Shown here one piece after another: positions 1-64,000 of a stretch of 64,000 nucleotides of DNA (positions are counted from its first letter, which is position 1; every line of letters starts with the position of its first letter). The stretch is from Ricinus communis (taxonomy: Eukaryota > Streptophyta > Magnoliopsida > Malpighiales > Euphorbiaceae): the NCBI RefSeq assembly GCF_019578655.1, contig NC_063256.1, positions 1,054,001 to 1,118,000 on the forward strand, read 5' to 3'. Made by a program: the position numbers and the translations under genes. The notes below the pieces were generated by a model. That model was given only the letters and a program-made list of their open reading frames with translations. It had not been told where the DNA came from and did no database searches.

Positions 1-117
1 TTCTTTTGGATTTTTAGTTAGATTACTATCATCTTTTGTTGAATTTTGCAGTTATATGGAGTTAAAACTTTCGTTTTAATTGAATCATTATTATTTTTTT
101 TCTGATTGAATTCATAG

Positions 118-2637
118 GAAGAAGACTTAAAGAGTTTCCGTCAATGGGGAAGTAAAACCCCTGGGCATCCTGAGAACTTTGAGACACCTGGTGTTGAAGT
201 TACAACTGGTTAGATTCTCATTTCTTTCATTGTTTACATATTTGTTTTGTAGTTTTTGAAATAAAAGCTCAATTTTTGGGTTCTTTGTAGGCCCTCTTGG
301 ACAGGGTATTGCCAATGCTGTTGGTTTGGCACTTGCTGAGAAGCACTTGGCTGCTCGCTTTAACAAACCAGACAATGAAATTGTTGACCACTACACGTAT
401 GATACTTCTGTTTTATCTTATTGCTTATTCTTCTTCTTCTTCTTCTCATTAGATGTAATTTTAATTGATATGGTTATTTTTCCTTGTGGATTATTTTGTA
501 TAGATATGCTATTCTGGGAGATGGGTGTCAGATGGAGGGTATTGCAAATGAAGCTTGTTCCCTTGCTGGACACTGGGGACTAGGAAAGCTTATAGCTTTC
601 TATGATGACAACCACATTTCCATTGATGGTGACACAGAAATTGCATTCACTGAGAGCGTGGACAAACGTTTCGAGGCTCTTGGATGGCATGTTATTTGGG
701 TGAAGAATGGAAACACTGGCTATGATGAAATTCGTGCTGCCATTAAGGAGGCCAAGGCTGTGACAGACAAACCCACTATGATTAAGGTTAGACAATTCCA
801 TCTTATGGTCTGTTTTGAAATGATGACAAAAAGTGACCTTTAGTTAAATCAATCACTAAAAATCTTCTATTAGGCTTTAACAAAACAATGCAGTGATATG
901 TTTCAATCATATTAGAAACTGGTTTTAGTGCTTAGATCTTTAGCTGTGTTCTTGATAAGCTTTTGCCTTTCTTCACAGGTCACTACGACCATAGGTTATG
1001 GATCTCCAAACAAGGCAAACTCATACAGTGTGCATGGTAGTGCATTGGGTGCCAAGGAAGTTGACGCTACTAGGAAGAACCTTGGTTGGCCATTCGAGCC
1101 TTTCCATGTTCCAGAGGATGTTAAGAAGTAAGCAAATCTAGGTTTCTATTTGTTTGATTGTTTCATGCTACCAAGACTGATTTGATAGTTGATCACTTTC
1201 TGGCTTTTTTTCCTTAGTCACTGGAGCCGCCATATTCCAGGAGGTGCTGCTTTTGAAGCTGAATGGAATGCAAAGTTTGCAGAGTATGAGAAGAAGTACA
1301 AGGAGGAAGCTGCAGAGTTGAAGTCTATCATCAAGGGTGAACTACCTGCTGGTTGGGAAAAGGCACTTCCAGTAAGTAAAGCTATGATCGTCTTCATTTG
1401 CTCCAAAATTATCTATGACTAATTATGTGCGCATTCATGTTTGTTTCAGCAAGCTTTATGCATTTGAACACCATGTCAAGCAATTTTGATCCCTGATTTA
1501 ACCTTATATATATATATATATATATATATTTTAATTATTCTAGTTATGAACTAAAGCAGTGCCCCGGTTGCAATACATCAGACATACCGTTTATATTATG
1601 ATGTATGTTAACATAAAGTCTTAAATCCACATGACATTTTGATGTTTTACATTTTTTTCTTTTTTGCCATTTTCCAGACATATACACCAGAAAGCCCAGC
1701 AGATGCTACAAGAAACCTGTCTCAGGCAAACCTAAATGCACTTGCAAAGGTTCTCCCTGGTCTTCTCGGTGGCAGTGCAGATCTTGCTTCTTCAAACATG
1801 ACCTTGTTGAAAATGTTTGGGGACTTCCAAAAAGATACCCCTGAAGAACGTAATGTCAGGTTTGGTGTCAGGGAGCATGGAATGGGAGCCATCTGCAATG
1901 GCATTGCACTTCATAGCCCTGGCTTGATCCCATATTGTGCAACATTCTTTGTTTTCACTGACTACATGAGGGCTGCTATGAGAATTTCTGCCTTGTCTGA
2001 GGCTGGAGTCATCTATGTTATGACGCACGACTCGATTGGTCTTGGAGAAGATGGACCAACCCATCAACCAATTGAGCACCTGGCAAGCTTCCGTGCAATG
2101 CCTAACATCTTGATGTTCCGCCCAGCTGATGGAAATGAAACTGCTGGTGCATACAGAATTGCTGTCCTCAACAGGAAGAGACCATCTGTCCTTGCACTCT
2201 CCAGACAAAAGCTACCCCAACTTCCTGGAACCTCCATTGAGGGAGTAGAAAAGGGTGGCTACACAATTTCTGATAATTCTTCAGGAAACAAGCCTGATGT
2301 TATTTTGATTGGAACTGGCTCCGAATTGGAAATTGCTGCCAAGGCTGCAGAAGAACTTAGAAAGGAGGGCAAGGCTGTAAGAGTTGTCTCCTTTGTGTCA
2401 TGGGAGCTTTTCGATGAGCAATCAGATGCCTACAAGGAAAGTGTTCTGCCAGCAGCTGTAACAGCAAGAGTTAGCATTGAAGCCGGTTCAACATTTGGTT
2501 GGCAGAAGATTGTTGGAGGAAAAGGTAAGGCTATTGGAATAGACCGATTTGGGGCTAGCGCACCAGCTGGTAAGATATACAAGGAGTACGGCATTACTGC
2601 AGAGGCAGTAATTGCTGCAGCAAAAGAACTTTGCTAG
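118..2637 (+). CDS. TKL: Transketolase, plastid type (5' exons outside window)
   Basis: Thiamine-diphosphate enzyme that moves two-carbon ketol units between sugar phosphates in the Calvin cycle and the oxidative/non-oxidative pentose phosphate pathway. Six exons are visible with GT-AG borders: 118-208, 291-396, 504-786, 979-1127, 1218-1371 and 1678-2637, giving 580 residues in one continuous frame. The full plant enzyme is about 740 residues, so the transit peptide and roughly the first 160 residues lie left of the window. The ThDP/Mg motif GDGCQMEG with its following Asn is in exon 504-786. The pyrimidine-domain motif [11 protein letters not shown] and the stretch [15 protein letters not shown] are in the last exon. 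The frame ends at TAG 2635-2637, with an AATAAA at 2739-2744 as a likely poly(A) signal. All visible catalytic segments are intact. It would be syntenic with Arabidopsis TKL genes At2g45290/At3g60750. Confidence 0.97.
1505..1529. repeat. (TA)n microsatellite in transketolase intron
   Basis: About 12 TA units lie in the intron between exons 1218-1371 and 1678-2637. It is a simple sequence repeat with no evident role. Confidence 0.9.
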
Positions 2638-2899
2638 GCTAGATTAAATCTTTTCATCTGGGATTTGGGTTGCGGAATACAGGGAAGAGGCCATCGCGAA
2701 GAGAGCTAAGCTATTCGAAGAGTGGGTCTGTTTGTTTCAATAAAGGAAAAACAAGATTAAATTTTCGTCTGTTGCTTTCAAGTTGATCAATTGAGCAACA
2801 TAATTCAAAAGAGGAGAGTTGGATTATAAATGTCTCGAGTTTGTAACAACTCTTTGGACCTATCTTGAGTTTTGTAATTTCTTTGTGTTTGTAGTGAGG

Positions 2900-4859
2900 T
2901 TGCCAATTACTTATTACTGCATCTTTTACCTTCACGCAGAATCAGAATCTTATTTTGATCGCCATTTTTATTTTTTGTTGTGTTGAGAATGCTTATGATA
3001 GCATTTTGTAAGTCTCTCTGTAACCATGTGGTCCCTGTCGACCACAAAAATAATAACCAGCAAGAAAATTTGAAGCTTATTACTTGCAACTTGAAAGAGA
3101 TTTTATAGATTTTTATTTTTATTTTAAAAATTACGCTTGGAAAATTCGATACTAAAAAAAAACACCCGAAGTTGTTTTATTTTATTATTGGGGCTAAGGT
3201 ATTAAAATATTTAAAGTATATATAGTATTTAGAAATACATACCAGTTTGTAACATTAAAGATGACACTTGTCATTTATGCATTAAATAAATTTGTGATTG
3301 ATGTTAGTGCTGGAAAGCATTGGCCAAAAATTAAGAAGGCAATCTTTTTTCGTTCTTGGATGGGGAGTGGACCTACCAAATTGTATAGGAATGATGATAT
3401 GGGTTCCGCCTATGGTTGTGGGGAAGGTGAATTCTTGACTGCATCTGAAAAGTTTGTATGGTTAGTTGGAGCCTCAATTCCAAGCCCACCTATCCATATT
3501 GTCCTGTTACCACCAAGGTTCTTTTCGTGGTCAAGGATTTGATATTTGGTTATGGTGTGGGTCAGGTCCCTCTTCTAAGACATGCAGCAGTATTATTTTT
3601 GTATTGACGCAGACATCAACGAATTTTGGCATATCCTACCTTCTATTCTACAGCATATTCTCTATATTAGATTTATGTTATGGTCTGCGGGGCTGGTGAG
3701 ATTCAACGCACTTTAAGATGTAAATTACCCTTTCTGAGTGCGAAGCGTTACAATTACTGGTGAATCTCGTGTCAAATAAACCAGATTTCTAATTCATTAT
3801 AATTTTATCACCTATAGCCATGCACTCATGTCACGGCCACTGTGTTAATCTTTAGAAATTCGAGCTCAGTGATAAGACAAGCTTGCTAACTTTTGACCCA
3901 TTCCAATTGATTTATTTTATATATAAAATCGTTCTTTTGAAAACGCCCTTTGATCCCTTCATAAAGTAAACAATTCTGGTTTCCCCAAATGATTGCGGTT
4001 TCAATTCCTCCTATAATGGTCGTAAACTTCCCATCATATCGGCCTGAAAGATTTTGGACTGGGACTGGTCGATGAACCCATCTTCTAATTAAGGGCCATC
4101 CTCAGTCATGAAGCCCAGGTATTAGTGTTACAGTAATGGCAGACATGGGCTTATTTAGAATTCTTCCCTGGTGCTGGTGCTGGTACGAGAGAGGATGGGG
4201 GCAAGCTTACCAAACCTCAGCCCTCTCGTTTATGGTGTTAACCAAACTCACCTACTTCATGGGACCCACAATAGCCACCTTTTCTCATCTGGTGCTACAC
4301 AAACCTACTTTTTGGTAGTTGTGTGGCACCACTTGCTTGCGGATCAGCCAATCGAACAACAACCCTATCAGTAAATAAGAAACTGATGGCAAAATAGGTG
4401 CTGACCTGGCAAAAACCAATTGGTAATAACATGGAACTCAAATACAATCGATTGCATACTAGCATAATCCTGAGTCCTCTCCGGGGTTGGTAGTGGCCTG
4501 GAGAGAGACATTGCCCCTCACTTTATCTCCTCAGTTCTCATCTTCCCACCAACCCCATCTTCTGCTTAAAAACAAAAAGACAAATCTCAAGATTACCCGC
4601 AAAAGAAAGTTTCTTTACACTTAAACCATTTCAATACAAGAGCAAAACGTTTATTTGAGAGTCAAACGAGTTATTAGGCGGCTTTTGGAAAATTAGCATC
4701 CTTTTTCCAAATAGTGGCAAGCTAAATTGGTTGGTAAATATACCCCAACAAAACCAATTCCAATTGCTTCAAATCATATTACACCTAAAATCATCGTCAT
4801 CTTCTTCTTCAACGTAAAAACACCACAAAGAAAGAAAAAGGGAGCATTTTTGTAGAGAA
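2900..4859. other. Intergenic, transketolase to EPSPS
   Basis: About 2 kb without a supportable gene on either strand. Short open frames at 3261-3699 and 4136-4374 have no recognisable domain, no partner exons and no unusual composition. The last 350 bases hold the EPSPS promoter and a CT-rich 5' leader (around 4796-4815). Confidence 0.7.
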
Positions 4860-8703
<3,844 letters not shown>

Positions 8704-11359
8704 GCTACACTTCAACATTCATATTTAATACGAGAGCCATTTGGTTATCAACCATTGTCACACAACCATGACGGTGCAGAAGCAACCCAATAGTAATTTT
8801 TTCTTTTTACCCATAAATCACGTTGTAATCTCCGATAATTCATGCGAGGTGAGTTGATAGTGTCATTGTATTCTGGACTTGGTTCTTCAATTTTTCTACT
8901 TAGCCGATGTTTATCTAGACAATTGGTATCCAAATGAATCCAAGTTACGAATGAATGAGTTAATGAATGCTTTGTGTTACCCCTGTCCTTCATTAGTTCT
9001 GTTTGAATGGTATGGAATTAAAGAGCAGAGAGTTGATCCACACCTCTTCACGTGCATTACTGCTCCTAGCATTTGGTTTCTTTCTAGCTTCAGATGGGTC
9101 TTTATTACAGGGCATTGCTTAGTTTCTGGAGAAACTTTTTAAGACTAACTCTACGACTGATGCTCATGTGATTGCCCAGCCACCAAGGAAACTAGGAGGA
9201 AAGTGCCTCTTCTCTCTTCCACTTGAAAATTAGTGGGATTATATGCATCCATCCAGGGCCATCTGACATTAATTAGCCAGGCATGGAACATGTTCCCAAT
9301 GTATGTAAAGAAGGAACTAATAAGACGTGTAGTCCTCGTGCATTATATATTTCTTTTTGAACTGATCGTCACATGGGGTGGTGGTGGTTGGAGGAGGTGG
9401 CAGGAGAGATTTATTTCCTTTGCGTTTCCTTCAAAATATAGATTAATCAAATACATATGGAGATAATAAGAAATATAAAAGGGTTCAATAATATGCAAAC
9501 AAATAACAGATTAGTCAAAAGATTGCCTGATTATGCTGAAGGAATGTGGTATAGTGCCATAGGTTAATGACAATGGTAACACAGTGTAGGAAAATTGAGT
9601 GATATAAGAACTTTTTATAAGGCTTTCTTTGGCATTACTCTTCTTCAGTTTCTGGAAATATTGAGCTTTCGAAGGAAGTAAACAGGGATTTTTGGCTCGT
9701 GATTCTACAATGATCTCTGCATTTGTCCACCCACATGGTGCTACCCTAACATAAATTGCAATCTAAGATAACCAATACAAATGTAATGGAAAGGCGTTTT
9801 TGCCTACATTTCAAGTATGTAACTTTGTATTGCACTACTCTGGCTCACTTAAATCTCTCCCTCTCTTTCTCATTTTCATGTATGATAAAATAGTTTCAAT
9901 CCATAATTTTTGCTAATGCATATATACTCCTTTTCCTCTGCGTTTCTATTCTTTTGAAAATGAAACAAAAGCTGAAAATAGTCCTATTACGATGAAGCAT
10001 AATTATGGTCTGAATGGTATCAAGACCCACCAAAACGTAATTTCAATCACTTGTTGATTATTGAATTATTCTGAGGGAAGGGGAGGCATAAAAAGGAAAA
10101 AGAAAAAGGACCAATCAAAGACCAAAAAGCAAATCATACTGCCATACACTTGTAATTGCCAAAATTATTTACATTAATAAATAAATAAATAAAAATGAAA
10201 CCTCATAATTCACATTCTTATGATCTAAATAAAATATAATTAAGACCTTCCTCAATAAAAGGACCATTCAATCCTTTCTTTTTCCTTAAAAAACAGCTAA
10301 TATTTTGGCTAGCAGGACCAAGGAGTTAGTGAGATCTACAAATGGTGCAACAGAGTGATTAATGGGCAGATTTAAGTTAAGTTCTATATAATTGTAAAAG
10401 CTAATCATGAACCTCAAAACCAGTGAGGAAGTTCATAATTTCCAATCCCCATAAATCTCTCACATCTTTCTATGGTGTGAAGTTTAGTAACCCCTCATAA
10501 ATAGCCTCAACACCTTATCCTTCCATCTCCAACAAACTTAACCCTTTCATGGTACAATGCTCCTCAAAATCCCAATCTTAGTCACTGCTCCCAAATAAAG
10601 AAATCCCATCCTTAAAAAAGGGGAAGGTATATATACAAATCTGGATGCCCCAAAATTTAAGGCCTTCCAACCAATCAAATTTAAGTCTTTAACAGAAAGA
10701 AAATAGATAGACAGACAGGCTTGACTAGCACCAAAACATTTCTAAGATTTATTTATCTATTACTCAATTAATTATTCATTCTGTTTTTCCCAAATTATGA
10801 TATTTTACCAACATTAAAATTCTTATATCATTGTTAATAATGCCCTATTTATAAGCAAGTCAAATGTTAACACCATTTCTTTGACTCTTCTTGATCTCAT
10901 ATTACCCAAATTTTAAAAACTCTCCTTCTTTCTGCACCCCCCATTCCTAAGCTCTCCCATTGATCACCGTTTGCTTAACAAAATCAAGAAAAATACTTTC
11001 TGTTTTTTTTGTTCCTTGTACCCAAAACAGAAACTACAACCAACCCATCTCTCCAAGAAACCAGAGATAAAGAAAAGAAAAGGAAAAAAGAAAAAGAAAA
11101 AGAAAAGATTCTATTTTTTTCCTTCTTACCCACACCCCAAATAACATCAAACAACAGCTAAAAAGAAACAAAGAAATCAAAAAGAAAATACCTCACCTGT
11201 CCTCTCCTTCCCTTTCCTTATCATCTTCTTCTTCCACACCCACATTCAATCTCCATCGACAAAACAACCCAAACCCTAACCTAATCTTTTTCCTTTTTGT
11301 ATCTTTTGCAAATCAAGAAAGATAAAAGCTGAAAAAGAAGCACATTTTCACTCAAGAAC
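8704..11359. other. Intergenic, EPSPS to GAE
   Basis: The EPSPS 3' untranslated region runs into about 2.3 kb of AT-rich spacer. Open frames at 8879-9142 and 9233-9466 show no known domain and no splice partners. The last 500 bases are a purine- and pyrimidine-tract-rich leader to the epimerase gene, including A/G-rich sequence around 11060-11110 and TTCTTC runs around 11225-11235. No second gene seen. Confidence 0.65.
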
Positions 11360-12703
11360 ATGTCCCAAATGAAACAAATGTCTCATCTAGACCACATTCC
11401 ATCAACGCCAGGCAAATTCAAGATGGAAAAATCTCCATACCCGTATAACAGAGTCATCAGGTGGCAGTCTTCCTTAGCTAAACTGACATTTTGGTCTTTT
11501 ATCTTTCTTGGTTTAATTTTCCTCTTCTTTTATCGATCCCCTTCTTCTTCTTCTTCTTCACCAACTAATCCTCTACCATCCGATCCATCACGGCGTTCTC
11601 TCCGTACCTCATGGGGCGGGTCAGCCTGGGAAAAACGGGTCAGGTCATCTGCAAGAATCCGTTCAAGAAATGGATTTTCAGTACTTGTAACTGGTGCAGC
11701 TGGGTTTGTTGGGACTCATGTATCTGCTGCTTTAAAACGCCGCGGTGATGGTGTTTTGGGTCTTGATAATTTCAATGATTATTATGATCCGTCTTTAAAA
11801 CGTGCTCGCCAGGCGCTTCTTGAAAGAAGTGGTGTTTTTATTGTGGAAGGTGATATAAATGATGTTGCTTTGTTAAAGAAATTATTTGAAGTTGTCCCAT
11901 TTACTCATGTTATGCATTTAGCTGCTCAAGCTGGTGTTAGGTATGCAATGGAAAACCCTAGTTCTTATGTGCATAGTAATATTGCTGGTCTTGTTAGTTT
12001 ACTAGAAGTTTGTAAAAATGCAAATCCACAACCTGCAATTGTATGGGCATCTTCTAGTTCTGTTTATGGACTTAATACTAAAGTACCCTTTTCTGAGAAA
12101 GATAAAACTGATCAACCTGCTAGTTTGTATGCTGCCACTAAAAAAGCTGGTGAAGAAATTGCACATACTTATAATCATATCTACGGTCTTTCCCTTACTG
12201 GGTTGAGATTCTTTACTGTTTATGGTCCTTGGGGTAGACCAGATATGGCTTATTTCTTTTTCACTAGGGATATTTTGAAAGGGAAGAGTATATCCATTTT
12301 TGAAGCAGCTAATCATGGTACTGTTGCTAGGGATTTTACCTACATTGATGATATTGTAAAGGGTTGTTTGGGTGCTTTGGATACTGCTGAGAAGAGTACT
12401 GGTAGTGGAGGGAAGAAGAAAGGACCAGCTCAATTGAGGGTTTTCAACTTGGGAAATACATCTCCTGTGCCTGTTTCAGATCTTGTCAGTATTTTGGAAA
12501 GGCTTTTGAAGGTCAAAGCAAAGAGGAATATTATGAAGCTGCCTAGGAATGGGGATGTTCAGTTTACACATGCTAATATTAGTTTGGCGCAGATGGAACT
12601 TGGGTATAAACCCACTACAGATTTGCAGACAGGCCTGAAGAAATTTGTGCGGTGGTACCTTAGCTACTATCATGTAGGAGGAAAGAAGGCTGATGCACGA
12701 TGA
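11360..12703 (+). CDS. GAE: UDP-D-glucuronate 4-epimerase, Golgi type II membrane protein
   Basis: Interconverts UDP-glucuronate and UDP-galacturonate, the activated precursor of pectin, in the Golgi. One uninterrupted exon of 447 residues, as is usual for plant GAE genes. There is a short cytosolic N-terminus, one hydrophobic anchor at about residues 41-58, then a Ser/Pro/Arg-rich stem to about 105. The catalytic domain is an extended short-chain dehydrogenase: glycine-rich NAD loop TGAAGFVGTH (111-120), Asp of GLDNFNDYYD (134-143), serine motif SSSSVYG (231-237), and catalytic Tyr257/Lys261 in YAATK. The C-terminal substrate region RNGDVQFTHA lies at 396-405. Its 3' untranslated region from 61 bases after the stop belongs to the duplicated block A and recurs at about 36869. 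Syntenic with At2g45310 (GAE4). Confidence 0.96.
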   Translation: MSQMKQMSHLDHIPSTPGKFKMEKSPYPYNRVIRWQSSLAKLTFWSFIFLGLIFLFFYRSPSSSSSSPTNPLPSDPSRRSLRTSWGGSAWEKRVRSSARIRSRNGFSVLVTGAAGFVGTHVSAALKRRGDGVLGLDNFNDYYDPSLKRARQALLERSGVFIVEGDINDVALLKKLFEVVPFTHVMHLAAQAGVRYAMENPSSYVHSNIAGLVSLLEVCKNANPQPAIVWASSSSVYGLNTKVPFSEKDKTDQPASLYAATKKAGEEIAHTYNHIYGLSLTGLRFFTVYGPWGRPDMAYFFFTRDILKGKSISIFEAANHGTVARDFTYIDDIVKGCLGALDTAEKSTGSGGKKKGPAQLRVFNLGNTSPVPVSDLVSILERLLKVKAKRNIMKLPRNGDVQFTHANISLAQMELGYKPTTDLQTGLKKFVRWYLSYYHVGGKKADAR

Positions 12704-12763
12704 TTTGATTCTTTCAATTGTGTGGTCGGGTACTTTGAAAACATTTCTTGTTCATTATGATTC

Positions 12764-15700
12764 TTGTGATTGTTCTTTCGTTAACATTTCTATGATCGTT
12801 CATTGCCCAATTATTGTCTTTTCATATATGTTAATTGATGCTATATAAGGAGGAGTATCATGTCCTGTGTCCAAGAAGATTTTTGTTGAGCTGTATCAAA
12901 GAAAAACAGAACCTTCATTTTCTTCTATTTCTATTTTTGAAATATGTAATTGTTGTAGTTTTGGCATTGTAGAATTCATGACTGGTAGAACATATGCTGA
13001 TTGTTGGGCATGTATTTTTTCCTGTGCAACTTCAATAAAATTGTACACGTTGATTTGGCATGGTGCTTCTCTTACTGGATGAACTAAAATATTGATTCAC
13101 TCATGTTCTCACTATCTTTTTCTTTTCCTGTCATTTAAAGGCTGCTTTGTCAAGGCTCTGTGTGTGTGTGTGTGAGTGTATAACAATGTGTTCGGTTGCA
13201 TTTACTTCTTATCCTTGTTTAATGCAAAGATCTTTCCTTTTAGAACAACCTCCCTTTAATCTGAGGGAATTGTAAATCCTTGTTCCATGATATGCTGGCA
13301 ATTATTAGCAATCTGTAGAAGCATGATGCCATGTGGTCACATGTTCTGGCTTAAGTAATCTAATATATGTGTGTGCTATGTGGTCACCTGCAATCCTGAA
13401 TTTTGTTTTGAGGTTTGCCTTCTTTCCTTCTTAAAACATATTTTTCTTTCAACCCACAGTTTTATGCTTTGGGACTTCGAGTTAGAGTTCATTGTGGGCT
13501 TCTGGCTTATAGGATATGAGTGCAGTATGTCTGTTGCACTGTGCTGCAATCAGGATTGCTTCCTTCTCATAGTTTTCAGTATCCTGAAAAACAAACATTG
13601 TTGGGTTAGTTTGAGCTACACTGCTCTTGCGTACTCCAGCCATATAGTGTTTCCAATGTAAACCATGTATTGCATACGTTGAATTTCATCATTCAATTTT
13701 AGTTATTCACTTGCCATATGAAAATATATGAGTTCGTTATTGAGCAATGAATTTTTTGTTATTGAGTTTCCTACTACCTTTGATTTGTCTTTTATTAACT
13801 GCTTGAGTGTTTTTACTTCTAATCTGCGTAACTAGCCTAACTATGTAGGAGACTGAATTGGTCCTTTTTCTTTTCTTTATCTCTTTTCCCTTGGAGACAA
13901 AAAGAATCACTAATCTTTCTGACCATCAACTACCATCATCCTGACTATAGTCTTGGCTAGAGAGAATTGTGATAAAGTTGGTTGTGCAATGAATGTTCAT
14001 TCATGGAAATGTGCTTAGTTCACAAGATAGGAAGAAAAGTTTCGAGGATTGGTTTGCACATTCATGTAACTGGAATCTAGTAGCAGGAAACTGTCTTTCT
14101 ACAGACCTGCACTGTAAAGATATGATAGGCAGAACCTCTTTTTCATCCCCATTTGCTTAAAACTTAATATGTATATATATATGGTCATGGACGGTATATT
14201 GTTGAGAAATTTGAGCTCAATCTTCACAGATGCGTAGATTTGTAAGAGGTGCATGGTTAGGTACATGGACCATAATTTTTTCAATATTGTAGATCCCGTG
14301 ACACTGGTAATAGTTTTTGCATTTATAACATCAGGACCAGCTTTTTGAACCTTACCAAAACTACTTACTACGGAGACAACAGGGTTCAATCTGAAATGTA
14401 GCATTACCTTTTCTTTTTCTCATATTAGCATCAAAACTTTTCAATGGGCGCAATGCATTTTGAATCATCCATGCTGATTGCATCACACTCTATTCAAATA
14501 GTGAGTTCCTTTGTAAAATCTTATTGCCGCAGAAGCACTCCCCAATTTCCCATTTGAACAATGAAGAAGTCTAAACTACATACTAGAGCTCATACTGGCC
14601 TTTTATAAATTATTAAGCAAGCATCATAAATTAACTTATTCATTTCTGAAGTTACGTGATCAAACAAAACTGTAAACGCACTTTTATGAAGAAACCTATC
14701 AAATGCTAAATAAGTAACGATTGCCGCCAACCAAAAATAAAAATCAAGAGAATTTAAAAAAAGAAGCAAGTATTACATGTCAGAAATCATACTTAGTTCT
14801 ACCACTCATTAAAATAAGGCACAACATATCAGAAATGTCAGAAGCAGATCTGAAGAAATTCCATGATTCGAGCATTAGATGTTTCCTTGATCCCTTAAAA
14901 TGCACCACCTTGACATCCAAAGGCATTCCGTGAAATTGACCTGCTCCCTCAGGTGGTGTCCAATTATATGTAGCACATGGTAGAAAGAGGACTGATGCAC
15001 CTCCCATCTCATCCATAAAAGCCTGTGCTTTGCGAAATCTCTGCAGATCAAAGCCAGGGTGTGATCTTATGACCCACGCAAGAGCTAACTGATCTCCAAG
15101 CATTCGAGAAGCATTCATGTACTTGGAAGTGTAGACTTCTAGCACATGCTGAAGGAAAATCTTTGCTCTACAGCCAATTTATTTCATGAGCAAGTGTCAA
15201 AAATTTAGCAATTTAATTTTCTATTTGCCTAGAATTTGGAGAACATAAGGAAAAAAAAAAGGGGGAGAAAGCCAAATGACAATTGTTTCTCCCAAGTTAT
15301 ATGCCAAAAAACCCAAAAAAAGACTCGATTGAATCACTACCCTAGCTAACCCACAAGGTTGTGCAGGATCAGAATTAGAGTCTGAAGAACCTAGGCAAAC
15401 CAAACAACAAGAAATATCCAAACAGTTTTTGCAATCCAATTAATCACAGTGAAAAAAGGAATACTAGCAAATGCAAATTACTTACCTCAAAATTGACTCG
15501 GCAGTCCCCCTTACTGCAATAAACCCAGAATTTAAAGGCTGCTCTTTGTTGTTGCGGAAGGTGAGGGCTATATGGAAATTTGGATATTCATGAAAAATGC
15601 GCCCTAGGTCATCAACCACAGCTATATCTGAGTCTGTAAAGATGTAATGGCTTTTATGCACCGGGTTCTTAGCAAGCTCCTCGAGCTTCGTGTCTAGAAA

Positions 15701-17066
15701 ATTCTACATAAACAACATACAAAGTGCAAAAGAAAAATTCATACGCTCATCAGCAGTATGCATATTTTGGAAGAAAATAAGATAAAGCACTGCAATGGAG
15801 TTAATTAGGACTTGTTGGCTTGGTGGGAAGTCAGAATATCAGGAAATCTTGTGCAGGATTAAAACAAAAGCAAGAATAAGAAGGTTCATAAAAGATGCCA
15901 TAGAAACAAAACAACAAATTCAAAACAGAAATATTCTACCTATTTGGCAATGCGATGAGCTCTTACAATGTAAGATCAGATTCTTTGAAGCATCAACCTT
16001 TCTCTAGAATATTCTCCCCGAATGGGATACAGAGCGACTTTATCTCTTTACAGGGAGAGATCAGATGCTGGATCAGTTAGGATGATAACATTGCTTCGAG
16101 GCATAGTCACCTGAAATTGTACTTCTGAAATAAGAGTCGCAATAACTACACAATGGAAGCAAGTGGACATGGTTCTGATAAACTATTACATAGATATGAT
16201 CCGGCAGATATTAGGCAGAACATACTAAATTGAAAAGAAATTATATAACTTCCAAAGACTAACAAAATGTCATCACATATATTATACATTTAGATTAAAA
16301 CATTTTCAAGCATGACTTCAACAGAATCAATTACCTGAATGAAATTAATGAATACATTCAAAATGGCCATTGACCTCTCCGTCTTACTGTAAGAAACATT
16401 CCCAACAGTGACTAAATTTGATGATCTATCATCAGGAAGAGAATCCAGTGAAGTGTTGTAAATGGTAAAGACGGTAACAAATGCAACGTTATCTCCAACA
16501 TTGGAGCCAGAGGAAGAATCCAGCAAATGGGTTTTGTTGAGAGCTTTGGAGCCTAGACGACATTAAAAACATGAATCACATATACAACAAGCAAAGAAAC
16601 AGTAATTATGCAAGAAACAATAACAAGTAAAAGAAAAGTAAAGACTATAAGAAACCTTCGCATTGCAACCGATCAGGCAAGCCTTGGCCAGCAGCAGGCC
16701 CAATAACCAGATGATCAGACTTTTTATTCCAATTCTTCTGGGGAGCTTCAGTGACCGAGTTCCAATGCAATTCCAGCACTAAAATCAATTTTATTTTTTA
16801 AAATTTTAAAAAATATAGCAACAATTTAGTTCAAGTATCGGATAATGAATAACTAGAAAAATAAAACATAAGGAGAAGGGAGGGAGGATAAATCACCAGA
16901 GAAGATATGAAAGATAACGAGAAGCAGAAAGAAACACAGGATGAAACGATGCCATCCACTCCATGTTCTCATTCTTAATCAATATTTCTATTGGATCTTA
17001 AAGTTCAACAACCATAAGCCCTGAAGTTGTTCCCAAGAAAAAGGGAATATTAAATACTAGAGAATT
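12764..17066. repeat. Duplicated block A (original position)
   Basis: 4.3 kb running from the GAE 3' untranslated region through the glycosyltransferase-like gene to just upstream of its start. A second copy, A', is at 36869-41164 in the same orientation, with roughly 3-5% substitutions and small indels by eye. The similarity is as high in the non-coding 12764-14779 as in the exons, which fits simple duplication. The right end falls at GAATT (17062-17066), which is also the first sequence of block B. Confidence 0.93.
14780..16972 (-). pseudogene. Glycosyltransferase-like gene, copy 1, with two premature stops
   Basis: Homologue of an uncharacterised plant family of Golgi-type nucleotide-diphospho-sugar transferase-like proteins. 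The start ATG at 16972 gives a short basic N-terminus and one hydrophobic signal anchor, then a luminal domain with a DxD-type TDSD motif. Six exons on the minus strand: 16897-16972, 16656-16778, 16335-16552, 15967-16110, 15486-15703 and 14780-15167. All splice borders and phases are preserved, totalling 389 codons. Exon 4 contains two in-frame nonsense codons: a TAA where copy 2 has CAA, and further on a TGA where copy 2 has AGA. A protein would stop at about residue 159, before the TDSD motif, so I call it a pseudogene. A pair of sequencing errors both giving stops is unlikely. It sits where the syntenic gene (At2g45320) is expected. The intact copy is at 38878-41070. Confidence 0.85.
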
Positions 17067-19445
17067 TTCATCTTTTGTCATTATTTATGTTGGGTATATC
17101 CTAATTGGATTTAACTAAACAACCTCATGATTCCTTGAACAATATTAAGGAGAAGCACTACCTCCGGATCAAACTAAACAGTACGTGAAAGTGCTTGAAC
17201 CCTTTAGTCTAGGCCTCATTGGCTTGAATATTTAGTCGCATATCACATACAAATTCTAATTATTAATCAAGTTCTTCTTTACACCCATTTCAACGAGAGA
17301 CCATGTTTCTCCTTAATCATAAAAGGATCGATCTTTTATCCATAAAACATGTCCAACCAATTGCAAAAATACTACAACGTTTATTAGGCAGACGGCATTA
17401 CAAATAACTACTTCACAGCTTCAATACAGGAATGCGATTGCTTAACATTCTTTGCTTCACCTTCAATTACAAACAGATGAATTACGCAACTAAAATCCCT
17501 CAACCAAGTAATTCCAGCACTAAAAGACTTCATACTTTCTCATCTAAATACCTAAACAGTTGGAATAGGTTACTTCAAAAACTTTCTTCATTTCCCTCAA
17601 AAATTCGGAAATCGGTTGTATAACTTAAAAGAATGTCTAGATCAACCTATGTACATACAAAACATCACTCACAAAAATTAGATTCATCGGCCAATTGAAA
17701 GCTTTAATTCTACTTTTTCATTCGCCTTTTGATGCCTGAATCAATTTCATTCATTCACCATAAGCTACATGCATGGTGTAGCATGCCAAGTACATGACAC
17801 AAAACAACAAAGGCCTCTCATAACTGCAACCGATCATTTCATGGGTGTGAAAACAATCATAATCATGTTATGTTGGAAACTGTATTGGTAGTCTATCTGG
17901 CCATGATTCGATCTTTTCAAAGTACTTTACGGGCACAACACCATCAAAACCTTCAGTCAAGATCACCTTATTGTCTGATATGTAAAGCTTCATTCCATCT
18001 GAAGTCAACAGAACAACAAAAAAGGTTTTAAAAGAAAGAACAACAGTTTTCATTCATGAATCCCTAACTAGCAAATGAAAGGTAGAAAGTATTTAACTTG
18101 CATGCTGTTTATTATGTGCTAAAGAAGTCAAAAGTTAGGCTAATCTACCTTCTAGAGCCTTTCTCACATCAAGATATATCAAAACATTCACATTCCACCT
18201 CATACCTGAAAGACAAAGGAATCAAGTCAATCATCAAAAGATGCACTTTCTACAAGAATTGATCTTGTATTTGAAAAAAACTATAATATATGCTCTGGTT
18301 GCTACTACAATGATCCTTCTTGTTTCCCTTTATCAGCATCCTTCAACTTAAACTACAAATGACCTTTAGCATAGATCCACCATTTGACATGTTGAATACT
18401 AGACACTGAAGGATCATCTAGTAAGCATGCCCAATAAGCTGTCAGGTGATTGCACAAAAGTTATCCAATAAATGTATGAATTTCGAGGAAATAGAATCCT
18501 CACAGGATCGTAATACTTAATTAGGGTCTTCAACATGCACAATTAGAGACCCGGTGTTATTACTAAATTTGATAATTATTAAAACAAAATTGACGGAAAA
18601 TAAGATGGAGGTAACACAGCATGTCTTCACAATACAAGGTCATGAATAGTAAGAGAATAGTGAACTATACAATAGAAGAGAAATCCTACCACTAATTACT
18701 TCACCATCAGTTGGCAAGCCACATGAGAAGTGGATATGCAATCTTTGCATGCGCTTTAAGCCAGACTCCAAAATAGATTCCAAATTCTTCTTATAGGTTC
18801 CATGTACGCACACTACAATCGCAGGAAAAGATCAGTAAATATATACAAAAACCTTAGAGTATATAAGTAAAAGAAAAGGGAGAAGTATCATATGATAGAA
18901 CAATGATATTGCACAAATTTTTTTGTTTTCACCTGGTACTTCATCGACTAAAATAATTGGCTTCAGTAAACTCTCAGATTCAACTGTCTGCGCACTCATA
19001 AGAAAGGCATTCAAGCATACATTCAATCAAAGAGAAACCAAGGCATGTCAGGATTTATTACAATAATGGAAAAATCTAACAATTGTACCAAAAGGATTTG
19101 TCACCTTTATTGTGTGGCCTTGGTTTGCACGTATCAGAAGCTCCCCATTTTCCTCTAGGAGGCTGAATCGCTGCTTATTATCCCTTCTGACAGCCTGAAA
19201 TTTCAAACATACAAAATTATAACTTAGGGCAGCTTGTGCAAGAAAATATAGTTTGATACAAGAATTAAGAAGTAGATGGTGAAGCTAAAGGTGTAGATGT
19301 CAGGCAAGCAAAAAGAATATAACAACAGACCCGGAAAGTAATAAAAGCAGACCAATGAATTTTGTAGGCCACAAGTTAACTTTAGGTTTGTAGTCGACCT
19401 TCTGTAAAATCCTTTTCAACAATGGCTAGATTAAGCAAAAAGAAA
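17062..19445. repeat. Duplicated block B (original position)
   Basis: 2.4 kb from just upstream of the glycosyltransferase-like gene through exons 8 to 4 of the tRNA 2'-phosphotransferase gene into its intron 3. The copy B' is at 34434 to about 36780 in the same orientation, with roughly 5-7% substitutions in the stretches I compared. B' precedes A' in the copy, whereas B follows A here. Confidence 0.92.
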
Positions 19446-20434
19446 AATAGAAATACTATTGGTAGTAAACTCCTTACATCATATTCACTTCAAATAAACA
19501 CAGAGCAAACGGTATTATCCCCAAGCATTGGTGAATACAGATAGCAGGAAAGGGCTTCGCCAACAAAGATTAAAGAAACATATATATAAATCAGGAAAGA
19601 GAAGTATCTACCGAACCAACCTCCTTAATGTCATCAACAGTGTGCGATCTTATCGGAATACTGGCAAATGTTTTCATATTCAACTTTAGCAAATCTTGAA
19701 CTCTAACAAAGCCATCACTCCGCATATTCAGATTTAACTCAGAAGCCATATGGCGCAAAATGCGCGTCCTGAATTTATTTATTTTTTTGAAAAGAATTAA
19801 TAAGAAAGTCAATATCTATAGAATCAAATGCCAATCCTTTACTTCTAACTTTTTTAAAAAAAAAAAGAACAAAAAGAAAAAGAGGAATACAAGAATATAT
19901 AGTAAATGGAAATACGATCACAAAAACAAGAAAGGACAATTAAATCAATAATAGAGAACAAGAACAGCAATGTAGAAACAAATTAGTGCTTACAAGAGTC
20001 TCCCAAGGGCATCAATTTTATCCTTGGCTCCTCCTCCACCGCCATCCCCACCACTATGGCCCCTCGATCTTTCTCTATCATTTTTTATGTCCAAACCCCT
20101 TCAGATGAAATTTTTTCTTTAGAAAATAAAAAAGACAGAAAGAAGAATTATAATTGGTGCAGAGAAAGTGGTATAAATAAATGAAGAGTAAAAGACAAAG
20201 AATATACCTTCTAGAAGAATGGGGAGAAGAAGAAGAGAAAGAGGAGCTGTTCATGTTATTTGCCTTCTCGTCAGAACGAAAGACGGGAGAGGCTGTGAAT
20301 AAGGAAAAAGGAGATGGCCGATAACTGGTTTTAAGCGTAGGTGCAAAATTAAAGTACAAGCTGCTTAGAAGTCGAGTCCTGGAGCAGCTCCAACAAGCCC
20401 ACATATGGAACAGATGTAAGGAACCTGCTACCAC
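17868..20434 (-). CDS. tRNA 2'-phosphotransferase (KptA/TPT1 family)
   Basis: Removes the splice-junction 2'-phosphate from ligated tRNA by transfer to NAD+, the last step of fungal/plant-type tRNA splicing. Eight exons: 20208-20434, 19994-20098, 19621-19768, 19105-19194, 18933-18987, 18690-18812, 18149-18205 and 17868-17998, giving 311 residues from the first ATG. A second in-frame ATG at 20254 would give a shorter protein, so the first about 60 residues (basic, Ser/Arg-rich) may be an organelle presequence or untranslated. Family residues visible: LRH (Arg116, His117), RANQGH (Arg182 to His187), HGT and HIHFS in exon 6, and GMR (Arg252) opening exon 7. Trp253 replaces the Arg seen in the broken copy B'; that position varies in the family as I recall it. 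Intact, in contrast to its duplicate. Syntenic with At2g45330. Confidence 0.93.
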
Positions 20435-21970
20435 CTGATGACGGGTGTCAATTCCACCTATCCAATATTACTACCACACTTTATGCCTTGCACACATCTC
20501 CCAGTGCTACTTTTTGACAAAAGAAAAATGAAAAATCCGATAAGCCCTATACTTTCAGCCAAAATATAGGCAAGAAGTTCAAGAGAGCCCCTAAACAATT
20601 TGGGAAAGAAAAAACCAATTGGGCCATCATACTAACTTTTTGAAAAGGTCCAATTAAATCCACTTACTAACACTATTAATTACTGTGTTAGTATTAGGAC
20701 CCACATAAAATTATAAACCAATCAAATAATAACATCTAGCAATATTACCTTTCTTTATCTTTGCAAAAGAAAATTGATGAAATATTATTATATCAAATTC
20801 CAAATATAACTACTAATAAAAGAAATAATGGAAAAAAGAAAAACAGAGAAAATACCCAAATTCAATTCAACCTCACCGTTGCCCAAATCCAATAGGAATG
20901 TTCTCCATCAACACAGACAACAGGATCTCATAGTTACTAACCACCACCATTAACATATTCTTATCCGTCCCCACCCACATAATCACCACAATTCTTGAAT
21001 GAGCCACAACATTACCCAAATCAACACAAATCTCAAATTTAGCAATAGCAAAAAGACACCGTGTGACCCATACGGCCAAGCTTACCAGAAAAGACGATGA
21101 ATAGCTGTAGCGTCGGGATGAAAGCCAGGAGCTGAGGAGTTAGCATAGGATAAGAGTGTTGAGAATCGCGAGGAGTTGCGCATAGTTTGGAAAGGATTCT
21201 TAATACGTAACCCGCCTCACAATTAGGCAAGGAAGGCTACCCTGACACGGCCGTGCTGGATTCAACACAGCCCGTGTTGCCAACACGACCATAAACACGG
21301 CCGCACGTGGGCAAAGTTTTGGAGATAAAACAAATCTCACGTGACACACGTGTGGCTGATGGGTGAACACCAATCCTCTTAATATAATTATGTCTTCGTT
21401 AAAAAAAAAAAAAAAAAAAAAAATGTGAACACCGGAATCAACTGGTTCGGCGGCTAAAGGGAGTTTATTAGCAGCATTTAGAAAAGCAAAGAAACAATAT
21501 CAGACCAGATGGATAGTGACAGCAATTCATTATAATTTGAGTATAATTAAATATCTTGGTCTTATGGATTGAAATTGGTTAGCCACTCAGCTTAGACGAG
21601 TCTTTTTAGTCCATATCATCAAGTCCAACAACGCTCATAACTTGCCCTCATTGAGACAATAATGAATCTGAAACTTGCAATCAATGGAAGTTTAATACTA
21701 CTCACGATACGAGCAATTTAAAATCTTGAAAAATAAAAACAGAGCGTCTCAAACTACACACTGCTAACTTGTAAAGATAATTTCTTTGTTGAAATAAAAC
21801 TGCCAAAAGACGGATAAAATAAAATGTTTCACCTAACATCTTGCAAGACTACACACTCGCGAGTCCTTGCAGAAAAGAAGTAACAATAATATCAAAGAGA
21901 AGAAGAAAAAAAAAAGGACTTGCTTATCAAAGATTAACCCAGAGATGCAATCAAAGCAAGTATCTGTCGG
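20435..21970. other. Intergenic, tRNA 2'-phosphotransferase to RPS13
   Basis: No gene supported. At 21237-21350 there is a GC-rich patch with several partly palindromic CACGGCCG/CGGCCGTG/CACGTG motifs, out of keeping with the AT-rich surroundings. An A-tract of 23 bases lies at 21401-21423. The patch could be a retroelement remnant; I cannot assign it. Confidence 0.6.
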
Positions 21971-23483
<1,513 letters not shown>

Positions 23484-23853
23484 GGTGGCGGGTTGTGTTT
23501 ATCCGCAGCCTTTTTTCGCGCTTTCTTGCTCACACAACACAAACCCTACAATCAGAAGAGAGAGAGGCTTCAAAGGATAGGTTAGGGATTTTATGTTTTG
23601 TTAGGCACGCTGAATGGTTTAATGCTTTCCGGCCCATTTGAGTGTTTTGTTGAAAATCAGCAACCTCGAAACGTAAAGCCCAATAAGATGCATCAAGCAA
23701 GAACCCGAGTCCAATGATAGCTCTCCTGTTTTTTCATATTTTTCGGTGTTTAGCAGCGTATTAGCTGATTTTAATATGTAACGCTCGAGCCAAAAGTGTT
23801 TGTTTTTTATTTTTTTTTGTTTTTTAAGAAAGAAAGAAGCACAAGTGTTTGAT
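23484..23853 (-). promoter_or_regulatory. RPS13 promoter and 5' leader
   Basis: About 370 bases upstream of the RPS13 start. A telo-box AAACCCTA is at 23541-23548. Site II-like TGGGCC/TGGGCT elements, read on the minus strand, are at 23631-23636 and 23677-23682. Plants use this pair widely in ribosomal-protein genes. The same block with RPS13 exon 1 (23442-23853) recurs at 42036-42447 with a single substitution that I can see. At TTTGAT (23848-23853) the sequence switches to the left flank of block C. Confidence 0.75.
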
Positions 23854-23881
23854 ATATAATTAAATTTTCTTCATTAGATTT

Positions 23882-24030
23882 TGTTACGAGATACATACTA
23901 TGTATATGTATACTAGTTATACGATATACTGTATAGTGATGTGTATACATACCAAAGGGTAGGGTTGAGACCCTATATATATGTTGTTTTGTTTCAATGA
24001 AAGGCAGGGGAGATAGTATTCTTCTCAACA
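23882..24030 (+). repeat. 5' LTR of the copia element
   Basis: 149 bases from TGTTACGAG to CTCAACA. Compared with the 3' LTR I count about 16 differences including one indel, roughly 11%, which indicates an old insertion. Confidence 0.93.
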
Positions 24031-24200
24031 TAGTATCAGAGCAACGTGAGCGGCGCAGCTGAAGCGTGGTGGACCCTTAACCCACAGGTCCCGGGTTTGA
24101 TGCAAATGAAATACAGTTTATTTTAGGGTCCAAGAAGTTTTTTTTTAGACGAGTAACACACTCAAAACCCTAAATTTCTTTTTTCTGCTATTTTGAGGAT

Positions 24201-25271
24201 ATGGCAGACGACGATGAAAAATCTTCTTCCAGCCATTATGTTGGAAGCGATAGGAAGATTGATGTTTTCTTATTAAGGTCCTCGGATAATTTTGGTAATC
24301 TCATCACTCTGATTCAGTTGAATGGAGACAACTACGATGAATGGACGAGGGCAGTTCGCACAGCTTTGCGAGTGAAGCGAAAGTTTGGGTTCTCGAATGG
24401 CAGTATCGAGAAGCCCGCGGAGAACAATGCCAAGCTAGATGATTGGTATACTGTGCACTCGATGCTGGTGGCTTGGCTTATGAACACGATCGAGTCTTCG
24501 ATTCGGATGATGCTTTCGTTCTATGAAGATGCTCGTGAGTTGTGGGTTGCTCTAGAAAGGCAATTATGTGTGGTTAATGGCACACGCATTTGTCAATTGA
24601 AGACATCTTTAGTTGAGTGTAAGCAAAGCACAACGGAATAGGTGGCTTCGTATTTTGGGCGGCTGAGTAAGATCTTTGATGAATTGTTGATGTATGTGGT
24701 GTTGCCCAGGTGTATGTGCAGTGGGTGCACTTGTGGCGGCTGTAGGTGTCATATGGCAACCCAATACCAGACCTTCTTGCAGGAGGACCAGTGTCAGTGG
24801 TTCCTTGTTGGTTTAGATAATGCATATGCTTCGCTGCGGTCTCAAATTTTGAACCATGATCTTCTGCCTTCTGTGGACCGTGCGTACTAAATTGTGGCTC
24901 AAGAAGAACGACTGCGTGGTGGTCACAAGGACGATCGTGAGACGGTCATGGCATTTAGGGTCCAATCTGACCCCAGAAGTAAACCAAAATTTAGTGCTAA
25001 TTCCGAAAAATTTTATGCTAATTGCAAGATGGACATGATGAAAGCACGTGTTTTCAAATTCATGGCTTTCCGGATTGGTGGGGTGATCGACCTCGTGGTG
25101 GCCGTGGGCCTGGTTGTAGAGGCAGAAGAGGACGTGGTGTCATGGCAGGGAGAGGGCGAGGAGGCATGGCAGCAAGGGCAAACAAAGCCATTACTAGCAC
25201 CTCGACACAACAACAATAGACTCATGGACACTTGTCTAGCACCGTGGAGCAGGCTGGATTGTCTAACATAA
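24201..25271 (+). pseudogene. copia gag remnant
   Basis: Starts with an ATG and an acidic/Ser-rich leader, then the plant copia Gag pattern with LNGDNYDEW and a WLMNTIESSI region typical of the UBN2/gag family. A stop at 24639-24641 interrupts the frame. The same reading frame resumes to 24890, then a degenerate zinc-knuckle region (CKMDGHDESTC, readable only with a frame change near 25010-25060) and an Arg/Gly-rich tail follow. Not translatable as one protein. Confidence 0.85.
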
Positions 25272-25562
25272 CTCCGGAACAAAATGGCAGAATATTCTTG
25301 ATCTTCTCAATCTGCCGACACCCAAGGATCGAGACTCTGGTGAATATTCTTGGATTTTTGATACAAGAGCAACGCACCATGTAACAGGGCGACTAGATTG
25401 GATGATCGATGTGTGGAAAATTAGCTGATGTCCTGTAAGTTTGCCAGATGGTAGTAGTTCACAAGCTACTCATGAAGGGAGTGTGGTGCTGCCATGGAGT
25501 CTACAAATTAACAATATGTTGTTTGTTCCCAATTTGACTGCAATCTAATTTCTGTCACATAG

Positions 25563-28422
25563 TTGTTGGATGAAAAGAATTGTACTGTTCAAATAACTAA
25601 CACATTGTGCGTTGTACAGGACCGAGTGACGAGGCAGTTGATTGGAGTGGGTGAAGGCGAAGATGGACTTTTCTTTTTCCGTGGTGTGCCTCGAACTCGG
25701 GTTCAAGCTCTTTATGGTGGAAGCTCAATGAAGTTGTGGCACCAGCGTTTGGGACACTCGTCAGAGACTGTATTTAAGAAGGTTCCTAATGTGAGTATTT
25801 CTAGTAGGTTGAATAAAAATGGTTGTGATGTCTGCTATCGTGCAAAGCAGCCTAGAAAGAGTTTTCAGATTAGTAACAGTAGAACTAGTAGACTTCTTGA
25901 ACTCGTACATTGTGATTTGTGGGGACCTCATAGGACTCAGTCCTCTTGTGGGCATATTATTTTTTGACTATTGTTGATGACTATTCGAGAACAGTTTGGG
26001 TTTATTTATTGTTTAATAAATTAGAAGTTGAATTTTCATTTATGAATTTTGTGGCCTTGGTAGAACGACAGTTTGATCAGAAAATAAAACGAGTTCATAA
26101 TGATAATGGAACCGAGTTTAAATGCTTGAAAAATTACTTTGTGAAGAATGGCACGATTTTTGAGACGTCATGTATAGGTACACCGCAACAAAATGGTTGG
26201 GTAGAACGTAAAACATAAACATATCTTAAGTGTAGCACGAGCTTTATGTTTCCAGGGACACTTGCCTATGAAATTTTGGGGGGAATGTGTGATGGCGGCA
26301 TGTCATTTAATTAATCGTACTCCTTCAAGTGTGCTTGATTTTAAAACTCCGCATGAATGTTTGTTTGGAAAATAACCTGATTTAAGTGCTATACGAGTGA
26401 TGGGATATTTGTGTTATGCTCAAAATCAAAAATCGAAAGGGGACAAATTTGAGAGTAGAAGTCGTAAATGCATCTTTCTTGGTTATCCGTTTGCTAAAAA
26501 GGGATGGTTGTTGTACGATTTAGAGAAAAAAGAGTTACTTGTTTCAAGTGATGTTGATTTCTATGAACATGTCTTTCCTTTGGCTGGAAGCAATGTGGAC
26601 CGGGATTCTCATATAGTACCAAGTGATGCGGGATTGCATTGTGATGAGTTTGATGAAGCAATAGACAGTGATGATAACATGAGTATTGGTAGGGCAGTTC
26701 ATAATGAACCTGCTGGCAGCAGTGCGGAGGTGGGAACAGCAGGAGGTGGTGTAATGGGAGGTGAAGCAGGCGAGGTTAGTGTGCTACCTGGTTATGGCAG
26801 TGACAATACCGGTCTTGAGGAGGTGGTGGTACGAGCATATGAAATTGGTACAGAGGCGGAAATAGGAAAAGGGAAACGAGTTAAGATTCTAAATTCCCGC
26901 TATTAAGGTTTCGTTACACATGATTGTGAAAAAGAAAAGTCCGTCTGAACAATCACTCTCTTTATCGACTACCTCAGGTACTCCTTATCCTATTTCGCAT
27001 TATGTATCTTGTGAACGATTTTCAAATAATTACAAAAAATTTGTAGCAGTTGTGAATGCAAGCACACCACCTAAAACATTTAAAGAAGCAGTGAAACATG
27101 AAGGTCGGAGAAAAGCCATGGCAGAGGAAATTAGAGCGTTAGAAGATCAAGAAACATGGGTGCTACAAGAGTTGCCTCCTGGGAAGAAAGCTCTAGGTAA
27201 TCAATAGATATATACAGAGAAACGATATGCAGAGCAAAATTTAGTGAGATTAAAGGCAAGACTTGTGATATTCAGAAACCATCAGGTAGAGGGTATTGAC
27301 TATACTGAGACTTTTGCTCTTGTGGCGAAAATGGTGACAGTACGGACATTTCTGGCTGTTGTAGCGATCAAGAATTGGGATGCATATCCGATGGATGTTC
27401 ACAATGCCTTTCTTCACGGTGATCTAGAAGAAGAAGTTTACATGAGGATACTTCCGGGATTTGAAAAAAGTAACAATAGAAATGTGGTGTGTTGAATGAA
27501 GAAGTCGTTGTATGGCTTAAAACAGGCGCCTAAATATTGGTTTGCTAAACTAACATCGGCACTAAAGAGTTATGGCTTTAAACAGTCTTATTCAGACTAC
27601 TCTTTATTTACGATTACCAAGAGTAAGATTCAGATTAATGTTCTTGTGTATGTGGATCATATGATAATTGTAGGAAATGATAAAGTGGCATTAGCAGTGT
27701 TCATGGATTATCTTGGAAAGTGCTTTAAAATGAAGGATTTGGGACCTTTGAGATATTTTCTTGGGTTAGAGGTAGCGCGGAGTAAGGAAGGTATTTTTTA
27801 TGTGTCAACGGAAGTATGCATTGGATATTATATCTGAGTCGGGTCTATTGTGGTCAAAGCCAGCGAAATTTCCTATGGAGTGTAATCACAGATTGTCGTT
27901 AGCTAGTGGGAAACTGCTCGGAAATGCAGAGCGATATAGGCGGATAGTGGGTTGACTTATTTATCTCGGCGTGACTAGACCGGATTTAGCGTACTCTGTT
28001 CACATTTTATCTCAGTTTCTGCAGGATCCACGGGAAGAACATTAGGATGCTGCTTTGAGAGTTATCCGTTATTTGAAGAAGAACCCGTGCAAGGTGTATT
28101 GTTGAGGGCAGATAGTGAGTTGAGTTTGGAAGGATGGTATGACTCAGATTGGGTTAGTTGCCCATTGTCCCGCAGATCGCTGAGTGGATGGTTTATGTTA
28201 CTTGGTTATTCTACAATCTCCTGGAAAACCAAGAAGCAACACATTGTGTCACGCTCATCGGCAAATGCAGAATATCATTTAATGACGTCTATTACGTGTG
28301 AATTAAAATGGCTAAAGCAACTACTCGGAGATTTAGGAGTTCAGCATAAGAAGGGAATGAGACTCTATTGTGACAGTCAGTCGGCTTTGTATATTGCTCT
28401 CATGAGCGCACTAAACATATAG
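25563..28422 (+). pseudogene. copia pol remnant (integrase, reverse transcriptase, RNase H)
   Basis: Pieces in order: GAG-pre-integrase with LWHQRLGH (25563-25967), integrase core with VDDYSRTVWVY and [10 protein letters not shown] (25946-26218), the C-terminal integrase extension (26397-26906), reverse transcriptase (26920-27837), and RNase H with DSDW and YCDSQSAL (28087-28422). Stops or frame changes separate them at about 26218, 26906, 27207, 27495 and 27837. The polymerase box reads YVDH instead of YVDD, so a catalytic aspartate is lost besides the frame damage. Confidence 0.9.
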
Positions 28423-28585
28423 AAGCCGGTTGCCACTTTGTTTGAGATGCAATTTTAGATAGCTTGATTGATCCATCGTATGTATCTACGAAGGTTCAGT
28501 TAGTGGATATATCTCTGAAGACATTAGGAAAGTCACAGTTCGAATTTTTGTTGCCTAAGTTGAGCGCCCTCCAACTTGAGGGGGG

Positions 28586-28733
28586 TGTTACGAGATACAT
28601 ACTATATATATGTATACTAGTTATGCTGTATACTGTATAGTAGTGTCTATACATACCAAAGGATAGAGTTGAGATCCTGTGTATATGTTGTTTTATTTCA
28701 ATGAAAAGCGGGGAAATAGTATTCTTCTCAACA
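28586..28733 (+). repeat. 3' LTR of the copia element
   Basis: 148 bases from TGTTACGAG to CTCAACA, preceded by the G-rich polypurine tract and followed by the GATTT target duplicate. Confidence 0.93.
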
Positions 28734-28738
28734 GATTT

Positions 28739-31700
28739 GCAAAAAGTCAAAAGGGGTATTGGCTTGCGCTCCCAAGAATTGGCAAAAATCCAATTCAAGT
28801 ATAAATTTATTGATTCCCTCCTCCTACGCATGAAATGGAATTGGGACCAATCTAATTCCATTTTACATAGCTCTAGAACTCCTTTTCTTTTATAATAAAG
28901 CTAACCAATCTAATGGACACAAACCCCTGTTGGTAGCTTTAGCCACCCAATCAGCAGCCCTGTTAATGCTAGTAGTCACTATCACGGCTATAATTTAGCT
29001 ACTTCCCTGCAGCAAGAAGTAAAAAAAAAAAAAAAAAGGCTCCTTCAACTTGAACCTGGCTGTTTGATTAATTTCCCCAACATGGCAATTGGCAAATCCA
29101 TTTTATTACCTGTGCGTTAAGGCTAGATAATAACAACAAATGATTTTGACTACTCTTGTGGGAATGAATTTTTCATTCTTGAATTTGGCAGGTCAGAAGA
29201 GAATTCTGTGCTTTATTTACGAGTCCCTGAACTTGTCTTTCAATTCTTCCGATTCGCTTTTTAAGTTTTGAAGCTCATCTTGTGTTGCAAATTGACCTTT
29301 CTCCATTGTTTTGGTTGGGTTCGGTTGGACTTCTTTTCCTGCTATTGCCAAGTCATCCATTGACAAGGAACATTGTCGTATTAAGCTTTTCTAATTGCAA
29401 TATAGTAGCGGGTGAACAGTGTCATGGAAGGTTGGTTGCTGTAGATAGATTTATTGTTCGTTTCAGCAGTTTAGCTGCTGCTGCTATGTATTGTTGGTTT
29501 GTGTTAATGTGTTTTTATTTACGGCTGTATGGTATATCTGCTTTTCAGTTTTAATAATATAAGAAACAGACGAGTGGGCCAATGAGCCCTTTATCATAGG
29601 CAATACAGATGGGTCACCTATAATTAAAAGGTCATGGATACAAATTTTACTATCCTAAATGGTTTTCTTTGAAGCGTTAATTTAGATGTACAGGATTAAC
29701 AATCGGTTCTATTGTAGTTTTTTAGGGTGAATTTTGTATGGAAGAACCCCTAATCTATATAATATCTACTGCAGGACTACTGTTGGCACCTGTACGACCA
29801 ATCAAGTAACTAGTTATAATAATTTTGGTATTGGCTTTACATATTCACTTCACTACCACCTTAATCATTTAGTTCCTCCATTTCGTATTGATGTTATTAT
29901 TTCATATAAAAATCGTGTTCAACTCTTTATGTTATTTAGAGAATTATTAGATCCATTTTCCACATTCTTCTAGTTATTCTTATGTTGTACGATTAGTGTT
30001 CATTTTCCAGTTTGTCGAGAGATGGATAAATTATTAGTTGGAGATATAATTGCTTTTTGCACGGGCGCAAAATGTTCTGGTTATTAACAGCAAATCACGA
30101 ACAGGGAAGCTTGTATAGTTAGCCTGATAAATGAATCTAATCATGGTTTTTGGCTCCATTGATGCTGATGGAATGATTTGGTGCTGTTGATATAACTCTG
30201 AAAGAGTGGCAATGTACTGATCTGGTGTTTTATTTTATGCTGATGTTGATCCATCTGTTGCTGCTGATGCTGTTCTAATGTTGTTGCTGTAACTATGTTA
30301 CTGGTGCTTTTACCTGCTTTTGCTGTTTTACTGTTGTTGACCGCGTTCCTTGCTATTGTTCTTCTGATGCTACTGCTGCTAGGGTAGTTGCCATTGGTTT
30401 GGTTTAATCTGCTGCAATCTGTCTGGATCTCTGTTGTCCTTGTATAAGCTGCTGATACAGCTCTGCTGTTGTTGATGCTGTTTTGCTGCTGCTGATGTCG
30501 TTGTTCTGCTACGGAGGCTGCAATCTTGGTCCACATTGAGTTTTGATCTCATTTCTGGAGCATTTCGTTTGACACATTGTTGTTGCTTTCAGTTTTCGTT
30601 TTGGAATAGCATATTTATGCTATTTATACTGACTATGATTCTTCTTGGGTGCTTCAGCAAAAAGTTGGTAGCTAGTCTGCTACTTTGTTGCTTAGATTAG
30701 GTTGTGGTTTTCTCATCAATATAAGTTGGTTTTTCCCCCATTTAATTAATAAAAGCTCATCTGCTTATCAAAGAAAATAATAATGTAGAAAACACCACGG
30801 TTTTTAAACTAACCTGGTTATAACATGAATTTTGATATTAACAACCAAATATTTTAAGCTTTATCAGCAAAAATATACTGAACTTGATTTAATTGGCTTG
30901 GATAACGCCTGTCTGGCTCAACAATATTTGTAGCCCAGAATAATGACTAATTTGATGGCCCTTTAATATATATAGACAAGATAGGTAGACATATATACTT
31001 AAAATTAATTCTTTTGTACCTTTTTTGAGATGTAAAATTACTTATTAAATCTCTGTATTCAGGTTTAGAAAGTAAATATTAAACATATGTACAGAATTAT
31101 GAGCCATTAAATCTTGTAAATACAGAATTAGTAATTTCTCAACTTAATCCAGTTCTACAACTATATCGTGAAGGACTTACATAGTGACTATTGATAAATA
31201 GTACAACATATTCACTCCTTATATACAACGAATCAGCCATAATTTCCAGAGTAACTGAGCTCTGAATTCGGCGTGGGAACACTATCCAGCAATGAATAGA
31301 TCTCCGTTACTTTAGGATGGGACTTGTCTTGCACAGAGAATTCATGAGTAATACCCTCTAGGTCAATCCAACTGCAACCAGGAATTTTCTTCAAATTTCT
31401 TTCTTTCATCATTGTCCTAACCCTACTGGCCTCATCCCACATATGAAGACCCGCATACATATTAGACAGAAGCACATATGAACTCGAATTAGAAGCATCT
31501 AGCCTTATTAGATGCTCAGCTAAAGGTTCTCCAACAGTGAAGGTTTGATGAGTTTTACAAGCACTGACTAAAGTCCTCCAAATCACATCATTTGGTTCAA
31601 TCGGCATTTCTTCTATGAATTTGCTGGCTTCTTTTAGATGCCCTGCCCGGCTGAGGATGTCAACCATGCACCCATAGTGTTGCAGTTTTGGCTCCACTTT

Positions 31701-33219
31701 GTAAACTCTTCTCATAAGCTCAAAACATATCATACCTTCCTTCATCAAGCCAGCATGGCCACAAGCGTTTAACAGTCCGATGAACGTTATATCATCTGGT
31801 TTGCTCCCCACCCTCTCCATCTCTATAAGAAAATGTAAAGCTAATTCACCCATGCCGTGAATGGCCAATCCATTTATCATGGCATTCCAATGATCAGCAG
31901 TTTTTCCTTTTATGCCCTCAAAGACCAACATGGCATTCTCTGCGCTGCCACATTTAGAATACATGTCAATCAAAGCAACACCGAGTTTCTCCTCCAGGGA
32001 AAACCCATTTTCCTGTATATAGCAATGTATTTCAACCCCTTTTTCAATATGCCCTAACTGAGCAATTGCAGAAAGAACAATCAACAACGTGGCATTGTCA
32101 GGACACAGATTACTCTCTCTTTGCATATCATGAAAGATACCTAAAGCTTCCATGCAGTAGCCATTTTGTACGTAACCACTCATCATGGCATTACAAGCAA
32201 CAACATCTCTATCTGGCATGTTATCAAAAAATTTCCTAGCAATATCAACATAGCCTAATTTAGCATACCCATCAACCATGTTAGCCCAGCTAATTATAGT
32301 CCTTTCCGGCATCGTATCAAACAAAGCCTGAGCATCTTCCATCCTCCCACGTTTCGCACACCCATCAATCATTGAGTTCCACGAAATCAGATCTCTCTCA
32401 GGCATTTTCTCAAACAAATTCCAAGCAAGCTCGAATCCATTGTCTGACCGCATATACCCACTTAATAAAGAATTCCAAGAAACTAAATTTCTCCAATTAA
32501 TCGGCATAACATCATACAATTGACGTGCCAGGTCAATGTTACCATGCTTGACATAACCAGCTATCATCGAATTATATGAAACAGAGTCTCTCATGGGCAT
32601 TTTATCAAACACTTGACGTGCGTAATCTATGCATCGACATTTTACATACAACCCGATCAAGCAATTTTGCAAAAACACATCAGACCCGAATTTTAATTTT
32701 CTCAATAACCCATGAATTTGCATTCCTTCCTTAACCAACCCCAGTCGAGAACATGCTTTCAAGACCAAAGAAACCGAAAACTTGTCCACAAAAACCCCAT
32801 TCTGAAGCATCAGAGAGAAAATTATTAACGCTTGTTTTGGGTCATTTCCATGAGAGTGAGTCTTGATTACAGCATTCCAGAGAAAAGGGTCCTCTTTTTC
32901 TCGTGCACCGATAATATAAGCATGACGTGTAAAGAAAATATAGCGAGCAAATTCGTGAAGTGCCACGTTTGGTGAGGAAGAGAGAGACAGTATGATTTTA
33001 GTAGTTAAAGAAGTGTTTTTGATAAACCCAGTTGTTATCATCCTTGCATGGACTTGATTTATGTCGCTTGCAGTTTTGCATTTTCGGACAAGAATCAGAG
33101 TTGATAGCGGTGAATTCCACGGCTGTTGATTTGTACTGGCACAGATAAGCATTAATTGAGCTAAACTTCTCCGATCTCTAATTATTCAGAATGAATAGCC
33201 TGTCGCAGAAGATAGGGTT
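28739..33219. repeat. Duplicated block C, copy 1 (contains PPR gene)
   Basis: Matches 50034-54516. The first about 90 bases differ at four or five positions. The remaining about 4.4 kb shows only around eight differences, including non-coding sequence, that is about 99.8% identity. The left part of the block (23848-23881) is separated from it by the copia element. Between the element and the PPR stop (28739-31232) I see no supportable gene. 30141-30536 is CTG/CAG-rich, and 30700-30780 resembles a retroposon 3' end running into an A/T-rich tail. Confidence 0.95.
31233..33152 (-). CDS. CRR4-like PLS/E+-type pentatricopeptide repeat protein, copy 1
   Basis: Single-exon PPR protein of 639 residues, expected in an organelle as a site-specific RNA-editing factor. 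The opening residues and overall layout resemble Arabidopsis CRR4 (At2g45350), which edits the plastid ndhD start codon. Assignment to CRR4 rests on resemblance and synteny, not on a search. It has tandem P, L and S motifs (repeated SYNSMI.GYVK, SWNSMIDGCAK and VACNAMMSGYVQ-type units) from about residue 60, then the E region (VISACKTH-like VSACKTHQTF, LSNMYAGLHMWDEASRVR, MKERNLKKIPGCSWI) and an E+ end. There is no DYW deaminase domain, so it would need a partner. The protein is identical to copy 2 at 52530-54449. It keeps 360 bases of upstream sequence (33220-33579) missing from copy 2. Confidence 0.93.
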   Translation of the reverse strand: MLICASTNQQPWNSPLSTLILVRKCKTASDINQVHARMITTGFIKNTSLTTKIILSLSSSPNVALHEFARYIFFTRHAYIIGAREKEDPFLWNAVIKTHSHGNDPKQALIIFSLMLQNGVFVDKFSVSLVLKACSRLGLVKEGMQIHGLLRKLKFGSDVFLQNCLIGLYVKCRCIDYARQVFDKMPMRDSVSYNSMIAGYVKHGNIDLARQLYDVMPINWRNLVSWNSLLSGYMRSDNGFELAWNLFEKMPERDLISWNSMIDGCAKRGRMEDAQALFDTMPERTIISWANMVDGYAKLGYVDIARKFFDNMPDRDVVACNAMMSGYVQNGYCMEALGIFHDMQRESNLCPDNATLLIVLSAIAQLGHIEKGVEIHCYIQENGFSLEEKLGVALIDMYSKCGSAENAMLVFEGIKGKTADHWNAMINGLAIHGMGELALHFLIEMERVGSKPDDITFIGLLNACGHAGLMKEGMICFELMRRVYKVEPKLQHYGCMVDILSRAGHLKEASKFIEEMPIEPNDVIWRTLVSACKTHQTFTVGEPLAEHLIRLDASNSSSYVLLSNMYAGLHMWDEASRVRTMMKERNLKKIPGCSWIDLEGITHEFSVQDKSHPKVTEIYSLLDSVPTPNSELSYSGNYG

Positions 33220-33579
33220 AAACGGTATTCTAACGCCTATTCCGCGCGTCACTGGATAGGGCTGGGCATGGCATGGCATGGTAGGCCCAGACGGCTGAAA
33301 CAGGTCTAGTAAAATACATTCGAGGTAGTTAAGTAATTCTCATACGTAAATAGTAAAAATATAATATTTTTCATAAATAAAAATCCAGATTTTTGGAGCT
33401 CTGAGTTTTAATGCAACCGGAAATTTGGATTCTGTTTTAGTTATGGCCAAATACCTATTAAAATGTTTCAAATCTCAACAGTGATATGACTTAATTATAT
33501 ATATATAATATTCTTAAGAAAGTAAGTCCCGGGTGAATTTAATTAGGCACACAAATTCAAAATCATACGAAAACGAGAC
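33220..33579 (-). promoter_or_regulatory. Upstream segment present only at PPR copy 1
   Basis: Lies 67-427 bases upstream of the PPR copy 1 start and contains a site II-type TGGGCC (read on the minus strand, around 33281-33287). At copy 2 the sequences on either side are joined directly at about 54515 with a few bases of microhomology. Either an insertion here or a promoter deletion there; the second seems likelier, but I cannot decide. Confidence 0.55.
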
Positions 33580-34002
33580 TTTAATTACATGAGTAGGAGT
33601 AGTTTTTGTTTATGTCAGGGATGTAGTTGGCCAGCTAAAAAGTTTGTTTCCACATTGTTCATGTCTCTCCGTTTTCATTTGTTACATGAAAACAATAATT
33701 CTACACCAATTTTTCAGCTGATGAAATCTATTGAATTTGTTGCCAACTTATCTAATAAGGCATTTTTTTTAAGAAAAATTATGTCTTAAGAAAAAAGAAG
33801 AAGAAAACGGATGGACTTTTTCTTTTTTTTTTTCCAATTCTTTTAAAATCATTTTATTGATATCTTGATTTGGTTCTATGTTATGCAGTCGAACAAGACA
33901 GGCGGGTGATCTTTTTCAACAATGAGGAAGGTCAAAGCAAGGCAATTGTTTCTATATAATACTTAATTAACCGTTGATCTATTCACTACTGTAAGAAGCT
34001 GA
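33580..34002. repeat. Duplicated segment E, copy 1
   Basis: Matches 54515-54950 with about 6% substitutions plus small indels, much more diverged than the adjoining PPR block. No gene in it. Confidence 0.85.
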
Positions 34003-34170
34003 TTTTTTATAAAACAAAAAGACATTGTAATTATAATAAGCAGAGAAATATCGAAACCTCGGATGAGAGCAAAAATCAGGGATGATACTCAAATTCAAAT
34101 TTAATAACACTATTCTCAATATTAACTGTCAGATTTTAGACAATATTTACGATCTGCAAACGGTAGTTCG
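34003..34170. repeat. Repeat F, left copy
   Basis: About 170 bases, from a TATAAAACAAAAAGACATTG stretch to a CAAACGGTAG stretch. It recurs in direct orientation at 41309-41456 with about 10% differences and small deletions. The two copies bracket the B'-A' block. 34171-34433 has no feature I recognise. Confidence 0.8.
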
Positions 34171-34433
34171 TTTCCACCCCTCTATTTCCGCACGTCTTTT
34201 AAACGAATTGGCGTTCCATTACAATCCAATTATGGTTTGATAATATCTTATTGGTCCTTCATATATATATTTATTTTCTTTTTTTTTTTCTCATTTCAAA
34301 CTAGTGATTGTTTTTGTCTAATTCAAATGCTATTTTAAATTCAATCAATTTTGTCATGCTTTGTTTGCCGATAGAAGTGTATCCTAGCTTGTCAGCAAAG
34401 ATTTTCAGTAAATAATACGAATGCAGAGTTATT

Positions 34434-36780
34434 GAATTTTCATCTTTTGTCATTATTTATGTTGGGTACATCCTAATTAGATTTAACTAAACACCTCATG
34501 ATTCTTTGAACAATATTAAGGAGAAATACTACCTCCGGATCAAACTAAATAGTATACGAAAGTGCTTGAACCCTATAGTCTAGGCCTCATTGGCTTGAAT
34601 TTTTAGTCGCATATCACATACAAATTCTAATTATTAATCAAATTCTTCTTTACACCCATTTCAATGAGAGACCATGTTTCTCCTGAATCATAAAATTATC
34701 GATCTTTTATCCATAAAACATGTCCAACCAATTGCGAAAATACTACAATGTTTATTAGGCAGACGACATTACAAATAACTACTTCACAGCTTCGATACAG
34801 GAATGCGATTGCTTAACATTCTTTGCTTCGCATTCAATTACAAACAGAAGAATTATGCAACTAAACTCCCTTAACCAAGTAATTCCAGCACTAAAAAACT
34901 TCATACTTTCTCATCTAAATACCTAAACAGTCAGAATAGGTTACTTCCAAAACTTTCTTCATTTCCCTCAGAAATTTGGAAATCAGTTGTACAACTTAAA
35001 AGAATGTCTATATCAACCTATGTACATATAAAACATCACTCACAAAAATTAGATTCATCAAAAGTTTTAATTCTACTTTTTCATTTTTGATGCCTGAATC
35101 AATTTCATTCATTCACCATAAGCTATATGCATAGTGTAGCATGCCAAATACATGACACAAAACAACAAGGGCCTTTCGTAACTAGAACCGATCATTTCAT
35201 GGGTGTGAAAATAATCATAATCATGTTATGTTGAAAACGATATTGGTAGTCTATCTGGCCATCAATCGATCCTTTCAAAGTACTTTACGAGCACAACACC
35301 ATCAAAACCTTCAGTCAAGATCACCCTATTGTCCGATATGTAAAGCTTCATTCCATCTGAAGTCAACAAAACAACAAAAAATGTTTTAAAAGAAAGAACA
35401 GCAATTTTCATTCATGAATTCCTAACTAGCAAATGAAAGGTAGAAATTTTTTAACTTGCATACTGTTCACTATATGCTAAAGATGTCAAAAGTTAGGCTA
35501 ATCTACCTTCTAGAGCCTTTTTCACATCAAGATATATCAAAACATTCACATTCCGCCTCATACCTGAAAGACAAAAGAATCAATTCAATCATCAAAAGAT
35601 GCACTTTCTACAAGAATCACTAGAAGAATTGATCTTGTATTTGAAAAACTATAATATATGCTCTGATTGCTACTACAGTGATCCTTCTTGTTTCCCTTTA
35701 TCAGCATCCTTCAACTTAAACTACAAATGACCTTCAGCATAAATCCACTATTTGACATGTTGAATGCTAGACACCGAAGGATCATCTAGTAAGCATGCCC
35801 AATAAGCTGTCAGGTGATTGCACAAAATTATCCAATAAATGTACGAATTCCGAGGAAATAGAATCCTCACATGATCGTAATACTTAATTAGGATCTTCAA
35901 CATGCACAATTAGAGACCCAGTATTATTACTAAGTTTGATAATTATCAAAACAAAATTGACGGAAAATAAGATGGAGGTAACACAGCACGTCTTCACAAT
36001 ACAAGGTCATGAATAGTAAGAGAATAATGAATTATACGATTGAAGAGAAACCCTACCACTAATTTCTTCACCATCAGTTGGCAAGCCACATGAGAAGTGA
36101 ATATGCAATCTTTGCATGCGCTTTAAGCCAGACTCCAAAATAGATTCCAAATTCTTCTTATAGGTTCCATGTACGCACACTACAACCGCATGAAAAGATC
36201 AGTAAATATATACAAAAACCTTAGAGTATATAAGTAAAAGAAAAGGGAGAAGTATCATATGATAGAACAATGATATTGCACAAATTATTTGTTTCCACCT
36301 GGTATTTCATCAGCTAAAATAATTGGCTTCAGTAAACTTGCAGATTCAACTGTCTGCGCACTCATAAGAAAGGCATTCAAGCATACATTCAATCAAAGAG
36401 AAATCAAGGCATGTCAGGATTTATTACAACAATGGAAAAATCTAACAATTGTACCAAAAGGATTTGTCACCTTTATTGTGTGGCCTTGGTTTGCACGTAT
36501 CAGAAGCTCCCCATTTTCCTATAGGAGGCTGAATCGCTGCTTATTATCCCTTCTGACAGCCTGAAATTTCAAACATACAAAATTATAACCTAGGGCAGCT
36601 TGTGCAAGAAAATATAATTTGATACAAGAATTAAGAAGTAGATGGTGAAGATAAAGGTGTAGATGTCAGGCAAGCAAAATATATCAACAGACCTGGAAAG
36701 TAATAAAAGCAGACCAATGCTTATTATCCCTTCTCTAAAATCCTTTTCAACAATGGCTAGATTAAGCAAAAAAAAAAAGA
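34434..36780. repeat. Duplicated block B' (transposed copy)
   Basis: Copy of 17062-19445. It begins at GAATTTTC, the very point where block A ends at the original locus. Near its right end a 41-base stretch of the original is replaced by about ten bases (CTTATTATCC) that also occur nearby at 36538-36549, which looks like templated filler. Confidence 0.92.
35226..36560 (-). pseudogene. tRNA 2'-phosphotransferase fragment (exons 4-8), broken
   Basis: Holds copies of exons 4 to 8 of the gene at 17868-20434. Exons 1-3, including the LRH catalytic residues, were never included in the block. Exon 4 carries a nonsense codon (CTA TAG, where the parent has CTA GAG) and exon 8 carries another (GAT TGA, parent GAA TCA) near the end. 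The exon 7 start reads GMRRN, where the parent has GMRWN, so the copy may preserve the older residue at that site. Not functional. Confidence 0.9.
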
Positions 36781-36868
36781 AAAAAAAAAAACAATGGCTA
36801 GACGCACAGCCCTTGGTAGCACTGGACATTTTATGATCTTTCGTTAACATTTCTATGATCGTTAACAT
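36720..36868. other. B'/A' junction with filler sequence
   Basis: Links the end of block B' to the start of A'. It contains a second short copy of the ACAATGGCTAGA sequence, an A-tract, about 35 bases of unknown origin, and an extra partial copy of the first about 30 bases of A' (CTTTCGTTAACATTTCTATGATCG repeated). Such short local repeats are typical of template-switching end joining. Confidence 0.75.
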
Positions 36869-39800
36869 TTTGTGATTGTTCTTTCGTTAACATTTCTATG
36901 ATCGTTCATTGCCCAGTTATTGTCTTTTCATATATGTTAATTGATGCTATATACGGAGTATCATGTCCTGTGTCCAAGAAGATTTTTGTTGAGCTGTATC
37001 AAAGAAAAACAGAACCTTCATTTTCTTCTATTTCTATTTTTGAAATATGTAATTGTTGTAGTTTTGGCATTGTAGAATTCATGACTGGTAGAACATATGC
37101 TGATTGTTGGGCATGTATTTTTTCCTGTGCAACTTCAATAAAATTGTACACGTTGATTTGGCATTGTGCTTCTCTAACTGGATGAACTAAAATATTGATT
37201 CACTCATGTTTTCACTATCTTTTTCTTTTCCTGTCATTTAAAGGCTGCTTTGTTAAGACTATGCGCGCGTGTGTGTGTATAGCAATGTGTTCGGTTGCAT
37301 TTACTTCTTATCCTTGTTTAATGCAAAGATCTTTCCTTTTAGAACACCCTCCCTTTAATCCGAGGGAATTGTAAATCCTTGTTCCATGATATGCTGGCAA
37401 TTATTAGCAATCTGTAGAAGCATGACGCTATGTGGTTACATGTTCTGGCTTAAGTAATCTAATATATGTGTGTGCTATGTGGTCACCTGCAATCCTGAAT
37501 TTTGTTTTGAGGTTTGCCTTCTTTTCTTCTTAAAACCTATTTTTCTATCATCCCACAGTTTTATGCTTTGTGACTTCGAGTTAGAATTCATTGTGGGCTT
37601 CTGGCTTATAGGATATGAGTACAGTATGTATGTTGCACTGTGCTGCAATCAGGATTGCTTCCTTCTCATAGTTCTCAGTATCCTGAAAAACAAACATTGT
37701 TGGGTTAGTTTGAGCTACACTGCTCTTGCGTACTCCAGCCATATAGTGTTTCCAATGTAAACCATGTATTGCATATATTGAATTTCATCATTCAATTTTA
37801 GTTATTCACTTGCCATATGAAAATATATGAGTCTGTTATTGAGCAATGAATTTTTTGTTACTGAGTTTCCTGCTGCCTTTGATTTGTCTTTCATTAACTG
37901 CTTGATTGTTTTTACTTCTAATCTGTGTAACTGGCCTAACTATGTAGGAGACTGAAGTGGTCCTTTTTTTTTTCTTTATCTCTTTTCCCTTGGAGACAAA
38001 AAGAATCACTAGTCTTTCTGAGCATCAACTACCATCATCCTGACTATAGTCTAGGCTAGAGAGAATTATGATAAAGTTGGTTGTGCAATGAATGTTCTTT
38101 CATGGAAATGTGCTTAGTTCACAAGATAGGAAGAAAAGTTTCGAGGATTGGTTTGCACATTCATATAACTGGAATCTAGTAGCAGGAAACTGTCTTTCTA
38201 CAGACCTGCACTGTAAAGATATGATAGGCAGAACCTCTTCATCCCCACTTGCTTAAAACTTAATATGTATATATATATATATATATATAGTCATGGACGG
38301 TATATTGTTGAGAAATTTGAGCTCAATCTTCACAGATGCGTAGATTTGTAAGAGATGCATGGTTAAGTACATGAACCATAATTTTTTCAATATTGTAGAT
38401 CCCGTGACACTGGTAATAGTTTTTGCATTTATAAGGTCAGGACCAGCTTTTTGAACCTTACCAAAACTACTTACTACGAAGACAACAGGGTTCAATCTGA
38501 AATGTAGCATTACCTTTCTTTTTCTCATATTAGCATCAAAACTTTTCATTGGGCGCAATGCATTTTGAATCATCCATGCTGATTGCATCACACTCTATTC
38601 AAATAGTGAGTGAGTTTGTAACATCTTATTGCCGCAGAAGCACTCCCCAATTTCCCGATGAAGAAGTCTAAACTACATACTAGAGCTCATACTGGCCTTT
38701 CATAAATTATTAAGCAAGCATCATAAATTAACTTTTTCATTTCTGAAGTTACGTGATCAAACAAAACTGTAAACGCACTTTTATAAGAAACCTATCAAAT
38801 GCTAAATAAGTAACGATTGCCGCCAGCCAAAATAAAAATCAAGAGAATTTAAAAAAATAAGAAGCAAGTATTACATATCAGAAATCATACTTAGTTCTAC
38901 CACTCATTAAAATAAGGCACAACATATCAGAAATGTCAGAAGCAGATCTGAAGAAATTCCATGATTCGAGCATTAGACGTTTCCTTGATCCCTTAAAATG
39001 CACCACCTTGACATCCAAAGGCATTCCGTGAAATTGACCTGCTCCCTCAGGTGGTGTCCAATTATATGTAGCACATGGTAGAAAGAGGACTGATGCACCT
39101 CCCATCTCATCCATAAAAGCCTGTGCTTTACGAAATCTCGACAGATCAAAGCCAGGGTGTGATCTTATGACCCACGCAAGAGCTAACTGATCTCCAAGCA
39201 TTCGAGAAGCATTCATGTACTTGGAAGTGTAGACTTCTAGCACATGCTGAAGGAAAATCTTTGCTCTACAGCCAATTTATATCATGAGCAAGTGTCAAAA
39301 ATTTAACAATTTAATTTCTATTTGCCTAGAATTTGGAGAACATAAGGAAAGAAAAAAGAAGGGGAGAAAGCCAAATGACAATTGTTTCTCCCAAGTTATA
39401 TACCAAAAAACCCAAAAAAAGACTCAATTTAATCACTATCCTAGCTAACCCACAAGGTTGTGCAGGATCAGAATTAGAGTCTGAAGAACCTAGGCAAACC
39501 AAACAAAAGAATTATCCAAACAGTTTTTGCAATCCAATTAATCACAGTGAAAAAAGGAATACTAGCAAATGCAAATTACATACCTCAAAATTGACTCGGC
39601 AGTCCCCCTTACTGCAATAAACCCAGAATTTAAAGGCTGCTCTTTGTTGTTGCGGAAGGTGAGGGCTATATGGAAATTTCGATATTCATGAAAAATGCGC
39701 CCGAGGTCATCAACCACAGCTATATCTGAGTCTGTAAAGATGTAATGGCTTTTATGAACTGGGTTCTTAGCAAGCTCCTTGAGCTTCGTGTCTAGAAAAT

Positions 39801-41164
39801 TCTACATAAACAACATACAAATTGCAAAAGAGAAATTCATACGCTCATCAGCAGTATGCATATTTTGGAAGAAAATAAGATAAAGCACTGCAATGGAGTT
39901 AATTAGGACTTGTTGGCTTGGTGGGAAGTAAGAATATCAGGAAATCTTGTGCAGGATAAAAACAAAAGCAAGAATAAGAAGGTTCATAAAAGATGCCATA
40001 GAAACAAAACAACAAATTCAAAACAGAAATATTCTACCTATTTGGCAATGCGATGAGCTCTTACAATGTAAGATCTGATTCTTTGAAGCATCAACTTTTC
40101 TCTAGAATATTCTCCCTGAATAGGATACAGAGTAACTTTATCTCTTTGCAGCAAGAGATCAGATGCTGGATCAGTTAGGATGATAACATTGCTTTGAGGC
40201 ATAGTCACCTGAAATTGTACTTCTGAAATAAGAGTCGCAATAACTACATAATGGAAGCAAGTGGACATGGTTCTGATAAACTATTACATAGATATGATTC
40301 GGTAGATATTAGGCAGAGCATACAAAATTGAGAAGAAATTATATAACTTCCAAAGGCTAACAAAATGTCATCACATATATTATACATTTCGATTAAAACA
40401 TTTTCAAGCATGACTTCAACGGAATCAATTACCTGAATGAAATTAATGAATACATTCAAAATGGCCATTGACCTCTCTGTCTTACTGTAAGAAACATTCC
40501 CAACAGTGACAAAGTTTGATGATCTATCATTAGGAAGAGAATCCAGTGAAGTGTTGTAAATGGTAAAGACGGTAACAAATGCAACGTTATCTCCAACATT
40601 GGAGCCAGAGGAAGAATCCAGCAAATGGGTTTTGTTGAGAGCTTTGGAGCCTAGACAACATTAAAAACATGAATCACATATACAACAAGCAAAACAACAG
40701 TAACTATGCAAGAAACAATAACAAGTAAAAGAAAAGTAAAGACTATAAGAAACCTTCACATTGCAACCGATCAGGCAAGCCTTGGCCAGCAGCAGGCCCA
40801 AGAACCAGATGATCAGACTTTTTATTCCGATTCTTCTGGGGAGCTTCAGTGACCGAGTTCGAATGCAATTCCAGCACTAAAATCAATTTTATTTTTTAAA
40901 ATTTTAAAAAATAAAGCAACAATTTAGTTCATGTATCGGATAATGAATAAATAGAAATATAAAACATAAGGAGAAGGGAGGGAGGACAAATCACCAGAGA
41001 AGATATGAAAGATGACGAGAAGCAGAAAGAAAGAAAGGATGAAACGACGCCATCCACTCCATGTTCTCATTCTTAATCAATATTTCTATTGGATCTTAAA
41101 GTTCAATAACCATACGCACTGAAGTTGTTCCTAAGAAAAAGGGAATATTAAATACTAGAGAATT
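36869..41164. repeat. Duplicated block A' (transposed copy)
   Basis: Copy of 12764-17066, starting in GAE 3' untranslated sequence although no GAE coding region is present. It ends at GAGAATT, the A/B boundary of the source. The region 36869-38877 has no supportable gene; open frames there match frames in the GAE 3' flank and are unlikely to be coding. A (TA)n run lies at about 38266-38288. Confidence 0.93.
38878..41070 (-). CDS. Glycosyltransferase-like protein, copy 2, intact
   Basis: Homologue of an uncharacterised plant membrane-anchored glycosyltransferase-like family (Arabidopsis At2g45320 by position). Six exons: 40995-41070, 40754-40876, 40433-40650, 40065-40208, 39584-39801 and 38878-39265, giving 388 residues with no stop. 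The N-terminus (MRTWSGWRRFIL...) is a basic cap with one hydrophobic anchor of about 16 residues, so a type II Golgi protein is likely. The motif HYIFTDSDIAVVDD in exon 5 is the probable nucleotide-sugar/metal DxD site. The conserved tail has ATYNWTPPEGAGQFHG and VVHFKGSRK. It differs from copy 1 at about 18 residues, some non-conservative (P to R beside FHIALTF, two W changes in exon 2), so constraint may be relaxed. Only about 95 bases of the original upstream sequence came with it. Confidence 0.85.
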
Positions 41165-41308
41165 AGCAAACCAAACCATAAACAAACACGATAGAGAAAG
41201 CTGACAAGTCAAGAATGAATTGATTTCGACCCTAATATTTGAAACTAACTGCAGAATTAAGCAAGTCGTATAAAACGCTAATGATAAATGTAAAACGATA
41301 TATATTTT

Positions 41309-41456
41309 TTTTTATAAAACAAAAAGACATTGTAATTATAATAAGCAGAGAAATATCGGAACCTCGGATGAGAGAATACTCAAATTCAGATCTAATAACG
41401 CCATTCTGTATATTAGCTGTCAGATTTTGGACAATATTTAAACGGTAGATCGTTTC
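41309..41456. repeat. Repeat F', right copy
   Basis: Direct copy of 34003-34170 with small deletions. It joins the DUF1442 fragment at TTTC (about 41452-41456), a short microhomology. The 140 bases between A' and F' (41165-41308) show nothing recognisable. Confidence 0.8.
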
Positions 41457-42040
41457 ATGGTGGTGGATTGCAAACGGAGGGAATTTATTAGGGTTTTGAG
41501 GTTTGCTAAGTTGAGTAATAAATGTGCTGTTTTAGTACAAAAGAATGCCTATCAAAGTTGTTTTACCGGGTTTAGATGGCATGGAGTGCTAGAGAGAGGG
41601 ACACGTGTTGTCAGATCAGTGTTTTTGTCAGTCGGTAACAGATTCATATTGGGAGCACCACCACTACTATAGCCGGTGCTGCGAGTTTGAAAAGGAGCAG
41701 TAGCCGTTGGATTAAGTGCGTAGATCAAAAGTCAGGCGAGGAGCACGTGTTTCGTGGTTAATTTTATGATGGTGGGTTTTCCAAGTTCAATCGAATTAAG
41801 AATATGGCAATGACCACCCATTTAATTTCACTAATTGGATACCAAAATCAAAACTGTGGAGTAAAAGGGTGTAAGCTTTAGAAACCAGATGTCATGTGCT
41901 ATGGTTCAGGTTCAAGAAAAAAGATGAATATATCCTTGTTTTGTTAGTTAGATGTATTATATGGGCTGGCTAATTTGGTTAGTATCGATTGCATGAGAAA
42001 TTAGGAAATGTTTTTGAAGATGGTGACTGTGATTTATAAA
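41456..42040 (+). pseudogene. DUF1442 gene 3' fragment (unit 1 of tandem duplication)
   Basis: Matches 57893-58486, that is the C-terminal half of the DUF1442 gene at 57445-58207 plus its 3' flank. The 5' half is absent. A 10-base deletion around 41640 shifts the frame, and several substitutions lie in the coding part; the last about 330 bases look identical to the parent. It ends at GATTTATAAA, where RPS13 intron sequence begins. Confidence 0.9.
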
Positions 42041-42447
42041 ATGAAATGACTAACCCTCTACTGTGCATGCGTCCCATGGTGGCGGGTTGTGTTTATCCGC
42101 AGCCTTTTTTCGCGCTTTCTGGCTCACACAACACAAACCCTACAATCAGAAGAGAGAGAGGCTTCAAAGGATAGGTTAGGGATTTTATGTTTTGTTAGGC
42201 ACGCTGAATGGTTTAATGCTTTCCGGCCCATTTGAGTGTTTTGTTGAAAATCAGCAACCTCGAAACGTAAAGCCCAATAAGATGCATCAAGCAAGAACCC
42301 GAGTCCAATGATAGCTCTCCTGTTTTTTCATATTTTTCGGTGTTTAGCAGCGTATTAGCTGATTTTAATATGTAACGCTCGAGCCAAAAGTGTTTGTTTT
42401 TTATTTTTTTTTGTTTTTTAAGAAAGAAAGAAGCACAAGTGTTTGAT
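42036..42447 (-). promoter_or_regulatory. Duplicated RPS13 promoter and first exon
   Basis: Copy of 23442-23853 with one visible substitution. It holds RPS13 exon 1 (42055-42077, MGRMHSRG), its GT donor at 42053-42054, the telo-box at 42135-42142 and site II elements at 42225-42230 and 42271-42276. The other four exons are absent. It faces left, toward the intact glycosyltransferase gene about 1 kb away on the same strand. The first 5 bases (ATAAA) are shared with the end of the DUF1442 fragment, marking a microhomology joint. Confidence 0.88.
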
Positions 42448-45400
42448 TAGAATTATAAAGCAGTTATTGATGAATTAAAGCAGCTTATTAGAATTATAAA
42501 GCACTAATATTATTACAAGAAATATAATTATCGTAGAATCTTGATTTTTTTAATTAAATGACTGCAAAGGTAATTAAAATTGTCAAGCATAATTGATGAT
42601 AAAAAGGAATTAATGATGAAAGAGAATAAGTGGTGGTATAAGGTAAGAAAATGATAGCGAGGGAGAGAAGAGCAGAAAAGAGAGAGGATGAGAAGAAATT
42701 TTGTTATGAACAATTTCATCTTTTGTTTTTCCAATAAATCACACTCAAGAAGCAGCCGTATTTTTGGCATAAAATTAGAGAAGAAGGTCGTAGAGAGACA
42801 TGATTCATGTAATTATATATGGTTTTATGATCTAAGGCTATTCCATTCATCTGAAAAGCATTGTAATGGGAACGCAGCCTCCCCTTAGCACAGACATAAA
42901 GATATTTGAAACTATCTCAAACGTTCTTTAAGAAAAAAAAGAAAAGAGAAAGTGTAATAATTTGAGCAGCTACATAAAGCAAGCGCCTTTCTGAGAAAGT
43001 AGAACGTATCCCACTTTCAAAACATAGAAATAAAAATGGTATTGCATATCTTTTTTCAGAAAGAAATTGATGTATACTGTGTGTGTGTGTGTTCATGGCT
43101 GGCTTGGCTTCTTTATTTGGAGTCCTCCAGCGTAATAGAAGATAAATACCTAATGATGGGTATTTCTCTAACAATACCTTTCGTAGGATCACTGCTTTAG
43201 AAAATGAACTCTTTCTTTTTAATTTTTTAAAAATCTTATGAATAAAACCGAGCAAATATGGTCAATTTGATTAAATTATAATTGATGGATTTTCTTATTT
43301 TTGAATTCTAATTAGACTGAACTTGCTCAATTAAAACAGTGCCTGTGCTGTGGGGTAAGAATACAAGTAGAAAAGACCACTGACTACTCCCCCTTTGAGG
43401 AGTTATTATCAAATATAGCTTTTCATTTGAATATGCAATGTGTGCTCACAGCCATACAAGGAATAAAATGATAGTTGTAAAAGCTGTAAAGACAGAAGAA
43501 GGAAATGAGCAATCCAGCTAGGATTCTGAGACTGTGGTTCAGTTTCTTCAGACCAAAAGGCTAAAGAAAACCATTTCAATCATTGTTTTTTTCCTTTTTG
43601 CTTTACCTATATTAAATTAAAATCATAACAAAAGAATATGATCTTTCCCCATTAGAGTCACAACTTCGATCATAACTAGTCAAACCTAAAGCTGTTTTCC
43701 ATGGCAGGTAACGAAATTTGGTGTGTGGGGATCTGTTGAATTATCATCGTCATCTATGACTAATTACGTAGTCTAAAAGGAAATAAAGCAATAGGAAAGA
43801 AATAAAATGATAAAACAAAAGTTGGGTTTAAGGGGAACAATTTCTACATATTCACACACATTATGATGCAATTCTTTACCTTAATCTTTACATGAGATTA
43901 ACATGGACAGCTAGGTGAACCTACAAAATCTGTCCTTTGGATTGTTCACAAATAATGGGTTTTCACAAGCTGTGAAATGAGAAGCTTGGGTCCTTTAGAG
44001 ACGAGGAAACATGGAGTCCAAGTTCACATGGAGATGAGACACATAATCAAGAGTTTTCTCAACCGCTTTAGAAACATAAATTTGGAAGATTAAGCACCTT
44101 CTTTATTGGTAAACATCAATTATTATCTCGTGCAATAAAATTGCCCCCTGCCAAAGGCTTGTAATTTGAATCAATTATTGATTATGGTTTCTACACATTG
44201 TATGGAGAAATTTATTTATATTTTTAAATTGAAGAAGAGGGAGACAAAGTGGAAGAATCGCTCAGCAAGTTGAAAAACTGGGGAACTTTCAATTTCATGA
44301 CATGTGGTTGGACATACATAATTGGAAATTTATAATGAATTTTCTTCCACCCACCGCACACCCTTTTTGTCTCAATGAATATATTATGGTAGTGTATGCA
44401 GTGAATCTGACCTCTACCATCCAACCTACCTACGTTTGGCATGGGCCACACTCTACAGCTTTCCCTCGAAATGGAGGGAGGTATGGAAAAAGCACCTTTT
44501 GCGTTCCTTGTTGGCTTCATTTTCCTTTTGAAACTATCCCTTATTGTTTTTAGTGTTATACAGTCGTATTGGCCTGCAATCAATCAAGGAAAAAGACTCT
44601 CCATTTCAATGACAAAATGATTAATTGGTTGAATGATTAAAAGATTTAGCCGTCTTTTTTTTTTCATGATTAAGTTCTTTTTTTATAAAACTGATAAATA
44701 AAAAACTAAAATTTAATTTAATATTTATAAAATCAATAAACAGAAAAATAAAATTTATTTAAATAAATAAGATATAAAAATAAATATTTTTATACATATT
44801 TATTTATTTTTAATATTTATTTTTAATTTTAAAATAATAAAATAATTAAACTACGATTGTTTCCAATTTATATGTTATTCCATATATTTTATACTACTCG
44901 TATTTAAAATATAAATTAGAAATAATTTATTTTAATATTTCACTTTCATCAACAAAAAAAATTGTTAATCTACTAACTTTGATACATTTCTAGTTTTTGA
45001 AGGTTTTACTTTTTTGTATAGGAATTTTCATTAAAAAAAAAGCCACGGAATAAATTCATTGTTTAATGAATAATAAGTTATTATTATTATATCTTTTATT
45101 TCAAAAAATTTCATGAATTTATAGATTTTATAATTTATTTAAAAAGTATAATTTCTGAAATCTTTTAGTATATGATAAATTTAATTAAATTTATAATCTT
45201 TAAAAAATTTTAATCCAAACAAAGCGATTTTTATTTATCATAATCACTTGGCTTATTTATTACGCTATCTAATATTCCATTAAAAACGAACTTTCAAGTT
45301 ACAAGACAGAAGAACAAAAATCAACCTCCCAAATTGTACTCCCAGTAAAATCTCCGCATTAGTGATCCCCGAAGCTAAGGGTTTTGTCTCAGTTCAAATA

Positions 45401-45976
45401 AAAACATCTAGGGATTTTGACCCAGTTCAAAATTTAAAAGTTAGGGATTTTGAATTTCCGGAATGTTACTTAAGATTGGTAGCCCTCTCCACTCTCCATA
45501 CGCAATCACGTGGGGATGAGAATTTTTGAGTTAGGCAAATGTAGGAAATGACAATTGAGGACCAATGTCCAAAACGGCCCCACATATCAGACCTTACTGT
45601 AAAGCCGATTGTACTATAGCTTTCTACGTTCTCTATCTATCACTCACGACGCATCTGACGGTTATCATGGATCAGAAACTGGAACCCAGCATCTCCACTT
45701 TGATAACAGACCCACACTGGATGCTTTGGGTCCCACCATTTAAAAAATCACTTTTTAATTTCTATTTTTTTTCTTTAAACTTGAAAAAATGACTTTTAAA
45801 TTCTATAGAAAAAGAGAAAATGTAGAAAAGAGTTGCTGTAGTTTGTGGATGTGCGTGTGACCAGTTATTTATTTCTACACTCCACCAGTAACTCAAAAAC
45901 ACTTTGCTACTGAACTTAAAGATTCGAATTCCTGCACATTTTCCCTCATTTTCCTTCGCTTTCCTTCAAGCCAAAC
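42448..45976. other. Intergenic, RPS13 fragment to LRR kinase
   Basis: No gene supported. 42446-42503 has two copies of a TTAGAATTATAAAGCA word. A (GT)n run is at about 43079-43092. About 44690-45240 is extremely AT-rich. The 300 bases before 45977 are the promoter and leader of the LRR gene. This segment, with the LRR gene, is missing from unit 1 of the tandem duplication. Confidence 0.65.
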
Positions 45977-48900
45977 ATGCACAGTCTTCTATTCTACCTT
46001 CTCTCCCTCTCTGTCTTCCTCTCACAAACTCTGTCATCCCCAACTGAACTTGAACTCCTAATGCAAATCAAGGCCAGTCTTGACCCAAATAACCGGTTCT
46101 TGACCTCATGGGAACCCAACACTAACCCTTGCAGTGGGTCTTTTGAGGGCGTGGCTTGCAATGGGCAAGGCAACGTAGCTAATATATCTCTTCAGGGAAA
46201 GGGTCTTTCTGGTCAGATACCGGCTGCTCTAGGTGGGCTCAAGAGTTTGACTGGTTTGTATCTACATTTTAATGCATTGAATGGGGAGATACCAAAAGAG
46301 ATTGCTGAGCTTACTGAACTTAGTGATTTGTATCTCAATGTGAATAATCTATCTGGGGAAATTCCAAGTCAGATTGGTAACATGTCTAATCTTCAAGGTC
46401 AGTGTTTTGGCTATTTTTTGAAATTCTGCAAATTTGGTTAGCAAAATTTGTGTCTGTTTCTCAGTAAATCTGAAGTTACTGCATTTGGATTTAATAGTTG
46501 TCCATTGAAAAGCTTCAATCTATAGTTGATATCAACTTTTCCATTGAAAAGCTTCAATCTTGTATAACTTACATGTTGTTTCAGTATTTGTTTCTAACCG
46601 GGTTTTGTTCTGTAGCTTGGAGTTATTGATCTTGTTCTAGTTTATTTTTGAAATGAGAGAATCTCAAAATTTAACTGCTTATCATGAAAAAGCTTAAATC
46701 TTGACTAATTAGAAGTTAAAAACTTTCTGCGCTTAGTTAAATAACTGACTTGTGTAGAGAATGAAATGAAGCTTTTGCATTAATTTTCTGTTGCTGGATA
46801 TTAATTGTGTAAACTCTACAGTATTTTAATTTTATTCTCCTTCATCGTGCTGCCTGCTTTTATTTCTACCTGAATAATTACTTGAATAGTTGGCCCCATT
46901 ATTACTTAGATAGTCAAGAGGTCCTTATTATTTTACATTATTTTAAATTCCAAAAATCATTGTTGTTGCTCTGTTGGGTCAATATTTCAACTAGCATGCT
47001 GGGATCTTTCTTTCAATCACCGGCACTGGGGAATGGATTGATTGGACCTTTATTTCAAATAGAAAAAAGGAATGGCCTTATTTTCTGTTTAGAACATTAA
47101 ATGAGCAATCGTCACACTTTCAGGTTATAACTGCAAAAATGGAAAACTTTTACCTGATTTATGCATCTTCCTTTGCAGTTTTGCAGCTGTGTTACAATAA
47201 GCTGACTGGGAGTATACCAACACAATTGGGATCTCTAAGGAAACTAAATGTCCTTGCTCTACAGTATAATCAGCTAACTAGTGCAATACCTGCAAGTTTG
47301 GGGGATTTGAAATTTTTGACAAGGTTGGACTTGAGCTTTAATGGCCTTTTTGGATCTGTCCCGATAAAATTAGCCAGCGCCCCTATGCTACAAGTTCTAG
47401 ACATCCGTAACAACAGTCTCTCTGGGAATTTACCTGCAGGTATAATGGTTTCTCAAACTCTGAGACATCCTTGCATTTGCTTTGCATTATTTCTACATTG
47501 ATTTTGCAAAAAATTGAGTTGAAATTGACTTTGACATTATAAGTTTATTTTCTTGTTGCTGAAAATTGAAGCTCTAAGGAGGCTGGATAATGGATTCCAA
47601 TATGACAATAATCCCGACTTATGTGGAATTGGGTTTCCTAACTTGGAAACATGTACAGCTTCTGGTAATTTGAACCCGAATAGGCCTGAACCTTTCAAAC
47701 CTAATGGTACTTTGCAAAGAGATATCCCGGAATCTGCAAACTTTACTTCTAATTGTGGCCAAACTCATTGTTCAAATTCATCCAAAAACCCACAATTTGG
47801 TATCATCTTTGGTGTAATTGGAGTTTTCATTGTTTTAACCATCATTGTACTTTTCACGTTCACATGGTACCGCCGTCAAAAACAGAAAATTGGAAGTGCT
47901 TTTGATGCTTCAGATGGACGGCTTAGTACAGACCAGGCCAAGGAAGTTTACAGGAAGAGTGCCTCTCCACTTATTAGCCTAGAGTATTCCAATGGGTGGG
48001 ATCCCTTAGCCATAGGCCAGAATAAAAATGGACTTTCTCAGGAATTTCTTGAAAGCTTCATGTTCAATTTAGAAGAGGTTGAACGAGCGACTCAATGCTT
48101 TTCAGAGGTGAATTTGTTGGGGAAGAGTAATTTCTGTGCCACCTATAAGGGAATCCTAAGAGACGGATCAGTTGTTGCTGTAAAGTGCATCACCAAAACA
48201 AGTTGCAAATCAGATGAAGCTGACTTTTTGAAGGGGTTGAAGATTTTGACCTCATTGAAACATGAAAATTTGGTGAGGCTGAGAGGCTTTTGTTGCTCCA
48301 AAGGAAGGGGGGAGTGCTTTCTCATTTATGATTTTGTCCAGAATGGAAATCTGTTGCAATACCTTGATGTAAAAGAAGGCACTGAGAGGGTTCTTGAGTG
48401 GTCTACCAGAGTATCTATCATAAATGGCATTGCCAAAGGTCAGTATATGTGCTTTCCTATTAATTTACATGAATTGTTGCTGTTCTTGTTTTTCCTTCTT
48501 TGATGTATTAATGTTTTTCTAGAACCAGTTACCTATCATGTCATTCCATGTATTTGTTGTTGAGAAGCTTTTACACTGCACATCTGGGGAAAACTAAATA
48601 GTAGCATATCGTATGACCATTACAGTAGTGATTATTGTTAATTTCTAAATGATTGCATGGCCAAAATAAAATTGAATGAAATAACTTATGCAGTACTAAG
48701 AAGTATATAATCATCTTGTATTTATGGCAACTAAAGTTGTTCTCTTTATCATCTTTTTAAACAGGTATTGGATATTTACATGGGAATAAAGGAAGTAAAC
48801 GTGCTCTATTTCACCAGAATATATCAGCTGAGAAAGTGTTTGTTGACATACGGTATAGTCCATTACTCTCAGATTCAGGCTTGCACAAACTCCTTGCAGA

Positions 48901-49246
48901 TGACATTGTTTTCTCCATACTCAAAGCCAGTGCTGCCATGGGATACCTAGCTCCTGAGTACACAACTACTGGTCGTTTCACTGAAAAGAGTGATGTTTAT
49001 TCATTTGGTATGATTGTCCTCCAAATCCTCAGTGGAAAACAGAACATCACAGCAATGATTCGCCATGCAGTGGAATCATACAAAGTTGAACTTTTTATTG
49101 ATGCAAAGCTCGAGGGGAAGTTCTCAGAATTAGAGGCAATCGAACTTGGGAAATTAGCTCTTCTTTGCACTCATGAGTCTCCTGATCAAAGGCCAACCGT
49201 GGAAACTGTATTGAGAGAAGTAAGTGGATTTACTGTTGCTCCTTAA
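45977..49246 (+). CDS. LRR receptor-like protein with atypical kinase domain (probable pseudokinase)
   Basis: Plasma-membrane receptor-like protein of 676 residues from four exons: 45977-46397, 47179-47439, 47572-48438 and 48765-49246. It has a signal peptide (about 1-20), an LRR N-terminal cap, about five leucine-rich repeats to residue 225 (LGGLKSLTGLYLHFNALNGEIP type), a short juxtamembrane region with NPDLCG and paired cysteines, a membrane segment at about 303-326, and a kinase-like domain from about 385. The ATP lysine (Lys432 in VAVK) is present. However, the glycine loop is GKSNFC, the catalytic loop is HQN (533-535) instead of HRD, and the metal motif is DSG (553-555) instead of DFG. 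The Arabidopsis gene at the same position (At2g45340) is, as I recall it, similarly degenerate, so this is an ancestral state. The tandem copy of this gene was deleted. Confidence 0.93.
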
Positions 49247-50000
49247 TTGACATGCAGAATCATGGGAGTTTCGCCTCAATTTTCAAATGACAAGAGGCGA
49301 GGGTTTGATTTGATCCCTCACTAACTACTGGCTGATAATAAAGCTGCGTTGCTAATATCTATCTAACTGCATTGTCCTTTCTTCAGGGCTAAAGTTATTG
49401 TAAACATTGGCTGTTACTGATTTACTGTAATCCAAGGCTCGAAAGTTGTAATGAGCTAGATTTAGGTGCAAGGATGATTTTCTCTTTCTTAGTGTTCTGT
49501 TCGAAGTTTTTGTATGGTTACCCAACTAGAAAATGTGCTATCGGCCTGGTCCTTCCAGAATTTGCTAAGGTTGCAATACCCATAATGTTTCCAACATGTG
49601 ATACTCTGGAAAAATGTTGTGGACAAAGAAATGGACAATAAATAAATGGACAAAAGAATTCCTAGAATGTGCCAAACAGAGCGAGCCTTAACTTTAAACA
49701 AGATGGCCTATTTGAATTGATGGGACTAGGCTGTCTAATTTGGCACATGCTACATGAATCTTTCTAAACAAGAAAAAGGGTCTCGAGACACAACACAACG
49801 TTTGGCTTATTATTGTTTTTGCTCACCTGTGAATATTTCTTGTCCTCTTCATCTTTGCCTTTTTCCTTTTCTATTTTCCGTTCTTTTGAAACACAACAAA
49901 CCAAAAAATGCCATTAACTATCAATAGAATCAGCATATAAAATGTTTGTAATTGATATGGATAAGTATTTCAAGTTGTTCTTTTATTTTACATTCATAAA
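49247..50000. other. 3' flank of LRR gene
   Basis: 3' untranslated region and spacer. No gene recognised on either strand. Confidence 0.6.
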
Positions 50001-53000
50001 TTTGATATATAATTAAATTTTCTTTATTAGATTTGCAAAAAGTCAGAAGGGGGTATTGGCTTGCGCCCCCAAGAATTGGCAAAAATCCAATTCAAGTATA
50101 AATTTATTGATTCCCTCCTCCTACGCGTGAAATGGAATTGGGACCAATCTAATTCCATTTTACATAGCTCTAGAACTCCTTTTCTTTTATAATAAAGCTA
50201 ACCAATCTAATGGACACAAACCCCTGTTGGTAGCTTTAGCCACCCAATCAGCAGCCCTGTTAATGCTAGTAGTCACTATCACGGCTATAATTTAGCTACT
50301 TCCCTGCAGCAAGAAGTAAAAAAAAAAAAAAAAAAAAGGCTCCTTCAACTTGAACCTGGCTGTTTGATTAATTTCCCCAACATGGCAATTGGCAAATCCA
50401 TTTTATTACCTGTGCGTTAAGGCTAGATAATAACAACAAATGATTTTGACTACTCTTGTGGGAATGAATTTTTCATTCTTGAATTTGGCAGGTCAGAAGA
50501 GAATTCTGTGCTTTATTTACGAGTCCCTGAACTTGTCTTTCAATTCTTCCGATTCGCTTTTTAAGTTTTGAAGCTCATCTTGTGTTGCAAATTGACCTTT
50601 CTCCATTGTTTTGGTTGGGTTCGGTTGGACTTCTTTTCCTGCTATTGCCAAGTCATCCATTGACAAGGAACATTGTCGTATTAAGCTTTTCTAATTGCAA
50701 TATAGTAGCGGGTGAACAGTGTCATGGAAGGTTGGTTGCTGTAGATAGATTTATTGTTCGTTTCAGCAGTTTAGCTGCTGCTGCTATGTATTGTTGGTTT
50801 GTGTTAATGTGTTTTTATTTACGGCTGCATGGTATATCTGCTTTTCAGTTTTAATAATATAAGAAACAGACGAGTGGGCCAATGAGCCCTTTATCATAGG
50901 CAATACAGATGGGTCACCTATAATTAAAAGGTCATGGATACAAATTTTACTATCCTAAATGGTTTTCTTTGAAGCGTTAATTTAGATGTACAGGATTAAC
51001 AATCGGTTCTATTGTAGTTTTTTAGGGTGAATTTTGTATGGAAGAACCCCTAATCTATATAATATCTACTGCAGGACTACTGTTGGCACCTGTACGACCA
51101 ATCAAGTAACTAGTTATAATAATTTTGGTATTGGCTTTACATATTCACTTCACTACCACCTTAATCATTTAGTTCCTCCATTTCGTATTGATGTTATTAT
51201 TTCATATAAAAATCGTGTTCAACTCTTTATGTTATTTAGAGAATTATTAGATCCATTTTCCACATTCTTCTAGTTATTCTTATGTTGTACGGTTAGTGTT
51301 CATTTTCCAGTTTGTCGAGAGATGGATAAATTATTAGTTGGAGATATAATTGCTTTTTGCACGGCGCAAAATGTTCTGGTTATTAACAGCAAATACGAAC
51401 AGGGAAGCTTGTATAGTTAGCCTGATAAATGAATCTAATCATGGTTTTTGGCTCCATTGATGCTGATGGAATGATTTGGTGCTGTTGATATAACTCTGAA
51501 AGAGTGGCAATGTACTGATCTGGTGTTTTATTTTATGCTGATGTTGATCCATCTGTTGCTGCTGATGCTGTTCTAATGTTGTTGCTGTAACTATGTTACT
51601 GGTGCTTTTACCTGCTTTTGCTGTTTTACTGTTGTTGACCGCGTTCCTTGCTATTGTTCTTCTGATGCTACTGCTGCTAGGGTAGTTGCCATTGGTTTGG
51701 TTTAATCTGCTGCAATCTGTCTGGATCTCTGTTGTCCTTGTATAAGCTGCTGATACAGCTCTGCTGTTGTTGATGCTGTTTTGCTGCTGCTGATGTCGTT
51801 GTTCTGCTACGGAGGCTGCAATCTTGGTCCACATTGAGTTTTGATCTCATTTCTGGAGCATTTCGTTTGACACATTGTTGTTGCTTTCAGTTTTCGTTTT
51901 GGAATAGCATATTTATGCTATTTATACTGACTATGATTCTTCTTGGGTGCTTCAGCAAAAGTTGGTAGCTAGTCTGCTACTTTGTTGCTTAGATTAGGTT
52001 GTGGTTTTCTCATCAATATAAGTTGGTTTTTCCCCCATTTAATTAATAAAAGCTCATCTGCTTATCAAAGAAAATAATAATGTAGAAAACACCACGGTTT
52101 TTAAACTAACCTGGTTATAACATGAATTTTGATATTAACAACCAAATATTTTAAGCTTTATCAGCAAAAATATACTGAACTTGATTTAATTGGCTTGGAT
52201 AACGCCTGTCTGGCTCAACAATATTTGTAGCCCAGAATAATGACTAATTTGATGGCCCTTTAATATATATAGACAAGATAGGTAGACATATATACTTAAA
52301 ATTAATTCTTTTGTACCTTTTTTGAGATGTAAAATTACTTATTAAATCTCTGTATTCAGGTTTAGAAAGTAAATATTAAACATATGTACAGAATTATGAG
52401 CCATTAAATCTTGTAAATACAGAATTAGTAATTTCTCAACTTAATCCAGTTCTACAACTATATCGTGAAGGACTTACATAGTGACTATTGATAAATAGTA
52501 CAACATATTCACTCCTTATATACAACGAATCAGCCATAATTTCCAGAGTAACTGAGCTCTGAATTCGGCGTGGGAACACTATCCAGCAATGAATAGATCT
52601 CCGTTACTTTAGGATGGGACTTGTCTTGCACAGAGAATTCATGAGTAATACCCTCTAGGTCAATCCAACTGCAACCAGGAATTTTCTTCAAATTTCTTTC
52701 TTTCATCATTGTCCTAACCCTACTGGCCTCATCCCACATATGAAGACCCGCATACATATTAGACAGAAGCACATATGAACTCGAATTAGAAGCATCTAGC
52801 CTTATTAGATGCTCAGCTAAAGGTTCTCCAACAGTGAAGGTTTGATGAGTTTTACAAGCACTGACTAAAGTCCTCCAAATCACATCATTTGGTTCAATCG
52901 GCATTTCTTCTATGAATTTGCTGGCTTCTTTTAGATGCCCTGCCCGGCTGAGGATGTCAACCATGCACCCATAGTGTTGCAGTTTTGGCTCCACTTTGTA

Positions 53001-54516
53001 AACTCTTCTCATAAGCTCAAAACATATCATACCTTCCTTCATCAAGCCAGCATGGCCACAAGCGTTTAACAGTCCGATGAACGTTATATCATCTGGTTTG
53101 CTCCCCACCCTCTCCATCTCTATAAGAAAATGTAAAGCTAATTCACCCATGCCGTGAATGGCCAATCCATTTATCATGGCATTCCAATGATCAGCAGTTT
53201 TTCCTTTTATGCCCTCAAAGACCAACATGGCATTCTCTGCGCTGCCACATTTAGAATACATGTCAATCAAAGCAACACCGAGTTTCTCCTCCAGGGAAAA
53301 CCCATTTTCCTGTATATAGCAATGTATTTCAACCCCTTTTTCAATATGCCCTAACTGAGCAATTGCAGAAAGAACAATCAACAACGTGGCATTGTCAGGA
53401 CACAGATTACTCTCTCTTTGCATATCATGAAAGATACCTAAAGCTTCCATGCAGTAGCCATTTTGTACGTAACCACTCATCATGGCATTACAAGCAACAA
53501 CATCTCTATCTGGCATGTTATCAAAAAATTTCCTAGCAATATCAACATAGCCTAATTTAGCATACCCATCAACCATGTTAGCCCAGCTAATTATAGTCCT
53601 TTCCGGCATCGTATCAAACAAAGCCTGAGCATCTTCCATCCTCCCACGTTTCGCACACCCATCAATCATTGAGTTCCACGAAATCAGATCTCTCTCAGGC
53701 ATTTTCTCAAACAAATTCCAAGCAAGCTCGAATCCATTGTCTGACCGCATATACCCACTTAATAAAGAATTCCAAGAAACTAAATTTCTCCAATTAATCG
53801 GCATAACATCATACAATTGACGTGCCAGGTCAATGTTACCATGCTTGACATAACCAGCTATCATCGAATTATATGAAACAGAGTCTCTCATGGGCATTTT
53901 ATCAAACACTTGACGTGCGTAATCTATGCATCGACATTTTACATACAACCCGATCAAGCAATTTTGCAAAAACACATCAGACCCGAATTTTAATTTTCTC
54001 AATAACCCATGAATTTGCATTCCTTCCTTAACCAACCCCAGTCGAGAACATGCTTTCAAGACCAAAGAAACCGAAAACTTGTCCACAAAAACCCCATTCT
54101 GAAGCATCAGAGAGAAAATTATTAACGCTTGTTTTGGGTCATTTCCATGAGAGTGAGTCTTGATTACAGCATTCCAGAGAAAAGGGTCCTCTTTTTCTCG
54201 TGCACCGATAATATAAGCATGACGTGTAAAGAAAATATAGCGAGCAAATTCGTGAAGTGCCACGTTTGGTGAGGAAGAGAGAGACAGTATGATTTTAGTA
54301 GTTAAAGAAGTGTTTTTGATAAACCCAGTTGTTATCATCCTTGCATGGACTTGATTTATGTCGCTTGCAGTTTTGCATTTTCGGACAAGAATCAGAGTTG
54401 ATAGCGGTGAATTCCACGGCTGTTGATTTGTACTGGCACAGATAAGCATTAATTGAGCTAAACTTCTTCGATCTCTAATTATTCAGAATGAATAGCCTGT
54501 CGCAGAAGATAGGGTT
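50001..54516. repeat. Duplicated block C', copy 2 (uninterrupted by copia)
   Basis: Equivalent of 23848-23881 plus 28739-33219, but with the copia target site empty: a single GATTT at 50029-50033. It begins with TTTGAT, which in unit 1 is the deletion joint. The non-coding part 50034-52529 is nearly identical to copy 1 and holds no supportable gene; 51439-51834 is the CTG/CAG-rich stretch. Confidence 0.95.
52530..54449 (-). CDS. CRR4-like PLS/E+-type pentatricopeptide repeat protein, copy 2
   Basis: Same 639-residue protein as copy 1, with no amino-acid difference visible. It lies between the LRR kinase and DUF1442, the position CRR4 (At2g45350) has in Arabidopsis, so this is the copy in the ancestral place. 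Expected role: organelle-targeted sequence-specific RNA binding for C-to-U editing, with the deaminase supplied by another protein because it ends after E+. The homologous upstream sequence stops about 65 bases before the start codon, where 360 bases found at copy 1 are missing; the two genes may therefore be expressed differently. Confidence 0.93.
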   Translation of the reverse strand: MLICASTNQQPWNSPLSTLILVRKCKTASDINQVHARMITTGFIKNTSLTTKIILSLSSSPNVALHEFARYIFFTRHAYIIGAREKEDPFLWNAVIKTHSHGNDPKQALIIFSLMLQNGVFVDKFSVSLVLKACSRLGLVKEGMQIHGLLRKLKFGSDVFLQNCLIGLYVKCRCIDYARQVFDKMPMRDSVSYNSMIAGYVKHGNIDLARQLYDVMPINWRNLVSWNSLLSGYMRSDNGFELAWNLFEKMPERDLISWNSMIDGCAKRGRMEDAQALFDTMPERTIISWANMVDGYAKLGYVDIARKFFDNMPDRDVVACNAMMSGYVQNGYCMEALGIFHDMQRESNLCPDNATLLIVLSAIAQLGHIEKGVEIHCYIQENGFSLEEKLGVALIDMYSKCGSAENAMLVFEGIKGKTADHWNAMINGLAIHGMGELALHFLIEMERVGSKPDDITFIGLLNACGHAGLMKEGMICFELMRRVYKVEPKLQHYGCMVDILSRAGHLKEASKFIEEMPIEPNDVIWRTLVSACKTHQTFTVGEPLAEHLIRLDASNSSSYVLLSNMYAGLHMWDEASRVRTMMKERNLKKIPGCSWIDLEGITHEFSVQDKSHPKVTEIYSLLDSVPTPNSELSYSGNYG

Positions 54517-54950
54517 TAATTACAAGAGTAGGAGTAGTTTTTGTTTACTTTCAGGGGTGTAGTTGGCCAACTAAAAAGTTTGTTTCACATCATTCAAGTC
54601 TCTCCATTTTCATTTATTACATGAAAACAAGAATTCTACACCAATTTTTCAGCTGATGAAATCTATTGAATTTGTTGCCAACTTATCTAATAAGGCATTT
54701 TCTTTTTTAAGAAAAATTACGTCTTAAGAAAAAAGAAGAAGAAAACGGATCGACTTTTTTCTTTTTTTCCATTTCTTTTAAAATCATTTTATTGATATCT
54801 TGATTTGGTTCTATGTTATGCAGTCGAACAAGACAGGCAGGTGATTTTTTTCAACAACAAGGAAGGTCAAGGCAAGGCAATTGTTTCTAATGCGTTCCTA
54901 TATAATACTTAATTAATTGTTGATCTATTCACTGTTGTACGAAGCTGATA
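54515..54950. repeat. Duplicated segment E', copy 2
   Basis: Matches 33580-34002 with about 6% substitutions. It directly abuts block C' here. Confidence 0.85.
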
Positions 54951-57444
54951 TACTGAATATGAAAGTAAAAAAACAACTGAGCATGATACTGATTAAGATA
55001 TATAATAAATTAATATAATATATTGTAGCAAATTCATCAACATTTTTTTCATTTGTGTGAGATAAGTCAGCGCACATAGATTTACATTAGTGGTTTGGTT
55101 TCATACTTAGGTATTTTTGTAACATATGATGTGTCGGATAATGATTTTGATTCTAATTGCTGACAGAGAAAAGATTGAAGAATTGGGCATTTGGATCATT
55201 AATTTGGAGATAATATGCCAACACTTGATTCATTAATTTTATTGAATTCCACGGAAAATATTATTGACCAATTAATTCTATTATTTCCTTAAACTATTAG
55301 TTAATGATATATAAAGCTTAATACAAGTGTATTATATAGTTATGAATTTTAGATTTAATAAAATTACAAAACAAAAATATTAGAAATTCCGTCATCGGTA
55401 TATCAAATTCAAAGCGGGTTGCGTCTCGCCCTGCCCCATTACCACAGCTTCATTTAAAAGGTGCTGATAACTAAACAATGACGGGAACGGGAGTCCAATG
55501 CTACGAACACTAAAAATGACTCTGTTAGTCTGATAAACACTAAATTCAAAACTTGTTCGCATCATCGAGGACCAACTTTTTTCCTATATTATTTTATCAG
55601 AATTCAAAGAAATATAAATCTATTCTGCAAGTTGGGAGGCAACGACTTTATACAGTAATTTTCATAAGCATCATCATCTTCTATATCATATCATATCATA
55701 ACATATATATATATATATGGGCCAAAGCGTCAGCATCAATCCTGCTCACAGCGACTTTTGCTTAGCTTCTCTTTTTTTTTTTTTTTTCCCCTCTTTTTGT
55801 TTATATCTGTATGACGCAAATAGATTGAGAAAGTTGATAAGAGTACCGCCGAGGTACAATTTGACCATGTCCATGTACACTGTACAGCAGTAGTACGACA
55901 ACGAAAACTTAAACAAATCTGAAGCCTGGTCATTATGTTATTTTCTATATTTAGATGAAAATCTTGACTATCTTTAAACTATATTCTCCATAAAATTAAT
56001 GTTTGATGAAGCATCCATGGGATATGACAAAATCAGATGCTTTAATCTCCACTGGGTCGAAGCTCATGTCATATTTCAGTTTTTTGTCATTATAAATTTG
56101 GTTAACTATTTACATGCTTGGAATATTCCCTCCCCAGAAAACAAAACAATTACATAATTTTTAATAGCAGAAAAGGAATATTATACTAACAACAGAGATA
56201 AAATATAAATCTCAGAAACACTGTGTATACTACTACAACGAGTAAGTAAATAACATATATTATAATTAAATAATGAATAAATAATATGTATTGGATTATT
56301 TATGCTCAAGCAGATGAATGAATAGCAGTGGTACGGTTGATTGAGTCCAATGGGATTTGCTGCACCAATACGAATGCATACATGGGAACCAAATAGTTAG
56401 CTTGAAGACTGTACGGCCACTATGCGGGTCAATTCCACGATAATTAAGCAGAGTAAGAAAAAAGGAAAATCTAGCCTTACTTGAAATAAAGTAATCAGAA
56501 TTATGAATTAAGTTGTAAATTAAAACGTCTACGACTCGTCCAAATTGCAATTGGCATTAAGTTGTTACATAAACTAAGAATAATAGAAAAGTAGACCTGC
56601 TTATAAAACCTACCCTCTTACTTGTTAATTATGAGTCTTATCAATTAGGGATGTTGCATGCATCGATGCGGCAAGTTGTGGCCTTAAATATTAGTATTAC
56701 AAATAGAATATACTATCATTTAGCTAATTAATTACAAGGGAATGATAAGATTAAGAAACTAATGCAAACTGTCACTCGTCATTCTGATGGGTCATTTCCT
56801 ATTAATATAGATTCTTTTTTTCTTTTTTTTTTTTTTTTTGGGGGGGGGGGGGGTAATCAGGCAGTATAGGTCAACTTAGTAACAAGCTGTTAATATGTAA
56901 TGAATAGAGGTTCAATTTGATCAAAATAAATGGATTTGCTGTTTATTTGACTACAAATGGGCACATAAAGTGGAAGCTGTGGTGTAATTAACAAAATTTT
57001 CATATAAGAATGTGACTTTACATTTTTTTGAAAAATAATAACTTTCAACTTATTCATTTCTCATGCAAACACTCGACCAACGTACCAAACAAAGCGACCT
57101 TTTAATTTATGTTACAGGTCAATATTGACAAATTAGAATAGATTAGGCAGAAAAGGTAATGTAAGGAAGGCCATAGTTAAGAAATTCAAAACCCGAGGTA
57201 AGAAAGAGGGAAAGATAATAAATGTAATTTTTATATTATTTTTTGGGGGTGTAGATGTAAGCACACGAGGTCATTAACTCGATATGCATGTGCACGCAAA
57301 TGTCAACGCCTGCAAAAAATGAATAAACCAACAAAATCCCCCTCTCTCTCTCTCTCTCTCTCCATTTTACCCATTTATAAACCCTAACTGCCTAACCACA
57401 AACTCCTCCGCATCATCACTCTTATCAAAAACAGACAAGAAAAT
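54951..57444. other. Intergenic, PPR copy 2 to DUF1442
   Basis: No supported gene. (TA)n at about 55703-55718, a T-tract at 55773-55788, and a run of about 25 bases, nearly all T, followed directly by 14 G (to 56853). A (CT)n repeat lies at 57341-57362, about 80 bases before the DUF1442 start, probably in its 5' leader. In unit 1 this segment is absent, replaced by F, B'A' and F'. Confidence 0.65.
57341..57362. repeat. (CT)n microsatellite in DUF1442 leader
   Basis: Eleven CT units upstream of the DUF1442 start. Such Y-patches are common near plant transcription starts. Confidence 0.85.
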
Positions 57445-58207
57445 ATGAAGCTAGTTTGGTCTCCGGATACCGCTCTAAAATCTTATATCTACACCGTTAA
57501 ATCAGTAAGAACTTATCACTTGAATTCTTCTTTCCCCCTTTTCAATTTCATTTACTTCATTTCTCATTTTATTTTATTTCTTACTGTTGCTGAAGTGTAA
57601 GAATTTAAAAGAATCCGGCGTTCCTGAGCTTCTCTCCGCCATGGCTGCCGGCTGGAACGCTAAAATGATTGTTGAGTCGTGGTCCTACGGTAATCCTATC
57701 GCCACGAGTATCGGCCTAGCTGTCGCCGCTACTCACACGTGCGGAAGGCACGTCTGCCTAGTTCCGGATGAACGATCAAGAGCAGAATATCTAAAAGCTA
57801 TTCGAAGTTCTGCCGGCATGGCGATAGAGACCGAGGTGATAATAGTCGGGGAAGCTGAGGAGGCGGTGGCGGGGCTCGTAGGGGTAGATTTCATGGTGGT
57901 GGATTGCAAACGGAGGGAATTTATTAGGGTTTTGAGGTTTGCTAAGTTGAGTAATAAAGGTGCTGTTTTAGTACGAAAGAATGCGTATCAAAGTTGTTTT
58001 ACCGGGTTTAGATGGCATGGAGTGCTAGAGAGAGGGACACGTGTTGTCAGATCAGTGTTTTTGCCAGTCGGTAACGGATTGGATATTGCTCATATTGGGA
58101 GCACCACCACTGCTATAGCCGGTGCTGCGAGTTTGAAAAGGAGCAGTAGCCGTTGGATTAAGTGCGTAGATCAAAAGTCAGGCGAGGAGCACGTGTTTCG
58201 TGGTTAA
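57445..58207 (+). CDS. DUF1442 family protein
   Basis: Two exons, 57445-57504 and 57596-58207, give 223 residues. The start encodes MKLVWSPDTALKSYIYTVKS and the second exon opens with a Cys-Lys-Asn stretch. The family is plant-specific with a Rossmann, methyltransferase-like fold predicted, and no established reaction. Typical features seen: an Ala/Gly-rich segment ELLSAMAAGWNAKMIVE, VDFMVVDCKRREF, and the C-terminal basic stretch before WIKCVDQKSGEEHVFR. No signal peptide or membrane segment. It corresponds to At2g45360/At3g60780 by position. A 3' fragment is at 41456-42040. Confidence 0.92.
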
Positions 58208-60384
58208 TTTTATGATGGTGGGTTTTCCAAGTTCAATCGAATTAAGAATATGGCAATGACCACCCATTTAATTTCACTAATTGGATACCAAAATCAAAAC
58301 TGTGGAGTAAAAGGGTGTAAGCTTTAGAAACCAGATGTCATGTGCTATGGTTCAGGTTCAAGAAAAAAGATGAATATATCCTTGTTTTGTTAGTTAGATG
58401 TATTATATGGGCTGGCTAATTTGGTTAGTATCGATTGCATGAGAAATTAGGAAATGTTTTTGAAGATGGTGACTGTGATTTATAAAGATTTGATCATTGT
58501 TAATAGTTTGCTAGTGTCTTTGTATACTTTGGTTTGCTCGTATGTAAAGAATAAAACACTTCTTTTTTTCCTCTCCTTGTGCTCCTATTTTCAAAAAGAA
58601 ACAAATGTTTCAGTAGCTTGTTTTGAGTAAATATGATTAATCTCTTTCCCACTTTTCTTCTCATTTATTCCGTAGCTTCAACACCCAACTCAATATTATC
58701 GATTCTAAGAAGTTTTCTTTTTTGTTTTGAAAGCAATAGAGATATTCATTAATAATGAAGTTTGAATAGTACATCTTAATATAATTTAAGAAGCATTAAA
58801 AGCAAAGATTTACTTGAAAATAAAATAATTTTTTTTCTTTTCTTATATATATATATATATATATATCTCTTTTAACCTTGTCGTTAAAATTAGTCAATAA
58901 AATTCACTCGCAAGGCAGACCTCAAATGATCCCAAATAGATTATAGAAATTAACATAATTTTCATAAACATTAAACCAAAAAAAAAAAAAAACAACAGTA
59001 AACCAATATATATACACACACGTAAACATCAAAATATGTACGGATCCAAAAAGACAAGTCTTATTGCATAATAAAACAAAACAAAAAAGAAGGGCAATAA
59101 AAAATGTGGAATAAATTTATTCTTATTTACTATTTTTCAAAATTGACTCAGCAGTTAACGGTTGAATGAATTATAAAATATATAACTAAATTAGCAGTAA
59201 GATTATCAATGTAGAATTGGAAGTATGCAAACTTTTCACTAGAACATAGCAAATCCTAAAGGAATCATTCCAGCACCTGAGACACTGATAAATAAAAGAA
59301 TAAAAAACATTAAAGAAATGAACTTTACAAGCAAATTTTTTGTATAAAATAATATAAAGGGAAGAATTTAGGAATTCCATCTTAATGTTAATTTGCATGA
59401 ACTTGAAACAGACTATAAAAAAGAAAAGCTAAAGAATAGAGTTAGAATGATTGGATTGTTATTTGTTCCTGAAAATTTAAAACTGAAATCGAAAAACGAA
59501 AAAGGAAATCGATTTCCTGCTTTTCTTTTTAAATGATAGAAAGTCTAGTTTGTTTCATCGATTTTGTTTAAAATGTCTGAAATTTGAAGTCCTTACAAGA
59601 TATCATGTGAATATTTTGTTTTCGCGAAGAAGAAGACATTTTCTAGCTTTTCTCGATTGAATGGAACAAAATTACAAGTATGGTTAACAGTGATGATGAC
59701 CAATGATAAATAAAACAATAATTAAAAGTAGGGGCTTCAAGGACTATCTTCACTTGCATATTCTTTTTTAAGGGAATTAATAGAAGGCGCCTTCACTGTA
59801 CAATTAGTCCATGACAGAAGCCCCGAATTTACCCTTATCAAAATGGATACATGCAAGACTCACTTTAGGTAAAATCAATAAAACTGTAATTCTTTTTTAA
59901 AAAATACTGTTTTCTAATTTTTTTAAATACAGCGTGATTATTTTTAATTGTTTTTTTATTCTTTAATTGTTTTAATATTTTAACACATTAAAAAAAAAAA
60001 TTTAATACCAGAAATTCGATCAAAAGTAAAAAAATAAAAGTATTTTTGTAATTTTTCCTTTTAGGTATAAGGATCAATTAAAGGCTGTTTAGAAGTGATT
60101 ATTGGGTATAAGGAATAATGTGAATCTGAGCTCTTTATTAGTCTCAAAAGAAGAGCCCATATATCGACACTTTTGGGCGGAATCAATCTATTGGATTTGA
60201 ATCCAAGCGATTCAACTGAACTTTTTTATTTATTTTTGGGTATGTAGTCGTCTATGAATTCCTCTCGGCTTAAAAATTAGCAAGTCGACTTGCAGTACAA
60301 AAACTAACTCCAGATGGGCGCTGCTTCTCGTTTGCTATTTACAGCTTGATAAAGAGATCGCTAGAAAGTTAAAAAGAAAAGAAT
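58208..60384. other. Intergenic between the two DUF1442 genes
   Basis: 3' flanks of two convergent genes. The first 279 bases are copied in unit 1 (to 42040). A (TA)n run lies at about 58845-58866. AT-rich, no gene seen. Confidence 0.65.
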
Positions 60385-61122
60385 CTACGACCAGGCTTCA
60401 ATTTCTTCTAGCGGAGAAGTCACTCTGTAAACATGCTCCTCCCCAGTACACCTATCAACTCTAGTAACCCATTTACTTCTTTTTCTATGCCCACCCTCCT
60501 CACTGACTTTGCTGCCTATTCTGGTGACCATCAGTCCTTCTCCAATGGGTAAAAAATGAGTCTTAAACGCACTAGGCCAGGATCCTTTATGAAATGCGTT
60601 GTACCCAACTATAAGCCCCCTTCCATGCTTTTCGCATTCTTGTGCAGCTCTAAGTACTTCTTTACAACCATCAATTTTGCAATCGATAAGCACAAAATCT
60701 GCTTCTTTATAGTCATTTGACAAAAGGGTCTTGGCATCTCCTATGACAAACTTGACACAATCTGCATAAGTTCCTAGAGCGTTTCTTGATTCATAAAGAT
60801 CTGATTCTGCGGACAGAATACACACTGCTTGTCCACCTGTTTGATGTGCAGCTGCCACTAATGATAGTCCGGTGGATCCTGCTACTCCAGCAGATGCCAT
60901 CACCATTAGTCGTGCATTGTTTCCTGCTGCCAGGGCAGATATGAACTCAGCTATATCAGGCTGCTTACTTCTTTTGCCCTGCAAAATTAAGAACCCAAAA
61001 ATGAGAAAAAAAGAGAAACAAATGAAGTTTTTCACATATAGAAAGAGTTCAGGAGATGTAATTACCATCTTAAGGGCTCTGAGATAAGCTTTAGTCGCAT
61101 TCTCAGGTGACCAAGAAGCCAT
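60385..61122 (-). CDS. DUF1442 family protein, divergent second member
   Basis: Two exons, 61066-61122 and 60385-60978, give 216 residues. The intron (60979-61065) happens to have no stop in frame, so an unspliced reading gives 245 residues with a hydrophobic insert; the GT-AG borders and the matching exon position in the neighbour show that it is an intron. The start MASWSPENATKAYLRALKM aligns with the neighbour's first exon. The second exon has FISALAAGNNARLMV, ADFVLIDCKIDG and WVTRVDRCTGEEHVYR. It is strongly diverged from the gene at 57445-58207, so not part of the recent duplication. The two genes are convergent (tail to tail). Function unknown. Confidence 0.9.
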   Translation of the reverse strand: MASWSPENATKAYLRALKMVITSPELFLYVKNFICFSFFLIFGFLILQGKRSKQPDIAEFISALAAGNNARLMVMASAGVAGSTGLSLVAAAHQTGGQAVCILSAESDLYESRNALGTYADCVKFVIGDAKTLLSNDYKEADFVLIDCKIDGCKEVLRAAQECEKHGRGLIVGYNAFHKGSWPSAFKTHFLPIGEGLMVTRIGSKVSEEGGHRKRSKWVTRVDRCTGEEHVYRVTSPLEEIEAWS

Positions 61123-62923
61123 TATCTTTTAGTATGAAAATGTATTAGACACACGCTATAGAATATTTGGCAGCAAACTATATGCTTCAGCATGAGAGGC
61201 AACGCCTTTTATATGTGAGAGCAGGAGAGTTAACATCTCTTATGGCATTAAACTACGTGTACAAAAATATGAAAGCAACTAAGGGAGGTCTTTATTGAAA
61301 AAAGTTCTTCTACGCCAACTGGCATCATTGAACTTTGAATTGAAAACCCATCGACAAAAACAGTCTAACTTTTAATCCTATACTATAAAATTTCTCTCAG
61401 CGGAAGTTTAGCCGGATAAGGACAGGTGGGCTTACTTGTTCAATATCTATTTGAGTAAGGACATTAGTGGTTTCGACCAAACCACTTATTCCTTTTAGGG
61501 TTCCAAGAGAGAAGACAAGGCAGAAATGATAGAGATCAATTAACTTCTTGTTTTGGTCTCCATAATTTTTCCATTTTGGTTTTCAAGTTGATGTTCGTTG
61601 AAGCTTGTGCTAGCGGGGGAAGAATTATATCTTTGGTACTTCGAAATTTTAAAGATGAGCGAAACTCTTAGGGATTAAATGCAAGCAAAATATATACAAA
61701 ACCCGAAAAGGGAGTCAATGACAGACAAAATAAGTAAAATATTTTATCGTCCATCGAAATCCACTGGATCTTGAGGCTTGAGCTATAGTTGATGAATAAT
61801 TTTAGATTTAGCCTATTTGATACTGCAACTTGAACGCGGTTGTCTGATGAATAGATTGGGAGGCAGGTGTTGAATCTACGTACTTGTCTCGGAACCAGGA
61901 AATAGAACCCGAAAGCAACGATAGGACATGTCCCTTGTGTCGCCAACTCGACCATGAACTGTGGGCACTAGGGCACTACCCATAAGCCATGCCCTGTATT
62001 GCTATTATTTCATGAAACAATTATTGAATCACCCTCCTGGGTAGGTAAAGTCGATCAAGTTTCGTTTTCTTTTGCGTTTATTATTTAATGCAAGAATCTT
62101 GATTTGGATTTGTTTGGATGCCTCCGACTTCTGAGGTTCTCCAAACCACATTAAAAATTAGAGAAATACTGTTGGTCCCAGCAATATAAGCGTATATATG
62201 CATACAAGAAAACAGACAGGACAGACTGCCTATAAAAAACACTAAAATAGAAGATCACGGATGTCTTCTTTGATAACCAATGTAACAGCCAACACTAAGA
62301 TCTAAGTTGGATCACATAGCCATTATTAATGCCTGTGCATTGATTATTGCAGCCTTCCCTTGACATTGTATAGCATCTTCGAGAGGAAGGTCCTTGCTTG
62401 TTTTTTTCGGTTTGCAAGTTATTGATCCCAAAAATTAGTGGGGAAACATTGGGGCGTTGTGTCGCTGGTCGGAAGCATCTGCAGGTCAGCATCGTTTCAT
62501 ATATAACAGATTTCCGACTGATATGAAAATAGAAATGTACATATTTCTGAGAAATTGAGCACACTAATAATCTCTCTTATAATTGTTTTAGAACCACATA
62601 GAAAAAGAAAGCATTACGGTAGCAGACCTTAACTTTTCTGCAGTATTGCAAAACAAAATATTTGGTATGACATATTACCAATTTTCGACTACTGTTAAAA
62701 TCACAAAGAGAAAGTCAAAATCACCTTCATACAACCTGAAAACCAAAGCTCCAGAAATTCGAGCATGGAACTTATTGTTTAAGCCAAACAATTGTTTTTA
62801 TGTATAGTCTCGGAATAGACAAAGATGATACCACCAAGACCTCCTAAAACACTTGGCCGCTCCATTACTAATTCTACTGTAGGAACTATATAAGCAAGCA
62901 CCATAATTTTCATTATGTATCTC
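61123..62923. other. Intergenic
   Basis: Promoter side of the second DUF1442 gene, then spacer. No gene recognised. A frame at 61668-61955 has no domain. Confidence 0.6.
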
Positions 62924-63955
62924 TCAATCTATGTTGATCCTAACAACCTTTTTGGTTCTTCCTGCAGACGTTGGTTCAGTAATATGGGATTGTTCTGCAG
63001 ATGGAAGTGCCCAGCCTCCCCAGGTTGCCATGCCCTTCTGTTTGCTGTTGCTAGAACCTACTCAATCCAAGTGGATAAATGATTATGCCAAACAACACAA
63101 TGCCAGTGTCAGTTATCACATAGCAGACTTGAAGACTACATACATTAATCGGAAAGAGATGACAATACTTGAAACAACAACACTAAACACAATAATAAGA
63201 TATGAAACAGAGGAATAAACTAAACATAATGCCATATAATGCAACCCCCATAGATTGATCTCATGTTTTGCAGTAAGTGAAACTCAAATAGCCATAAGCA
63301 TGCCTATGAATGTTACACCAAACAAAGATCTCATACAGCATGGGCATGCAGAACAAAGATCATGCAAAGTCCCACTAAATTTTAAAGTAATCAATAACTA
63401 CCTATTTTCATGCAAGGAAAGCACTTTGCTAAGACTGCAGCAGCACATTTATAATGGTCATGGCCCATAATTGATAACTCTCTACACCAAAAACAAGCCT
63501 ATTCCTAGGTTCCAACCTTTTCCATCTAAAGGGCTAACTGCAACCCAAAAGAAAGCCTAGACATGGCATGGCCCCCATAAGTCTGAAGGGAATATGACCT
63601 TTAAGCAAAATGACATACAGTCAACAAAACAAGAAGCAACAAGGTAAATACAGAACCAATCGGACGTATTCATGCAATGAGGAAATTAGTGGTTACCTGC
63701 AGTACCATGCATATCGAATTGATCACTCCGGTCAGGCAACTGTCTTTTGCCATTACCCTTCCATGCTTCTTCAAAACCAGCAAGTTCATCTGACAGGCCG
63801 TTGCAAAGTTAGTCCTACTGCACTATTAACCAGAGGGAATTGAAGATGATCCCTCATCACATAAAAAACAGCAGCACACCTTCATTCAAATTGTGCAGGG
63901 TTTGCATTGTGTCAACCTTGCCATCTGAAGTAAGCTTCCTTGTGACTGAATGGCC
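62924..63955 (-). CDS. Myeloid leukemia factor-like protein, 3' end only
   Basis: Three last exons on the minus strand: 63880-63955, 63697-63789 and 62924-62994, joining in phase to 79 residues plus the TGA. The peptide reads GHSVTRKLTSDGKVDTMQTL then HNLNEDELAGFEEAWKG and ends KKVVRINID. This matches, as I recall it, the C-terminal core of plant proteins with an MLF (myeloid leukemia factor) domain, where a His-x-Val-x-Lys/Arg-Lys segment is followed by Leu-His-Asn-Leu-Asn-Glu and Phe-Glu-Glu-Ala-Trp. The rest of the gene lies right of the window. The last small exon is inferred from phase and splice sites and is the least certain part. Function in plants is not established. Confidence 0.65.
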
Positions 63956-64000
63956 CTAAATAAAGAAGCAAAAGCATTTCAATCCACATGCAACAAGGAA

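Follow-up and report, generated by a model that had tools for sequence, protein, structure and literature searches.

A permuted A-B block in castor bean that resembles a circular-intermediate product and may be a remnant of eroded head-to-tail amplification

In the castor bean (Ricinus communis) window, meaning the whole stretch of 64,000 nucleotides analysed (C1:1054001-1118000), the adjoining blocks A and B at 12764-19445 return in the order B'-A' at 34434-41164, chance being excluded by length and identity. This permuted block is about one period of a unit in which a spacer, T, stands between A and B, and we regard it, with a probability of roughly 0.6, as the remnant of an approximately 36-kb head-to-tail amplification eroded by microhomology deletions.

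Self-BLASTN aligned 12740-17066 with 36846-41164 at 96.0% identity and 17062-19357 with 34434-36719 at 93.7%, both on the same strand, which bears out the permutation described in the first-pass annotation. A more sensitive BLASTN carried the B match to 19453 (= 36784), and no inverted blocks were among those found by self-BLASTN in the window. Substitutions number 129/4280 between A and A' and 112/2274 between B and B', while among the other repeated blocks they amount to 7/4487 in D, 2/415 in C and 6/588 in E, with 24/420 in 33580-34003; because these values differ widely from block to block, divergence is unusable as a clock. The A/B boundary at the source reads ...ACTAGAGAATTTTCATC, the right end of A' ...ACTAGAGAATT/AGCAAACC and the left start of B' ...GTTATT/GAATTTTCATC, and GAATT is present at both outer ends of B'-A' (34434 and 41164), as had been noted at first pass. 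Coordinates are given in Table 1. At the junction of blocks C1 and D1 the stretch with the LRR-kinase gene that lies between C and D is missing, and at E1 the 2.9 kb found between D2 and E2 are absent.

Table 1. Blocks and joints in window coordinates
Feature	Position	Strand	Remark
Block A, source	12764..17066		Upstream epimerase ORF ends in a stop 61 bp before the block
GAATT, A/B boundary	17062..17066		Scar of a probable deletion of the 561-bp spacer T
Block B, source	17062..19453		3' part of the Tpt1 gene
Block C1	23442..23857		Joined to D1 by 6-bp microhomology TTTGAT
Block D1	23852..34003		CRR4/At2g45350-type PPR gene and flanks; split by copia element 23882-28733
Spacer T, right-hand part (T139-561)	34003..34433	+	Joined to D; true left end of the permuted block
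Block B'	34434..36784		Tpt1 fragment
H piece, 25 bp	36800..36824	+	= window coordinate 66538-66562; then the H/A joint
Block A'	36869..41164		Complete open sugar-transferase gene
Spacer T, left-hand part (T1-310)	41165..41456	+	True right end of the permuted block
Block E1	41444..42040	+	DUF1442 gene, 3' part; TTTC at the joint with T
Block C2	42036..42455	+	E1/C2 joint with 5-bp microhomology ATAAA
D2 - spacer Z (54950-57882) - E2	50001..58486		Reference for the interrupted copy

The order A-B of the source is ancestral, since block B ends inside the gene for tRNA 2'-phosphotransferase (Tpt1; minus strand), which is open at the source. The block boundary falls in a Tpt1 intron, with more exons at 19621-19768 and 19994-20097, and in B' the exons upstream of 19453 are absent and two premature stops are found. 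Ancestry of this order is also backed by fused Tpt1-GT gene models in Nyssa, Rhamnella and Citrullus and by near-consecutive GT and Tpt1 locus tags in Bauhinia, Lonicera and Escallonia. Block A holds a six-exon nucleotide-diphospho-sugar transferase gene of the AT2G45320-like type (minus strand, CDS 16972..14780), which at the source is broken by two premature stops at codons 160 and 184 and is open in two copies; the gene in A' is complete, with 388 open codons (minus strand, CDS 41070..38878). The annotated castor protein (LOC8260608) is the product of a relocated copy. A Pfam search with two of the sugar-transferase exons returned no family. Here paralogues have plainly been sorted by position: the sugar transferase at the ancestral address carries two stops, and the annotated one is a relocated copy.

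The GAATT coincidence at the outer ends is secondary. Spacer T (561 bp) lies whole between A and B at C1:4246114-4246674, its one unbroken copy, and the window sequences just beyond GAATT, 34000-34433 and 41165-41456, are two overlapping parts of it. It had been claimed that the right end of A' and the left end of B' meet at 17062-17066, which holds in the window alignment, but the true ends of the permuted block lie inside T, at 34003 and 41456, with 172 bp of T common to both. At the source A/B boundary T is absent, probably owing to a deletion between its two GAATT copies, and the copy seems cut exactly at the boundary because the source would later have lost T in this manner. A search of the whole assembly, which passes over very common words and whose match counts are hence lower bounds, gave at least five matches to T, all adjoining A or B and at two loci only, and T compared with itself held no repeat longer than 21 bp; on both grounds T as a transposon with GAATT target duplication was rejected. 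The sequences 34003-34174 and 41308-41456, once taken as LTRs of a small element, were reinterpreted as overlapping parts of T.

Between B' and A' the 25 bp of the H piece match 66538-66562, just right of the window, at 25 of 25 positions, and what had been viewed as random filler was accordingly revised to H, a sequence present at four places on C1. Its joint to A was found by a genome search with the window joint at no fewer than three places (window 36.8 kb, C1:4271.4 kb and C1:4248.4 kb), the same search also giving the two separate source pieces of H/A. The three joints are identical save for a few substitutions, with a deletion of about 55 bp just before the joint at 4248 kb. In each, H at about 66562 is joined to A at about 12764, right unit end to left unit end, which looks like the head-to-tail joint of a unit of about 36 kb.

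The order D/T-B-H/A-T/E recurs at a second locus 3.2 Mb away on C1, which has additional deletions and an LTR-like insertion of its own and in which A and B have diverged by about 3-10%. The T/E break is at the same place in both loci. The B/H breakpoints, in contrast, are about 19453/66538 in the window versus 19054/66248 at the second locus (source 19054 corresponding to 36420 in the window copy), leaving 25 bp of H at the window joint and about 315 bp at the other; since they differ, more sequence separated B from A in the common ancestor, and a longer stretch from B to H was trimmed twice. At C1:4248 kb, H/A runs into A, and X1-C-X2 follows farther on with its orientation unchanged; the A-T-B and B pieces that lie in the interval are inverted. 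Together these would probably be parts of one more unit, an outcome that the insertion of a lone circle would not yield. BLAST of window coordinates -10000 to 84000 against C1:4210001-4300000 gave matches confined to 12740-66562, a single one of 77 bp at 83% excepted. Site patterns across four copies gave 9 (source with L2b), 6 (source with window copy) and 0 in B 17698-18582, 7 (source with window copy), 3 (L2b with window copy) and 0 in A 13172-14259, and 2:0:0 and 2:1:1 in two shorter pieces, which are too few and too mixed to set the order of events.

Microhomology was scored at five joints, D/T being left unscored, and measures 5 (GAATT), 6, 3 (AGA, at B'/H), 4 (TTTC, at T/E) and 5 bp; among 20,000 random joins, at least 5 bp occurred in 0.7% and at least 3 bp in 6.6%.

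From these remnants we infer an array of the following history. A segment of about 36 kb, from 12764 just downstream of the epimerase gene to H at about 66.56 kb, would have been amplified head to tail, creating H/A, each unit containing sugar transferase, T, Tpt1, LRR kinase, CRR4, DUF1442 and H. Unequal exchange may then have given several units, most of which would have been removed by microhomology-mediated deletions. B'-A' would pair the end of one unit (T-B to H) with the beginning of its neighbour (A-T), after a deletion from the Tpt1 intron to the last bases of H had moved them together, while one T break would join D on the left and another E on the right, and the source would later have lost T between its GAATT repeats. 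The order, the joints, T, H, the second locus, the microhomologies and the state of the genes are observed; how the events followed one another, how many units there were and that deletion rather than insertion produced D/T and T/E are likewise what we infer. Several findings weigh against an array. No two complete adjacent 36-kb units occur in C1:1044001-1138000, 4210001-4300000 or 4056001-4076000, and the further unit at 4248 kb survives as fragments, part of them inverted. The window needs three passages between units (D to T, H to A, E to C), of which only H to A keeps the H/A joint, the other two needing deletions across it. The T breaks (T139 and T310) lie 172 bp apart, a closeness that would follow naturally from one period inserted as a circle; the chance is about 1% for this named pair in a 36-kb unit, but some two of 14 joint ends come this close in 59% of random draws.

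Distinctly less probable, though the strongest competitor, is an extrachromosomal circle of about 36 kb, a single unit closed at H/A and perhaps excised from an array by homologous recombination, which would have opened inside T and entered the D-E interval, where 2.9 kb of target were lost; a B-to-H deletion would have followed later. One opening point would cover both outer block ends, and D/T and T/E would stem from a single event; the microhomology TTTC at T/E and the repeated presence of the closing joint H/A are also in keeping with it. However, a duplication of 172 bp and a target loss of 2.9 kb stand against changes of 1-27 bp in the human cases (PMC7450558), and the additional H/A joint and pieces of another unit at the second locus need an array or later unequal exchange anyway, so that such a circle is allowed but not required. 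Tentatively, it would be a nuclear gene circle drawn from a short array of ordinary plant genes in tandem, re-entering its own locus after opening in the spacer upstream of the sugar transferase; it is similarly doubtful that function was sorted by position through this route, the sugar transferase being kept at the re-inserted copies and Tpt1 at the original site. If true, this would give plants an equivalent of the circle-mediated duplications described in humans and cattle.

A single replication-repair accident (MMBIR/template switching or a chromoanasynthesis-like event) that assembled D, T, B, H, A, T, E and C in one step is improbable. It would account for the clustering of many joints that carry microhomology and short templated repeats, for the broadly alike divergence of the A and B copies and for the inverted pieces at the second locus, but H/A in three contexts and B/H trimmed differently point to serial events, the blocks found in the window include no inverted one, and divergence varies widely between blocks. 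The 6.7-kb A-B circle put forward at first pass, closed by joining B's end with A's beginning and then opened at GAATT, matches the flipped order, the shared orientation and the GAATT at both ends, yet it is very unlikely: H sits between B' and A', so that the donor ends are not fused directly, the B/H breakpoints at the second locus differ, and T lies beyond GAATT on both sides with outer ends overlapping by 172 bp, the coincidence fitting loss of T at the source. An assembly artefact from collapsed or misjoined haplotypes, for which near-identical D blocks could have misled the assembler, is scarcely credible, since the same order stands 3.2 Mb away with diverged A and B, an insertion of its own and additional deletions, the joints show microhomology or filler, and neither the window nor C1:4230001-4290000 contains any N.

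Ordinary tandem duplication followed by deletion leaves a head-to-tail joint, forward microhomology deletion joints and high identity of neighbouring copies. The castor locus shares all three, H/A being the joint of the unit ends, and differs in its degree of erosion: the stretches read retain no full pair of units, and the remaining piece mimics a circle. In the account of human segmental duplication pairs mediated by circular DNA (Chicote et al. 2020, PMC7450558), A-B/C-D becomes B-A/D-C on the same strand, 1-27 bp are gained or lost, and the copies are two in number and not in tandem; the castor case is similar in order flip, strand, microhomology and lack of long homology at the joints, and dissimilar in its 172-bp overlap, 2.9-kb target loss, same-locus copies and signs of further head-to-tail units. 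For the cattle KIT colour-sidedness translocations, as cited, a circular intermediate was likewise inferred for a duplicated and moved segment (Durkin et al. 2012, cited in PMC7450558 and PMC10462705), but the segments measure 492 and 575 kb (cited in PMC7450558) against a castor unit of about 36 kb with an array-like history. The report on the Nile tilapia vasa duplication (Fujimura et al. 2011, PMC3245284) describes new sites, one with evidence of a circular intermediate, and copies integrated at distant novel places, whereas one castor copy lies inside the donor region. A literature search returned no paper on castor bean, EPSPS and tandem duplication.

Tandem duplication eroding by small-homology deletions could counterfeit the published signature of circular intermediates, down to an exact base coincidence made by later deletion at the source, and surveys that detect circles by block order alone should test the closing joint for extra sequence and the donor for lost spacers. 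Block C had also been considered as a copia LTR, with the whole of 28.7-42 kb inside a copia element, and this was rejected because that element has its own LTRs at 23882-24030 and 28586-28733 (89% identity, target-site duplication AGATT).

The circularly permuted duplication is a real observation, since self-comparison of the window and base-level inspection agree with the blocks and coordinates of the first-pass annotation: adjoining source blocks A, holding a sugar transferase gene, and B, holding part of Tpt1, recur as B' followed by A', with GAATT forming the stop of A' and the start of B' and being common to A and B at the source. Besides transketolase, EPSP synthase, an NAD-dependent epimerase (presumably GAE), a PPR gene, LRR and kinase domains and two DUF1442 genes found with Pfam, Tpt1 and an AT2G45320-like sugar transferase were identified in the window, whose gene order we take to be that of Arabidopsis At2g45290-At2g45360. 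Judged by gene order, the source arrangement A-B is ancestral, because locus tags for the sugar transferase, Tpt1 and the CRR4-type PPR gene agree with it in Bauhinia (L6164_003686/003687/003690), Lonicera (LguiB_010962/010961/010958) and Escallonia (RJ640_015983/015982/015977), and because Tpt1-sugar transferase fusions, probably gene-model merges of neighbours, keep that order in Nyssa, Rhamnella and Citrullus.

Between B' and A' in the window lies AGACGCACAGCCCTTGGTAGCACTG, identical at 25/25 positions to the end of H, a region in the right flank, and the same place at a second site on chromosome C1 (4.246-4.274 Mb, locus 2) holds about 315 bp of this region. With the window joint as genome query, matches were the window itself, two sites at locus 2 and two separate source pieces. 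A query with 963 bp of H matched six times, at four places on C1 (H itself, the 4248-kb site in two pieces, 4271 kb and 4.065 Mb) and weakly on C7. The 4.065-Mb relative continues past the H/A joint without A, as a separate, more diverged copy, and suggests that H once had a few more bases ahead of the joint. B is kept to ~19453 with only 25 bp of H in the window, and to 19054 with ~315 bp of H at locus 2; a single deletion turns neither B/H joint into the other, and both therefore point to a common ancestor with a longer B...H stretch. The T/E break, between the A-B spacer T and block E, has the same position at both loci. On this sequence evidence, namely H at the B'/A' joint and the B/H breakpoints, the original unit is A to H, about 35.8 kb by the sum of block coordinates.

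Coordinates of repeated blocks, joints and genes (bare numbers, window; above 64000, right flank)
Feature	Position	Counterpart	Detail
A	12740-17066	36846-41164	96.0%, same strand
B	17062-19357	34434-36719	93.7%, same strand
GAATT, source	17062-17066		
A-T-B around unbroken T	C1:4246047-4246870		561 bp separating A from B
T139-561	34000-34433		left of B'
T1-310	41165-41456		right of A'
H, window joint		66538-66562	
H, locus-2 joint		66248-66562	
H relative	C1:4065334-4065924		82%
D2-Z-E2	50001-58486		
D1	28733-33222	50029-54519 (D2)	7/4487 aligned bases differ
Adjoining stretch	33580-34003	54515-54949	24/420 bases differ
Copia element	23882-28733		149-bp LTRs 89% identical; TSD AGATT
TGCTTATTATCCCTTCT in B'	36719-36735	near 36540	
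Sugar transferase, locus 2	C1:4262294-4264483		
Insertion in locus-2 A'	C1:4266097-4270966		~4.9 kb; 286-bp direct repeats at ends (94.4%)
DUF1442 genes	57524-58207; 60385-61128		opposite orientation
Block C1/D1 joint			TTTGAT, 6 bp
E1/C2 joint			ATAAA, 5 bp
T/E1 joint			TTTC, 4 bp
B'/H joint			AGA, 3 bp

We favour, with a probability of roughly 0.6, the reading of the permuted block as an eroded tandem array. The H/A junction would be the head-to-tail joint of the A-to-H unit, and the window could be read as forward jumps through repeated units (A-B-C / D / T-B / H / A-T / E / C-D-Z-E-H), such as would be left of a short tandem array after deletions. The H/A joint is kept at only one of three passages between units in the window. 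At C1:4248 kb it runs into A and later into X1-C-X2, with inverted pieces in between, an arrangement that supports further units without proving them. The best rival, insertion of a 36-kb circle, appears rather unlikely; it would account for two breaks in T within 172 bp, a coincidence with a chance of 1% for that named pair, yet random draws of 14 joint ends contain a pair that close 59% of the time. An origin through circular intermediates has been put forward for duplications in human, cattle, tilapia and yeast (PMC7450558; PMC3245284). Among the papers listed by literature searches, no title or abstract opening reported one for a plant nuclear gene.

The two window parts of T overlap by 172 bp of one spacer. 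T has the look of a native spacer rather than of a dispersed element, because all five of its genome matches, in a search that skips very common words, lie beside A or B. The repeats flanking T read GAATT in the window copies, and in the unbroken copy the one next to A is GAAAATT; the source junction would have arisen by deletion between two GAATT repeats flanking T, leaving the 5-bp overlap. Formally, T could instead have been inserted with a 5-bp target duplication, but this event must then predate all other copies and yet spare the source.

A search of the whole assembly places the A/B boundary at seven sites, every one on C1: the window, which spans C1:1054001-1118000, has three (source, B' start and A' end) and locus 2 has four. 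The minus strand of locus 2 reads D - T part - B' - H - A' - T part - E; next come a fragment of A in inverted orientation and X2 - LRR kinase - D2 - H - A, followed by inverted A-T-B and B pieces and by X1, C and X2. Local misassembly is an unlikely origin, because the permuted block is present at two loci whose A and B are ~3-10% diverged. The 6.7-kb circle first proposed is not borne out, given H between B' and A' and the unlike B/H breakpoints, and its opening point at GAATT is a mirage, as parts of T lie outside GAATT on both sides of the window block. The locus-2 A' carries an insertion that is probably an LTR element.

The window has joints beyond those first described, and the four scored here show microhomology (table); random joins of window sequence (n=20,000) had at least 5 bp in 0.7% and at least 3 bp in 6.6%. 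Z, which in D2-Z-E2 spans 2.9 kb with the 5' half of a DUF1442 gene, is absent from the D1...E1 interval, where the B'A' block takes its place. The two DUF1442 genes in the table are different genes, close by.

Tpt1 appears to survive at the old address and the sugar transferase at the new ones, because Tpt1 is open at the source but broken in B', and the sugar transferase the reverse. The right end of B (19453) lies inside a Tpt1 intron, and the 235-residue source protein is contained unchanged within a Ricinus protein; B' has lost the first exons and has two stops, and the locus-2 fragment is truncated too, with no stop in the four exons translated. Two stops, at codons 160 and 184, interrupt the sugar transferase at the source; its window copy has 388 open codons with intact splice signals, and one locus-2 copy encodes exactly the LOC8260608 protein, two further pieces there being fragments. 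The window copy and locus 2 differ with a pN/pS of 0.27. When the five codons that differ in all three copies are set aside, changes private to a single copy are N9:S4 in the source, N5:S6 in the window copy and N4:S8 at locus 2.

The window's CRR4-type PPR protein differs at two residues from a Ricinus communis protein that covers 98% of the query, and the second gene copy encodes an identical protein. The 650-aa PPR ORFs of D1 and D2 are identical, and the near-identity of these blocks beside the more diverged adjoining stretch hints at gene conversion or unequal exchange in the recent past. A copia element lies inside the left edge of D1. Within B', TGCTTATTATCCCTTCT repeats a nearby stretch in place of bases present at the source and looks like a templated insertion.
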